From contig JBBPFI010000018.1 of assembly GCA_037974965.1 (NCBI GenBank), forward strand, positions 712,458 to 776,457: a stretch of 64,000 bases of DNA. Direction: 5' to 3'. This stretch comes from Dacryopinax spathularia (Eukaryota; Basidiomycota; Dacrymycetes; Dacrymycetales; Dacrymycetaceae). The translations under genes and the position numbers were made by a program. Positions 1 to 64,000 of this stretch are shown here, piece by piece (position 1 is the first letter of the stretch; every line of letters starts with the position of its first letter). The notes under the pieces are model-generated. The model did not search any database. It was not told where the DNA came from and saw only the letters and a list, made by a program, of their open reading frames with translations.

Positions 1-615
1 ATCAAACTGATCAACACGGAGCGATGATCAGTCGGCCGATCATTTGCTTTGAGAGCGGGGTCTGGGCCTCGCTGTGATGGGAGAAGTGTCTCGGGATCAC
101 GTGTCTCCTTACTCTTGGTCTGGGCGGTAGGTCGCTTCCTCCTCCCCGGCTTGTATGCAAGCCTGCTTCTTCAGGCATGCGTCCTTCCTCTGTAGGGCGG
201 TACTTTCCCGATTTGTTAGCGTGCTGGCTGGGAACGGCGATCTTCATGCTCGACCCGTTGAGAGGTGTGTCTGAGATCTCTCCGAGGGGGCGGGATCGCC
301 CATGTGACTTGCTGCTTGCAAGTTCCAACTCCGGTCAGATTCACTCCGGCTAAGAAAGGAGATCGACAGTACTCCGCGCAAGACGGGGGAAGGGAATCGC
401 TCTATCTCTGCTATCTGGCTCTTCTCTGGGTTTGGACATTTGTTCTGGGATGTGTGGTCGGTCTTTACCCAAAAGGGACGCGCGTGACCAACAGAGCTTC
501 CTACTACTCAAGTCCCTCCTTGCAGCAACTGGAACACTCATCTGCGTAGCCTTCCATTGGTATCTTCTATTGGTATGAGAGGCAACCAAGGTATGTTCGA
601 ACATCCAACACCGAC
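1..615. other. No recognisable gene, left edge of window
   Basis: Open frames of 94-105 codons exist on both strands but overlap one another and show no family motif, signal peptide or consistent splice structure. I see no gene here. The 3' flank of the mitochondrial carrier gene probably occupies the right part. Confidence 0.4.
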
Positions 616-1761
616 CTATGTCGCAAGCAGATCCTTCATCATCTGCCACACAGCAAAAGAGATCCCATAAGTCGGAACCTGTTTAACCAGTCCCAGCCCC
701 AAACCCGCATAAAACCCCCTCACCCCTCTAGCATAAAACACTTCTCGCATAGTCGTCCAAGCGCTAAAGAAGTACGTTCTTCTTTGGGCAGAGATGCGGG
801 GCGTGGAAGCTTGCTGGACTCTTCGGATCACTTCGAGGGGGTAGGTTATGATTTTCGCTAGTGCTCCTGCTGAGCCTCCGATGGTGGCGTGGATGAGAGG
901 TTTGTTCGTTTTCTGGAACTCGGGCGGAAAGTTCGAGCGGGTCCAGGCGTTGCCCGCGTCCCAGAGGAGGAAGAGCAGGCCTCGATATGTCACTGTACCG
1001 AGGAGAGAGACTGGCAGGCCTCGGTAGAAGTTCGCTAGGCGCGGAAGGGTTGAGGAGTTGGTAGACTCGGAGTAGATGTTCTGGATTGTGGGCCAGATCC
1101 GGGGTGGCGTACCGTCCTTGGTGGCCATTCGTACGCGCAGCAGCTCTAGCGGGTATGTGACTGGGAGGGTAAGCAGCGCTATATCATCCCTTGTGCGCTC
1201 AGAGATCGATTTGGGTAGTGCGGTAGGAAGAGAGCCCACCTGCCAAGCTACCATTCAGCGCCCACTGGATAGGTGTTCCTTTCCACTCGTTCGGTACGAC
1301 GATCTACAGCGCTCCGCTCCTTAGACGTTTCTTAGGCCATTGCTGCGTGTGAGAGGCATACCGGCCGAAGTGCATCGTATATCCCATGAAAGACGGCGCT
1401 GTACGGCAGCACCCGCGCGAGGGCCATCGAATGACCTTGATATAGCCCGCGGATGCCATGTTGTCGCCAGATGCTCCTTAGTACATTTAGTATTCTACTG
1501 GTAAATCCTGGCCTCTTATATCAGGTAGGAGACAGAAAGCGATCGTGAGAGCTTACGGCCATTGCGTTGCGCTACGAGAGGATGCGAGGTTTGGAGGAGG
1601 ATGACGATCCGGTCTAGGGGCGCAACCGCGGTCTTAGCCTGTACCGACACCGGAGGACGGTGAACGTCAGCGCCTTTCTGATCAAAGACCGTACGCACGA
1701 TCCCACCAGCTACCGCACCAGCAACCAAGGATTTCCAAACAGGCAGGTCACCTCGGCCCAT
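616..1761 (-). CDS. Mitochondrial carrier (SLC25) protein, Leu5/CoA-carrier-like
   Basis: Inner-membrane solute carrier, multi-exon. Three carrier repeats are visible. Repeat 1 has PLDRIVILLQTS and then GIRGLYQGHSMALARVLPYS. Repeat 2 has PLELLRVRMA and then FYRGLPVSLLGTVTYRG. Repeat 3 has PLEVIRRVQQ and then GFYAGLGLGLVKQVPTYGIS. Exon 1 is 1699-1761 and its intron (1639-1698) is in frame. Removing it joins GAVAGGI to AKTAVAPLDR, as expected for a carrier N-terminus. Two further introns lie between about 1180 and 1360. The GxRGxxQGHS...R.xPY pattern resembles the yeast Leu5-type coenzyme A carrier, but substrate is inference. The junction between exon 2 (ends about 1557) and exon 3 (about 1500) does not resolve in phase with a plain GT-AG intron. 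That leaves a non-canonical donor, an unseen small exon or a frameshift there. Confidence 0.75.
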
Positions 1762-3440
1762 ATTCGGGCACCGAGGTTAGGCGGCAAGAAAGGAAAACAA
1801 GAGTCAGGCACAACAGGCGGCTGAGAGCCAAATATTTGCTTCCTTCTACGGCTTCAACCGAACCACTCTGCGAAGAAGGAAACACCCTGACGACTACCGA
1901 CGATCCTCCTGTCGATCTCCCTCCGAGATCTAACCAGAAGTTCGGAACGGTCGTCTTAAGAAGAGGAACCGGCGAACAATACCGCCACTCTTGCCAGCAA
2001 ACCTCGTTTCCACCGATCCTCGGAGGATCGCTGCCAGGGGAATTGAATTCGGCTCTGTCTCGGCCTTCTCGAGTGCTCCTTCTGCCGGAGCCTACTCAGG
2101 GTTTTGGTTCAGTTCGCTTCTGTCTTTCTCTGAGCTAAATGTCGGGGAGTTTATCTGCCGGCGAGTTGCTGGCGATCGTAGCAGTGATCAGGCCGGCTTG
2201 TCGCTCGGAGTGTGCATCGCACTGGACGGTTCAAGTGCTAGACTAGGTTTACCCAGAACAATCTACATCCACGCATCAAGATCCGCAAGAAAGATAACTC
2301 GAAAGTCGAGCATTAGCAGGAGATGATTGTCTAGCTCAACTCCCCTCAGAACAACCCGCAACGGCCGGACGTGCATAGGACATCGAGCCCACAGCGACGC
2401 TGAAGACATATCTCGCGCACGACTATTAGTGGTCAGGAGCCTTGGCGACGTCAGAGTGCACTCGTTCTAGAGCTGATGCTTGACCGCCGGGTGCTCTTGC
2501 TGAAGCTCCAACTCGCTGTTGGAATGACTGTTCGATATTGACGCACAGCGAAGGAACGATCGCCTGTCTCAGCTCAGCTGCCATTGATCTGGCTGCATCG
2601 CCGCCCACTGAACGTGATCATCCTGCAAGTCAAGAGCTCGACCTTCAAGGACAGTACAAGGACAGTCCTTTTGTGGCTTGTGCTATGTCCTCAGCGAGAC
2701 ATGAACCGTACTTCCGAAATGTACTGGACGGGAGGACACCGGATACGTCCACGTGCTTTATTTGCGGGGCGGGCGTTTGTCAGTCAAGTCAGCGAGCAGA
2801 AGTGTCGAAATCGTGTTAGGCTATCAGCCTTCATTCGATTCAATGCATTCCCAGACAGTGATGGAGATGTTCCGTCCCGGACCGCGACAGCTGTCCGGCG
2901 GTACTTATCCTAATTGTCCGGATCCAAAAATAGCTTCTGACACCATGATTAGGGATCATGGGCGCCAATCATGTACGCCTTCATCAACGACTACAATGTG
3001 CACTTGCCAAGAGTTCTCCTCTGCTCCAGTCATTCTCGGATGAACGTGGTACGACACCGTGCTGTACTGTGCTGCTGAAACGCCATTATAAACGCGACGA
3101 TGACCAACGTGCTACGATGTCATGAAGACACGGCGTAATCTATGCGGAGGCATTCAAACCCGAAGTGGAGGTCCGTATCGATTCCATCTGATCAGCTCAT
3201 TGTCCCTCGAACACGTTCTCTTACTACGCGCATGGTGTTCTGCTCGCACTTGCGGACATCGGAGCATCTGGCAACATGACCGCCAACCCGGGGTGCAAGA
3301 AGGAGACACATTGAGGACGTTGTGCATGCGGATGTCTCACATTTCTCAGGAACGATGAGGCGCCCGTGGTTGACAGTCGGTGCCGGCAGCCGGACATGTC
3401 ATGTGCACCGTCCTGCTGCCTTTTGTTTCCCATGCTCTGC
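1762..3440. other. 1.7 kb without a recognisable gene
   Basis: Overlapping short open frames occur on both strands, none with a recognisable domain or coherent splice pattern. It should contain the promoter of the carrier gene (left) and of the lipase gene (right). Nothing else is supported. Confidence 0.4.
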
Positions 3441-3443
3441 GGG

Positions 3444-3450
3444 CTATAAA
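3444..3450 (+). promoter_or_regulatory. TATA box of lipase gene 1
   Basis: The sequence CTATAAAG lies about 60 bp upstream of the lipase start codon. The paralogous lipase gene has the same arrangement at 16063-16069, so this is probably a conserved core promoter. Confidence 0.6.
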
Positions 3451-3506
3451 GGAGACGTGACCGTGCTTTCCATAGCGCTCGCGACAGTTCGCCGCATCTC
3501 TTGGAC

Positions 3507-4911
3507 ATGATGGCTCGTCAACTTGCTATCTTCCTTGCACTCCTGCTCCTGAGCGGCGTTTTGGCATCACCTTTGCTCCCAAGGAAGAATACGGCACCGG
3601 TAACCAAGCTGAGCGCAGCCCAAATCTCAGCCATCACGCCCTTTGCTTGGATGACAAAGTATCAGCCTGATCTGGAGCGTTCAAGGCGGTTCTTCTGATA
3701 GCCATCCAGTGCTGCATACTGTTCTCACGCGGCTGTCCAGTCATGGTCTTGCGGCGGTTAGTCGTTCACATGGGAACAAATCGCTAGCTTACAAGGTCTT
3801 CCCAGCTGCATGCTCAGCGCTTCCGGGCGTGAAGGTCATCCTCACTGGCGGTGACAACGGCGCTACGCCCGACTACTATGTCGCGTATTACCCTGCCGCT
3901 GGCGCAATCATCGTCTCGCATCAGGGTACGAACACCGACAGCATCTTGTCGCTTATCGACGATGGGGAGGCCAACCTGGTCGGCCTTTCTCAGACGTACT
4001 TCCCAGGCACCTCCGGTCTCGAGGTTCAGTAAGTGCCCCAGTTTGCGCCGGGAAGTTGCGTGCTGAGGTCATGCAGCGACGGCTTCCAGCAAACCTTCGA
4101 ACGCTCAGCATCTGCCATTCTGAGCGCGGTCCAATCCGGTATCTCAACCTACAAGGCGTCGCATGTCTTCGTCGTCGGCCACTCTCTCGGCGCTGCTGTT
4201 GGTCTTCTGGATGCGTTGTACCTTGCCACCCATATTTCTACGCCCGTCACGACCACTTTGTTTGGCTTGCCTCGCGTAGGAAACCAGGCGTTTGCCAACT
4301 ACATTGATGCACATGTGTGTTGACTCCCGCACCCGGAAGAGATCTTCGACCGATGATTCATTTTAGGCGCTGAATCTGCAGCATGTGACGAACGATAATG
4401 TGAGGAAACACATGACTCGAATACCGTGGTGGACTAACGTTTCAATAGGATATTGTCCCGCGCTTGCCTTCTACTGACTTCGGCTATGAGCATCCATCGT
4501 ACGTCCTCACTGCTTGCTCGACGAGCCATCCGTTGACCATATCCAGTGGGGAAGTCTTCATTACTAAGGTCGGCGGATCGACGTACGAAGCCTGTCCAGG
4601 TAGGCGCCCTGTTACACAGTTATGTTCAATGCTGACTGCTCTTCAGGGCAAGAGAACTACAACTGCGCAATTGGCTAGTCGCGCTCATTGCACTGGAAGT
4701 GCTCGCTGACGACGTGTGCAGGCATTTTCTTCTTGGAAGATAGCACGAGCCCGCATGATGGGTACGTCACCAGTTCTCACAGCATATGACACCGGCTGAT
4801 CTCAGGAACATCATTCTAGACCTTATGCGGGGGTGATGTGAGTCGCTCTGTTGCGGTTCCGAGACATGTGCTAATGTGCGTAGGTTGGGATCGGCTGCCT
4901 GTACCGCGTAA
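3507..4911 (+). CDS. Secreted fungal class-3 lipase, copy 1 (11 exons)
   Basis: Extracellular triacylglycerol lipase/feruloyl-esterase type, alpha/beta hydrolase. It opens with MMARQLAIFLALLLLSGVLA, a signal peptide. The nucleophile elbow GHSLGAA is in exon 4. The catalytic Asp is in NDNDIVPRLP and the His in FGYEHPS. Exons traced by splice signal and frame: 3507-3658, 3710-3756, 3788-4028, 4077-4314, 4367-4399, 4449-4498, 4547-4599, 4647-4673, 4722-4761, 4820-4837, 4884-4911. They sum to 927 nt, 308 aa plus stop, with no frame break. The intron 4674-4721 must use a GC donor, because every GT option leaves an in-frame TAG. It is a paralogue of the lipase at 16148-17343, which keeps the same core but has fewer introns. 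The LTR retrotransposon starts 134 bp downstream. Confidence 0.88.
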
Positions 4912-5041
4912 GACTGGACGAGAAGTGCGTCAGCGACTGCAATGATAGTCACTATGATGCCAATGATCTACTTGGGTTTTAAGTTTCCATTTGGCTTCTG
5001 CACGAGCCCTAGTGAACGTGCTTCTGTGCTCGTCCAATTGA

Positions 5042-5045
5042 GTAA
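5042..5045. repeat. Target-site duplication, left
   Basis: GTAA directly precedes the left LTR and is repeated at 15692-15695. If the final LTR base is ambiguous, the duplication is AGTAA (5 bp), the usual size for this class. Confidence 0.6.
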
Positions 5046-5509
5046 TGAACTGCTCGGTCCTATCGTAGATAGTTCCTAGAGCTTAGTTCTTTTAATGGAA
5101 TATCGTTATTGGTTCTATCAAAAGGAGTGTGGTGCGAATGGATAAGGATCGAGTGACAGTGGGCGGTAACGCCTAACAATAACGCCGATAACGATAACGA
5201 GAGTTGTGGATGCAGATCCTCTGGAGGGGAATCCAGGAAGGTGGAAAACGAAGGAGAAAGCAAGCGAGAGCAGCAGTAAAATATGAAGTGGTTGCCTGCG
5301 CAAATCTGCCAGGCACAGGCACAGGGAGCGCCTCACGTTTCAGGTGCATCCACCGTGGCACGTCGGCAGTGGGTAACGCCATGCGGTAACGCTTCGATGG
5401 CCGCTCGGCTATGGATAACGCGGGCCGGTGACGCCATATCGGCGGTATTTGGGATCGGCGATATCGGTGCTTGATAATTTGTTCTAATTAACTAACTACG
5501 AACAGTACA
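5046..5509 (-). repeat. 3' LTR of the retrotransposon
   Basis: 464 bp, offset 10182 bp from the other LTR, no difference found by eye. Ends are TG...CA. It is rich in the words CGGTAACGC and ATAACG (for example near 5162, 5174-5200, 5371 and 5384), which recur throughout the element. Confidence 0.93.
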
Positions 5510-5727
5510 TCCGCGGGGGACTTTTAGACAATGACTGTCCTCAGTCATCCGTCGAATGCACTGCCGTAGCCAGTCAATAAACGTCAAGATTTGTGGCGGT
5601 TCGAATTTCTTGAGGTCTTGCAATTCTCGCGTATGTTCTTCGCTGCCCATTGTGTTCGGCCGGCTGGTTTCGTTTTCGAGCGTTATCCGTCGCAGGGAAG
5701 CCTGTTCTCCGCGGGGGACTTTTTAGA
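5510..5727 (-). repeat. Duplicated polypurine-tract-like motif
   Basis: The word TCCGCGGGGGACTTTTAG sits directly against the inner edge of the 3' LTR (5510-5527) and recurs with one extra T at 5708-5726. The first copy occupies the position of the plus-strand primer (polypurine tract) for a minus-strand element, although it is only partly purine-rich. Confidence 0.45.
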
Positions 5728-5940
5728 ATATCAACCTCCTGGTTGATAGAAAAAGAAGGCGTCCGGAAGCAATTGGTAACGGCGCGGTAGTGGCAGTGAC
5801 GGCGAAAAAGGTTTTTAAACCGAGTTTAGACGCGTCTCGGAGGGTCTCACAGGTTGTCTCTGACCATAATTGTCGACTCCTCCACCGTACTCGACTCCTC
5901 GCTCCCTAGGTGACTTGTAAGAGACCTGGTCGACGACGAC

Positions 5941-8457
5941 ATGGTACCGCCATCGGTACAACGCGAGCAACGTCGGCAAACGGCGGTACTTGCGCAGAAG
6001 GCGAAAGTCGACGCATGGGTGAAGAGCTGCGTGGATCGCGCGCGCGTGCGGGCGACGTCCAAGGCGGTAGGACAGGCGATGAACGCCATGAAGATCGTCC
6101 TCGCCTATCCTAATGAAAAGAAGTGGTCCGGCATTGTAGCGTGGATGGGCGTCAAGGAGAATGCGGAGTTGCTCCGGGTGCGTATTTCGCAGGTCCATCC
6201 CGAATGAGACTAATACGTCTACAGCGTGATGTGACGGCGATTCTGCGGAAACATCCGTACACGTTGGCAGCGATCGACCAGTGGCGTGCGATGTTGCTGG
6301 GAGAGGTCACCCAGCGCATCTGGCTGGAGTATGCGAAGGAGAATGGTAAAAAGGTGAGTACCAGTGCGCGCCGATAGATACCGCTTGCTAACGATGCGTT
6401 ACAGACCGACAAGTTCGAGTTGGGCCTGAAGGGCGTAGCGACGCCTGGTGAAGAATTCGATTGGGTTGAAGAAGAAACCCTGGACGATTTTGAGGTTCCA
6501 GACCTCGATGAGGAGGATCCCGTCCAAGCCGACGAAGCGCCCGCCGCTTCAGCTGGGGAGGCGGTATCGACGATACCGACAGAATCGTCCGGCGGTAAGA
6601 AGACGGCGACAGAACCGGCGCCCGCCGAAGAGGAGACGCCTGCGGCGAAGAAGGCGCCCGCCAAGGGAAAGGGAAAGGAAGTTTCCCGGCCGAAGGAGGT
6701 GACAAAGGAGAAGGAGAAGGAGAAGGAGAAGGATAAGGAGAAGGAGAAGGGAGTCGCGGATGAGGAGGTGGCGAAGAAACGCCAAACTCGGGCATCCGTG
6801 AAGGCCGTAGCGGAGGCGACTGCCGAGGTGGATGAGAAGCGGCGCAACGAGCTGCTGCAGAAGCGGAGAGAGGAGGCAGCGGTGGAGAACGCCAAGGCGC
6901 CGCCTGCGATAGGCTCGGGCACGCCCGGCAAAAGGGTGAGTGCTTTTTTCTTGCTCCGTGCGTTATCGTCGGTATTGATCATCGCCAGACCGCCAACAAG
7001 GGCGGTAATAGCGGTACCTCCGCGAAGGCTGCGGTACCCGCTGCCGCTCCTGAAGCCGCTCCGGTCGTGGCGCCGCCGGCCAAGAAGACGGTGACCCCGG
7101 CCAGAAAGCCCGTCAAGCCTGCTGCAAAGCCCCTTCCCGTTATTTCGGACCCAATCGAAGTGCGCGCGCCGCGTGGACGAGGCCAAGAGAAGCCGGCGAG
7201 GGGAACTACGCCCGGTGGGGAGGAAACGTGGGGCGGCAAGGTACGTCAACAAGTTAAATGATCACTTGACTTGTGTCTGATATAGGTTTCAGATCCTGCG
7301 CCCTCCGTCGGGGTATGAACTGTTCTGGACGATCCAGGGAACGCCTTGGTTCGTTACGAAGGCGGCAAAGGCGGTATGTGCGGTATTTCCTGCGGATAGA
7401 TTCTTGCTAACCAGAGATGTGTAGTGCGACTATTGCAAGGATCGGAAGCAGGTCTGCCTTATTTCGCATGAGGGAGGGCAGTGCACTGCCTGCCACCTAC
7501 GTCGCAAGATGTGTTCGATTGCGAAACCCGATGGTATGTGGTTTTGGTTTAGTAACGGTGATACCGCTTACTAACGATTCGTTTTGTATGGGATAGAGCG
7601 CCGCGGTCGCGTCCGGGGCGAAAAGGGAGGCGCTGATGCCAAACGTGAGACGTCCGAGGCTGTGACCGTCGTCACAGAGAAGTTCCGCGAAGGAACAATT
7701 CAAGATGACGTTGAAGCGTTCGAATATGAGGCGACGCGCGGTAAGCGGTATGATCGCGGTAATGACTCTCGTTTCTAATCCGTTTGTAGACGCGGCCCTC
7801 GCCAATATCAACTGGTTGGTGCATCACCAACAAGTACTGAATATGTTGCTGTCTGCCAACATGCGTCGCCTCAATCTGGCGGACAAGGACGGTTTGGAGA
7901 GCGTCCTCATGCTCAGCGCCACGGACGAGGAGATTGCCGGGGCGGCATTGACCGGGAGGAAGTTTTTCCTGGAGCCCACTAGCTTCCCGTTCCGTATTCT
8001 CACCCCGGAAGACGAGAAGAAGACGTGGAGGGAGCTCCTTGTCGACTCCGTTAAGGTCATGACCGCCAACGAGGCCGATGTCGAGTTGGACCTTACCGAC
8101 ACGGATACCGCCGGTAACGCTGCCGGCTCCGAAGGCCATATCCGAGAGGTCCGTCCCTCCACGAGTGGAACGAAGAGAAAGCGCGCGTCGCCCGAGCCCG
8201 GTGCAGAAGGAGAAGAGGCGGAAGAACCTCAGGAAGCGAGTGCCCGCCCCAAGCGGGTGAAGAAGTCGGTAGAGCGTTATGGCAACCCTACCGACCCGAT
8301 CATCGCGGCTAAGGAGGCGAGGGAGGGAGATGAAGAACAACAGGTGGACGCTGCTTTGGAGGAGGAGTCATCAGTTGATGACTCTGATAGCGACTACGAG
8401 GTGCCTCCTCCAGGTACGGATGACTTGCGGGAAGAGGAGGGAGAGGACGAAGTGTAA
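5941..8457 (+). CDS. Antisense Zn2Cys6-type nuclear protein carried inside the retrotransposon (8 exons)
   Basis: Exons: 5941-6177, 6225-6353, 6405-6935, 6989-7240, 7293-7373, 7425-7533, 7597-7740, 7790-8457. They total 2151 nt with no phase conflict, 716 aa. The N-terminal 120 residues are helical. Residues about 120-380 are acidic, then Ala/Pro/Lys-rich with a KEKEK stretch of coiled-coil type. Exon 6 opens exactly on a six-cysteine motif (C411, C414, C421, C430, C433, C440) with spacing CX2CX6CX8CX2CX6C, the GAL4-type binuclear zinc pattern. The C-terminus has a basic KRKRASPEP segment and an acidic tail. It is convergent with pol and lies between pol and the 3' LTR. It is likely a DNA- or chromatin-binding protein. 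Function is inferred from the zinc pattern only. All splice sites read GT...AG on the plus strand, so they are not splice signals in the minus-strand genomic transcript. Confidence 0.82.
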
Positions 8458-8779
8458 CGCCGTCGGTAATGCGGTATTCGTTCGTCCCGGAGCGGGGGTG
8501 TAGTTAGAATTACCCCATGGTGTATGTGTAGGATATCGTGCGGAGGAAAGAAATAGAGTGAAAATCCACTTGTGTGAACGTCTGCAAGATTGATTGAGAG
8601 GAGATGGAAGGTCGTAGTATCCAGTTTATGTCGGCATTTGCATGAATTGGTGCCTCTTTTCTTTTTCGATTTTCTATTTGTTATGTACGGTAGGACGTCG
8701 TATATCGGATCGTCGATGGGTATAATTTAGACAGTGGTATGGGTATGGTGTCCTAGTTGCCCGCTACTCTGTTGACCGT
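8458..8779. other. Intergenic strip between two convergent genes of the retroelement
   Basis: About 320 bp of AT-richer sequence between the stop of the antisense gene and the stop of pol. It presumably holds overlapping 3' ends. I see no ORF. Confidence 0.5.
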
Positions 8780-11700
8780 CTACGGATCCCCCGAAGTCGG
8801 TTCGGGTAACGCGTTGGTATTGGCATCGGTATCCTCTGCCGTGAGACGATACGGGAGGTCTTGTAAGCGTTTCATAAGCTCATCCACTTGCGATTTGAAC
8901 TCCACCCTGGTGTGAAAGGGCACCAATCTGAATCCTGCGACGGCTTGGCGTCCGATCGTACCGTCCAACTCGGCTATGGTATATGCTCCTCCACGGTTCC
9001 GTTTGATAACGACAAAAGGGCCGATATAACGCGGTAACGTTTTGTCCCGAAGGTCTCCGTCATTTCGGGAGTTGCGCAGTAGAACCAAGGAACCCGGATC
9101 ATACGATACGTCACGAATGAGGTTTGCATACTTCTTGCGGAACCGTTCCGCTGAGTGTTCTCGAGCCAGGAGTATTTTCTCATGAATGCGGGCAAGGTCC
9201 TCCGGTCTTCGCTCTAGTTGTCTCGCGCGTCGGGTGATTAGTTCCTCTCGTGAACATAGTTCAGACGGAGTTTGGACAAGGAAGGTAGCTTCGACCAGGT
9301 CTATAGGCAATGTTGGGTGCGTCCCGTGTGCCATATAGTATGGCGTTAACCCGGTAACGCTGCTGAGCGTTACGCGTTCGGCCCAGAATATGGTAGGGAG
9401 GATCGCCGGCCATCCCCCTATGTTGCCTTGTGCCGCTCGTACAATACTTTCTCGTACTCCGCGGTGGGATTGTTCGACTAACCCGTTCGCTCGAGAGTTG
9501 TAGCCCGATATGCAGATGTGGGATATCGCGTATTTTTGCGTTAGCGTCGAAAGCGCGTTAACCCATGGAGTACCGTTGTCGGTGACGATTTCATATACAG
9601 TTCCCCACCGGCATAAGAGCGTATTGAAAATGAAATCGGCCAAGTTTTTTCCACTTTCATTCCGTAACATACACCATTCTGGATAGTGCGTTAATGAACA
9701 TCGGGCTTGTGCAATGTATCGGTACCCCGCTTTCGGCGTTTTCGAAATGGGCATAAGCATGGTATCACAGTATGCTTTTCCGAACAGTTTCGCAGGCGTC
9801 TGAACAGTTGGGGGGAGGAGGACCCTCGTTGTTTGTTGTTGTTGACACGATAGACAGGTTTTGATATACCAGGCTATGTCCTCCGCCATCCGTGGCCACC
9901 AGAATCGTAGCATAAGATGTGCTCGGATTGTCCTTAGTCCTTTATGTCCTAGCTCGTCATGGGCCATGCGTAACGCCCGGTACCGCCGCTCGTACGGTAG
10001 ATATAAGAGGTGGTTACCGTTGTCGTCCCTCTTATATAATTCCCCATTATTTCCTATGAAAAATCGCGCCGATATTTTCAGTATTCTTCGCCATTCCTTG
10101 TCAGACGTGTCCTCAGGTCGTTTCAATGTACGCTGGTATTCGATAATCTTCTGAATATCCGTGTCCATCTTGGCGGCGTTAGAGGAAAGCGGTAAGAATG
10201 CCGAACTCGGCGTTATTGAATCGTTGCTCTCCGGTGGGCCGTGTTCCGCTACCACCATCGGTACGTCAGATGAGTGACCCTCTGTGGCCCAGGGGAGTTC
10301 TCGTTCCTGCCACACTACTGGGCTATCCGGCGGCGTGGTTAATGGGGACGATATGTAGTGGCCCTCATCCACATCGTGTAGGCGCTGGTCCGGTAAGGAG
10401 GGAGTTTCACTCGTTGGAGATTGAGGGGGCGTCGTAAGCGGCGATAACGGTGCGTTATCCGTCTTCTCGTGCGGCAGGTCACCCTCTTCGGGCCAGAAAA
10501 AGACAGGCACTCCAGGCCTGGGAAGGGGGGGACGGCGGGGAAAGGTCAACGATAGATAAAGAAATAGAGCAGGTGTCGTTGACAGGTTGAGGGTGTCTTC
10601 GTCATATTCAGGGACGTCCTCTTGAGTGGGATCCGTGGTGGTAGGTGGGCGGCGGGAGAGACCATCCGGGGCGGTATGCTTTTCCGCAGGGACGTGAACG
10701 AGGTCAAAGTTAAACAAGGCGATGTACGCCAGCCAACGATTGATGGTAGTATTGGGCTGGATATCAGGGTGACGGATCATGCCTTTCAGATATTGGGCAT
10801 CAACCTCTAGAGTGAAGGTAGAGAGGCCGATGAGCCAAACGCGGTAAGCTTTTAAGGCACGGAAAAGTCCGTAGCATTCCAGCTTCGCCTGAGAATAGCG
10901 GCTCTCTCGATCATTCCACGTAATGGAACCGAATCGGGAGGGTCGTCGGCGCCCGGTGTCGTCGAGTTGATATAAGACAAAACCGACTGCGATAGACGAG
11001 GAGTCAACCGCAAAGATAACGCGATTAGGGGAGGCGTAATCGATTGGGCGGAGGACGTTATTTTCTAACGCCTGCTGAGCCGCCGCTTGGAGGGTGCGGA
11101 CCGCGGTAAGATGGATGTCGTTAAAGTGGAACGGCACGTTTTTCTTTTTGAGCTCCTCAAGAGGGCGTGCGATATGTGCGTAGTTGCGGATGAACGTCCG
11201 CATAATCCCGACCGTACCAAGGAAAGAAAGAACTTCGGAAATGTTTTCACAAGGGAGTTTCCAGTCCAAGATCTTTTGGCTTTTGGAAGGGTCGGGTTGG
11301 CGACCGGCGTAGGAGCAGCGGTGACCAAGGAGAATGATTTCCGGCACAGCGATCTCAACCTTTGCACCGGACAGTGTCGCGCCAGAATGTTCGATGCGTG
11401 TGAGAATGCGATGGACGTCCCCCAGATGCTCCCAGATAAAACGGCGGATTCCTGCGTTATGGGCGGTAGTTTCATAGGTACCGTCCGCTCGCTCGTATCG
11501 CGTTGGTGGTCCTTTGATACCGCCGTCGTCAATGAAAGGTGTTGTGATGTGCGGTATCTCTGGTTCGAGTATGAATGTGACGTTATCCTGCATGATGCCC
11601 GGCATATTATGGGCTCCCATGGGGGCGACGCAGTAACGGAGTGGGCCGAGAGGGGACTGAAAAGTGGTAAGGTCCCGGGAAGATGGAGCCAACTTGTGCT

Positions 11701-12490
11701 GTTCAAACCCGCGGAAGAAGTCGATGAGGGAGTAACAAGCGCGGCCCCCATAGGACTCGATGAGGTGTTCGGTAAGAGGCGGTACCGAAGAACTTTTGAT
11801 CATGACGCCATTAAGAGGTTGTAGATTTATGACTGGACGCAAGTCTCCGTTCTTCTTTAGCACGACGAACCATGTTGAGCGATATGCTGACTGTGCCGGT
11901 TCGTATGCACCGGCCTGGATCTTTTCACGGATAGTAGAGATAACTCTTTCGACTAACGCGGGCGGTATCGGTAAGTTGCGGTCTTGCCAGGGGGTATGTT
12001 CGATCGTGGGGAAGACCACAGGGTCGAAATAGTCGTCTCTGAAGCGACCGATTTCCACTTCTTCCCACGAGAAGGCCATTTCATGTGTCCGGAGAACCCA
12101 TGCCGCCAGTTTGACTTCCTCCGGCCATAGGAAACCGTATTTGTTAATGCCAAGGGCTTCGTAACGCTCCTGCGTTAATCGAATGCCAGGTGTAAAGGAC
12201 GGTGGTTGGTGCGGTAATGGAAGCAGGCCTTGTAAAGGGTCCGAAGGGAATCGGCGATGTATTTTGAGCTCTTCCGGGTGGGTAGTTGCTACTGGTTTAA
12301 CTCGATGCTCAACCTTTTTGTATTTTCTGAGGGCCAGGCAGTGTAGCCGCTCGTCGTATGTGTACGTGCGCTGTAACGCGGTTACCGTCGGTAGGATCGT
12401 TAACGCTGGTGGGGGTATCGAGTTTACCGGCGTTGTGGTAAGGAAAATGTCTCCTCGGGCTGAACCCGACTCCTCGACTAATGAAAATCC
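8780..12490 (-). CDS. pol: Pol polyprotein: reverse transcriptase, RNase H, integrase
   Basis: The frame is open from about 12490 (inside the end of gag) to the stop at 8780. The first ATG is at 12079 and gives 1099 aa, but 134 further codons upstream are open and probably translated by frameshifting from gag. From the ATG: reverse transcriptase with YSLIDFFRG (first Asp near residue 120) and active site FIDD at 182-185 in place of the usual YxDD. RNase H follows with FAVDSSSIAVGFVLY. The integrase has an H2C2 zinc finger (HDELGHKG...CLSCQ) and DDE residues in YCDTMLM, VTDNGTPW and LVEQSHRG. A GPF/Y-like module follows (PRYIGPFVVIKR). No chromodomain is seen at the C-terminus. All motifs look intact. 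Confidence 0.92.
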   Translation of the reverse strand, partial: GFSLVEESGSARGDIFLTTTPVNSIPPPALTILPTVTALQRTYTYDERLHCLALRKYKKVEHRVKPVATTHPEELKIHRRFPSDPLQGLLPLPHQPPSFTPGIRLTQERYEALGINKYGFLWPEEVKLAAWVLRTHEMAFSWEEVEIGRFRDDYFDPVVFPTIEHTPWQDRNLPIPPALVERVISTIREKIQAGAYEPAQSAYRSTWFVVLKKNGDLRPVINLQPLNGVMIKSSSVPPLTEHLIESYGGRACYSLIDFFRGFEQHKLAPSSRDLTTFQSPLGPLRYCVAPMGAHNMPGIMQDNVTFILEPEIPHITTPFIDDGGIKGPPTRYERADGTYETTAHNAGIRRFIWEHLGDVHRILTRIEHSGATLSGAKVEIAVPEIILLGHRCSYAGRQPDPSKSQKILDWKLPCENISEVLSFLGTVGIMRTFIRNYAHIARPLEELKKKNVPFHFNDIHLTAVRTLQAAAQQALENNVLRPIDYASPNRVIFAVDSSSIAVGFVLYQLDDTGRRRPSRFGSITWNDRESRYSQAKLECYGLFRALKAYRVWLIGLSTFTLEVDAQYLKGMIRHPDIQPNTTINRWLAYIALFNFDLVHVPAEKHTAPDGLSRRPPTTTDPTQEDVPEYDEDTLNLSTTPALFLYLSLTFPRRPPLPRPGVPVFFWPEEGDLPHEKTDNAPLSPLTTPPQSPTSETPSLPDQRLHDVDEGHYISSPLTTPPDSPVVWQERELPWATEGHSSDVPMVVAEHGPPESNDSITPSSAFLPLSSNAAKMDTDIQKIIEYQRTLKRPEDTSDKEWRRILKISARFFIGNNGELYKRDDNGNHLLYLPYERRYRALRMAHDELGHKGLRTIRAHLMLRFWWPRMAEDIAWYIKTCLSCQQQQTTRVLLPPTVQTPAKLFGKAYCDTMLMPISKTPKAGYRYIAQARCSLTHYPEWCMLRNESGKNLADFIFNTLLCRWGTVYEIVTDNGTPWVNALSTLTQKYAISHICISGYNSRANGLVEQSHRGVRESIVRAAQGNIGGWPAILPTIFWAERVTLSSVTGLTPYYMAHGTHPTLPIDLVEATFLVQTPSELCSREELITRRARQLERRPEDLARIHEKILLAREHSAERFRKKYANLIRDVSYDPGSLVLLRNSRNDGDLRDKTLPRYIGPFVVIKRNRGGAYTIAELDGTIGRQAVAGFRLVPFHTRVEFKSQVDELMKRLQDLPYRLTAEDTDANTNALPEPTSGDP

Positions 12491-15201
12491 GCAGGTGCGA
12501 CGGAGTCACCAGGAGGATTGAGAGCAAGCGCCGGATTTGCTTGTATGAAGGCCGCTGTATCCTCTGCGTTCTCCGAAGGGTCTGCCTGACGGGGTTTCCA
12601 GGGCCGAGCACCGATCGTAACGCGGGTATCGGTATTGGGACATTTCAGCGTTAACTGCATTTCTCCTGAAGTCCCGTCGAACGTTTGACATTGCAACAAT
12701 GTCAGGAAGGGGCGTCCGAGAAGAATATGGAAAGGAGATTCTTTCACGATATGGACTTGTAATAGGAAAACGATCGGTCTGATGGTCACACGTAGGTTGC
12801 GGATACAGCCTAACGTCATTTCGGATTGGCTGTTGGCGGATTCCATCTGTATGGTATCGTCCGGTAAGAATGGGATCCGTAGTCGCTTCCAGGCATGAAA
12901 GTTGATAGCAACAATCACCGACCCCGAGTCAATACAACCGGTCATGGGGATGTCAACATCTCCAACCAGTAAATCGATTTCTCGTAACGCCACGAGTCGT
13001 TTTCCTACGATAACGCCCGACGGGCTGTCGATGGCTCCCGACACATGTAATGCTTGTGCGAGCGTCGGTACTCCGTCGAGCGTTACCGTGTTCTCCTGAC
13101 TTGGCTGAACATTCCCAGATGTACTGCCTAACTCGGGATGACCAAAGGTCAGAACGTGGTCACCCGTCTTCGGTACCCGTTTGACTCCCGACTGGTAATG
13201 CAGCATCTTCCGTACTTCTCCGGATACCGCCATGAGTCCGCGTAATGTCAGATTAATCGGTACATCCAAGGTTTGATCGAGGACGCGGCGGACTACTTCG
13301 TCGTTCTCGATAGGGGCTCGGAGCTGGGAACGTGACTCTGGTTTGGAATTTGACTCCTCCAGAGGGGAGTCCTCAGTAGATCGTTCCGGGCGTGGTAATA
13401 GTCGTTCGGGAGTCGGTACCGAGGCGGTACCGTCTGCTTCTGAGTCGCGCGGTTGTAGTGGTTTGCCGAGATATTTGGTGGGAAACGGGCGACCAACAGG
13501 TTTACCTTTCTTCCGGATATTTGATATTTCGGCTTGTAAGACGTGTATCCGTTGAAGATCGCTAGCAGAAAGGATATTCTCCTGATTATCGGTACTCGGC
13601 GTTATGTCTGCGTTTGGCGTATCGAAAGTAAAGGCCTGAACCGGTGCCGCTCGCGTCGTGAGGAGGTTTACTGGGGCACTGGGGCGCGTTGGTATTCCGG
13701 CTTGCGCATTAAGTTCTGCGGTCGTATTGCCGGGGTATTGGCGATGCCATTGTAGGACTCTTTCTTTAAGCGTTCGGGCTTGAATGTACCCGGGAACGTA
13801 TCGTCCGGTAGGTAGAACTAGTCGGCCCTCTGCGTTCCGAATTACGAGTCCTTGTCGGATGTGTTCCTCCGCATCGGGGCATTGATTTACCATATGAGGT
13901 CCGTCGCACCAGATACACCCAGTCGAGCGGGGTGGAATACCGCCGTTACCTTGAGCGTTATATGCCGGTACCGGTCGGGATTGGGGTGGAGTGTTGCCTT
14001 GATATATTCCTTGTCGGGGAGCCGACTGGCCTTGCTGGAGGAGGGTATGGACAGCGTTGGTCAGTGTGTTCAGATTCGATACCATGGATGCGAATGCGTC
14101 CGATTCCTCTGTTTTGATTTTCACTGTCGGTTCGATTTGATGAGTCGTTGTCCCGTCGGATAACGCAATGACCGGTGCCTCTGCAGAGGTATCACCCAGG
14201 AGCCAGTTTGCAGCTTGAAGAACGTGTTCCATTGGGTAGGGGTCGTCAGGATAATTGTCGGGGAACTTAATCTGCAGACGATGCTTAAGTCTTTCGCGGA
14301 ACACCGGATGAAATCCGCGGAGAAATTCTCGATCGCGTTCAAGGACGGAAATCCGGTCTTTCCGTAGTAACCAGGAAGCAATCCTTGTGAATTCGCGGTT
14401 GTACTCGCCCAACTGGCCTCGGTGGCTCATAGGAATCGTAGCAGAGCGGTTTACCAGGTCTTCCAGGTTCGTTCGGGAATACCGCCTTTCGTCGGTATCG
14501 GCGCCAGGATATAACGCCAACACTTCACGCTTGAATCGGTCGTAGTCGCCACCCGTGAATGACGCCAGGCTCCGCCATGTCTCCTCGACTGTCCCCGGTG
14601 GATATCGCACCGACGCTAGGATTCTGTCTTGTCCCCGCAGGCCGCAGGCATCTGCACACTGTTCGTAGTCTTCAAAGTACCGCCGCACGTCGGTAGGGTT
14701 CGTCGAAGCAAAGTACGGAGCGTCCCGGCTATTTCGGAGGGGCATTTGCCTTCGGGGAGGGCGCTCCTGGACTGGTGGTCCTTCTGCTTCCTGATCGAGT
14801 GGGTCCATGTTGCTGCGGAGTTCTAACTGGCCGGCTAACTCTGATGCGAGGTTAACAACCGAAGGGTCCGGTAATTGATGTAAACGTTGTTCTAGGAGAG
14901 TGGATAAGCGGGTCGCTGAACTGTCGGCCGAAGTCGTGTCAGTGGAGCTCCCTTCTTCCTGATCCAGGGTATCTCGAGTCGCCCGAGTTCGGTTCGGTTC
15001 TATCGGGGAGACGACAATCGGGGCGGTATCGTGGGCGGTATCAACGAGCGGTAATTCCGGGGCCGAATCGATAGGTTGAAGGAAATCCGCGGTCCTCTCC
15101 GGGGACGGGTAGTAGCGTCGACGTGTTTTGACAATGGCGGGCGATAACGATAAACAAGCGAGTTTTTTGTTATACCGACACTGGCAGTTTTGAAGAACCA
15201 A
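12478..15201 (-). CDS. gag: Gag-protease polyprotein
   Basis: Open for 907 codons from 15201, but the first ATG is at 14808 (MDPLDQEAEG), giving about 776 aa. An upstream near-cognate start is possible. The capsid-like region has CGLRGQDRILASVRYPPG and EETWRSLASF, similar in position to Ty3-type Gag. A zinc knuckle of variant spacing is present, CIWCDGPHMVNQC (CX2CX3HX4C). The C-terminal third is an aspartic protease: active site CIDSGSVIVAI and the flap/end motif HILLGRPFL. Protease is thus in the gag frame and pol follows by -1 shift. The start region overlaps or abuts the primer binding site, so initiation is uncertain. Confidence 0.88.
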   Translation of the reverse strand: MVLQNCQCRYNKKLACLSLSPAIVKTRRRYYPSPERTADFLQPIDSAPELPLVDTAHDTAPIVVSPIEPNRTRATRDTLDQEEGSSTDTTSADSSATRLSTLLEQRLHQLPDPSVVNLASELAGQLELRSNMDPLDQEAEGPPVQERPPRRQMPLRNSRDAPYFASTNPTDVRRYFEDYEQCADACGLRGQDRILASVRYPPGTVEETWRSLASFTGGDYDRFKREVLALYPGADTDERRYSRTNLEDLVNRSATIPMSHRGQLGEYNREFTRIASWLLRKDRISVLERDREFLRGFHPVFRERLKHRLQIKFPDNYPDDPYPMEHVLQAANWLLGDTSAEAPVIALSDGTTTHQIEPTVKIKTEESDAFASMVSNLNTLTNAVHTLLQQGQSAPRQGIYQGNTPPQSRPVPAYNAQGNGGIPPRSTGCIWCDGPHMVNQCPDAEEHIRQGLVIRNAEGRLVLPTGRYVPGYIQARTLKERVLQWHRQYPGNTTAELNAQAGIPTRPSAPVNLLTTRAAPVQAFTFDTPNADITPSTDNQENILSASDLQRIHVLQAEISNIRKKGKPVGRPFPTKYLGKPLQPRDSEADGTASVPTPERLLPRPERSTEDSPLEESNSKPESRSQLRAPIENDEVVRRVLDQTLDVPINLTLRGLMAVSGEVRKMLHYQSGVKRVPKTGDHVLTFGHPELGSTSGNVQPSQENTVTLDGVPTLAQALHVSGAIDSPSGVIVGKRLVALREIDLLVGDVDIPMTGCIDSGSVIVAINFHAWKRLRIPFLPDDTIQMESANSQSEMTLGCIRNLRVTIRPIVFLLQVHIVKESPFHILLGRPFLTLLQCQTFDGTSGEMQLTLKCPNTDTRVTIGARPWKPRQADPSENAEDTAAFIQANPALALNPPGDSVAPADFH
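12484..12490 (-). promoter_or_regulatory. Probable -1 ribosomal frameshift site between gag-pro and pol
   Basis: Read on the minus strand the site is G GAT TTT followed by CAT and the gag stop TAG at 12478-12480. Slipping back one base moves ribosomes into the pol frame, which is open from here through the ATG at 12079 (402 nt, exactly 134 codons). G-GAT-TTN heptamers are used by some retroviruses for -1 slippage. A downstream structure was not evaluated. Confidence 0.55.
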
Positions 15202-15207
15202 TAAGAT

Positions 15208-15225
15208 ATCCCAGCACGACCTCCA
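15208..15225 (-). promoter_or_regulatory. Primer binding site (tRNA-like)
   Basis: Read on the minus strand it is TGGAGGTCGTGCTGGGAT, starting 2 nt after the 5' LTR. The complement ends in CCA and resembles the T-arm and acceptor end of a tRNA (CCCAGCACGACCTCCA). The primer tRNA was not identified. Confidence 0.65.
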
Positions 15226-15227
15226 AA

Positions 15228-15691
15228 TGAACTGCTCGGTCCTATCGTAGATAGTTCCTAGAGCTTAGTTCTTTTAATGGAATATCGTTATTGGTTCTAT
15301 CAAAAGGAGTGTGGTGCGAATGGATAAGGATCGAGTGACAGTGGGCGGTAACGCCTAACAATAACGCCGATAACGATAACGAGAGTTGTGGATGCAGATC
15401 CTCTGGAGGGGAATCCAGGAAGGTGGAAAACGAAGGAGAAAGCAAGCGAGAGCAGCAGTAAAATATGAAGTGGTTGCCTGCGCAAATCTGCCAGGCACAG
15501 GCACAGGGAGCGCCTCACGTTTCAGGTGCATCCACCGTGGCACGTCGGCAGTGGGTAACGCCATGCGGTAACGCTTCGATGGCCGCTCGGCTATGGATAA
15601 CGCGGGCCGGTGACGCCATATCGGCGGTATTTGGGATCGGCGATATCGGTGCTTGATAATTTGTTCTAATTAACTAACTACGAACAGTACA
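15228..15691 (-). repeat. 5' LTR of the retrotransposon
   Basis: 464 bp, apparently identical to 5046-5509. It must carry the element's promoter, which fires leftward. The target-site copy GTAA follows at 15692-15695. Confidence 0.93.
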
Positions 15692-16061
15692 GTAAATAAC
15701 GTGGAAGTTAATCCGACCAGGCTTCCGAATGGTGCGATTATCCCGGATAGGAGGCATGTCAGTGTGCTGGCAGTGCTACAAGATGCTGGAAGCACGATAA
15801 CAGAAGAAACGAAGACCGACTCTTTACCCAGGAATAGTTCCCGGATCCGCGGAAGACACCGTGCACCGCGTGTGCGATGCGCTCGTCACTGATGTTTACG
15901 CGTGCTGTACCTTGTCGCGACCATCTGCTGGTTCTGTCTGCGTACGCTGAGGCAACTGTTCTCCGGTACTGCCAACGATGTCAGGCCACTCAGACCATAA
16001 GACCGCACTCTGTGCATATGGACTGGCTTCGCACGTTTGGAAGAAGCAATTCTCAGCATTG

Positions 16062-16070
16062 TCTATAAAA
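16062..16070 (+). promoter_or_regulatory. TATA box of lipase gene 2
   Basis: GTCTATAAAAAC lies about 80 bp upstream of the lipase 2 start codon, matching the promoter layout of lipase gene 1. Confidence 0.6.
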
Positions 16071-16147
16071 ACTACGCCAGTGAAGGCCTGGTAGTCCCAG
16101 GCGCAGGTACTGCCTCGGAGGTGTCAAGCGTTGCTCTCTGTTCCACG

Positions 16148-17343
16148 ATGACTCTCGTTCGCTTTGTTGCTCTTGCTGGAGTAGCGATCTCGTCGGCCTG
16201 GGCTGCGCCGGTTTCGCCCAGAGCGAACGAGGCACCTGTCTCAGCTCTGAGCTCTGCCCAGGTGTCGGGAATCACACCTTTCGCTCACATGGCAAGCGCA
16301 GCATACTGCTCGACAGCATCCATCATGTCCTGGTCTTGCGGTGGTGAGTTGAGTTGTTGCGTTCTGCCTGTGTCCCGCTCATCCTCAGCAAGCCCAATGT
16401 TCCGCACTGCCGGGAATGGTCCCTCTCGCCGCTGGGGGTAACAACGATGCCATTCCAGACTGGTATGTCGGGTACTACCCATCTGCGAACGCGGCGGTCG
16501 TCAGCCATCAAGGTAAGATCCACTGGTACGGGAGTGGTCACGGCCTAACGTCGTGGTTCAGGCACGAACACGGCCAGTCTGGAGTCCTGGCTGGACGATT
16601 TGGATTTCGTGCAGGAGGCGATCGATCCGTCGTACTTCCCAGGGCTCTCGGGTATCGAGGTGCAGTAAGTGAAGACACTCTAGGTCACTTGCGGATACTG
16701 ACACGGTCCAGCGCCGGCTTCCAGTCCACTTTCGAGAGCACCGCCGCGTCGGTCATGAGCGCAGTCGAGACCGCAATCTCCGCCCACGGCGCGTCCCAGC
16801 TGTACGTTGTCGGACATTCCCTCGGCGCGGCGATTTCCCTCTTCGACGCATTGTATCTTCACAACAACATCAACTTGCCCATCACTGTCCGGCTGTTCGG
16901 TCTTCCCCGAGTGGGTAACCAAGCGTTCGCCAACTACGTGGATTCGAACCTGGCTGGGTTGTACCACGTTGTAAACGACAATGGTGAGAGTGGCTAGCCA
17001 AGATCTCCGGTAGCCAATGTTGACGCCATTTTCGAACAGATATCGTGCCTCATGTCCCGCCAGAGGACTTCGGCTTTGAGCATCCCTCGTAGGTCGCCGA
17101 GAAAGCCGCTGTCCAACGGGGTGCTGACTAGTAGGTAGTGGAGAAGTCTGGATCACGACTGTCGGCGGGTCGACCTATGACCTTTGCCCGGGTCAAGAGA
17201 ACGAGAACTGCGCTGATTCAGTTTCGATCTTGGACTACAGCACCAGTCCACATGATGGTCCGTACGCAGGCGTCACGTAAGCAAGGACTGGTTGTGCTCT
17301 TAACGGCTCGTACTGATCTTCAATGTGCAGGATGGGTTGTTGA
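16148..17343 (+). CDS. Secreted fungal class-3 lipase, copy 2 (7 exons)
   Basis: Extracellular alpha/beta-hydrolase lipase. A signal peptide, MTLVRFVALAGVAISSAWA, is followed by a short propeptide. Exons: 16148-16343, 16393-16512, 16562-16664, 16712-16983, 17040-17088, 17139-17276, 17331-17343. They sum to 891 nt, 296 aa plus stop. Nucleophile elbow GHSLGAA, catalytic Asp in NDNDIVPHVP, His in FGFEHPS. The last residues are VTMGC. The core FGLPRVGNQAFANY is identical to that of copy 1. Two introns in the C-terminal third of copy 1, including the GC-AG one, are absent here, so intron gain or loss has occurred since the duplication. The acceptor of intron 1 is CAAG rather than the earlier CAG, chosen to keep frame. 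The gene seems intact. Confidence 0.9.
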
Positions 17344-17582
17344 CGAACACCATCGCAGGAAGGAGGTTTCGGTTGAACTTCAGTGTATTCAGATTGTAGT
17401 AGTCAATTCAATCCGAAGGGTTCATGGTGTCATGTGCAGCAAACAAGGGGTGTAGTATGTAGACGCCAGTGCAGATGGCGACGTCGGGCGTTGTCCATTC
17501 AGAAGACCTCAACCCTGTGTGGAGGTCGTTCATGCTGGCTGGGCGTGTCGCTAGTCGATGCGCTCGTTGACCGCTGGCCATC

Positions 17583-18567
17583 ATGGCAGATGCGAAGCCC
17601 GTTGTTCTCATCACTGGCTGTTCGGCGGGCGGTATCGGATATGCATTGTGCGTGTTTCAGGAACAATGACCGGTTGAGACGCTGATGAGCGCTGTTTGGG
17701 CCCAGGTGTGAGGAGTTTGCGCCTCATGCTGAGGTGGTATATGCGACAGCACGGCGCCTGGAGTCCATGACAGGCTTCCCGCGGGACAATGTTCGAACGC
17801 TCGAGTTGGACGTATGCAGCTCAAAGTCGATCGAAGCTGCCGTTTCAAGAATCATCGAGGAATGCGGGAGGATAGACATCGTCGTATCGAACGCTGGCGT
17901 TGGCGCATATGGTGAGCATCATACCCCCTTATGCGTGAAACGGGAGGTTGAAGTCCTATCTAGGCCCGATACTTGATATACCTGTGGAGAAGGCACGAGC
18001 CGCGTTCGACACGAACTACTTTGGCAGCCATCGCCTGGCGCAGGCCGTGCTGCCGCACATGTTCCAGCGGCGGTCGGGCAAGTTCGTGCTTGTGGGATCA
18101 ATCGGCGGGGTAGTACCTGGTACGTCCTACCGCGGCCACTGCCTAAGATGCGAGCTCATATTGTCGCAGTACCGTGGAACGGCAGCTATGCCGCATCCAA
18201 AGCGGCCTTGCATACGTTCGCGGACGTGTTGCGACATGAATGCACACCGTTCAACGTACAGGTCATGACGCTCATACCTGGCTTCGTCAAATCACACATC
18301 ATCGATAACATGCAAGGATACACCTTGCCGCCGACAAGCGTCTATCAGCCCTGGGCGGCGAACATATATAAGCGATTCTCGATCAGCCAAACGAGCCCTG
18401 CCTGTCTACCTGCAGCCACATTCGCCCGAAAGGTTGTGCGCGAGTTGACGAGGAGGAAGATCAAGTGGTTCTACTGGCTGGGCGGGAACTCTACGTGGGT
18501 GTGGTGGTTGAATTTGTGGCCGCGCAAATGGGCGCTGCAGTACGTCTGGCGTACGAGTACTAAATGA
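17583..18567 (+). CDS. Short-chain dehydrogenase/reductase, Ayr1-like
   Basis: NAD(P)H-dependent reductase, probably membrane or lipid-droplet associated, similar in outline to 1-acyl-dihydroxyacetone-phosphate reductases. Start MADAKPVVLITGCSAGGIG carries the cofactor-binding TGxxxGxG motif. NAG (SNAGVGAYG), the structural NYFG region and catalytic Tyr-Lys in SYAASK are all present. Three introns (after GYAL, after AYG, after VVP) were placed by GT-AG and frame. The C-terminus is basic and Trp-rich (KWFYWLGGNSTWVWWL), fitting a membrane-anchoring helix. Substrate is inferred. Confidence 0.85.
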
Positions 18568-18635
18568 CGGGCACGGCCGGCAAGAGAGACATGTGATGAC
18601 ATTGCACGATAGCTAGCCGAAGGGAAGCTACTGTA

Positions 18636-20811
18636 CTAGTACGTCCAAACCGGAGCTTCGTAGGGGTGGGCCTCGGTATTGAACTGAACCTTGTGAGAGC
18701 GGGCCAATGAGGAGTTGCTACTTGACTCACGACGTACTCGTCCAAGCTGATCTTGTCGAACGAGCTGAATGTAAGGTACAAGTATTTGAGCGTTTCGGCT
18801 GAGAAGAACGATTCCATATCGTCAATCTGTCCGGCACTCGGGTTTGTCACGTCGTTCAGCCCTACGGCAACGGTTAGACCGAACATAAATCGAACGGCCA
18901 CATATTTCCTACCCGCATAACCAGCGTTGGAGGGGAGGTACTTCTTCACACTGTTCAGGGCAGCGACAGCGTTGTTGAAGTACTTGATATCTCCGGTCAT
19001 GCGCCACGCATAGAAGTTGGACTGACCGGCGGTTAGCATTCCCAAGGTCTCGCTTGCACATTGGATACACGAACCTCAAGCACCTCTGGCCGACTGATTT
19101 GTCGGAATCAGCATATATGATGCAGTCCCGGGAGGGCGCACTTACAGGTAGTAGTCCGCTTCGCCAGGACAAATGAAGAAGCCATGCTCGTTGTAGAAGG
19201 TCAGCTCGTCTCCCGAGGGAGTATCGCACTGCGCGACTGTCAGAGGCGGCAAGCGACTTGCCCAAAGCACTCACACTGTACCCTCCCTTAGGTGACTCGT
19301 AGCCGAAGACTTCAGGTCCAAATCCGGTTTCTGTGCTGTGATAGGTGTTCATACAAGCGTCGACAAGCTTCAGGCCGATGTTGAAGATTGTCCTGGTTGA
19401 CATTAGCCGTAGTTGCACAAGTCTATCTGGAATACTTACTCATTTCCCAGCATACGGCCACCAAGCAACCAGTTACCGCCTGCGGCCGATTGAATTATGA
19501 GCACGCAAGGCTCCTTGAGAGAGAACATACCATGGAAACACGCCAAGTGGGAGCCCTCGTTGACGTTCTGGCCTCCAGTATAGTCGGTAAGATATGTCCA
19601 GTTTCCGACAGTCGACTCCGTCAGGAGGTACTGGATGGAAGTATCGACGGCTTGCTTCCATGCATTCAAGAAAGTCGGATCAGCGTTGTTCGTGATCCGA
19701 GCGTATTTCAGCAGATACTGCAGACGACTCAGTCACGAGACGCGCTGCGAAGTAGCCAACTGACCTCGAAATACGAGTCCGACCCTCCTCCCCACGACTG
19801 ATATACAGATCAGCTGTGATGCGGATTCTCTCACAAGGTTGGACATACGACATAGTCCCCATCAGGTGTCGCATAAGGTGGATCAATACCCTGAGCAGGG
19901 AAACCAGGCAGTGGCGCCGGCTGCGATCCGGATTAGAATATAGTTTCGCTAAATGGAGAGTTATGGCTCCTACCTCGGCAATAACGGCTTTGACAGCGTT
20001 CTCGGCCAACTGACGGTAGGTGTCATTGCCCGTATAGATCGAAAGTCGCGAGAACTCGAGGGTTAACGTTCCCACTTGAGCGATATTGGACTGATTGGTG
20101 TGAGTACAAGCAGGTGGAATACGGCGTGACAAGAACGGACGCTACCAGGCTGGGCAGTAGGCGGATCAGTCGAGAAGTCGACTTCGTTGTACGACACAGG
20201 CTAGCACACGCCATCAGGAGTAATCCGAGCCGAGCCTGAACGCACCGGCTTACCCCAACGAAAGCATACGCCATCCGATCAGTCAGAACCTTGACCTGAT
20301 CGATCAGGTGAGGCGTCGTCTTCCCCGACAACTCGAACGAAGACAAGGCCCCGCCGAGGTATCGGATGTTGCTCTCAAACACGCTATACACCGTAAGTAC
20401 GCGTGATAATGAGATGGACATCGACGAACTCGACAGCGTCAGAAGTGACGGAACGTGTGAAGTTGACGTTGGCGATCAAGTCCAGAGCTTGCTTGTACAG
20501 GTTGTCAAGTCCCACTAGCGCGATGTTAGCAACGAGGTTGACGCCAAATCAAAAGGCTCACTCAGTTGCATCGTATCCAGCGCATCCCAGACAGTTGCTT
20601 GCCAGCCATTACGCCCGTCAACATAGCTCTTAGACACGGGAGCGAGGTCGTCGTGTCCCTTGGCATACTCGAGGTAGGCACCATAAGCGTTCTGGAAGAC
20701 GTCGACGACTTGCTGAGCGTAGCCTGCAGCCGAATCGGGCACGGCGACGTTAGGCTGCTGCACCGCCGCTTGTGCGACCGCTGCAAGACTTGCGAGTGCG
20801 AGGAAATACAT
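18636..20811 (-). CDS. GH47 alpha-1,2-mannosidase, secreted or ER/Golgi
   Basis: Class I mannosidase that trims alpha-1,2-linked mannose from N-glycans. An N-terminal signal peptide (MYFLALASLAAVAQA) is followed by GWQATVWDALDTMQL, then FESNIRYLGGALSSFELSG. Near the C-terminus are MESFFSAETLKYLYLTFSS and LDEYV joined across an intron to VQFNTEAHP, all family hallmarks. The protein ends APVWTY with stop at 18636-18638. About eight short introns interrupt the gene. I read the two terminal exons fully and the interior in segments (20023-20421, 19680-20132, 18909-19418). No disabling change was seen, but interior junctions were not all phased. Confidence 0.85.
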
Positions 20812-21814
20812 GAGTGGAGACTCGCCCAGGAGTAGTCGCTAGTCGATACAGGAGAGCAAATCTTCATGCTCGTAGCTCTGGTCAAGCTTTTATGCGCTTT
20901 GCAAATAGAAGCATCGGCGAGAACTCCACCGGTACGATCCTCTGCTGGCGTGTGGAGAAGGTAAGAAGACGGTACATGCAGCGTGTTGCAATGACCAGAC
21001 GCAATAGAGATCGGGACAATGTCGCGTTCAAACCAGATTTCCCAGTAAGCCTGCGACGCGGAGAACCTCCTGTTATGCCTCCTGAGACATAGACCTTTCG
21101 CCTTTCCTCGAGGAAGCGGCCCCTAAAGCTAAGTAAGGAGTCCAGAACTCAATAAAGATCCAACTGTAAAGGAGCTTCCTCCACGCTGAGGCCAGTTCGG
21201 CTAGAAGTCACGACCATCAGAACAGTCCCAGTTCATAGTCGACCCCGTGGGACAGAGCACCCAGCACGCCGACAGAAGTCGCAAATAGGAGGCTTTCCTC
21301 GTCTTCATGTATGCTGCAGACGAGCGACCTGCACAGAAATAGAACATGAATGCCAAGAGGAGAGATGCGAGCGAATCGCCCGGTCGGGCAGAACGAGGTT
21401 CTCGGTTGAGTTGTTCGCGCGATGAGGGGTTGAAACGTAAAGCAGTGAAGATGCCAGCTTATGGATTTTCCGCCAGGAATATTCCCACATGGACGAGGAC
21501 AAATCGGCCATATGGCGGTCGCGTTCTGTCAAGAGTGTTCGTGGATCGCTTCAGTATAGACAGGAGGTCGGTCTGTAAGCTAGCGTTACTTGGTAGCGTA
21601 CCAACAGAAACGTTGTGGTAGGCGCAAAAGGACCATCGCGCCTGAGGGATGGCCGGCGCCGAATCGGCACAGAAACGTCGCGACTTTGCGGGATCAATGG
21701 AAACGCGACTCAAACGCCATAAACGGTAACGCTTTGCATCACCTTTCGTCAATCGAAGTATCGCCCGTCTCGGTCGCCCCAACGCACCAAGCAGAGTGAC
21801 GTCGACCATGAAAG
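20812..21814. other. About 1 kb intergenic
   Basis: Contains the divergent promoters of the GH47 gene and the small repeat protein gene. Short open frames on both strands show no recognisable motif. Nothing else supported. Confidence 0.4.
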
Positions 21815-21817
21815 AGG

Positions 21818-21825
21818 TATATAAG
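21818..21825 (+). promoter_or_regulatory. TATA box of the small repeat protein gene
   Basis: TATATAAG, about 90 bp upstream of the ATG at 21915. A strong TATA suggests regulated or high expression. Confidence 0.55.
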
Positions 21826-21914
21826 GACTACAGGTCGTGTGCAGGAGCTGCGTAGAACTGCACAAGCACACCAAAACCACACGCTGTCAACCACCCACTT
21901 TGACTGGAGGAACC

Positions 21915-22363
21915 ATGTCTTCGGGATACGACGACCAGACTCTTTCGGGCGCCAAGATCGACCCGCTCGACTCCTCAGTGAAGAGGGGTCGGCCGCAGAC
22001 CCACACCCAGGGCGTCGTGGGTGCCGACTCTGCCATCCAGAACGCGAAGATCGACCCTATGTGGAAGCCGCCTCAGGGGCAGTATGTCGAGCCTCATTGC
22101 GGACTCGCAGGGCTCGGCTGGGAGGGACGAGTATATTGCTGGGAGCAAGATCGAGCCTCTGAATGGAGAGAAGGGGTCGGAGAAGAGGGGAGGATCGGAC
22201 GAAGGTGTTGTAGGGACAGACGAGAACATGTGAGTACAGGGACGCATCCTCAGGAGTGAACGATGTGCTAATGCATCTTACCAGTCATGGCGCTAGGGTT
22301 CCTCCCCTCGGCAATGTTCGTGACGAGCCTCCTGTCGACTTCCAAGACAGACGCCATCTCTAA
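21915..22363 (+). CDS. Small hydrophilic protein with duplicated K-I-(D/E)-P motif
   Basis: Three exons. MSSGYDDQTLSGAKIDPL opens the protein. An intron (from about 22082) joins PPQGQ to GSAGRDEYIAGSKIEPL. A second intron (from about 22231) joins GVVGTDEN to IHGARVPPLGN. Stop TAA is at 22361-22363, about 118 aa. Internal repetition is clear: AKIDPLDSSVKRG, AKIDPMW and SKIEPLNGEKG, plus GVVGADS and GVVGTDE. No signal peptide or membrane segment. I do not recognise the family. The repeat and charge suggest a disordered, perhaps stress-type protein, which is inference. Confidence 0.6.
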
Positions 22364-22924
22364 AAGCGTTGTTGTAGTACAGCACGCTCCCATTCATCAC
22401 ACCACCGCCTACTCGCACTTGTAGCCAATATGCAATGTAACCAATGTCCGCAATCGTTCGCAAGCAATCAATGAAACATTATGTCATCACTCTACCTGGA
22501 CGCCGCACAGACTGAATAGCCGACTGGACGCTCCGTTGACAAGTACTTAGGTATCTACTGAGTATGCTTTCCACTCGGCTTCGTTTGGTCAGGACGCAAG
22601 TCTGGCGGGAACGACGGCTGGAAATGCTTGATGGAAAGCTTGCGCGAGGACAACAGTAAGACCGGGAATGTCGCAGCCTCCACGACTATCACACAATATT
22701 GAGCACGCCAACCCCTCTTCATTTGCATTTGCACGGCAGTACGACCATCAACACAACAATAGAAGCTAACACATGACAACTTGAGAGGCGTTCTCTCTTT
22801 TGGGTGAAATCAAAACACGACGGCAGAGATCAGAGATGAGAAACAGACAGGCACAGATGCGCCGCATAGGGTGTACATATCGGAACTGACCATCTTTTCG
22901 ACAACTCCTTCAGCACCTCTTCGC

Positions 22925-24167
22925 TTATGCAGCGGCCTCGCCGGCCTGCTGGGGGCAGTCGCGCGAGATGTGGCCCTCGGAGCCGCAGTTGTAGCAGGCG
23001 CGCTTCTGGGGCTCAGGGCAGTCCCTCGAGATGTGGCCCTGCGTAGGATGTTAGCATGAAATTCAGCTGGCCATTCCGCCGCAACTCACGCTCTGGTTGC
23101 AGTTATAGCACTTGGCACCCTGGACGCAGTCGCGGGACAGATGCCCGACACCACCGCAGGTGTAGCTGGCACATATGTTAGTCGGAGCGATTCGAGGTAT
23201 ATGCGCCTAGCTTACCAAGTCTTGCCGCGAGCACCGAAGGCTCCGCCGCCGAAGTTGTTGTAGCTGCCGTCAGTGGCGGCACCGGCCTCAGGGCAGGCAC
23301 GGGCGACTATAGCAGATACACCATTAGCAACCGATCGCTCCTTCGATAGGGCAACACTTACTGTGCCCGGTCTTCCCGCAACGGTAGCACTCCTGACCAC
23401 CACGGCCACCGAAGGCCTGCTGGGCGCCAGAGCTCCAGCCACCGTTACCACCGGCCTCGGCGGCATTCGGGCATTCGCGAGACTGTATGAATAGTGAGTG
23501 ATCGTGACACATCGGAGGGCGAATTTGCTTACCAAGTGACCCTCCTGGTTGCACTTGTAGCACGTCTTCGGCTTGGCCTCCATCGTGCAGTCGCGGGACT
23601 ACATCATCACATCAACGACTTGATCCCCCACATCAATGAAGCATGACTTACAACGTGGCCCTCCTAGTAGGATGGACGACAAGATTAGTAATGCATCAGA
23701 ATCTCGCGGAAATTCCGCATTTACCTGGCCGCAGTTGTAGCAGGTAGGGGTACCAGCCTTAGGGCATTGGGAAGCGAGATGGCCGACTACACATGCGACA
23801 CGCATAGAACGTTGCGAGCATTTGAACATGCATTATATTGACGAGTTCGTATCGACGATATCGAAGCGACGGCAAATCGACCACCCGAGCGACACCGACA
23901 TCGACAACGACCACGCGACCACGACGGAAAGAAAAGGAGCATCAAGCACCAACGTCAGCTCCACTCGACACGAAAGAAAAACGGCTCGTGATGAAAAATG
24001 ACAACTGCTTCGAGGACACGACGAGCGGTCTCGACAATGCGAGACCTGCTCATCAGGCCCTCTCGCTGGTCCCAAATCAAAAGAAAACGGAGCGACCCGC
24101 CACGACGACGCAATCAACGACGACAACACGTACAACCACCACAGTTGAAGCAACCACGACCAGCCAT
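22925..24167 (-). CDS. GIS2: Seven-zinc-knuckle RNA-binding protein, Gis2/CNBP-like
   Basis: Cytoplasmic nucleic-acid-binding protein of the CNBP/Gis2/Byr3 family, linked to translation of specific mRNAs. Starts MAGRGCFNCGG at 24167 (an upstream in-frame ATG at 24320 exists but the short start fits the family). Seven CCHC knuckles are recovered after joining exons: CFNCGGFGHLASQC, CYNCGQEGHVSRDC, CYKCNQEGHLSREC, CYRCGKTGHIARAC, CYTCGGVGHLSRDC, CYNCNQSGHISRDC, CYNCGSEGHISRDC. A Gly-rich linker separates knuckles 3 and 4, and another separates 4 and 5. Introns repeatedly split individual knuckles. Ends QQAGEAAA, stop TAA at 22925-22927. Divergent from ATG2 across about 450 bp. Confidence 0.92.
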
Positions 24168-24613
24168 TTGGTTAGATTTGTTGGAGTTTTGAGGAGTACG
24201 ACGAGTAGAGTTGGTAGATGCGGTGAACTTAGCGTGAGTAGCGTAAGAGCGAGTTAAGAGGGAGCGTTGAGAGAGGCGGATGAGAGATGGTGGGAGAGAG
24301 AAGAGTGACATGCGGTACATCGCCCTTAGGGGCTCACTCGATTTTTAACAGGTCGGCTCCACCCTAAGAAAGTTTTAGCCTCCGCCCATCACGTGAGACA
24401 AAAAGAGAAGAACGCCGGCCACTGCCGCTAAAGCTTCCGAGGCCTACCCTCACAGCCACATCCGGCCGAACAATCGGCAATCGGACCCCTTCCCCTTTCG
24501 TGCGGGGCAACGCGGCCGCTGGTGAGCTCACGCCAAAGGGGCGCGACGACAAGACGCATCAGCACCGAGCGAACGAAACACGACACCTTACGACGCCTCT
24601 TTCTTACCTTGCA

Positions 24614-27600
24614 ATGTCCTCTTCTTTCTGGAACTGGTACTCGTATATACCCTCAATCCGACTTCCATCATTCAATGTACCGGCTCAGATTCAGAATCGT
24701 CTCTTATCATTCGCCATTCGCAGGTCGATAGGCCACCTGTTAAAGAGGGGCGGGGTCGAGATCGACAAGCTTGACACGCAAGTGGGTAGAGGATGGGTCG
24801 AGGTCAAGGATGTGGAGCTCGAGGAAGAGGTGCGCTTCGGTATTTGACACAAGAGCATTGCTGAAGAGTGCGCAGGCTATCAATGCTCTCATTCCGGGAT
24901 TACCGATACGGCTCACATCGTCACACCTAGCGTCCCTATCGTTCAGCTTGCCCGGGCTCCTGACCGCTCCCATATCCCTAAACCTCTCTGGACTATCACT
25001 CTCATTCACATTGTCACCGGTTGCACCTTCCGATGTGGCAGCACAACCCGATCTTGCTCAGAGCGTCACCGAGTTCGTGGGAGAAGCCATGGCGGAGGAC
25101 GAGGAAGGCAGAGCGCTGCGGAGAGACCTGGAAGCGTCCATAATGGAGACCGCTGTTCCGCCAACCATTCGTGGACCACGCAGTCCGGGTACATCGCCAG
25201 TACGGACTGAGCTACCTGGCTCTATCGACCCCTTTCTCGCAGCCAACGAGCCTTTCGACGCCTCTGCCTCGTTCATCGCAGCCGACGTTCTTGAAGAGTC
25301 GAACGAACCTCCGGCAATGTCCATTCTCACTTCGATCGTATCTCGTCTCGTGTCCCGATTCTCGGCAAAACTGTCAGACGTGACTATCCGCATCCTGGAT
25401 CCCAAGGCTGGCTCGGAATGGGTCTTCACCCTGGGAGAAGCTGGGTACGAAGGTCTACAACGGGAGACGGAAGGTGAGGCTGGTGGCCGCGCATACATGA
25501 GGGATCTCCGGCTGTTTGCGGAACGGCTATCTGAAGGCAACAGCTCTGGATCTGACGACGATACACCGCTGGCGAGCAGCATCGAACCAGATGAGAGCAT
25601 GTATGCGTCCGCATTGGACAGCTTGCCGGACACGTCTCAGTCATTGCTGTCAACTGAATCTCCGGATCCCACTCCATCGATGGCGAAGATACTTCCCATC
25701 TTATATGTCCCAAATCTGGATGCGGAACTGTCTACCTCTCTTCTGCCGGCGGCTTCTGCTCTTGCTCGCCAAACTTCGATATCAGTCGACCTCCTGGAGG
25801 TGCGAGCAGGTGTCACCCCTGAGGTAGTGAAGCTCGCTCTTTCTACCGTGTCGCAAGTCTCGAACACACCAACTCAGGAGAAGGGTGCCCCTGCTAAACT
25901 CACAGAACCAGTCTCGCCCCTTGGCCTGAACGCCGAGCTCAAGCTCGCTAATTGCTCTATCTTCATCATCCCCGAACCGACTCTAGCTTTGGACGCATTC
26001 TATGACGATTCATTCCAACCACGTGCCCCGCATCTGCTCGCATCCCTCTCTACCCTGTTCGCTCAATTCTCCACCTCTTCGGGTTCTGCCTTCATTCCTG
26101 CTTCATCACCACCAACAGCGGCTTTCAGCTCTCCAGGCTCGGCCACGCAACGCCGGACATCCTACACTTCTGGCCGCGCCCGCTCAGGCCGTACGAGGCA
26201 GCCGAAGCGGAGCATAGACTGCACCATCGAGAACCTCACCGTCGGATGGCGGTCACCTATGGACTCAGAATCATACGATATCGTCGCCTTTTCAGAAGCG
26301 CTGGTCGACCCCTACCCGTCGGGCAAGGCTTTGTTCCCGACCTTTGTACCATCCCCATGGGCACCGGCTCCAGCTCGGACCTCTACAGCAGCGGTCATTC
26401 GAGTTCGACATGAGTTCGCTGTGCCGGCTGAAGGTGCCGGAGACGCCGTTGCCGACACTACAACTGTGGAAGTTGTGCCCCTGGAGTTACGTCTAGATCT
26501 CAGCTTGGTGGAGCGATTCGTGCCTTTCATCGATGTGCTCAAGAGTGATATGGACAGCTTCGCTCCACAGAATACGCAGGCACTGGAGAAGCGCCGCTCA
26601 AAGCCAGTCGGCAGTGCAGGTCGGATGAAGGACCTTCTGAGTGACTTGGAGAACGACCAAGAGGTACGTTTTAGCGCGGTCAGAGTGGTGCATATAGCTC
26701 ACTCTAGTTGCAGAATGTTCCTCCACCAACCTTCCTCCTTACCATGGCCTTCGTACGGATCCTGCTCCGCCCTCCTCCCATACCTCCGGCAACGGAACTT
26801 CGTTCGGGCACGATGATCGTGGATCTCCACTCTCTCCGATCTGTGCAAGGCGAAGCAGAGCCCGTCAGGGAGACTGTTCGGTGGCATGGCAAGCGCATTG
26901 AGCGGCAGCTAATGGGAGCCGTCGAATGCAAGCGATTGATGATCGCGTTCAATCCAGCGAATGGTAAGCAAGTTCACACTTCTAACACTCATGTTCTCAC
27001 CTTGAGTCGGCAGAGCGGACCGCCCATGCCTTCATCTCGCTTACACCTCTACTTCCTGTTTCCATCTCTCCACTTGATAACGCCGCGCCTCTGTTACCCC
27101 GGATATCCGCATATACTTCAACCACAAAGATATCCGTACCTTCGGCGTCCATCGAGGTTGACGCTAATATTCCCCAAATCCAAATCCAGCTCGGCAAGAG
27201 CTCACTGGATAGCCTGCAACTATATATCGATGATCTGGGGCATGCGGCCGCTAGGATTCAAGCTCTTGTACCTAATTCACCTTCGAAGCCGGTCGAAGAG
27301 ACGTCCGGAGGAACGGCAGCAAAGATCGTTGTCTCGGAGGGTGCGTTGCTTGTGAATCATGTGTGGTAACCATTACTGAGCAAGCTTAAGTTTCTGTCAA
27401 ATTACTCATTCCTCGGGAGTACGGTGAAGTTCGGCCGCTGGAGCTGACTCTGTCCGATGTTGACGTGATTGCGGAGCTGAAGTCCAGCGAGAAGGTGCGC
27501 ACTGCTTTTCAACGGCGTATCATTGACTCATCTTTTCGTAGCATGAGATGGTCTTGTCGGTATCAGCGGTAGACGTCGGCATAACAGAAACAACGCCGAA

Positions 27601-30600
27601 AGGACCTCTGACGCTGCTCAGCCAGACAGCGCACAGATCTCTGGTCTGTATCGGAAGGCATTTTGCTTGGGCCCCATGTACTCATCCTTCTCTCAGACTA
27701 CTGCGTCGAGGCCGACACTTCACCTACAGCTGATCTCTGCCATAAACATCGATACAGGACTGAAGCAGAACACGATCAAGGTTACCGGATATGGCTTCAC
27801 GTTGACTATCCCACCTGATCTTGCGTTCCCACATCACCTGGGCTTGTTCTTCCAAGCTCCTGCCGGGGTACGCCCAAAATTATTTTACTACTCAAGCGGA
27901 CTGCTCATAGTGTAACAGGCTTTCGAGGACGCGGTCCCGACGGAAAAGGCATTTGTCGCTGCCCAGCTTCTATCGGCCTCTGTTCGAGTGCTGGCACCGG
28001 AATATCCTGGCTCGGTCGTCCTCACCATGGGTGATCTGAACCTATCCACTGCTATCGTCGCGAACAGCCCAACTTCGTCTGCCGATATCTCAGCTCGATC
28101 GTTGCATGTCCTATTGGTTGACAATCCTCAGGCTGCGAAAGAGGGAGTCCGGTACAGGGAGCACAGGGCACCACCTTCTCCTGGGGTGGATTTCTGGAAG
28201 GAAGGTGTCTTTTGGACTCTAGATACCCATTGCTGACAATCCTACAGCGAGAAGGATACGCAGTAATACTTGAAGTGGGTGAGCTCGAAACAACTGTGCG
28301 CAGTGGTAGCAAAGAGGCCAGGCCACAGAATGAGGCAAGCTAATCGTAACTAATAAGGGTTTTCATACTGATCTTTCTAAGGTCACAATTGTACGACTAA
28401 TATTGGGCATCCATGCTTGTGCCGACACCTTTGGCGCCTTGGGAGAATTCATCGCGGACATGAGCAATTTAGGAAAGAAAGAGCAAGTGTCTTTGTGGCG
28501 TCATCTAGAATCGTAGCTGACCCTTTGTAGGCCGCCCTCTCCCGGCATGTATCCCAACACGGTCAGAGCTCAGGAACCAACAAGACAGCGCAGCAAAGGC
28601 CTACTGGGTATGTAAAGTGATCTATTAGGCTATGTGTGTCTAATGTCTGTGCAGCCAGCGTAGAAGAAGACACCTTCCGCCAAGTACCCGAGCTAGGATC
28701 TGTTCCTGATATGATCAAGGATGACTTGCCGAGCAATGAAGATTATCTTGGCACTGCATTCCCTCCCCGCAAAGGGTTCAAGGTTCCCGACCCGTTCGCC
28801 CAAGATGAGGACGACTTCGATGAGATCGAATCACCCGAAGAGACGCTCTCAAACGCTCGAATACTAGATCCTGAAATCATCTCGGAAATCGATGGGGAGA
28901 CAATTAGAATGGCGCATCCGGAGGCCCTGCTCATCACGGAAGACTACTTCAGCGAGGCTATGGCTGCCGAGTTACTCAAGCCTTCCGCGGAGTACGTTAT
29001 CTTCCGTTTGGGTGCACACTAGGCTGACAATATGCAGGCTTGCGGACTGCCGCTTTCGTCTGCGTATTCGAGACTGCGACTTGACCTTCAATATGCATGA
29101 TGGATATGACTGGGTGTCAACTCGCAAGGTCATTGAAGAGGAGGTGAAGGCTGTACGACGACGTCTCGCCAAGATCCGGCAACTCTTGGCTAGCGGCCAA
29201 ACTCCGGATGAAAGCTTTGAAGAAGCGAGCGCAACGTTGTTCAATTCTGTATACATAGGTCTCCCACCGGATGCTGAAGATATGGATGCCGACGCCTTGA
29301 TTGCTGCAATCGATCACGAGCTCAACGATGAAGCGGAGACGGCTAGCCAGGCGAGCTCGTGGTCCTCGTTCCCACGGAGTTCACCGCGGCTACAGTCACG
29401 ATCGTCTCGCGCAAGGGGAAAGCGACTTACCCGATCGCACGGGGCCAGAATCCAGTTCTGCGCCACTGGGCTGGCGGTAGAATTCGATCAAATGGGCAGC
29501 AGGGATCCGCTCGCTTCTCGATTGCTGATAACAGCCCGCAACTTCGAGATCCTGGATCATATCAAGACTTCCACCTGGAAGAAATTCTTGACCGGTATGC
29601 ATACCGATTTTCGAGGGAATGTGCGAGAGGCAGGGGCCGACATGGTGCGAGTCGAACTGCGTAGTGTTCGCCCCAAGCCGGATGAGCCAACGGAGGAAGC
29701 TCGGTTGCGGGTGAGTACATGGCATCGGGACGGCAGTATTTAGAATTGACGACGTGCTAGGCAAAACTCCTGCCACTCAAACTGAACGTGGATCAGGATG
29801 CCCTCGATTTCATCAAGCGGTTCTTCATGTTCCAGAAGCCTGGCACAGCGGCTGCATCGACTGAACCAGCAGCGGACGAGGCCTTCATCCGTGGGTATTC
29901 TGAGACATTCAGTGGATGGACTCCTGCTGACGATTTCCGCAGAGCACGTCGAAGTCTTCCCAGTAGACATCAAGCTCGACTACAAGCCAAAACGGGTCGA
30001 CTATAAGGCGCTCCGTGAAGGTCGGACGATAGAGCTGATGAACTTCTTCCACTGGGAGGGAACAGAAATCACCTTGCGCCACATCCAGTTATCAGGCGTA
30101 AGTTTCCTCGGAATACAGTCCATGCGCAACCTGACCGTAGAGTAGGTCACCGGCTGGGCGAAAGTCGGGGAACTATTGAACGACATGTGGACGCCAGACG
30201 TGAAGGCCCATCAGCTGGCTCCTGTTCTGTCTGGCATCACTCCGATCAAGTCCGTCGTCAACGTCGGCTCTGGTGTTGCGGATCTGGTCCTGCTTCCAAT
30301 CGCTCAGTACCGGAAAGACCACCGCCTTGTCCGCGGTCTGCAGAAGGGGACAGGCGCTTTCATGAAGACGGCCGCAACCGAAGCCTTGAAAGTCGGCGCC
30401 CAACTTGCTACGGGCACCCAAGTCATCCTCGAGCAAGCCGAACACGTCCTGGGTGGCAACTTCAATGCCCCTGTCACAGCCGAACTGGTAGACGAGTGGA
30501 GCGACGAGGGATCGGGCGACGAGGGCCCGGATAGGCCGGACAATTTCAGCAAGTATGCGAATCAACCAGCTGACTTCCGGGAGGGACTGCAAGCGGCATA

Positions 30601-30895
30601 TAAGAGCTTGAGCAAGAATATCCATTCCGCTGCACAGACCATCCTTGCCGTACCTATGGAAGTGTACGAGAGGCCGAACGATCAGGTATGCCTTCCCCGC
30701 TTTACCTCAACCATCTGGCGGTCTAATGTATGTCTGCAGGGACCCGTCCGCACCGTCGTTCGAGCCGTCCCGATCGCCGTCCTCAAGCCGTTCATCGGTG
30801 CCAGCGAAGCCATCAGTAAGGTCGCGCTCGGCATACGCAATTCCATGGACCCCTCCGCGCGACTCGACATCGAGGGCAAGTACAAGAGGCGCTAG
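24614..30895 (+). CDS. ATG2: Atg2 autophagy lipid-transfer protein
   Basis: Chorein-type bridge protein that moves lipid from the ER to the growing autophagosome with Atg9/Atg18. N-terminus MSSSFWNWYSYIPSIRLPSF is followed by RRSIGHLLKRGG and VEIDKLDTQVGRGWVEVKDV, the chorein/Atg2 signature. The first intron joins ELEEE to AINALIPGLPIRL. A long exon (about 24888-26661) carries acidic and Ser-rich linkers. About 14 more introns follow. The conserved C-terminal region has VLSGITPIKSVVNVGSGVAD, LVLLPIAQYRKDHRLVRGLQ and KGTGAFMKTAATEALKVGAQ, ending GKYKRR, TAG at 30893-30895. Splices checked around 26661-27600 stay in frame (one donor GTGAAT before YGEVRPLELTL is weak). Looks complete. Confidence 0.88.
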
Positions 30896-31181
30896 TCTTC
30901 CCCAGCTACACCACCATATCCCGACCATGCTATACCTTGTATTTTCGCCATGCTTTCCCATTCCACGCCTTGAGATCGTCCAGCATATGTAGTATTTTCG
31001 CACACTAGACCAACCATGTTGTACTTGTACAATTTCATCACATCATGCAGATTGTACTAAGATTAACGTACAATACGCGAACCAGAACCCCCGATCCATG
31101 ATATACAACAATCAACATGTCCAAACAGAGCACAATAGCCCATCCCAAACCAAAATGATACAGTCCAACGGCGCTCATCCC
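30896..31181. other. 3' regions of two convergent genes
   Basis: AT-richer 286 bp between the ATG2 stop and the stop of the secreted-protein gene. No gene seen. Confidence 0.5.
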
Positions 31182-31673
31182 CTATCGCACACCATACTGC
31201 CCACCCGCCAACAGCTCGGCCAATATCCTCGCCTTCTCCTCCCTCTGCTGCTCGTTCAGCCTATTGCCCATCTTCCCCTTCATCAACCCCAATATAGATC
31301 CTCCCTTCACTGGTGGTCTCTGCTGTGCGGGGCGGACAGTCTCATGATGCGGCGCACACGATACTGGCTGTGCAGAGGCATAACAATCTGATGGCTGCTC
31401 TCTTCTCCCCGTGCCCGATGTCTGCACGCCGATCAGTATCTGTATTTGGGAAAGGAATATCCGGGGAAGGCGTACTATGTCGTATGTGCATGCAGAGCTC
31501 ATCCCGGCGTAGAAACAGATCAGCCCGCCATGATGGATCTCCTGGAACGTGTTCTCCGCGCCGTGCTTGCTGATCGGTGGACAGTCGTAGCAGATGTTCG
31601 TTATCGGATTGGCCAGTATCCCGCTAACCAAGAGCAGGATGCACACGAGGAAGAGCCGGAGGGCGTGGGCCAT
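31182..31673 (-). CDS. Small secreted cysteine-rich protein
   Basis: Starts MAHALRLFLVCILLLVSGIL, a clear signal peptide. The mature part has paired cysteines: NICYDCPP, LICFYAGMSSACTYD, then after a phase-0 intron (31422-31475, 54 nt) SDCYASAQPVSC. Spliced length is 145 aa. Because the intron is a multiple of three with no stop, retention would give 163 aa. The C-terminus is basic and Gln/Arg-rich (NEQQREEKARILAELLAGG). The C..CPP...LCxY...CxY...C pattern resembles a class of small secreted proteins common in mushrooms. Function is unknown. It is convergent with ATG2. Confidence 0.7.
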   Translation of the reverse strand: MAHALRLFLVCILLLVSGILANPITNICYDCPPISKHGAENTFQEIHHGGLICFYAGMSSACTYDIVRLPRIFLSQIQILIGVQTSGTGRREQPSDCYASAQPVSCAPHHETVRPAQQRPPVKGGSILGLMKGKMGNRLNEQQREEKARILAELLAGGQYGVR

Positions 31674-32287
31674 CCTGCTGCGCTCAGCTAAGACTGAAGA
31701 GCGTGAGTGCTGCTGGAAGGGGGTGAGCTCGACCAGCAGCACCAGCAGGTTATATCGGCTGCTGGTGCGGACCAGCGAGCGTTGACAGCCTTCAAGCTCC
31801 CATCCCCTGAAGGCCGGATAGGGAAGGCGTCGAAGGGAACAGGGGCTGCCGTGGCTGCCAAGCGGTATTTCCGGGAATGGAATGTTGCCTCCGCTGGCAC
31901 ACGACCGGCCGAGACGAGAACAGCGTCCGGCTCCGCGCGGACTAGATTGGTTAGTACGCACCGGCAGGCTGGGTTTGCCAGCTGCTCGTAGAGTTGGGCG
32001 ATCTAGCTAGAAAGTGAGTGGCCTTACATCCGCCGATTGTTCTGAGAAGGGGCGATGAAGAGGAAGAGGGGCCGATCGATGTAACGTTAGTTAACCTTCA
32101 GAGTAGCCTCTTACCCCAGAAAAGGAAGAGACAAGTCAGCCTCGATCTGAATTCCCTCGCTGTCGCCGTGCGGTTCCGGAAGAAGAAGCGGCTGCTGCGG
32201 TATCAGGGTTCCCTGACTTCGCGCGTCATCGTACTGCAGCCGGAGGTTGACATTTTGACATTCGACATTCCTAGCAAGTGCACGACC

Positions 32288-33142
32288 ATGTCCAGCAACA
32301 CAACCAGCAAGAGCAGCCAGAACACGCTCACCCGGCACCTGATCACTACATTCGCCACTCCCTACCAACGAGCAACGCAGCACCCATTCTTGCGGGAAGC
32401 GGGCCAGCGCACACTAGACAAGCAGACGCTCAGCGCATGGCTCAGCCAGGACTATATTTACACCCGAGGGTACATCAAGCTCGTCGGGCTCATCCTGAGC
32501 CGGTACACCGAAGCGCCCATCTCCCTCCGTCGGCAGCTCGTCAAACTCCTCAGCACGGGGCTGAACAACGTCAGCGAAGAACAGCAGTTCTTCCTCAAGC
32601 AAGCGGAGGAACATGAGCTCGATATACGTGCTGTCCCCGCGGGCGTGAAGGCGGTTTTGTCGGGCGAGGTGAGGCCGTATATGCTCCCTTTGCCGGAGAC
32701 GGCCGCGTATGTCGATTTTATGGTCGCGACGGGGACGACGGGGACGATCGAGGAGGCGCTCGTTCTCCTTTGGGCTACTGTGCGTGCTTCTCTCCCTGAT
32801 CTGCCGTTTCTCGACTAACACTTGTTGCAGGAAAAGGCATGACCCTACTATCTCCGGCCCCTTGTGTCGTACTAACCTGGAATGTTGTAGTGCTACCTCG
32901 AAGCATGGACCTACGCCTCCCGCCAACAACCCGCCGAAACCCCCGGCCCAGCAGCATCAGCCCTCGATAAATTCATCCACAACTGGAGCAGTCCCGAGTT
33001 CCGCGCATTCGTCGACGAGCTCGGGCAGCTCGTTGACCATCTCGGTGTACCGCTCGACCCGAAGGAGACGAGGTGCGAGAAGGCGGAGGGGGTCATGTAT
33101 CGGGTGCTGCATTTGGAGGAGGCGTTCTGGCCGAAGATGTGA
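32288..33142 (+). CDS. TenA/THI-4-like helical protein
   Basis: Member of the haem-oxygenase-like all-helical superfamily that includes thiaminase II/TenA. Reads MSSNTTSKSSQNTLTRHLIT, then PFLREAGQRTLDKQTLSAWL, QDYIYTRGYIKLVGLILSRY, YVDFMVATGTTGTIEEALVL and CYLEAWTYASRQQP. Exon 1 is 32288-32779. The last exon is 32891-33142. Between them GAAAAG (32831-32836) can be a 6-nt exon giving LLWATEKCYLEAW. This restores the Glu-Lys usually found before that helix but needs a GC donor at 32837. Skipping it is also in frame. Length 247-249 aa. The classical TenA catalytic Cys is not obvious, so it may not be a thiaminase. Confidence 0.78.
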
Positions 33143-33427
33143 ACCGCGGAGGGGCCGGTCTGGGAAGGAACCCACGGAGGAAGGCGAAAATAAGAAGACG
33201 ACGGGATCGTCCACTGTAGCAAATAGCTCAAACAAGTAAGAAGAAGTTCCAAACGGGCCCTGCTGAAGGCGCGACAGCCGGAAAAGGAAATTCATTGTGG
33301 GAAGGAGCCTGCTTCGTCCTAGCCTGCTTTAGGGTGTCCGCATACCGCTCTGGGCCAGGCCGGTCCCGTAACATCTCCCTGGACCATGGCGTCCACTCTC
33401 GCCCTTCCGTAAAACCATGCCTCCTCG
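33143..33427. other. Intergenic, no gene seen
   Basis: Short open frames on both strands without motif. It probably holds the 3' end of the TenA-like gene and the promoter of the next gene. Confidence 0.35.
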
Positions 33428-35250
33428 ATGGATGCTCTCAGTCTCTGTCTCTCCAAAACGTCCACTTTGTCCTCGGTGCACTTCACTTTTTCCTCCATGG
33501 CTGGTACTGTGGGCAGCTGGGGTCCGCGATCCTGCAGCATCTACGCACCTCCCGTCGTGCCCAAAGCGCCGCCCGCTGTGCAAGGCGCACCTTGCGTTGA
33601 GCATGTTACAGACCACACGCCAAAAGTAGCCACGATTTCGCTGGTGGAGACTCCCGCTTCCGTTCCTTCGCCCAATGCCTCTCCTCCTAAAGTCCCGTTC
33701 GAAACACGCAGCATCAAAGAGGCGCCCGTCTTATCTGCTCTGGAGGGCAGGCTGGATCCAGCCAATGAGACGATCGTCTTCAGCGGACTGGAAGAGCTAA
33801 AACAGCCCCAATCCTTTCGGCGGTTTCGCACTCTGGGGAGGTCGCTGATGAGGAACGCGCTCTTGTCCGAGTTGTACAACCGGCTTCCCGAAGCAACTGC
33901 TGAGGTGTACGAGGTATGATCTCTTTCTCTGCTCTGCGTTGCAGCGGAGTGCTGATAATCGGGACAAGAAAACAGCCGACACGCTTCTCTCGCCCAAGAT
34001 TTTGGCCGACGTAGCGATAGAGCAAGGCTTTGCCGCGCGGCTCTCGTCACCCGAAGCGAGACGATCTATCATCTCGGTTGACGTATTGGCGGACATGGTG
34101 CTCGCATACATTGGAGCAATGTCCGTGCAGTGCGGACGGGATGTTTCTGCCGCTTTTGAGATATGTCGGAAGGTAATGGGCCGGGAGCTGGAGAAGCTTG
34201 TTACGCCGAACGGGTTGCCGTCCGCACCAGCAATCAGAAAACAGACAATTTCCTCGTCACGCTCGAAGAAATCGTCACCACGACCGCAGCGGTAAATGCA
34301 CCAGTTTTAACGCCAAGATGTGTGCTGACACTAATCGCAGTGCTGAACAAGATCGGAGAGGAGACGAGCATGATTTGCTGGTGGTATCGCTCGCCCCCGT
34401 TCTGGCTGAACCACTCCATTCACCTTCGACCGACGGAGCGCAAGATTTCACTCCTGGCGTTCGAGCTCCGGTGAAGGGTTCCAATGTACAACCCCAGGTC
34501 GGGAGAACGATACCAGACGTTGCAGCTGCGATACACCATATCGGCAGTCCCAAGAGCAACGTAGGCGAGACTGGCGACTCCTGGACCTGTACCAGTCTCC
34601 AGCAGCAAGACTTCAGGAGGACGAAGGTTGAACCCGATGGAACTCCTCTTACAGAAGAGGAGACATTAACGGTCAGAAAGGCGTTCGCGCGAGCTGAAGA
34701 GGTGCCGTTACTCAGCGTGTTCGGTGCATATACCAGTCGAGAGACGAGCTCGACTTCCTGGTCTCGCCGGGCTAGCCGGAAGAAGACGGGTCCGCCATCA
34801 GCTGCGATAGCAAGTGACGGTCTGAGTTCGGATGAGCTTCGGGTGAGGGATGTACTTCGGCCGCTTAAACGTCAGGCGGACGGAGCTGAAGTACGTGGTG
34901 CGAAGAGGGTGAAGCGAGGTCGTAAGTTGTACCGACCCACAGCTCCCTGACAATTGACTCACTTGTGTCTGTCTTCCTCAGTCGAATCCCTATCGGGTAG
35001 TAAACTCAGGCTGGACGACTACATGAGGAAGCACCATCCCAGCGTAGACGTCAAGTACAACCCAAAAGGCGTTGTCCAGCTTGGTCCTCCGGGACAGGGC
35101 GTTCGCAGCCTGACAGTTCCTTTGGTTATCGGAGCGCCGTTCCACATGGATATTGTCGGCTCTGGTGCGACGATAGCTGCTGCGGAAGAGGACGCCGCTT
35201 CTGAAGCCCTGGTCCGGCTGCTTGGACTGGTTTCTGCCTCAGGGAGATAG
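33428..35250 (+). CDS. Divergent RNase III-fold plus dsRBD-like protein
   Basis: Multi-exon. Starts at 33428 or the internal ATG at 33497 (MAGTVGSWGPRSC). A helical region (QSFRRFRTLGRSLMRNALLS, then DTLLSPKILADVAIEQGFAA and IISVDVLADMVLAYIGAMSV) has the order and spacing of an RNase III fold, including the Asp-V-x-A-D...AYIGA stretch, but lacks the acidic LEFLGDAVL core. It would therefore be catalytically inactive. A disordered linker with basic RGAKRVKRG follows. The last exon (from about 34982) ends in a dsRBD-like domain: RLDDYMRKHHPSVDVKYNPK...AAEEDAASEALVRLLG. Splices after PRPQ and after VKRG keep frame. The first intron, if GTATGA...TTGCAG, is only about 31 nt, so that boundary is uncertain. 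Could be a mitoribosomal L44-like protein or a dsRNA-binding factor. Confidence 0.55.
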
Positions 35251-35582
35251 GAGGACGTGCACATCCACGCTGACTCGCCAGGGCTGTCATACGCACGTCA
35301 CCCGAAGTCGGTGGACAGCAGCATTCGGTAGAGTGGTCCGACAGCGTCCCGGGAGAGTTGTACTTCTTTGTATGATGTGAATTTACCCCTCGAGTTCCAA
35401 AGAGTAAACACAGATGGCCGTGTGGTCGTTGTTGGCTTTGTTTCGGTCGGCCGAATGCCTCCGTCTCAGTTGGTGACGCGTGAGTTTGTCGTCGCGTTGA
35501 GAGACTGCTCAAGGGACCCGCCTTCATTCAGCCCACTTTTCTCGCTCTTGTCGCTCTTCACCACCTTTCAAACTGCGCGCAA
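35251..35582. other. Intergenic, promoter of first Rae1/Gle2 gene
   Basis: 332 bp without a recognisable gene. A pyrimidine-rich stretch precedes the ATG at 35583. Confidence 0.4.
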
Positions 35583-36946
35583 ATGTCGTTCTTTGCATCA
35601 GCAGGTGCTAGTACAAGTACCGCAATATCGACGGCGGGTGATCTGTCGAAGGATATTGAGGTCCAACAGCCGCCTACCGATTCGATCTCATGCCTGTCTT
35701 TCTCGCCGACAGCGGATATTCTCGCTGTGAGCAGCTGGGACAATGCGGTACGCCGGCTGAACAATGTCAGCATACGTTGCATCTGATTGTTCGATAGGTA
35801 CGCGCCTACGAAGTCCTCCCGAGTGGGCAAACTACCGGGAAGTTCATGTACAACCATGACCAGCCGGTTCTGTCTGTATGCTGGAGCAAGGTCCGTCTCG
35901 CGCCACCTTGCCGACTGAACAATGACTGACAGCCTCCATAACAGGACGGCACAAAGCTCTTCTCAGCAGGGGCGGACAAGCTAGCCAAAATGTACGATGT
36001 CAACACTGGTCAGGCGACGCAGGTTGCTGCGCACGATGAGCCCATTCGGCATGTCCGATGGGTCGATCAGGCGAATGTGCTCGCCACCGGCAGTTGGGAT
36101 AAGACGCTCAAGGTATGCTATTCTCTTCTATGGCGCTGTAGCAGAGATTGATAAGCCACAGTACTGGGATACACGATCGCCGACTCCTGTTGCTACGGTT
36201 CCGATGCCCCACAAGGTGTACGCAATGGACATCCAGTACCCGCTGCTTGTGGTCGGCACCGCAGAACGCCATGTCTGTATGATTCACCTCTCCAATCCCA
36301 CCCAAATCGTCCGGGTAGGTGTGAAGGATCTGATTCGTCGAATGTCGATTGAACTTGTCTGCAGACAATCCAGAGTCCGTTGAAGCACCAAACCAGATGC
36401 GTCGCATGCTTTACAACGGCGGATGGCTTCGCGCTGGGCAGCGTAGAGGGCAGGGTTGCTATCCAGTACGTGTATCACAGTGCGACGATGGGGATTGTAC
36501 TCATACGTCATCAGGGTTGTCGACGAGAAGAACACGAGCCAGAACTTCTCTTTCAAGTGCCACCGTCGGGACTCTCCCGGATCCAAAGACCAGGCGCAGG
36601 TGTACTCCGTAAACGACATCAGCTTCCACCAGCAGCAGGGCACATTCTCGACCGCCGGCGCCGACGGAACCTTCACGTTCTGGGATAAGGACGCGCGTAG
36701 CAGGTTAAAGTGTACGTGTCGTACTGCCACTTCGCACCTATCATCGCTTACTGTTCGCCAGCTTTCGACACTGGTACCAACCCAATTTCGGCAACTGCAT
36801 TCAACGCGAGCGGAACCGCGTTCGCATATGCGATTTCGTACGACTGGTCCAAGGGTCATACTGGGAATGTTCCCGGGCACCCGAACAAAATCATGTTACA
36901 TCCGGTGAAAGAAGAAGAGGTCAAGAAGCGCCCACCGAAGAAATAG
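35583..36946 (+). CDS. RAE1: WD40 mRNA export factor Rae1/Gle2, copy A
   Basis: Nuclear-pore-associated beta-propeller that binds Nup98-type GLEBS motifs. [20 protein letters not shown], then [80 protein letters not shown] and [20 protein letters not shown], all hallmark Rae1 blocks. The end is [11 protein letters not shown]. About six introns share positions with copy B (for example the one splitting the Gln of VAIQ). It seems intact. A second full-length gene of the same family starts 331 bp downstream. Confidence 0.9.
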
Positions 36947-37277
36947 GTTGTTCCCAACGGCTCTGGTTGCCTTCGCATGTGGCTCGGTCGCCTGTCATGG
37001 GCGATGTTGCGTTGCCGCCTTGATGATCTCGACTGAGGTAAATACTACAACTCTGTATCTATACAACTAGGTTTCGATGGAGACAATGCAATGTTGTAAT
37101 GTCCTTTGGCCCACTGCTCGTTTGGCATCATATGATTATCGCCGTCTCAGGGTCTGGATGTTGACCCAAACGAGCGCTTAACGACCATCAGAACAACGAC
37201 TCGTCTCCGCAGGCGCGGTTCGTGCCCTGCGCACAACTTACCGTTCTTGTCGTCTTCATTCGTTGTTATCGGTTATC

Positions 37278-38636
37278 ATGGCGTTCTATGGCTCGACCGC
37301 AGCTGTCTCCACTAGCGGCACGTACGACGACGTATCGAAGGATGTTGAGGTTCGGAGCCCTCCCACCGACTCCATCGCCTCGATCGCTTTCTCCCCTACA
37401 GCGGACATATTGGCAGTCGCTAGCTGGGACAATGCCGTGAGCTGATCACAGCCTATATACCTGGATCAACCTCTTATGCGAGGGCAGGTGAGGGCATATG
37501 AGATGGGGCCTACAGGCCAGACCCAGCCAATGTTCATGTACACGCATGATCAACCGGTGCTGTCAGTCTGTTGGAGCCGCGTGAGCTCTTTCACCCACCT
37601 TTCGCGCCCCTCACTGACATATTATAGGATGGATCAAAGCTGTTCTCAGGGGGAGCAGACAAAACAGCGAAGGTGTATGACGTCGCTACGGCCCAGTCAA
37701 CCCAGGTTGCTTCACATGATGAGCCCGTGAGAGTTGTGCGCTGGGTCGATCAGGTCAACATCCTCGCTACAGGCGGCTGGGACAAGACGGTCAAGGTATG
37801 TATCCCTTCGTTTCCCATATACTGGAGTTTGTGCTCATAGGTCTAGTACTGGGACCTACGCTCGCCGCAACCGGTCGCAACCCTCGCCCTTCCTAACAAG
37901 GTGTATGCTATGGATGTCCAATATCCTCTTCTGGTGGCTGCTACCGCAGATCGTAACATCGCGATGGTCAACCTGACCAATCCGAGCACCATCTACCGGG
38001 TATGTCCCAAATACGTATATGCAGGTATGACGACTTTCTGATTTCGGCCGAAGAGTATCGCGAGTCCTCTAAAGCAGCAAACACGCTGTGTCAAGTGCTT
38101 CCCGAGCGGGGACGGCGTTGCCATCGGAAGCGTAGAAGGGAGAGTAGCGATCCAGTACGTCATATCCACTTGCGAGGCGAATTACTGTTGATCGTATTTG
38201 CAGGTATGTTGAAGAGAAGCACGCTAGTAACAACTATTCTTTCCGTTGCCATCGAGTGGACAAACCGGGTGTGAAGGGGCAAGACGATATCTACTCCGTG
38301 AACGACATTCAGTTCCACCCAGTCCAAGGAACTTTCTCAACAGCTGGGTCCGACGGCGGCTTTACATTCTGGGACAAAGACGCAAGAAGTCGGCTGAAAA
38401 GTGAGCTCGTCGCAGCTCCGCGTAGCGACATCGCTAACTGAATGGGCTTAGGCTTCGATGCGGCGAAACACCCAATAACCTCAACTTCTTTCAATGCGAG
38501 TGGTACCGTCTTTGCCTACGCGGTGTCATACGACTGGTCGAAGGGACACACGGGCAACGTCTCCGGCCATCCAAACAAGATCATACTGCATCCTATCAAA
38601 GAAGAAGAGGTTAGGAAGCGACCGCCCAAAAAGTGA
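37278..38636 (+). CDS. RAE1: WD40 mRNA export factor Rae1/Gle2, copy B
   Basis: Same domain order as copy [121 protein letters not shown], ending [11 protein letters not shown]. Introns re-read by hand: AVRAYE spans the first; [14 protein letters not shown] uses acceptor GAAG. No frame break found. The two copies have diverged at many codons but keep shared intron positions, indicating an old genomic tandem duplication rather than retroposition. Confidence 0.9.
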
Positions 38637-38995
38637 TCGCACGGCCTTCCGATTTTCTCGGACGCGTCTACGTGGACGCGTCCCTGCGATGCCTCTCTTG
38701 CTACAGTCTGCTCGCATATCGTTTATGACTGCAATGTGCCGCTGTCGTCTCACATGTAAATAACGCCTATGATGATAATGAACATGACTGTATTCCGTCA
38801 AACAACATCGTCCCGATGATTGTTTCTAATTTTGGCGATATTGAAGAGAAGAACGTGACTGCGATCATTGCACCCTCAGCGGCTATTGCCTCCGCGCGAT
38901 GCACAGTCGGTTTGGTCGCCCTCAGTCCGCTTCTCGTCGCCAAGTACTCAGATTCAACTTTGTAAATCTTACTCCCCGCCTTCGGGCTCCTCTTC

Positions 38996-41900
38996 ATGCC
39001 ACCACGTCCGGTACAGCCGTTCTCCGCTCATTATCAACCATCTCCAGCTTACTCTGAGGCATTCCAGCCAGAAGACGAAGACGCGTCCTACATCCACGTA
39101 TCCGACCCTTACCAGGACCCGACAGACGACGAGGGACTGCCGCTACACTACTCGATGGCGGAGGAGAGCACACGGAGGAGGAACGTGTCGTCCAGCTATG
39201 GAGGGTCGAAGAGAGATGACCCATATGACTATCCCGAGGAGAAGGTCGTTCAAGACGACGTCGACGGGAAAGGGCTAAGCACGAAACATGTGAAGTATCT
39301 GCCTAGAGGGCAGCAGCATGTCCGACCCCGTCGTATGCCACCTCCTTCAACTCTCGTATGTACACATGAAATACCCGGGCAGGCGTGGACTGATCTGCTC
39401 CAGTCTGAATTCATCCGACAAAACTGGGAGTGGATCCCACCTATAATCTATACCCTCCTCGCCGCCTTCACTCGCTTTTATCAGATTGGCAAGTCCAACA
39501 CGGTCGTTTGGGATGAGGTGAGTTCAATTGTCAGGTCCTCATTACCCAGTTCTAACATATCCGCAGGCACATTTCGGAAAATTCGGCTCGCACTACCTGA
39601 AGCGAGAATTCTACTTCGATGTACACCCTCCGCTTGGCAAGATGCTTGTCGGCCTAGCGGGCCTCTTGTCTGGTTACGACGGCTCATTCGAGTTCAAGTC
39701 TGGGGAGGTATACCCTGATCATGTCCCATATACTGCGATGCGGGTCATGCTTGCGTCCTTTGGAGCGGCAATGGTGCCGATCGCATGGTTCACTGCGGTC
39801 GAACTTGGCTTCAGTCAGCGGGCCTGCCACCTTGTTGCCCTGATGGTCCTCTGCGGTAAGCCACTCTGCCTCTCTCTTAGGTGTGTAATGCTAAGTTTAT
39901 GTCTTCGAAGATTGCGCTTGGGCCACCATCAGCCGCTTCATTCTTCTGGACTCTATGCTCCTATTCTTCACTTTTACAACTGTGTTCGGCCTGACCAAGT
40001 TCCATAATCAGCAATGGCGGTAAGTGGTGGCCACAGTGTACGCTGTGGTCCCGTCCTAACCTTGGGTCGCAGATCATTCTCGTTTGACTGGTGGTTCTGG
40101 CTCGCGTTCACAGGCGCTTCCATTGGTTGCGTCATCAGCATCAAGTGGGTGGGCTTCTTCGTAACAGCCCTGGTCGGCCTATATACAATTGAGGATCTGT
40201 GGGAGAAGTTTGGGGACTTGCAGATGCCCATAGTACGTGTCACTATAAAGCAGTGCGGACATCACTGACTGTACCGGTCAGAGAACATACATCAGGCACT
40301 GGGCTGCTCGTGCGCTATGCCTCATTGTTCTACCAATCCTAGTCTACATGGCGTCTTTCAAAATCCACTTCCTGATCCTGAATCACTCCGGCCCCGGTGA
40401 CGCGCAGATGAGCTCACTGTTCCAAGCGAATCTTCGTGGGAATGACTTCGCTCAGAATCCCCTGGGTGAGTGAACCGTATTGGGAGACGCGCCGCCCGCT
40501 AACATGCGCTGCAGAGATTGCCTATGGCTCGAAGATCACTCTGAAGAATATGGGGTGGGGTGGCGGTCTTCTGCACTCCCATCCTCATCAGTATCCTACG
40601 GGCTCCCAGCAACAGCAGGTCACTTGCTACCATTACAAGGACGACAACAACAACTGGCTTGTCATGCCGCGTTGGGACGAGAACGACTATGACCCGAACG
40701 GTGATCTTCGATTCCTCCAAGATGGCGACATCATCCGACTCGTGCATCAGTCGACGGGACGGAACCTGCACTCGCATCCTCTCCCGGCGCCCATCACGAA
40801 GCTCAACAACGAAGTCAGCTGCTACGGCAATGCAACAGTCGGAGATTATCAAGACTATTGGGTTGTAGAAGTCGTTGACGATCTGCATATGGGCTCGAAG
40901 GACAAAGTCCAGCGCATTCATTCATTAACTACTCGTCTTCGTTTCCGCCACAACGCTCAGGGCTGTTACCTCCGAGCTGCGAACGCCATTCTTCCTCAGT
41001 GGGGTTGGAAGCAGGTGGAGGTGTCGTGCGTGAAGGAGAACAATCCGAAAGATGCGCATACATACTGGAACGTGGAGAGTCACTGGAATGACCGCCGTAC
41101 GTACCCTCTTTTCCCGTTCCCGAGTCGCTTGCTGACCTCGGGATAGTACCTCGAGGCGAGATGAAGTACTACAAGTCGCCATTCTTGCGCGACTTCTGGC
41201 ATCTCAACGTCGCCATGATGACCTCGAACAATGCTCTCATTCCGGATCCGGACAAAGAAGACATCCTCGCATCCACCCCCTACCAGTGGCCGTGGCTCAG
41301 CGTAGGCCTGCGGATGTGTGGGTGGGGTGACCAGCAGATCAAGTACTACCTCCTTGGAAATCCCATCGTCTGGTGGAGCGGAACCACCAGTCTCATTCTT
41401 TCCCTTGTTGCCCTGGGCGTTTATCTGCTAAGGATGCAGCGGCGCTACAATGACTTTGAGCCTGGTAAGTCACCATTTGAAATAGGTGCCGTCATTGTAC
41501 TCATGAAGCTGTAGGACAATGGGACCATGTTCTGTACGTTGGGAAAGTCGCATTGATAGGCTGGTTCCTGCACTATTGTAAGCGCTGGCCTACCTTGCTT
41601 GTTGCGTTGGCTGATTGCTGGCAGTCCCTTTCTTGATCATGGGCCGTGTGACCTATATCCATCACTATGTAAGCTAGCTGGCTCTTCTCGTCTCACATCA
41701 GCTAAACGCTAGCTTAGCTTCCTGCCTTATGGTTCTCTGTCATTATGACCGGCCATTTGCTCGACCACTTCATCTTCAAATCAAAGCGCCTGTCCGAGCG
41801 CACAAAATGGACCGTTTTCGTATTCTGCGCGCTGGCCGTTGTCGAAACGTTCTTGTGGTTCCGAGGTATTGTCTTCGGAATCGAAGGCCCAATCAAAGAT

Positions 41901-41996
41901 CACAAGGGTCTCTTGTGGCGAAAGGTACGAAATGTGACCCAGCCAGCTGTTACGGCAACTGATTTCTACTGGCAGTCTTGGAATATCTACGCGTAA
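38996..41996 (+). CDS. Protein O-mannosyltransferase (PMT), probably PMT2 class
   Basis: ER membrane glycosyltransferase using dolichol-phosphate-mannose. An N-terminal cytosolic tail (acidic, about 110 aa) precedes SEFIRQNWEWIPPIIYTLLA. The loop-1 motif is present: AHFGKFGSHYLKREFYFDVH followed by PPLGKM. Several transmembrane segments follow, then FKIHFLILNHSGPGDAQMSS. Three MIR-type blocks (LLHSHPHQYPTGSQQQQVTC, LHSHPLPAPITKLNNEVSCY, LRFRHNAQGCYLRA) follow. The C-terminal hydrophobic half has WFLHY, FPFLIMGRVTYIHHY and LPALWFSVIMTGHLLDHFIF. Ends WQSWNIYA. About nine introns. Family is certain; subclass is inferred from the loop and MIR wording. Confidence 0.88.
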
Positions 41997-42258
41997 TCCG
42001 CATTGGGGATGTGCGCCTGCATGCTGTATAATATACTACACATCGCATAGAATACCATACCATGATAACCCGCAGTTGTGAGACGGTGGATGCCAGCTTG
42101 TCGTGTCCGCTGCGCAACTTCGGCCCGCCTTTCTCGGCTGGTCGTGCGGGTCGTGATGCGCATGCACACGGCCGGTCCCCTACGCTCCACCTCGTCGTCC
42201 GTCTATATGCAGCTGTCATCTGAACTCGCATTGTACACCATACATTCTCTCTGCTTGA

Positions 42259-43175
42259 ATGTCGGATCTCACCTGGTCTGTGCACATGCAACGTCTGGAG
42301 CGAAGCTAACCTTTAGCAGGCAATTCATCATCAAGTTCATCATCGTCGGTGACGCAGGCGTCGGCAAGAGCTCAATCCTCATTCGCTTTACCGACTCTCG
42401 CTTTCTCGCCAACCCGGATCCAACAGTTAGCTGTATGAATCTGCCGTGGGGGCCGCAGGGCTGACAAAGGCGTAGCTGGGCGTCGAGTTCGGTTCGAAGT
42501 TGGTACATCTGGCGGATCAGGACAAGACGATAAAGGTTCAAAGTGCGTAATGCAGCCAGCCGCCTCTGTCCTCCACTGATAGGAGCACAAGTATGGGACA
42601 CTGCAGGAGCAGAACAGTTCAGGAGTATCACCAGGTCGTATTACCGTGGTGCGGCTGGCGCGTTACTGGTATATGATGCCACGTCGCGACAGAGTGCGTC
42701 CGAGCCCCCGCCCGCTGCTGACTCGACTCATCCTTCCTTGTCAGGTTTCAATAATGCGAAGTCATGGCTGCAAGACGTGCGCGAGCATGCCGATCCGAAT
42801 CTGACGTGTATCCTGGTCGCAAACAAGGTGGACCTCATACAGGATGGAGAGGACGGAGATCAACGGCGAGCTGTGGCCAGGGAGGAGGCTGCTGCGTGGG
42901 CGGAGCGAGAAGGGCTGTTGTTCCTGGAATGTAGTGCGAAGACCGGCGAGAACGTTGAGGAGGCATTCGAGACTGCCGTACGGGACATCCTGGACAAGAT
43001 CAAGCGAGGAGTATTCGATGATCACAAGGTGAGCCATGGCTAGGCGAACTTAGCTTGCGCCATCGCTAACGACACCCACCAGCCTTCGGGAATCAAGCCC
43101 GCGCGTTCTGCACCTGGATCGACTGGGTTATCGCTAGAAGCGGAGCAGAAGAGAGGAGGATATTGCTGCACATGA
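42259..43175 (+). CDS. Rab-family small GTPase with altered switch II
   Basis: Vesicle-traffic GTPase near Rab2/Rab4/Rab14. Five exons: [20 protein letters not shown] (P-loop GDAGVGKSS), effector loop [13 protein letters not shown], switch [26 protein letters not shown] in [10 protein letters not shown] and SAK in ECSAKTGEN. The C-terminus [20 protein letters not shown] ends RGGYCCT, with paired cysteines for geranylgeranylation. Start chosen because ATG TCG GAT CTC ACC TG joins across a short intron (acceptor TTTAGCAG) to give a typical Rab N-terminus. In switch II the catalytic Gln of DTAGQE is Ala, which would predict slow intrinsic GTP hydrolysis. The intron before LGVEFGSK uses donor GTTAGC. 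Confidence 0.88.
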
Positions 43176-43509
43176 TATGGCGTGTATTTGTACCCACTTT
43201 TCCTCTTTGTCTGTTGTACAATATCGGGACGTAATTATGGTTTCTTGCATGGGAGCTCACTCGTCTGTCAAACGTCAAATCCACGAACATTTGAAGTCGC
43301 TGTCTTGTTCGGGATGGGCCGGGTCGCAGTCGTTGGGTTTCCCCACATCGTCCACATGTCTGTCGATGTCATCGCGTCCCTGAACACGCACATCGGCATC
43401 CATTTCCCATCGTATATTCACCCAAACCCCTCCTCTAAGATGACCTCGACTGCTAAGCTCTGATCGTCCTCCTCGGGAAGCCCCGTACTCTTTCCTTGAA
43501 CGTCCTGCC
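43176..43509. other. Intergenic, no gene seen
   Basis: 334 bp with overlapping short frames only. Promoter of the acyltransferase gene presumably lies here. Confidence 0.4.
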
Positions 43510-45853
43510 ATGTCATCAAGCTTTACCTATGCAGCCGCCTTAGCCTTCTGTCGAATCATCCTCAACATCTTCTTTCGAGAGATCAGGTCGAGAGGATCCT
43601 ATAACATTCCTAGCACCGGTCCTGTCATTTTCGCTGCAGCTCCCCATCATAATCAGTTCCTCGACGTCCTGCTCGCGAGCGAAGTATGGAAACAATCAAG
43701 ACGACATGTCGGGTTCCTGGTCGCCGCATCAAGCATGCGACAGCGGTTCATCGGGACGATGGGAAGAGCGCTGGGCGCCAGTATGTCGTGCTTGTACGCT
43801 CCCGATCTGCATAGCTAACGAACCTGTAGTTCCTGTAGAGCGTGCACAGGACCTCGCTAAACCTGGTCAAGGCGTCGTCTACCTCGATGATGACGATCCT
43901 ACTCTGGTCCATGGAGTGGGCACCAACTTCACCGCCCAACTAGGACCAAAGATGCAGATCCTCCTGCCGAAATCTGCGGCATCCGCCATCGCACAAGTGA
44001 TCGAGGTGCTATCCGATACGGAGGCCAAGGTCAAGATTGGGTTCGCGGTTGGGGAGGGTGCAGACGGGACGAAGAAAGTGAAAGAACAGTGTGCAAAGGC
44101 CAAGGAGGAGGGGAAGGGAGGTCTCACGTACAAGATCATTCCCCATGTCGACCAGCATGAGATGTACGAGCATGTATATGATCGGCTCAAGGAAGGAGGC
44201 GCTATTGGTATCTTCCCAGAAGGTGGGTGAAGGAGACTTGCTGTCGAGATCATCGCTGATGGCGCATATAGGAGGCAGCCACGATCGTACAGATCTCCTG
44301 CCGCTGAAGGCCGGAATTGCAATCATGGCGCTTGGTGCGATGGCCTCAGATCCGAACTTGAAGGTTAAAATTGTCCCTGCTGGCCTCTCATACTTCCACC
44401 CGGATCGGTTCCGCTCTCGTGTTGTTATCGAATTTGGGAAGCCTATAGATGTGCCGCAGGAACTTGTCGACCAGTTCAAAGCGGGCGGCGATGGCAAACG
44501 TATCGCATCTTCGAAACTGCTGGATATAATCTACAACGGCTTGAAGACGGTTACTGTACGAGCTCCGGACTACGAGACACTTCAGGTCAGCATATCTTCC
44601 CTGCACGATCCGCACACGCTAATGCAACTCTAGCTCGTCCAAGCCAGCCGACGTTTATACAAGACGCCTGGCCAGCACCTCACCCTCAGCCAAGTTGTAC
44701 AACTCAATCGTCGTTTCATTGAGGGCTATCTTGCCTTCAAGGATGAGCCGAAGATACAAGATTTGAAGCGCAAGGTCCTCGCGTACAACAAACAACTGGG
44801 CGCACTTGGACTTCGGGATCATCAAGTTGAAGGTGCCACGCGAGCCCCGTGGAAGAGCTTTGCCTTGCTCGTTTATCGTACTGGTCTTCTCCTCACTTGG
44901 ACTATCTTCGCTTTGCCGGGGGTCATCCTAAACGGACCGATATTCATTGTCGCGTCTTACATGTCACAAAAGAAGGCCAAAGGTGTGCGAATATTCCCTC
45001 GCCAATCTTAACATCCTAACAGTACGGCAGAGGCGCTCGCGAAATCGGTCGTCAAAGTAGCAGCACGAGACGTCATAGGTACCTGGAAGGTGTTGGTTTT
45101 CCTCGCGCTCGCTCCAATACTCTATGGCTTCTATTCTGTTCTGGCAACGTATTTTGCATACCGTATGGGAGCTGAGACCAGGTGGCTTATCGCGACGCCC
45201 TTCATCACATACCTCGTTGTCCCGGTCATTGGCTACTGCGCCTTGAAGTTTGGAGAAGCAGGCATGGATGTATTCAAGTGCGTCCTGACTCCCACGATAG
45301 ATGCCAGTCACTGATCCCACGATAGGAGCCTCCGTCCACTGTTCTTAGCCATCCTCCCTGGCCAGCATGAAAGACTAGAGCGACTGAAGCGAACTCGAGC
45401 GGAACTGTCAAACGAAATCTCCGCCGTCATTGATGAATTTGGTCCGAAGTTGTATGGCAAGGACTTTGATCAGGTCGGTGTCTCTCATCTCGGTTTTCCG
45501 TGTTGCTAATCTTGCCATAGCGGAGGATCGTTAACCCGTCTGCCGGTCCTCCACCAAGCCAAACACCTGCCATGGGCCGGAGCACGTCTGGGACAGCAGG
45601 TGTGGACTCGCAGGGTGACCTGCTCATCCATCCAATGACGTGGCTGGACGAGCGGATCTTTGGTTGGACGCAGAGCTACAAGGGAAGCAGCAGCAGCCAG
45701 GACACTAGTCGCGCGACGTCTCCGGCGCCCTCGGAGGATGAAGATGACGAGAAGGGTCGCACTGTCGCTGACAGGGGCGATTGGGACGATGTGATCGGGG
45801 TGCTCCATGCACATGAGAAACGCCGTGCTAGCCGCACATATACTCGACGATGA
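43510..45853 (+). CDS. Glycerol-3-phosphate O-acyltransferase, Gpt2/Sct1 type
   Basis: ER membrane enzyme making lysophosphatidic acid, first step of glycerolipid synthesis. Acyltransferase motif I is HHNQFLD (HX4D). Motif III-like GIFPEGG joins across an intron to SHDRTDLLPLKAGIAIMALG. Motif IV is VPAGLSYFHP. The long insertion between motifs (GQGVVYLDDDDPTLVHGVGT) is typical of fungal Gpt2/Sct1. Two hydrophobic hairpins follow (FALLVYRTGLLLTWTIFALP; VLVFLALAPILYGFYSVLAT; FITYLVVPVIGYCALKFG). The C-terminal tail is Ser-rich and acidic (SRATSPAPSEDEDDEKG), likely phospho-regulated. Ends RRASRTYTRR. About six introns. Intact. Confidence 0.9.
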
Positions 45854-47034
45854 AGATACCCGATATGATATGCCGCCTTCACCTAGCCATGGTAATGGAT
45901 ACGCTTTACCCAGAAGTCCATGATTGTACCATAATGAATGCAATTCGAGCGGTTTTGCTGTTCACGCATACATGGGTCAACGTGGCGAGCGGTATTGCTG
46001 TTCCCGCATACATGAGTCAACGTGGCATGCATAAGCCACTTGGCGAACCACTGGAAGGTCTTGAACTGTCACTTCACACTGCGAACGCTCTTCAGAAAGG
46101 AGTCACAAACACAACTGGCAGTAGAACACCTGTTCCTGTTACATACCAGCGTCCAGAACCCAGTGATTCTCCTAAGGACAGACCATAAGCCGTGTGGGCA
46201 CTCCCATACGGTGATTGGAGTGGAAAGCGCAAGTGCCTTCTGTAACAGGAAGACGATTGTCCTGCACCGGGATGGTTAGACATGGTGCATGCAGCAAATC
46301 CAAGCCCATATTCTCCCCATGGAAGATTAGCATGGGAAGATGCCACTTCCTTGCCCGATGTTGGCGAAGGAGCTCACAAGCAGCTCCAGCATTTTGCTTC
46401 AGTTTTGACCTGGAAATAACCCCATCATACTCCCTCTTGGCAGCTGGGGCAGTAAGAATGAGACACTGAGGTGGCCAAGGCATCATTAAATGTGATTGTT
46501 GGCTGTTCAGGGCACCAGGACACCTGTGGTTGAATGAACCCAGTGGGGGAACAGTAGTATTGACTGTATGTACATACTGATGTTATATTACCAAACGAGA
46601 AAGACGTGTTCATCTTGCGTAGCCTGTCATCAACTCTGGTTCTTTGCTGAACAGGATTTTGTAGAGTTTGCGCAACTGGTTCTGCTCACGACTGATAGGA
46701 TAATTCAAGATGCCGTTCTCGAGTTCAGGCAGTGCTGTATCATAGGCAACTTGGTTGCCTCCAGTTTGAATGTTGTTGTAATCAGTCTTGTTGTACAGTA
46801 GGTCGACTAGGTCACTTTCCTTGGCCCCAAACCCCATTCAATCGGCTGGGGCATCTAAAGGGGTATTTTGCAGGGTTTGGGTCAGATCCACGCGTCTGGG
46901 TGCCTCAAAACAACCCCTCAAAACCCATTCATTCCAGAAAGCGAATGTAGTTATTCTTCTGAACAACTACATCCTATATATTCCAGCCGATTCCCTTTGA
47001 TTCCAAACCCTTCTGGTATATGCTCACAGTGGGT
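45854..47034. other. Transition to subtelomeric DNA, no intact gene
   Basis: Contains a 40-bp tandem duplication (45947-46026) and then visibly AT-richer sequence. Minus-strand open frames (46172-46486, 46425-46613, 46610-46837) contain suggestive fragments such as SHSYCPSCQEGV and GHxxPMLIFH-like text but cannot be joined into one reading frame. I regard it as possible decayed transposon or gene debris. Confidence 0.4.
45947..46026. repeat. 40-bp tandem duplication
   Basis: Two adjacent 40-bp units (45947-45986 and 45987-46026), both beginning GAGCGGT and ending GTCAACGTGGC, differ at three bases. Confidence 0.85.
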
Positions 47035-48135
47035 CTATTGCAACCTCCTTCTTTTGGCTTTTGCGACCTCTGCAATCCATTCGGCACTGCTGTGCGCATG
47101 ATGTTGAGGTGGTGATCGTTGTGGTCTTGCTTGACTTGTGGCAGACCGGCGAGCATCTACCGCGACCTCAGCAATCTCTGGCTCCCGCTGTGCTTGTTTT
47201 GGGACAGGTAACAGTAGGTTCCGTGCCTTGAGCAGTGCCACATTATGCTCACCAAGCATATCTGCCAGTACTCCTTCAAAATCCTGCTTGTGCCATCTCT
47301 GTTGTACCTGTTGCCATGATGCAGACAAGTATGCTTCGTCATGGAATCGGTAGTTGCTGTCTTCTGGTGCACCATTTGAGAGCAGGTTTTTATGGGTGCC
47401 AAAGACATGGAAGAGACCCATATTGCAGAACAATGGCAATGGAATGCGTTTTTTGGCTAACAAACTCAGTTGTTCTTCCATCTGATCCAGATCAAGACAC
47501 TCACAATGGACCTTGTCCTTCAGGTCTTTCAGAGGCACTCCTGTTTCACGCTCGATCTCCTTTTCCATATGATGGAAGCGATAAACACAATATAGCAAGA
47601 AGAAAGCCAGAATACGTTCTGGGTCTTTCTGCCCTTTTCGATCACTTGGTGGGCCTAGAGTGAGCTTGTGTTGCTGCTCGCGAACCTTTTCTGCAGAGTA
47701 TAACCCATGGAGCTGATCCAGTGTTGGTGGCTGATATTGATATTTGGGCAATAAGCGAGCCAAAATCGTGGTCAAAAAAAGGAAGTATTGGTGCATCGGT
47801 GTGTCCAAGTCATGCAATAATCGACGTTCAATCAAGCGATAAGCCTTTGGATAATCCATATTTGCGACCTTCTTTTGCACATCCTTGCCATCTTTAAGGT
47901 CCTGGAATGCATGTTGCAGCTCAATGGACAGGCTCTTGCGGTGAGTTGGAATCGAGTTGAATTCGGGGTGAAGCGGATCAGTTGCCATCCATCCTTCATC
48001 ATTCTGAAAGTCTTTTGCTTGTTCTTTTGCCAAATACGTGTTCATGGCTGCCTCTTCATCATCTTCTTCGCTGTTATGAACAATATCCTCGGTATCAAAG
48101 GAAGCAGGAATGGCAGCTTCCAATCCTATCATCAT
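47035..48135 (-). CDS. Uncharacterised subtelomeric protein, family member A
   Basis: Single-exon ORF. First true ATG at 48135 (MMIGLEAAIPASFDTEDIVH) gives 366 aa. I do not recognise the family. It is helical, with an acidic N-terminus (NSEEDDEEAAMNTYLAKEQA) and a basic tail (AEVAKAKRRRLQ), possibly nuclear. Blocks align in order with the ORF at 48983-49954: SIPTHRKSLSIELQHAFQDL, LDTPMHQYFLFLTTILARLL, VHCECLDLDQMEEQLSLLAK and GLFHVFGTHKNLL. Codon usage and base composition are AT-richer than in the second member and the rest of the window. No transposase or nuclease motif seen. Confidence 0.6.
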   Translation of the reverse strand: MMIGLEAAIPASFDTEDIVHNSEEDDEEAAMNTYLAKEQAKDFQNDEGWMATDPLHPEFNSIPTHRKSLSIELQHAFQDLKDGKDVQKKVANMDYPKAYRLIERRLLHDLDTPMHQYFLFLTTILARLLPKYQYQPPTLDQLHGLYSAEKVREQQHKLTLGPPSDRKGQKDPERILAFFLLYCVYRFHHMEKEIERETGVPLKDLKDKVHCECLDLDQMEEQLSLLAKKRIPLPLFCNMGLFHVFGTHKNLLSNGAPEDSNYRFHDEAYLSASWQQVQQRWHKQDFEGVLADMLGEHNVALLKARNLLLPVPKQAQREPEIAEVAVDARRSATSQARPQRSPPQHHAHSSAEWIAEVAKAKRRRLQ

Positions 48136-48507
48136 GTTCTCCAAAAGAGGTACCGGTATATGCTATCAAAAGGTGAACCACGGCCTCTGTCGTTCACTGC
48201 TTATTCTAATGAATGTACTCTAGGCTGCTTTGCAAGAGGATTTAGAACAGAATGACGGCGGATCCCTGATTGAATCCACTGGATTGGCAGTGCCATTGCT
48301 CCTCCCACTCGTGACTATGCATCCATGCTGATCAGGTTCCAGAGCTTGCAATGATTCGATTCGCCGGTGGAAGACCTGTTAAGACGTATGCACCGTCTCT
48401 CGGAAATGAAACATCCTACAGGGGTCTATGGGTGAGTACGGATAGGGGTTGAGGGTAGGGTACGCCGAAAATGCGGCCCGAAACCTCCCTATCTCCCTAT
48501 CCGTAAC

Positions 48508-48752
48508 ACCCATCACCTCCCCGCAGGCGAGCTCGTGATGGGTTGGCACGCATTTGAACCCATCACAAGCTCGCGCGCGAGGAGGTGATGGAAAAACGCT
48601 TACGAACCCATCACCTCCTCGCGCGCGAGCTCGTGATGGGTTCAAACGCGTGCCAACCCATCACGAGCTCGCGCGCGAGGAGGTGAAGGGGCTGTGCTAA
48701 GCGAAAAAGCGGCCCAACCCATCACGAGCTCGCCTGCAAGCTCGTGATGGGT
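48508..48752. repeat. Array of five ~36-bp palindromic units
   Basis: Units at 48508-48543, 48558-48590, 48606-48641, 48656-48686 and 48717-48752. Each begins ACCCATCAC and most end GTGATGGGT, with a GC-rich centre containing GAGCTCG and/or GCGCGCGAGGAGG. Spacers are 14-30 bp. Spacer 1 (TGGCACGCATTTGA) is nearly the reverse complement of spacer 3 (TCAAACGCGTGCCA), so units 1-2 and 3-4 form a larger inverted repeat centred near 48598. It lies between two related ORFs. Confidence 0.9.
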
Positions 48753-48982
48753 TGGCACGGGTCATTCGTTAGGCGCACGCTGCAATGCTTGCAGCACATC
48801 GACCATCCCCGTAACCCCTCTCTTGCATCTCCGTTGCACCGTACCGTCCTCTGCCTCTTTCCAAGGCCTCCTTGGGCCACCTACAGCGTAATATACATAT
48901 AATACATTATAATACAAGGTATCCTTTCTTTATATACAGCCTCTACGTTTATTTTGTTGCGCTCCCTTTATCCGCTCCCGAC

Positions 48983-49954
48983 TTAGACTCCACGCGGGTT
49001 CAGCTCGAGCCGGGACGAGTGCATGCTGCATGTCAGATTACGCAACATCTCCTGCGTCATCGGGGCATGCCGTTGCTGCACTGTCGCCCTCTTGTCCGGG
49101 CTTGCGCCCGTATTGCGTTGTGCGGGACGCTGCAACATACCTGTAGCTTCCCAGTGCGCAATGTCTGCATCCGACCAGATATGCCGTAGCCCTTCTTTGT
49201 GCTGTCCTCGTTCCCAGCAGTCCTTGATCTCCCTCCAGAGTGCTTCGATCCGGCTATGCTTGGCCATTCGCCAGTATTCGATGCCGTTCGTTTGGCGCTG
49301 GCGTGGACCACGCTTACCCAGCATATCCTTGTGCGGGCTGAGGACAGTGTAGAAGCCCCAGGATGCAAACAGACCCCAATGCAAGGCATGGTTTGCTGCG
49401 GACATTAGCAGAGCATTCATCCGTATCCAGTCACACTCACAGGTCTTTGTCTTCATCATCCCATCTGTCACCCCCCAATGTGTCGCAAGCTCCTCCTGCT
49501 GATCGTAGAGCATGTACATCAGCCAGGCGATGAACAAGGCGGCCACGATCCCCACGTGGGTTGTCCCTGCGGCACGCTCTGGCACCAGCATTACCATGTT
49601 CTTCACCACGTTGCGTGCATCCTCGACCGTGTTGAGACGTGCGTTTGGGTTGGACGCCATGTATCGGTATCGTGGGTGGATCTTGCAGAGCAGCGTGGCA
49701 CAGAATAGGATGTACTGGTGCAGGTCGGTCTCGATCCGCTCCTCGAAGAGCGCACGGAGGTGCTCGAATGCCGGTCGATACTGCGCACCTGTTGCCCCAC
49801 GCCCCCCGCCCTTGCAGAGCTCTTCAAAGCCGTTGTTCATCTCCTCGGACAGGTCCCTGCGGAAGGTTGGAATTGACCAGAGCGTTGGCGGGAGCTGAGC
49901 TTTCCAGGCGTGCGGCCGGGGGTTGACACGGTCGCGTTCAGCCTGGATCTGCAT
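48983..49954 (-). CDS. Uncharacterised subtelomeric protein, family member B
   Basis: Open frame extends to 49984 and beyond toward 50020. First ATG is at 49954 (MQIQAERDRVNPRPHAWKAQ), giving 323 aa. A CTAG at about 50023 could be an exon boundary, so the N-terminus is uncertain. Related to the ORF at 47035-48135: SIPTFRRDLSEEMNNGFEEL, IETDLHQYILFCATLLCKIH, KTKTCECDWIRMNALLMSAA and GFYTVLSPHKDML align with the matching blocks there in the same order and spacing. The two share same-strand orientation but not base composition (this one is GC-rich). A hydrophobic stretch (HVGIVAALFIAWLMYMLYD) could be a buried helix. Function unknown. Confidence 0.6.
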   Translation of the reverse strand: MQIQAERDRVNPRPHAWKAQLPPTLWSIPTFRRDLSEEMNNGFEELCKGGGRGATGAQYRPAFEHLRALFEERIETDLHQYILFCATLLCKIHPRYRYMASNPNARLNTVEDARNVVKNMVMLVPERAAGTTHVGIVAALFIAWLMYMLYDQQEELATHWGVTDGMMKTKTCECDWIRMNALLMSAANHALHWGLFASWGFYTVLSPHKDMLGKRGPRQRQTNGIEYWRMAKHSRIEALWREIKDCWERGQHKEGLRHIWSDADIAHWEATGMLQRPAQRNTGASPDKRATVQQRHAPMTQEMLRNLTCSMHSSRLELNPRGV

Positions 49955-50033
49955 TGTCACGTACTCGTCCTCATCCGCAGGCACATAGCGGCCGGACCGG
50001 GCCTGCCGGGGGTTGTCATCGACCTAGCCGGAG

Positions 50034-50067
50034 GCTAGGGTCCAACCCGCAGGGTTGGACCCCTAGC
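50034..50067. repeat. Strong hairpin
   Basis: Arms GCTAGGGTCCAACCC (50034-50048) and GGGTTGGACCCCTAGC (50052-50067) around a GCA loop, with a single extra C. It sits just upstream of the 5' end of family member B. Confidence 0.85.
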
Positions 50068-51030
50068 CCCGGCCCCCGTTTTCTCGACAACTAATAACGG
50101 TATCCCATTGTACTAACTTTGTAAGGCTAACAGGAAGTCCCGACCACGAGAAAACGGGTAGACAGCAATTGTTATGAATAGGGATCGACAGCAAGGCGTC
50201 CGTCCCGACGGTGCTTGCCACCGTCACGGGACGTTTCATATCCGGACCGTTCTCAACGCCCAAGCCCCATTACAGCGCTCATTTCGCCGCATCCCCATTT
50301 CGCAGTCTCACCACCTCACAACCTCCCGTCCCGTCCAGGACACATACAGTACTTCGATCGAGAGAAGCCAGAGAAAACGCCAAAAACGCCATACACGACG
50401 GTATCGAGGTTGCACTTGCAGTGACGACGCTAGGGTCCATCGCTAGGGTTCGCGGCCGCGTCGCGGGTGGGCGGTCGATCACGTAATTCGGTCACGTGAG
50501 CTCCGCCACGGTCAATGTAGATATCGGAAATGCTTGGTCGGGATGTAACAGGTCGAATAATGGGGCCCAATGTAATAAGTCGTTCAATCGGGCAGTGGCA
50601 TCGGAAGACCGCGCGCGGCGTATCACGATCCATTGTCCAAGATATTGGGCCATCCTCACGGGGGATTTAACCCTGTGTAGTCGCAGTCGGCGCACGAGGA
50701 CCCGTTCAGGGTTTGTCGGCTCGAATGTTAATGCTCGTATCATCCTCGTCATCGTAAGGCGGTAGTCGATGCGCGAGGGCCTCGGAATGGCATGTCGCGC
50801 CGGTTACCGACTGTTAGTGTTGGTCGGCGCACAATTGGGAAGACCCACTCAAGAGTCAGAAGGCGAGAAGAAAGAGGGCCACCGGCTGGCAGCCACAGAG
50901 CGATAGGTGAATGGTCGGGCAGCGATATACGAAATCGGGATGCAGATACGAAATTGGGATGCCGGAATATGGTGAACGATGGGATAGCAAGGTGGAGAGT
51001 AGTGAAGGAGCGAGTCGAGCCGATTCGGTT
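50068..51030. other. About 1 kb without a supported gene
   Basis: A plus-strand frame (50211-50486) contains SREARENAKNAIHDGIEVAL, weakly like the N-terminus of some fungal NLR-type proteins, but no continuation was found. Otherwise nothing. Confidence 0.35.
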
Positions 51031-51888
51031 TCACTCATCCATGTCTGTCTCAGACCGAGAACCTGGCATCTGATAGTAGATGCTCGTAGCCAGATGCTTC
51101 ATCGCAATGAAACAATCCGTGAAGAAAGCACGATAACGAAGTCGTGCCATGCCGTCTTGCGAGTGCGTTATATTCCGGCAGCGCTGCACGATCGTCTTCG
51201 TCTCTCGCCACCGTCCCGTAATGACGGCCTGGCTGAGTTCTTCGGTCACAGGCACCAGATAGAAACTAGGGGTCACCCCGACCATGGTGATGCAGGGGAC
51301 GTCCCACGACACCAGTGGGTCAAGACCGAGGTCCTTTCGTTTCCTATTGTTGTCCTGGAACGCGGCGATGGCTTCGGCGATGACTTGCGGCTCTGGATTT
51401 GGCAACCGAACCGTGTGCCCCTCGACGATTGGGGTGAGCGGGGCCGGTTTGTCCTCGACGACGACCAGAACGAGTCTGTTCTTGTGCATCATTGCAACGT
51501 CGGGCGAGATCAAGCTGGTTACGCCGCACATTGTGAACGCAAGCATCGGCCGACTCCGCAACATGAAGTCATCATAGGCGTAACCGAGTAGGCGCATGTT
51601 GTTCAAGACGAAGTCGTCAACCGCCGATTCGTGTCTCTCCCTCGTTATCGTCTCCAGATGGAGGAAGTACTGGTAAACGTCGTTGTCGCTCTTGTCGGTG
51701 AAATCGTCTGGGTGGTCGACAGTGAACAGTTGCGGCTTCAACGCCTCCCCTGCGCCGACCTGCCAAAACCCCCCGAAGAACTTCTCCGGTCGCACCAACT
51801 TGACGTCGATGTTGAGTCCCTTGAGCTCGTTGTCAGTCCATTCGTTAGGCGGCTTCTGACTCAGAATGATTTTCGCATTATCGTCCAT
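51031..51888 (-). CDS. PD-(D/E)XK nuclease-like protein
   Basis: 285 aa from MDDNAKIILSQKPPNEWTDN. An in-frame ATG at 52251 would add 121 Pro/Phe-rich residues that look non-conserved, so I chose the shorter form. Catalytic pattern of the PD-(D/E)XK fold: helix with Glu (RERHESAVDDFVLNNMRLLG), PD at 129-130 (SLISPDVAM), E145-D-K147 (LVLVVVEDKP, the ExK pair), then Gln168 in EPQVIAEAIAAFQDN. A C-terminal helical part contains FFTDCFIAMKHLATSIYYQM. No DNA-binding domain is visible. Nuclease activity is inferred from motif order only. It is divergent from the helicase gene. Confidence 0.65.
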   Translation of the reverse strand: MDDNAKIILSQKPPNEWTDNELKGLNIDVKLVRPEKFFGGFWQVGAGEALKPQLFTVDHPDDFTDKSDNDVYQYFLHLETITRERHESAVDDFVLNNMRLLGYAYDDFMLRSRPMLAFTMCGVTSLISPDVAMMHKNRLVLVVVEDKPAPLTPIVEGHTVRLPNPEPQVIAEAIAAFQDNNRKRKDLGLDPLVSWDVPCITMVGVTPSFYLVPVTEELSQAVITGRWRETKTIVQRCRNITHSQDGMARLRYRAFFTDCFIAMKHLATSIYYQMPGSRSETDMDE

Positions 51889-53441
51889 GTCGTCGTCCTT
51901 CCGGATGCCAAGGTAAGATAACCTGTGTGGTCCCCGTTCGACCAGGCAAGCTACCACGAGGAGACAGAGCAAGGATAAGCAGGGAGCAGGGAGGCAGAAG
52001 AGGGGAACAGAGGCGAAAGGGGAACAGAGGCGAAAGGGGAACGGATGAGCCCGGGGAAAGGGGAAGGAGACGACAGAGGGGAAAAGGGGCAAGGCAAGAT
52101 GTTTACGTGGCATGCGCGCCAATGTTTTTCTGCCCTTTTTGCTTCCGCTTGATGCATCGCCTCTCAGGGACCATGTGGTATCCCAGGGACCTCGTGCTAC
52201 CCCTTGGCCTTGGGCGTCAACCGTCCTTCGTCCCTCGCCATTGTCTTCCATCTCTCATTCCTCCCTTACACCTCTCTCTTATTCACCTCTCTCTCCCCTC
52301 TCCTCTCTCCTCTCCTCCTTCCTCTCCCCTCTCGTTCCACTTCTAGGCTCCCCCATTTCATTATGTCTCCGTCCTCCCCCGGTCGTCGGCCTTAGCACTA
52401 CTCGGTCAGTCCGGCGATCCTCGATCCTTGGGCGAAGAACCCGTTGTTCTCACATGGCAAACCTCTTGCCTGTTTCGCCTTTCACTCTCTAGTCAACGGC
52501 CTCGGTACCACCCTCTTTCCTGGCATCACACTCGTCTCACACTTTGCCAGGCCAATCTAGGCCACCTGCGCTTTGCCTACTCCGATCCTGTCTCCACTAC
52601 AACCTCCGAGCGTCTCCCAGACCACGCCCCGGATCACAGCCATCTTCCCCCGCCGGTCGCCATCTCTTCATGCTGCGATGCGAACGACTGGGGCGCGCAG
52701 TGACATGGCCTCTGAAGCAGCACCAGTGTGACCATCTCGGGCCGCCAACAACGTTGCGCCGGTCGACATCTACTCATTTTGCGATGCGAACGACTCGATA
52801 TGGCCGCCCACCTTCCTAGAGCTTGGAACCATCCTCACCACAGCCTTCCCCAAGCTACTTTCCCTCATCCAAGGCGTTCTGGGATTCAAGGATGCCTCCA
52901 AGCAATTCTATCCACTCGCCCCCTCAAATGAGGGGCAACCACACTGCTCTATTGGCTGCCATTTCCCTCCGAGCGACGCCAACGCCCAGCAGGCTCGCCA
53001 TGATCGTCCCGACAGCGTAGCCAGGCACCTGTTACACCACGGTCTATCACACTACCGTCGATTCTCACTTTCCATCGCGTTCCCCGACGGTTCCACCGAA
53101 TGGACCTGCATCATGGAGCGGTGCGCGTCAGTCGACCTGTCGCCACGCATATAAGACGACCTTCGAAGACCTTGCCGCGGCGTGTCCTCTTCGTCTCACT
53201 CTCCTTTCCCCTCTCTAACCGCTACTTCAAACTTCGACCATTTACTCTCTCCATTTCCCAATCTTTCCTTTCACGCCCACTCTTCACTTTACCTCTCTCC
53301 GATCTTCTCCCGTCCATTTTCTGTCTCCCCTCCGTAGTCATCTTTCTCATATTTTCCCCTTTCCTTTCACGTCATATTCTCCTGCCCAATAACTCCTCCT
53401 TTTCTTTACTCCTTACTTCCTGGCAACGTGGCACGGCAACC
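51889..53441. other. Divergent promoter region, pyrimidine-rich, with direct repeat
   Basis: 1.5 kb between the nuclease-like gene and the helicase gene. Two dense CT tracts (about 52250-52350 and 53190-53420) resemble CT boxes before highly expressed fungal genes. A 39-bp direct repeat lies at 52651-52689 and 52757-52795. No gene seen. Confidence 0.5.
52651..52795. repeat. 39-bp direct repeat pair
   Basis: Copies 52651-52689 and 52757-52795 start CGCCGGTCG and end GCGATGCGAACGACT, with a few mismatches in the middle. Confidence 0.75.
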
Positions 53442-56400
53442 ATGGCGTCAACCCGATGTTCTACGGACGGCTGTCTCCGTCCCGAGGACCCGGATCTAGG
53501 TCCCAAGCACGCCGAAAACCACACGCGGCTCTATCACCAGAACGAAATCAAGTTCCAATTCCTGGAGCATGCCGCCTTCATACGCCGCGATGGTCTGGTG
53601 TTCCACTGTCCACTGGACGCGTGTGACTTCGTCACCAATGATCCTCGCGCCTTTCACCGTCACTGGCGTACTGAAAACCCAAAAGGTGCGCGCGCCCCGC
53701 CGCACTCTACACCCCGCCCATCACTCACGAGCGGCCAGCCCTCCAGGACCAGAACAACGTCTCCTGCAATAAGGGCAACCTATACCTCCAGGCGGATCCC
53801 GACAACGTCTACTCATACCCTGTTCGACCACCCTCATCGCCCCTCTCATCATCACCTTCTCTCCGTCGCCCAGCTCGGTCTCCGTCTTCTCCCACCAAGT
53901 CGCCGACCTCGCCAGCATCAGACTGGAACCCCGATGAGACCACGCTGGTCCATGCGCCTGCCTCCCAGCTCGGCATCGTAGCACAACCCATCCACACGTG
54001 GGTTGACCGCTGTCATCCCGTGCTCACCGCACACCACTTCGCCGTTCAAATGCCCTGGAAGGTCGCCGTATGCATTGGTTGTGGCAACGCTGTCGAACCC
54101 AAGTCGCTCTACAACCATTACCGACGTTGCCACCAGCTTGCCACCGGGAAGGCGCCCGGTCCAGGTGACGAAGAAGGTCTGCTAGAGGAAGTCGTGGCCA
54201 TTCCCCTTCAGGACGCGAATATCGTCATTGAGGATTTGGTGTACTCTACCTCGCCTATCCTGGCAACACCTATCCCTGGATGGAAGTGCCGCATTCAACA
54301 CCTGCCGAAGCACACCTCAACCAAGCATGCCACTTGCGATCAGGCACACGCATCAGACAGCGCCATGCGCGCCCACCTGACCATCTACCATCCGGAGGAC
54401 ACCAACAACGTGCCTGGGCGGTTGAGGAAATTTGCCGAGTCGATACAAGTCCAACGACTGTTCAACCTGCCGGCCAAGGGCGGTGCTTCTTACTTCCAAG
54501 TTTCCGCTGCCAATCCCACCAACTACCACCCCGGTATCAAAGCACTTCTCCGCCGATTGGATCGTGAGCGCCTGGAGCCCCCCCCATTCAACGGAAATGT
54601 CGTAAACGCCAGGGCCCTCAGCGCGTTTCAATATCGTGTGCACTGGCACGAGTTAGTTGCCAAGATCGACCTCACTGATCTCCACGACCTTGGGCGGGTC
54701 CGCTTGGCAGACGATGAGGCGCATTACGCACCCCTTGCGCACGCGTGCCGTGCCTTTGTCAACTCTGTACAGCTCGAGCACCTACCACGCCTGCAGCAAA
54801 CCCTGGTCTGCGTCTGGCTTGCCATCGAAGACGGACAGTTTGAGCGAGGCTCACCCCACCGTGGGTACCAGGAACAAGGGGCCCGCGACGCTGAGGCCAA
54901 CATGATCTTGCGTTTTATAATGGCATCGCTGCGCCTTTATGTCCCCCATCCACCTCCCCTGGACTTCTCACTCTACCTTTCCGACGACCAAATCACGATG
55001 GTCCGCAACCTGCATCAAGCATGTTGCACAGAAAAGCCCACCGAAGGCCAACTCTGCCAATGGGTCTTTGCGTTCCTCTATTCAATTTTCACAGTCGAAC
55101 ACGACGATGAGGACTGGGCACCGTCCGCCGTAGAGCGTTGGCTGCTTCTGGAGTGTATCACCAAGACGGGAAGCTGGCTACCAATGAAGAGCGTCGGGCC
55201 GATCACCGCCAGGTTTAAGCATTGCATCCGAGATGTCTGTGCTGAAATGATCTACACGTCTGCGCTCACCGCTCAGGGCACCCTACCATATGACGCCCAA
55301 CGAGAAGCAAGTGAGCTTGTGCGACCGTATCACAGCATTGGCGTGCCACACGCCTTTCAAGCCATCACCTTCGTTGCCGGTCTCGTCCACTCGATCAACG
55401 AGAACTCGGAAACCCTACCCCACGCATCTTGGGCAAGAGATCGCAGCGTCATCTTCTTCGAACGCTATTGTTTCGAACTTGAAGACTTCCGCGTAGGTGT
55501 ACGCTCGATTGTGGACGCTGCAGAAAAGCATTTCAACGAAATCGTACTCCGAGGACTCGATTTACGATGGCTCGACGAGATTGTAGACAAGTTGATGGAT
55601 CCCAATGTGAGGATAGTGGATGAGCACGCTAAACAGGACATAAACTACTCTGCACTGACCGACCCTGCGAACACGCTCATTTCCCAGGTCGCCCTCCAGC
55701 AACGACTGCTGCAAGCATTTGTTGACCTCGATTTGAACACACCTGGGCAACCGCCCTTCCTTCTTCGGCGTGGCGAGCTGGATCAAGACGGGTCAGCAAT
55801 TTTTGAGCCTGAGCTGGTTCGTCGATACCTGGCCAGTGTCGAACACGCCAAGCTCTCCACTGGTGTTGCCATGCACGTTTCAGGTGGAGGAGTCATGCGA
55901 GGAACGGAGTTTGTGTCTGCAAAGATTCGCAACGATCGCTTCAGCCAGCGCAACTTTATCCTAATTGACCATAAGTGGGCTACTCACAACACCTACTACA
56001 AAATGCTCCACCAACTCAAATCGCACGGCGTCAATCTTCGTGTCTATCCCGATCGCGTGTCTAGGCTCTTGTGGAAGTGGTTCCTCGCCTTCAAGCCTTT
56101 AGAAGAACTGCTGTACCGCTGCCTGGAGGAGCCTGTCGCTTCTGTGATGGCGCGTGACTACTTTTTCAACTCCGGTACCACCCTACTCAAGAGCGATCAA
56201 TTTGCGGACAAGCTCTACGATATGACCACATCGTTCATCCATAACGGTCTCGGCCTCCGCGCATACCGCCAGATCGCCAAGCTAATCATTCGAGACATTG
56301 TTGCGGGCGAGGACATCGATGAGTTCTGCGAGGACGTCAGTGATGAACTCGGGAACCCTGTGGACGCGCAATTCGGCCATTCTTCGACTGTCGCACAGCG

Positions 56401-58933
56401 TCACTACGCAAGGCTCACCACTCAATTTTCCGACTCCACCGCGGCTGCCATGGAACGCCAAATCAACCTCTCTGATCGTTATCATTCGTGGCTGGACCTG
56501 GGGGGCACCCTGGCGCCCATCTCATCCTCCAAAGTCGTCACGACGATGCCCATCGCAAAGCCTGCGCTGTCAGGGCGCCAACTGGAGATTGCCTTGGAAC
56601 AAGCATTGGAGAAGAATACAGCAACCGTTCTGCAAGGAGTGGCCAGCATCGTGGCCGCACTTCGACCAAGTTCCCAAACTGTTCCCCCCCAGAATAACGC
56701 TCCTGCCGATATCAAGGTCATCCCTCGAGTGTCCCTCTTCAACACGACTCCTCTCGCAGTGCGTCGCCCTCCGCTCAGACGCATGTTTGTCAGCGCAGAT
56801 GCCGGTTTCCTCAACACGACACAAGCGTTGTACATCGAAGCCCTCATGCGTGGGTCCCACCATCTTCTCGTTGTCACACCGACTGGATCAGGCAAGACAA
56901 TCGGTGTGGCGTATCCGTATTTCGCCGAGTCCAAAGGAGTGTCAGTCTTAATCACTCCCTTCAAGTCTCTCAAGCTACAAGTTCTCGAACGTTTTCATGC
57001 AGCCAATGTTCCCGTTTGCTTGTGGGACAAGAACGCAATCCCATCGCACGGTATCATCGTAGTGTCCGCCGAAGCTGCCACGCTCGAAGAATTTTCTACC
57101 TGGCTCGTCTCAACCTCCAGGATTGAAGCTGTCACCCGTATCTACATCGATGAAGCCCATCAAATACTTATCAACCGCGAATTTCGCACAGTATTCGAGA
57201 ACCTAGGCAACGTTGCGGCATCCAGGGCCCAAGTCATCCTACTCACAGCGACCCTGCCACCCCAATTCGAGCGCGACTTGATCCAAAGCCTGTCATTAGA
57301 CCCACGCGACTTTATGACAGTTCGAGATTCGGTCCTTCGAGGCGAGCTCCGCTTCTCATTCGTGTCCAATGCGACCAAGGAGGCTACGTTTAGTCGCGTG
57401 CTCAAGAAACTACGACAACTCAAGTTGACAGGTGATGAGCGAGGTATCGTCTTATGCCGGACGCGCGTTCTTGCCAAGCAACTGGCTGAACACGTCAAAA
57501 ACGCAGTTCTCATCACTGGTGAGACCACGACCGAGGAGCGCACGTCTCTCTACAATTCCTGGGCAGAAGGCAGCGTCTTCTGGCTCATAGGTACCAGCGC
57601 AATCGAACAAGGACTCGACTATCCCTACGTTCGCTACGTTTTGTGGCTTGAGGCTCCTTACAATCTTGTGGGTCTCACGCAAGGCGCTGGACGAGCGGCA
57701 CGCAAGTTACCGTTGGCTGATGCTCGCATTTACTTCACTCAGGGTTGCATTATGCACGCTCCTAGCGGCATCGACTACGCAGGAGTGAAAGGGCTGTCCA
57801 ACATGCTCACAGACAGTGTGACCTGTCGTCAGGCGGCAATCTCTGCTTTCTTCGATGATGCCGTGAGCCCCTGCGCTGCCATAGCTAATGGCCAGCTCTG
57901 CGACAACTGTTCCCGTGCCGACATGGTCCCAGCTCCTGACCTCGCTGCGCTCGTGGTCCCAACCAGCCCTAGGGCCAGACGCCCACTTGAAGAGACCGGG
58001 GTTGTTGTTCCAGCGCCCAAACGCCTTCGTGTCGACACGCCGCAGGGGCGCAATATGTCATCTGCGCACACAACTGACATGACCGTGATCAGCTCGCCTT
58101 CCCCTACCCCTGCTCAGGCTGCACTACAATCTGCGTCTGTTGACGCTGTCGCTTTAGGAACGACCGCTACTCCACAGCTGCAGCTGGCGCACCCGGTCTC
58201 CGAACCCGGTCTTGCTCCGCCGCCTTCTGTGCAGACTCCGTCGTGCAACGACGTGCCGACCACTGTCCTTGCTCGACGCCAGAACAAGGCCGATGTGCGA
58301 GCCATGGAGATCGAACTCGCCTTTGCGCAGGCGCGTGCGCTTAAGAACTACATCAACTGGGCGCAAGGACCCGGCAAAGTGCGGTGTGGACTCTGTCAGC
58401 TTTCGAAATCCGTGAACCAATGGATCGTGGCTTGTCATCCCGAACCCAAACCTACGCTGTGGGCGACCACGCCTGCCGATGGCCCTAAACACAACTTTCC
58501 AATTTATTGTCCGCTTCTATCGTCACACAATCTCGCAGCTGCATCTCCCGAGCATCTTACCTTCAAGGCTTGGGGAAGTTTGGGCCAAAGCAGCACTACG
58601 GACATGTCGCGCATCTGGAACTGCAAACGATGTCTCTTCTCGAAAGACCCCATCTTCGAGCATGCAGAGGAGCACTGCCGCCCTTACGACGACATTGCCC
58701 GTTACTTTGCGTATCTCATTTATCGTGTGCCCGCACTGCGGGACTCCGTCCTCATGAGGATGGGATTGAATCCTCACGAGATTGCAGGTATAGCCGCCAA
58801 TCTTTTCTCTTACCGTGCGTTCCTTACCTCACGTGCGGACAAGCCATGGCGCCTGCAATGGATGCGCTTTTTGTACTTCCTCGTAGCCATCCTCGATCCT
58901 GCGATCGAACCCTCTCTGCCCGCACACCAATGA
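53442..58933 (+). CDS. Telomere-linked RecQ-type helicase with C2H2 fingers and tyrosine-recombinase-like domain
   Basis: Two exons, 53442-53685 and 53739-58933. The 53-nt intron keeps phase, giving 1812 aa. Residues 1-80: C2H2-like fingers (FHCPLDACDFVTNDPRAFHR then HW). About 185-270: further CxxC...HxxxxH fingers (AVCIGCGNAVEPKSLYNHYR then RCH). About 690-980: a region with R802 (GVMRGTEF), R922-A-Y-R925 and GHSSTVAQRHY with H962 and Y971, the order and GHSS-x6-Y spacing of tyrosine recombinases. About 1100-1480: helicase with TPTGSGKT (K1134), DEAH (1219-1222), LTATLPP and QGAGRAAR, then a RecQ-type Cys cluster (QLCDNCSRADM). The C-terminus has two more Cys/His clusters. The helicase fits known fungal subtelomeric RecQ genes. 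Every frame is open, so probably expressed. Confidence 0.85.
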
Positions 58934-59021
58934 CAGCCTAACAATGATATTACCTAAGCGAGAACGTGTTACCTAAGCTACATTGTACCTACGTAACTAT
59001 GCCAATACAATCACATGCCAC

Positions 59022-59539
59022 AGTAAAAAAAAAAAAGGAGGGAAAGGGGGCGGCAACGGGCCGGCTGGCCCGTTGCCAGGAGCTTCTGTGACCACGTCAC
59101 AGAAGCTTCTCATTGCCCTTTTAGGGCTTCTTTTTTTCCTGAAAAAGAAGCCCCAAACGGAAGCCCGACAAAGAAGGGCCTTAGGCCAGGGCGGTGCGTG
59201 GCAACACGGGCGCAAATTTGCGCCCGTCAAAAAAGGCACCAGCCGTTGCTTAGGCCTTGCCTCCGCGCCATATACCTCCCATCGCCTTTGCCTTTGGCCT
59301 CTTCCTCCCCTGCTCGTTTCCCTCTTATTTCCCTCCTCCTTCTCTCTCTGTCTCCCTCATCCATCTCACTGCCTCTTTCGACCCGATCTCTCTCGTCTTC
59401 TTACCTATCCTTGCCGCTCAGTAACTACCGTTCAAGTGAGGTGACCGCAACAAATCACTGGTCAGTCCCAACACCACATCCGCGCCAACGTGTGACCGAT
59501 TTTTCCAACGGCAGAACACCTCGATTGCCCATACACACT
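59022..59539. other. Spacer with A-run and CT-rich promoter
   Basis: After the helicase stop there is an A12 run near 59025-59036, the palindrome chain, and a CT-rich block (about 59290-59420) like the one before the helicase gene. It probably serves as promoter of the next gene. The frame is open from 59198 but has no ATG until 59540. Confidence 0.5.
59052..59227. repeat. Chain of four perfect palindromes
   Basis: 59052-59077 (GGCAACGGGCC arms, 4-nt loop), 59081-59107 (AGCTTCTGTGA arms, 5-nt loop), 59124-59153 (GGGCTTCTTTTT arms, 6-nt loop) and 59206-59227 (ACGGGCGCAAA, no loop). A short GGCC-TTA-GGCC lies at 59177-59187. Confidence 0.92.
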
Positions 59540-62500
59540 ATGCTACCATACGGCAATCAGCCCGCCTGGGGTACATCACCACCCATCCAAGCGTCGATGG
59601 GCCACTTCCCTTACACAAACCTGCCGAATACTGCGTCCTCCGGACCGGTCTTTTACCCTTACTACGCTTTCGCCACCCAGCCCTCTCAGCCATACGCCAT
59701 GGCCGCCGGTCCCGGCCCCCATTCCCTACCGTATACCAACCACGGCGTACGAGCGCCCGTGCCAGGGTTGGCACCCAATACAACACAAGTAACGACGCAT
59801 GCGTCTTCTACTCAAGACATGTACAATGAGATCCAACGCTTAAAAGCCGAACAAGCCGTCCTGATCCAGCGTCTCCAAGACGAGTCGACCAAGCCCATCA
59901 GTGCGACCCAGCCGAACGAAGCGTCCTCCAAGGTGGCTGCCGTCACCGCCCCGCCTACGAAAACTGTCCCTGTTGAGAACACGGGCAAGGTTCATTCGCG
60001 CGAGATGCAGCCTTCACAGGCGGGCGGCAAGGGCGACCTCAAGGATGCAGCACAGAAGTTCTCGCAGCTGCTCGGTGACCCTATGTTCCTCTCTAGCCAG
60101 GCTTACCGTGAGGACAAGCTGGCCAAGATGGCTGAGCTGGGCGACGCACGCGAATTTATCAAGTCGCTCGATTTCAGCAATTTAATCAATGTTTTGCTGG
60201 GGCCTGAACCAAAGTTACCTCGAAGGGAAACTCCCATACGATCAAACGAGGCGTACAATCATCGATCAAACGAGACGTACAATCAGCGCGGCCCACCACA
60301 CGCTTCCAATGCATCACCGCAATACAAGAAGTCTTGGGATTGGAACTCGTCGCCAGATGTCGCTCACAACCGCAATAACAATCCGATGCCTGGGGCGCCA
60401 TCCGGATTTAGGGGTGAGCGCAATGTTGCTGCCGTCGGTCATCGTGAGGGGCGAGGTGGTTATGGTGGGGGTGGCTATCAAGGGTCGAGGTTCGGTGATC
60501 ATGACACCCCGGGCGCTCGCAGACACGATAGAAGCGGTGGCTACAGCACGAACCACAGCGGGGTCGGCGGGGGCAACAATAGTGGTCCCGGGAGGGAGGG
60601 GGGCGGATACCGATCCGGGGACCGTGTGGGCCATCGAGTCAACTGGGTTCCTCCACCGTCCGACAACGGCTGGGCCACGAAGCGGACTAACACCAAAGGC
60701 GGCGGTCAGCATGACGGGGCGAAGCGTACCGAGGTCTCCGCAAGCTACGAGTCAGCGTGGGGCGCGACGAACGATAATAACGGGGGTTGGGGCACTGCTG
60801 CGGACAACGTGGGTCAGGGAGGTGACGACCAATGGGGTAACGCTGGTGGATCTTCAGGATGGGATGTCCCCGCCACTGGCCCTGCCTCCGGGTGGGATGT
60901 CCCCGCCACTGGCCCATCCTCCGGGTGGGATGTCCCATCCAAAAACGACTCTTCCGCACCACATGCGGCTAGCGATCCACCTCCCGCATCCAATGGGACT
61001 GCCTGGGGCACCGACACGGTCACCACCGGGGTTCCTAAACTCGCCTTGAAGGAAGACGGTACAGGAGGCACCGCGACTGATGACTCCAGCCAGACAAGGT
61101 CTTCTGCTGCCGTTGAGGGTGGACAAGTAACCTCCTCGCAAACCCACGTTGAACGCCTGTATGCAGCGTCCGAGGTAGTGGCGCCGGTGCCCGCCGGGGG
61201 AACGAACGCGACCACTACCACGATCATGAGCTCAACTGCCTCACCCGTGCTCGAGCGTAGTGCACACCTTGCCGACGCGACTGGAGAAGTGCCCGAGAAC
61301 CGTGAGAACATAGTCGACCCCGTGCATCACTCGTTGTTCTTCGAAGAGATGACCGGTATGCCTGCCCGTGCTGCCACTCCGCGTTCCAAGGACGAGCTGC
61401 CCGAGGACCCGCTGCCCTTCATACTGAAGCTGAAGTCGGCGACAACCTGTACCGCAGACGAAGTCATAACCTTTGAGGACTGGCTAACTCGACGAGGCCT
61501 CCTCCAGCCGGCGCCTGTGGGACCAAACGAGGCCCGCATCAAGACCATATATTACCTGGACCCCGCTCAACTGTACATCCCCAGTCATGTGGCAAGTTCT
61601 CAACCTATTTTCGCGCTCAACACGCACGCAGAACCTTTTCCATTGTCGGAGTTCGAGCTCGGCATACCAGAACGCAAGATGTATACGAGGCGATACGTGG
61701 TGCATCCGCGCAGCACTCGACCCGCTACAGGACTACTAGAGAACGTGGAGTTGCTTGGCTTCAGACCTCTCGCTTATACGCTGCCGGAAGATACTATCCG
61801 AATGATTGAGACTGAAGGGGGGCTGCTCCATTGTCCGGCGCATGTAGCCCTGTTCGTGATCTCCTACTATCTGGGCAATCTAGCACGACTGTTCGTGGAA
61901 TGCTGGCGTGAGATTGTCGAACGCTACGCCTACCAGGCCTGGAATATCGAGGCCATATTCAAGGTCGAGAAGTACGCCGCCACTGAGACGAATTTGGATC
62001 GCGTCGAGATTACTGCCCACTTGTCCTTTATGCGAGCGGCCCTCTTGTCGACTTACAAGCATCACGCCCGTTTAGTGGAACTCACCAACGAAGTTGCGCA
62101 CGAACTGCTTCGCCGCGGAGTGGTTGTCAGCTCCATCGTAGGCCTCAAGGATATCAATGCCTATCTGGACCGTGTGCGCATTGAGCACTGGGGTCTCAAT
62201 TCAGTGAGCATACGTCCCTTCGAGCGCTTTATGGCGCCTTTGGGGTGCGATACGACCCTCCCGGACCCTGCTACCCTCGTGCCAACTTGGTCAACCACAC
62301 CCCGCAGGACGCTGACCAGCGTACGCGCGCTGAACGACGTTATCATGAAGCCTCGCCGCGATGGAGAAGGTCCTGAAGGGGCCCCTGGTCATGCGGCCTG
62401 CGATGTGAAACCACTCGCAGACAGCCATCGACAGTATCGTGCGAATCGCGTGAGCATGATCCAGAAGGGGCTTCGTAAGAAATTGCTGCACGTATTCGAA

Positions 62501-62881
62501 GTCGATCCGGCCGAGCGAGAGAAGATGGTCCCAGGGATCAATTCATTAATCGGAGAAGAGGCGTTGTTAGACGAGTACGAATTGTACCTGAAGGCTCGTG
62601 AGGACGGCACATTCATGGGCTATGGTCGCAAAACTCCGGGACATGCGCATTGGCATCACACTGTTCTGAATAGACTCTCGGAGCATGAACGCGAAGTCGA
62701 CAACGACATTCATATGGCCATTCGCAGGTACCGGGGCGAATATATGGACTACGACTCGCCAGACCTCGATGCCGACGAGTATGGCTTACTCTACGATTTC
62801 GCTGTGGCTGCCTGGTACCCTGGCAAGCCTACACTCGAGGCAGCGGCGCCTGCCGGGGCTGATGATAAGACGGCCGACTGA
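59540..62881 (+). CDS. Gly- and WG/GW-repeat-rich subtelomeric protein
   Basis: 1113 aa from the first ATG (MLPYGNQPAWGTSPPIQ). The N-terminus is Pro/Tyr/Gln-rich. A heptad-like segment (MYNEIQRLKAEQAVLIQRLQ) follows. Residues about 230-400 are Gly/Arg/Asn-rich with RGG-type text (GGYGGGGYQGSRFG) and short tandem repeats (RSNEAYNH/RSNETYNQ). About 370-500 carry at least eight W flanked by G (SAWGATN, GGWGTA, DQWGNA, three SGWDVP, TAWGTD). The C-terminal 500 residues are folded-looking and unrecognised (LFVISYYLGNLARLFVECWR; NEVAHELLRRGVVVSSIVGL). No nuclease, polymerase or transposase motif. It lies 600 bp downstream of the helicase, same strand, suggesting a functional pair. Confidence 0.75.
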   Translation: MLPYGNQPAWGTSPPIQASMGHFPYTNLPNTASSGPVFYPYYAFATQPSQPYAMAAGPGPHSLPYTNHGVRAPVPGLAPNTTQVTTHASSTQDMYNEIQRLKAEQAVLIQRLQDESTKPISATQPNEASSKVAAVTAPPTKTVPVENTGKVHSREMQPSQAGGKGDLKDAAQKFSQLLGDPMFLSSQAYREDKLAKMAELGDAREFIKSLDFSNLINVLLGPEPKLPRRETPIRSNEAYNHRSNETYNQRGPPHASNASPQYKKSWDWNSSPDVAHNRNNNPMPGAPSGFRGERNVAAVGHREGRGGYGGGGYQGSRFGDHDTPGARRHDRSGGYSTNHSGVGGGNNSGPGREGGGYRSGDRVGHRVNWVPPPSDNGWATKRTNTKGGGQHDGAKRTEVSASYESAWGATNDNNGGWGTAADNVGQGGDDQWGNAGGSSGWDVPATGPASGWDVPATGPSSGWDVPSKNDSSAPHAASDPPPASNGTAWGTDTVTTGVPKLALKEDGTGGTATDDSSQTRSSAAVEGGQVTSSQTHVERLYAASEVVAPVPAGGTNATTTTIMSSTASPVLERSAHLADATGEVPENRENIVDPVHHSLFFEEMTGMPARAATPRSKDELPEDPLPFILKLKSATTCTADEVITFEDWLTRRGLLQPAPVGPNEARIKTIYYLDPAQLYIPSHVASSQPIFALNTHAEPFPLSEFELGIPERKMYTRRYVVHPRSTRPATGLLENVELLGFRPLAYTLPEDTIRMIETEGGLLHCPAHVALFVISYYLGNLARLFVECWREIVERYAYQAWNIEAIFKVEKYAATETNLDRVEITAHLSFMRAALLSTYKHHARLVELTNEVAHELLRRGVVVSSIVGLKDINAYLDRVRIEHWGLNSVSIRPFERFMAPLGCDTTLPDPATLVPTWSTTPRRTLTSVRALNDVIMKPRRDGEGPEGAPGHAACDVKPLADSHRQYRANRVSMIQKGLRKKLLHVFEVDPAEREKMVPGINSLIGEEALLDEYELYLKAREDGTFMGYGRKTPGHAHWHHTVLNRLSEHEREVDNDIHMAIRRYRGEYMDYDSPDLDADEYGLLYDFAVAAWYPGKPTLEAAAPAGADDKTAD
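60238..60285 (+). repeat. 24-bp tandem duplication in coding sequence
   Basis: Two copies of CGATCAAACGAGxCGTACAA encode RSNEAYNH and RSNETYNQ. Confidence 0.8.
60857..60936 (+). repeat. 33-bp tandem repeats encoding SGWDVPATGPx
   Basis: About 2.4 copies of an 11-codon unit beginning GGTGGGATGTCCC. They create three successive SGWDVP motifs. Confidence 0.9.
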
Positions 62882-63886
62882 ACGCTCGGGTATGTACTGG
62901 TCATCGCGCGTTGCTACCGAGCTCTGGCGTACCTACTGCGATGTATTAACTTCTCTTTCACTGTTCCACTTCCTCGCGCTCTTCTAATGTCTTTTCCCCC
63001 TCTACTCGTGCCCCTGTGCTATGCTACTGCTCTCAATGACTTGACGTATGCTTGTTCAACTAGCTACTTGCTGTCCCCGTAACTACTCCGTCGCATTGCT
63101 CCCTGGCATGTAATCGGCGTTAAAGTTGACATCGAGCGGTGTTAGCATATAGTGCTGCGCGCGTTGCGAAGGACCCTAGCTCCGCGTCGTGAACTAAGCC
63201 AATTCATGTAGTAATGGTTAATCGAGGTGATGTGAAGTCTGGAGTCACTCTCATAGCAGATGTGGATGAGTTAGTGATTGTTATTATGTGGAAAACTGTG
63301 TTGGCTAAGGAAGGGGGTGGTATAGTATGAATATGGAATAATATCAATGCCAGAGAGAACCGAACAGAGCTCTTAGATTGAGTGGAAGGGTGCATAGGAC
63401 ATTTAAGGGTGCAGGGGTTGATGATGAGCAGCGGTTTGAATGATATAAGATCAAAGAGAAAAATGCTTGGAAAATTGTAATAATAGGAGAGGCAATGGTA
63501 ACTGAGAAGGTGAGGTGCGGATAACAAAAAACCGGCGTTAATGGAAGACTGTGGCAGGTTTATATTGTGATAATTAGGGTTCCGTACATTGAATGAAAGG
63601 GGAGGAATAAAAATGGTTATAAAGTTGTATAATGAAGAATGGACGGCAGCGGGATAGGTTTGAGGGGATGGAGTGCTTACACATGAGGGTGGCAGATGGG
63701 TAATGGAGAGAAAGACGTAGTCAAAACTTGTAGGAATAGGGGGGGGAAGGCAAGAAGAGCAATTGGGGTTGAGAAACCCATGGTTAGGTAAGACAGTGCA
63801 AGTAGATGTGAGTGTAAGAATGCAAAGGTAGAAGAACAAGGGAGCGGTGAACCCGTTGAGTGGTCGTTAGGCGCGTGTTAATCCGG
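62882..63886. other. Telomere-proximal spacer, purine-skewed on the plus strand
   Basis: Begins with the 3' end of the WG/GW gene. From about 63200 the plus strand is dominated by A, G and T with few C. This creates a stop-free minus frame of 211 codons (63204-63839) without ATG start and without recognisable domain. I treat that frame as compositional. Confidence 0.5.
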
Positions 63887-64000
63887 TTAGGGTTAGGGTT
63901 AGGGGTAGGGTTAGGGTTAGGGTTAGGGTTAGGGTTAGGGTTAGGGTTAGGGTTAGGGTTAGGGTTAGGGTTAGGGTTAGGGTTAGGGTTAGGGTTAGGG
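63887..64000 (+). repeat. Telomere, (TTAGGG)n
   Basis: Nineteen 6-bp units in register to the end of the window. One variant unit, GTAGGG, is at 63905-63910. The G-rich strand runs toward base 64000, so the chromosome end is on the right. Confidence 0.98.

What the first reader, a model, noticed from the sequence alone, without database searches (positions are those of the whole stretch)
5941..8457. Intron-rich Zn2Cys6 gene carried antisense inside a young LTR retrotransposon
Eight exons splice cleanly to a 716-aa protein with a CX2CX6CX8CX2CX6C zinc pattern, inside an element whose LTRs look identical. Retrotransposition through RNA should erase introns in the sense direction. Here the gene is antisense to the genomic RNA, so its GT-AG introns are invisible to splicing of that RNA and survive each cycle. 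This suggests a stable extra gene of the element, perhaps regulating its transcription, targeting or silencing, rather than a random host capture.
Basis: partly seen in the sequence, partly recalled or inferred. Interest (0 to 1): 0.85.

Follow-up and report, generated by a model that had tools for sequence, protein, structure and literature searches.

The report
Antisense intron-bearing gene inside a retrotransposon
A fungal jumping element carries an extra, intron-bearing gene on its opposite strand that selection keeps intact, and the element is sprinkled with a short conserved DNA word that differs between related element families, which suggests (but does not yet show) that the gene's product recognises its own element.

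Summary
A young Ty3/gypsy-type element (window 5044-15691, repeats 466/466 identical) has gag-pol on the minus strand. On the plus strand, between pol and the 3' LTR, lies an 8-exon, 716-aa gene with CX2CX6CX8CX2CX6C. The 6 family copies found in this genome all carry it, same place and orientation, with all 7 GT-AG introns; 5 of 6 are intact. dN/dS is 0.14-0.24 in 10 pairs; every exon shows a third-position excess; exon indels are multiples of three. It is an element gene. Six of nine related elements examined carry an antisense reading frame with a similar Cys pattern.

New here: the element is dense in GCGKTA (about 8/kb; 0.75/kb in the rest of the window), in coding and noncoding parts and on both strands, beyond synonymous-codon controls. 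Sites are conserved (65 of 79 intact in a diverged copy, 32 expected). Two related families with Cys genes have other words (TATCGG; TTTCGG/TCGCGA). Best explanation: the gene encodes a sequence-specific DNA-binding factor that recognises its own element, probably countering silencing, as VANC does for VANDAL transposons. Expression, binding and anti-silencing are inferred, not shown.

The parts
5046..5509 (-). 3' LTR in element sense (TG..CA; the identical repeat itself is 5044-5509)
   Evidence: 466/466 identical to 15226-15691, GTAA at 5042-5045 outside
15228..15691 (-). 5' LTR in element sense
   Evidence: GTAA at 15692-15695 outside
15210..15225 (-). putative primer-binding site (TGG... 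on the minus strand)
   Evidence: 14-mer present in 6 of 6 copies and at 2 other places; tRNA not identified
12478..15264 (-). gag-protease open frame (stop to stop, includes LTR sequence at its 5' end)
   Evidence: protease matches below Pfam cut-off
8780..12505 (-). pol frame: RT, RNase H, integrase (stop to stop)
5941..8457 (+). antisense gene, 8 exons, 716 aa: exons 5941-6177, 6225-6353, 6405-6935, 6989-7240, 7293-7373, 7425-7533, 7597-7740, 7790-8457
7425..7533 (+). exon 6 with the Zn2Cys6-like Cys cluster
5510..5940 (+). region between 3' LTR and gene, presumed to hold the antisense promoter (inference)
   Evidence: 75.7-98.6% identical between W and the four aligned copies; no promoter test made
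5044..15691 (.). GCGKTA/TAMCGC sites: 89 over the element with both LTRs (81 counting one LTR)

Best explanation
The 716-aa protein is a permanent accessory protein of a Ty3/gypsy-type retrotransposon, made from its own antisense, spliced transcript. It is a sequence-specific DNA-binding protein with a Zn2Cys6-like cluster that recognises GCGKTA-type sites (paired form CGKTAMCG), which the element keeps along its length, LTRs included. By coating its own DNA it keeps the element open to transcription, most likely by opposing host CpG methylation or heterochromatin, as VANC does for VANDAL transposons. Related families carry diverged versions of the gene with different CpG-containing words, so each family recognises itself. 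SHOWN: gene conserved and protein-coding; motif enriched, family-specific and, most clearly in this family, conserved; gene kind and a family word occur together in three families. INFERRED: antisense transcription and splicing, DNA binding, that the gene product reads the motif (about 0.65), and the anti-silencing outcome (about 0.45).
For: Gene in 6 of 6 copies with all introns; dN/dS 0.14-0.24 in 10 pairs of the 5 intact copies; W-C17 about 0.10 in the Zn region, 0.075 at the N-terminus; third-position excess in 8 of 8 exons. Cys spacing of the fungal Zn cluster; exon 6 matches PF00172 along its length, below the cut-off, in 3 of 3 F1 exons scanned. Motif: pol GCGTTA 20 vs 3.1 and GCGGTA 12 vs 3.0 by synonymous shuffles, replicated in held-out sequence 25 vs 3.1 and 32 vs 3.8; also in LTR and introns; both strands, several frames; 8.2-8.7/kb in 6 of 6 copies. 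Conserved: 65 of 79 W sites intact in C17 vs 32.2 expected, pol 31 of 32 vs 13.9 (binomial 4e-14 and 1e-10). Other words in two other Cys-gene families, replicated in held-out sequence. Within the family, where the Cys exon is 81-92% identical to W, the word is the same. The words contain CpG; element CpG o/e is 1.24 vs 0.97-0.98 in the flanks.
Against: No binding, transcription or methylation data. Zn_clus score 12.6 bits is below the cut-off of 21, and for W the weak first-ranked Pfam match is zf-CXXC (13.3 bits, cut-off 26.5); AlphaFold2 of the 36-aa exon is of low confidence (pLDDT 61). W's protein has no detectable similarity to the 3' regions of the other families, so kinship of the genes rests on position, orientation and Cys pattern. 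Only three gene-word pairs. F5 (another antisense frame, no Cys pattern) shows a weak word of its own (CGAGAT 12 vs 4.0 in pol, held-out 10 vs 3.7). CGGTA, not CGTTA, is raised in the 5-kb left flank too (17 vs 5.8). The gaps beside the gene are not enriched. Two of six F2 comparisons show no real excess of conservation (51 of 69 vs 50.3 and vs 48.9). VANC motifs lie in noncoding tandem repeats; these do not.
Confidence: 0.5

Rival explanations
1. LTR-only regulator: the protein is a transcription factor acting on the LTR promoter, as activator or as copy-number repressor, and binding in the body of the element has no function or only titrates the protein.
For: The LTR has the highest site density of the regions counted (8 GCGKTA in 466 bp; CGTTA 8 vs 1.0); Zn2Cys6 proteins are typically transcription factors (general knowledge); nuclear or DNA-binding roles are proposed for plant antisense proteins (PMC11963269, passages).
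Against: 32 sites in pol and 17 in gag, far from the LTRs, are more conserved than matched CG-bearing 6-mers; a promoter-only factor would not need them.
Confidence: 0.22
2. The words are read by something else (integrase, Gag or a host factor) and the antisense gene does another job, such as integration targeting.
For: W's protein has no detectable similarity to the F2/F3 antisense proteins; F5 has a weak word without the Cys pattern; CGGTA is raised in the left flank as well.
Against: Both strands carry the sites (49 and 32), which argues against an RNA packaging signal; words differ between families of one genome, which argues against a single host reader; Cys pattern and strong word occur together in three families, and neither is clear in F6.
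Confidence: 0.2
3. The antisense transcript acts as RNA (double-stranded RNA, silencing control) and the protein does not matter.
For: Antisense transcription as a regulator is discussed for plant elements (PMC7264820, passages).
Against: dN/dS 0.14-0.24, third-position excess in every exon, exon indels only in multiples of three.
Confidence: 0.03
4. A host gene caught by chance in this element.
For: The genome has at least 35 Zn_clus matches over the cut-off, so sources exist.
Against: 6 of 6 copies carry it; no host paralogue detected; introns retained in copies with dS about 1.
Confidence: 0.02
5. The motif is a by-product of base composition, codon bias or mutation.
For: The element is CpG-rich (o/e 1.24) and CGGTA is also raised in the left flank.
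Against: Synonymous and dinucleotide shuffles, held-out replication, different words per family, stronger conservation than other CG-bearing 6-mers.
Confidence: 0.03

Closest known systems
brtn of Boty-like Ty3/gypsy elements, Botrytis cinerea (Zhao et al. 2011, Virology 417:248; not read, known from citations and passages in PMC8365987, PMC7264820, PMC4227169)
   Same: Fungal Ty3/gypsy element with an extra antisense gene between pol and the 3' LTR.
   Different: Whether brtn has introns, a Zn cluster or a paired motif was not seen. The Boty polyprotein is said to have a chromodomain (PMC4227169 passage); none was matched in this pol by Pfam. Sequences not compared.
Antisense aORFs of plant elements: Grande gene23, RIRE2, PvRetro13, Retand TRP28 (PMC7264820 and PMC11963269, passages)
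   Same: [quoted passage not shown] nuclear or predicted DNA-binding protein; regulatory role proposed.
   Different: The words intron and zinc do not occur in either main text, and the passages seen describe no dispersed family-specific motif; different host kingdom and protein.
VANC/VANDAL anti-silencing system, Arabidopsis (PMC5735166 passages; PMC10398659 abstract and outline)
   Same: Element-encoded protein plus short motifs enriched in the same family; related families use different motifs; effect spreads over whole elements.
   Different: VANDALs are Mutator-like DNA transposons; VANC motifs lie in noncoding tandem repeats, these are dispersed and lie in coding parts too; no binding or methylation data here.
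Transposon-encoded TET/JBP dioxygenases of fungi (PMC12730594, passages)
   Same: Transposons of mushrooms carry a protein proposed to counter CG methylation.
   Different: Enzymes of DNA transposons and Helitrons; that paper remarks on the lack of TET-bearing retrotransposons.
Fungal Zn(2)-Cys(6) binuclear cluster proteins (PF00172)
   Same: Cys spacing and a sub-threshold profile match along the exon.
   Different: Below Pfam's cut-off; the cluster is central in a 716-aa protein, and no Pfam domain was matched in the full protein.

Membership tests
Ty3/gypsy LTR retrotransposon | identical direct LTRs, TG..CA, short target-site duplication | tested here: met
Ty3/gypsy LTR retrotransposon | RT-RNase H followed by integrase in pol | tested here: met
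   RNase H 496-596, then integrase zinc-binding 837-892, both over cut-off; RVT_1 at 216-395 below cut-off
Ty3/gypsy LTR retrotransposon | tRNA primer site next to the 5' LTR | tested here: inconclusive
   TGG-starting site in 6 of 6 copies; the two other genomic matches are not called tRNA
Zn2Cys6 (PF00172) | CX2CX6CX5-12CX2CX6-8C (PROSITE-like pattern recalled from memory) | tested here: met
   5 of 5 intact copies. F2 and F3 antisense frames have about 19-20 residues in the middle loop, outside that range
Zn2Cys6 (PF00172) | Pfam gathering score 21 bits | tested here: not met
   12.6, 14.2 and 11.0 bits in the three F1 exons scanned
Zn2Cys6 (PF00172) | binuclear cluster fold | tested here: inconclusive
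   AlphaFold2 pLDDT 61
Zn2Cys6 (PF00172) | sequence-specific DNA binding | not testable with these tools
   needs EMSA or DAP-seq
[quoted passage not shown]
   6 of 6 copies
antisense accessory gene of LTR elements (brtn/gene23/TRP28 kind) | homology to a described antisense protein | not tested
   brtn sequence not at hand; no Pfam match for the 716-aa protein, hence no TRP28 match
VANC/VANDAL-like self-recognition | short motif specific to own family, different in sister families | tested here: met
VANC/VANDAL-like self-recognition | motif as noncoding tandem repeats | tested here: not met
   dispersed, in coding frames too
VANC/VANDAL-like self-recognition | protein binds motif and removes silencing | not testable with these tools
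   needs ChIP and bisulfite data

The most novel reading that the evidence does not exclude
A clade of fungal LTR retrotransposons carries sequence-specific self-recognition systems: an antisense, intron-bearing gene for a Zn-cluster DNA-binding protein, plus a family-specific CpG-containing word written through the element, protein-coding parts included. The protein marks its own element along its length and shields it from CpG methylation or heterochromatin, and protein and word co-diverge between families. It would be a retrotransposon counterpart of VANC/VANDAL, evolved independently, with introns kept by antisense placement.
Probability: 0.42. Interest if true: 0.92.

Novelty: new variant of a known kind. 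Interest (0 to 1): 0.82.

Why it matters
It offers a testable case of a retrotransposon that may recognise its own DNA along its length by a six-base word held by selection even inside its own coding sequence. If true, it gives a reason why some LTR elements keep antisense genes, shows how an intron-bearing gene persists through an RNA life cycle, and extends anti-silencing by element-encoded DNA-binding proteins from plant DNA transposons to fungal retroelements, in a group where CG methylation is reported to be almost restricted to transposons (Agaricus bisporus, PMC12730594 passage). The gene-word pairs could also yield a set of DNA-binding specificities.

Tried and rejected
Random host capture: rejected. 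Antisense RNA without protein: rejected as sole function. Codon bias as source of the motif: rejected by synonymous shuffles and held-out data. Regular spacing of sites: an early sign (longest gap 368 bp, random mean 615) did not hold for most window sizes or for CGKTA, so it is not claimed. A longer composite site GGCGGTAACGC is not enriched genome-wide (16 matches, 19 for the pattern read backwards).

Led nowhere: homologues of the 716-aa protein in the 5.8-billion-protein set, whole (E<=0.001; 7993 candidates scored) and residues 383-590 (E<=1): none. That set does hold Agaricomycete pol relatives, up to 56% identity among the 120 rows listed, so the blank speaks only about close relatives. 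Viral contigs with pol: none. PDB profile search with exon 6: five matches at E 0.42-4.7, none convincing. Exon-6 structure: low confidence, so no fold search was made. Primer tRNA not found. Literature searches: in the lists returned I saw no paper on a Zn-cluster antisense gene or a dispersed self-motif in a fungal LTR element; they cover open-licence PMC papers only.

Rows dropped: the C7 copy was left out of dN/dS (gene split by a nested element, frame broken) and out of the whole-copy alignment. The host control used the 14 longest of 50 ORFs of at least 150 codons, spurious ones included. One search ranked only 6-mers seen at least 6 times and showed the top five per family. 79 of 81 sites entered the conservation count (only sites inside four regions). 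For F2 and F3 only 3' regions were compared, and F2 there without L058. The LTR pair of C17 was compared over 86 columns only, that of C7 not at all.
Full report
What was checked. The window belongs to an unnamed 29.2-Mb genome in 24 contigs. Those pol relatives in the protein set that bear organism names are Agaricomycetes (Leucocoprinus, Pleurotus, Rhodofomes, Candolleomyces), so the host is most likely a basidiomycete (inference). The element runs from 5044 to 15691: two 466-bp repeats, identical, GTAA outside both. It lies between two class-3 lipase genes. gag-protease and pol are on the minus strand. Between pol and the 3' LTR, on the plus strand, lies the reported gene: eight exons, seven GT-AG introns of 47-63 nt, 716 aa, CX2CX6CX8CX2CX6C at residues 411-440.

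Is it an element gene? A DNA search of the genome finds the gene in seven places that make up six copies, one of them split by a nested element. A protein search with pol finds the same six as the close family (93-100% identical at the protein level, apart from one decayed end piece at 81%; counts are lower bounds by the tool's own word). So 6 of 6 copies found carry the gene, same place and orientation. All seven introns are GT..AG in all six, and five of six have an unbroken frame of 716-728 aa. Among the five intact copies dN/dS is 0.141-0.244 in the ten pairs. For W against C17, dS is 1.07, introns are 54% identical, and dN/dS is 0.075 in the N-terminal region, 0.10 in the Cys region and 0.23 in the low-complexity linker. 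Third positions change most in each of the eight exons; exon indels are 6, 9, 15, 18 or 36 nt, intron indels 1 or 2 nt. The protein search of the genome at E<=1 gives the element copies plus one weak match at E 0.67, so no host paralogue is detectable. This is a protein-coding gene of the element, held by selection through repeated cycles of reverse transcription.

Sister families. I read the 3' regions of nine further related elements of the genome. Six of nine have an antisense frame with CX2CX6C...CX2CX6-8C: the element nested in the C7 copy (L013), L048 and L049, L051 and L053, L058. By Cys segment and pol these fall into two families, called here F2 (L013, L051, L053, L058) and F3 (L048, L049). 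Their frames look broken up by introns, but I did not model their exons. Two members of a more distant group (F5, pol about 54%; L050, L054) have large antisense frames of another kind without the Cys pattern; a 27%-identical element (F6; L052, L056) shows no Cys pattern in the parts fetched. F2 and F3 are related to each other there by tblastx (E 2e-6); W's protein finds nothing at E<=1 in any of them. What links the families is therefore architecture (antisense, 3' position, broken-up frames, charged linker, Cys cluster), not sequence similarity. Within F2, dN/dS of two antisense exons read stop to stop, intron ends included, is 0.16-0.83 over nine pairs, and 0.53 for one F3 pair, so constraint there is weaker or blurred.

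The motif. The element is dense in CGGTA/TACCG (8.2 per kb, 1.8 in the rest of the window) and CGTTA/TAACG (6.5 against 0.8); the two are one word, (G)CGKTA. Shuffling synonymous codons, which keeps protein and codon use, gives in pol CGGTA 29 observed vs 10.6 and CGTTA 28 vs 10.0; in gag-PR 24 vs 6.6 and 11 vs 5.1; in the antisense gene 15 vs 4.2 and 5 vs 2.0 (the last reached by 22 of 500 shuffles). Against dinucleotide shuffles, introns give 6 vs 1.0 and 5 vs 1.5, the LTR 3 vs 0.9 and 8 vs 1.0. The gaps beside the gene are not clearly enriched (4 vs 1.8, 2 vs 1.8), and CGGTA, though not CGTTA, is also raised in the 5-kb left flank (17 vs 5.8), which I count against a simple story. Sites are on both strands (49 and 32) and in several codon frames, so the signal is at the DNA level. 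GCGKTA density is 8.2-8.7 per kb in all six copies, 0.75 in the rest of the window and 0-1.1 in the parts of other families counted (up to 1.8 in other cuts of them).

Discovery and held-out test. For each family I ranked 6-mers in pol against synonymous shuffles and then counted the winners in other parts of the element. W: GCGTTA 20 vs 3.1, held out 25 vs 3.1; GCGGTA 12 vs 3.0, held out 32 vs 3.8. F3: CGATAA 19 vs 3.3, held out 24 vs 2.6; CCGATA 21 vs 4.7, held out 41 vs 2.8. F2: TCGCGA 11 vs 2.5, held out 14 vs 6.2; ATCGCG 13 vs 4.2, held out 25 vs 8.6 (TTTCGG/CCGAAA 27 vs 9.2 over its two longest ORFs); a second F2 copy agrees for ATCGCG (8 vs 1.9, held out 17 vs 4.2). Some winners failed the held-out test (for example TCTGAA in W, GAGTCC in F2). 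F5: weak (GAGATC 14 vs 4.1, held out 7 vs 4.1; CGAGAT 12 vs 4.0, held out 10 vs 3.7). F6: none of the top five held out. Fourteen host ORFs: largest z 3.5. The density table is nearly diagonal: GCGKTA high only in F1, TATCGG (8.9-11.5 per kb) only in F3, TCGCGA only in F2, TTTCGG in F2 and also F3. An expectation-maximisation profile gives CGnTAnCG for F1 from a paired seed, with much the same core from the other two seeds, and CGATATCG for F3 from one of four seeds; for F2 it ran into pyrimidine or purine tracts or no consensus and gave nothing useful.

Selection on the sites. Of 79 GCGKTA sites of W, 65 are intact in C17 and 59 in C13b, where phase-matched CG-bearing 6-mers of the same regions predict 32.2 each; in pol 31 of 32 vs 13.9 for C17 (binomial 4e-14 overall, 1e-10 for pol; copies share ancestry, so these are rough). 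In the close copy C15 it is 75 of 79 vs 62.1. In LTR and gap the excess is small (6 of 10 vs 2.8). F3 sites: 55 of 62 intact vs 47.9 (p 0.02). In F2, four of six directed comparisons show an excess (63 of 69 vs 49.8, for example), the two with L053 as target do not (51 of 69 vs 50.3 and 48.9). CpGs inside sites are kept in 75 of 81 cases in C17, against 566 of 821 outside. CpG o/e is 1.24 in the element and 0.97-0.98 in the flanks; copy C13b, with the most diverged LTR pair of those measured (276 of 306 aligned), has more private CpG than GpC transitions (26 of 641 vs 7 of 449, p 0.02), a weak sign of methylation decay.

The protein. Exon 6 matches Pfam Zn_clus along its length at 12.6 bits (C17 14.2, C15 11.0), cut-off 21; for W a zf-CXXC match ranks slightly higher, also far below its cut-off. 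The full protein has no Pfam match. The Cys spacing fits the Zn2Cys6 pattern as I recall it in 5 of 5 intact copies. The genome has 35 Zn_clus matches over the cut-off, and this exon is not among the 45 listed. AlphaFold2 of the 36-residue exon is of low confidence. I call it Zn2Cys6-like and do not file it as a member. That Zn2Cys6 clusters read CGG triplets is general knowledge; it fits words built on CG or CGG.

How it most likely works. Three families of this genome pair an antisense Cys frame with a family-specific CpG-containing word spread through the element and, most clearly in F1, kept by selection. The simplest account is that the protein reads the word. Conserved sites inside coding sequence far from a promoter suggest that binding along the body matters, which fits protection from silencing better than promoter activation. 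VANC proteins of Arabidopsis VANDAL transposons work so: they bind short family motifs, and methylation is lost over whole elements (PMC5735166, passages). In Agaricus bisporus CG methylation is reported to be almost restricted to transposons, and fungal DNA transposons carry TET/JBP enzymes while retrotransposons seem not to (PMC12730594, passages). My odds: about 0.97 for a real element gene, 0.95 for selected, family-specific motifs in F1, 0.65 for the protein reading the motif, 0.45 for anti-silencing. Main rivals: an LTR-only regulator, or a motif read by another factor.

Comparison with the known. Antisense accessory genes between pol and the 3' LTR are known: brtn in Botrytis Boty-like elements (Zhao 2011, seen only through citations) and Grande, RIRE2, PvRetro13 and Retand in plants (PMC7264820, PMC11963269, passages). 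By itself the gene would be a new member of a known kind; seven conserved introns, the Cys cluster and the self-motif make it a new variant. I saw no paper describing such a motif system in a retrotransposon in the lists (open-licence PMC only).

Noticed in passing
family copies C15, C13a, C13b, C17 against window 5044-15691: Copies are mosaics: C15 is 98.8% identical to W in pol but 87.5% in gag-PR, while C17 and C13b are 94-95% in gag-PR, 87% in pol and 73% in the antisense gene, pointing to recombination between elements.
   Followed up: partly
G000:C7 between 1305933 and 1315860 (L012, L013): An F2-family element whose ends match at 99.7% over 347 bp is inserted in the antisense gene of the C7 copy; that gene copy also has a broken frame.
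   Followed up: partly
L050, L054 (F5 group, G000:C9 and C3): A more distant Ty3 group in the same genome has a different large antisense coding region without the Cys pattern; the longest frame of L050 has no Pfam match. Antisense accessory genes may be general in this clade.
   Followed up: partly
window 15210-15225; G000:C1:2978079 and G000:C6:128779: The primer-site 14-mer occurs in all six copies and at two other places that neither ARAGORN nor Rfam calls a tRNA; the primer is unidentified.
   Followed up: partly
window 4081-4317 and 16353-16997: The element lies between two class-3 lipase genes, both on the plus strand (Pfam PF01764).
   Followed up: no
L056 (G000:C9:812900-816000, 27% group): GCGTTA is raised in this distant pol (9 vs 2.2 expected) but absent from its 3' region; chance or a shared signal is open.
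   Followed up: no
window 1-5043: CGGTA, but not CGTTA, is raised in the left flank of the element (17 vs 5.8 by dinucleotide shuffle); unexplained.
   Followed up: no
window 5510-5528 and 5708-5727: A TCCGCGGGGGACTTTT stretch occurs twice, beside the 3' LTR and about 200 bp further in; by eye there is no clear polypurine tract at the expected place.
   Followed up: no
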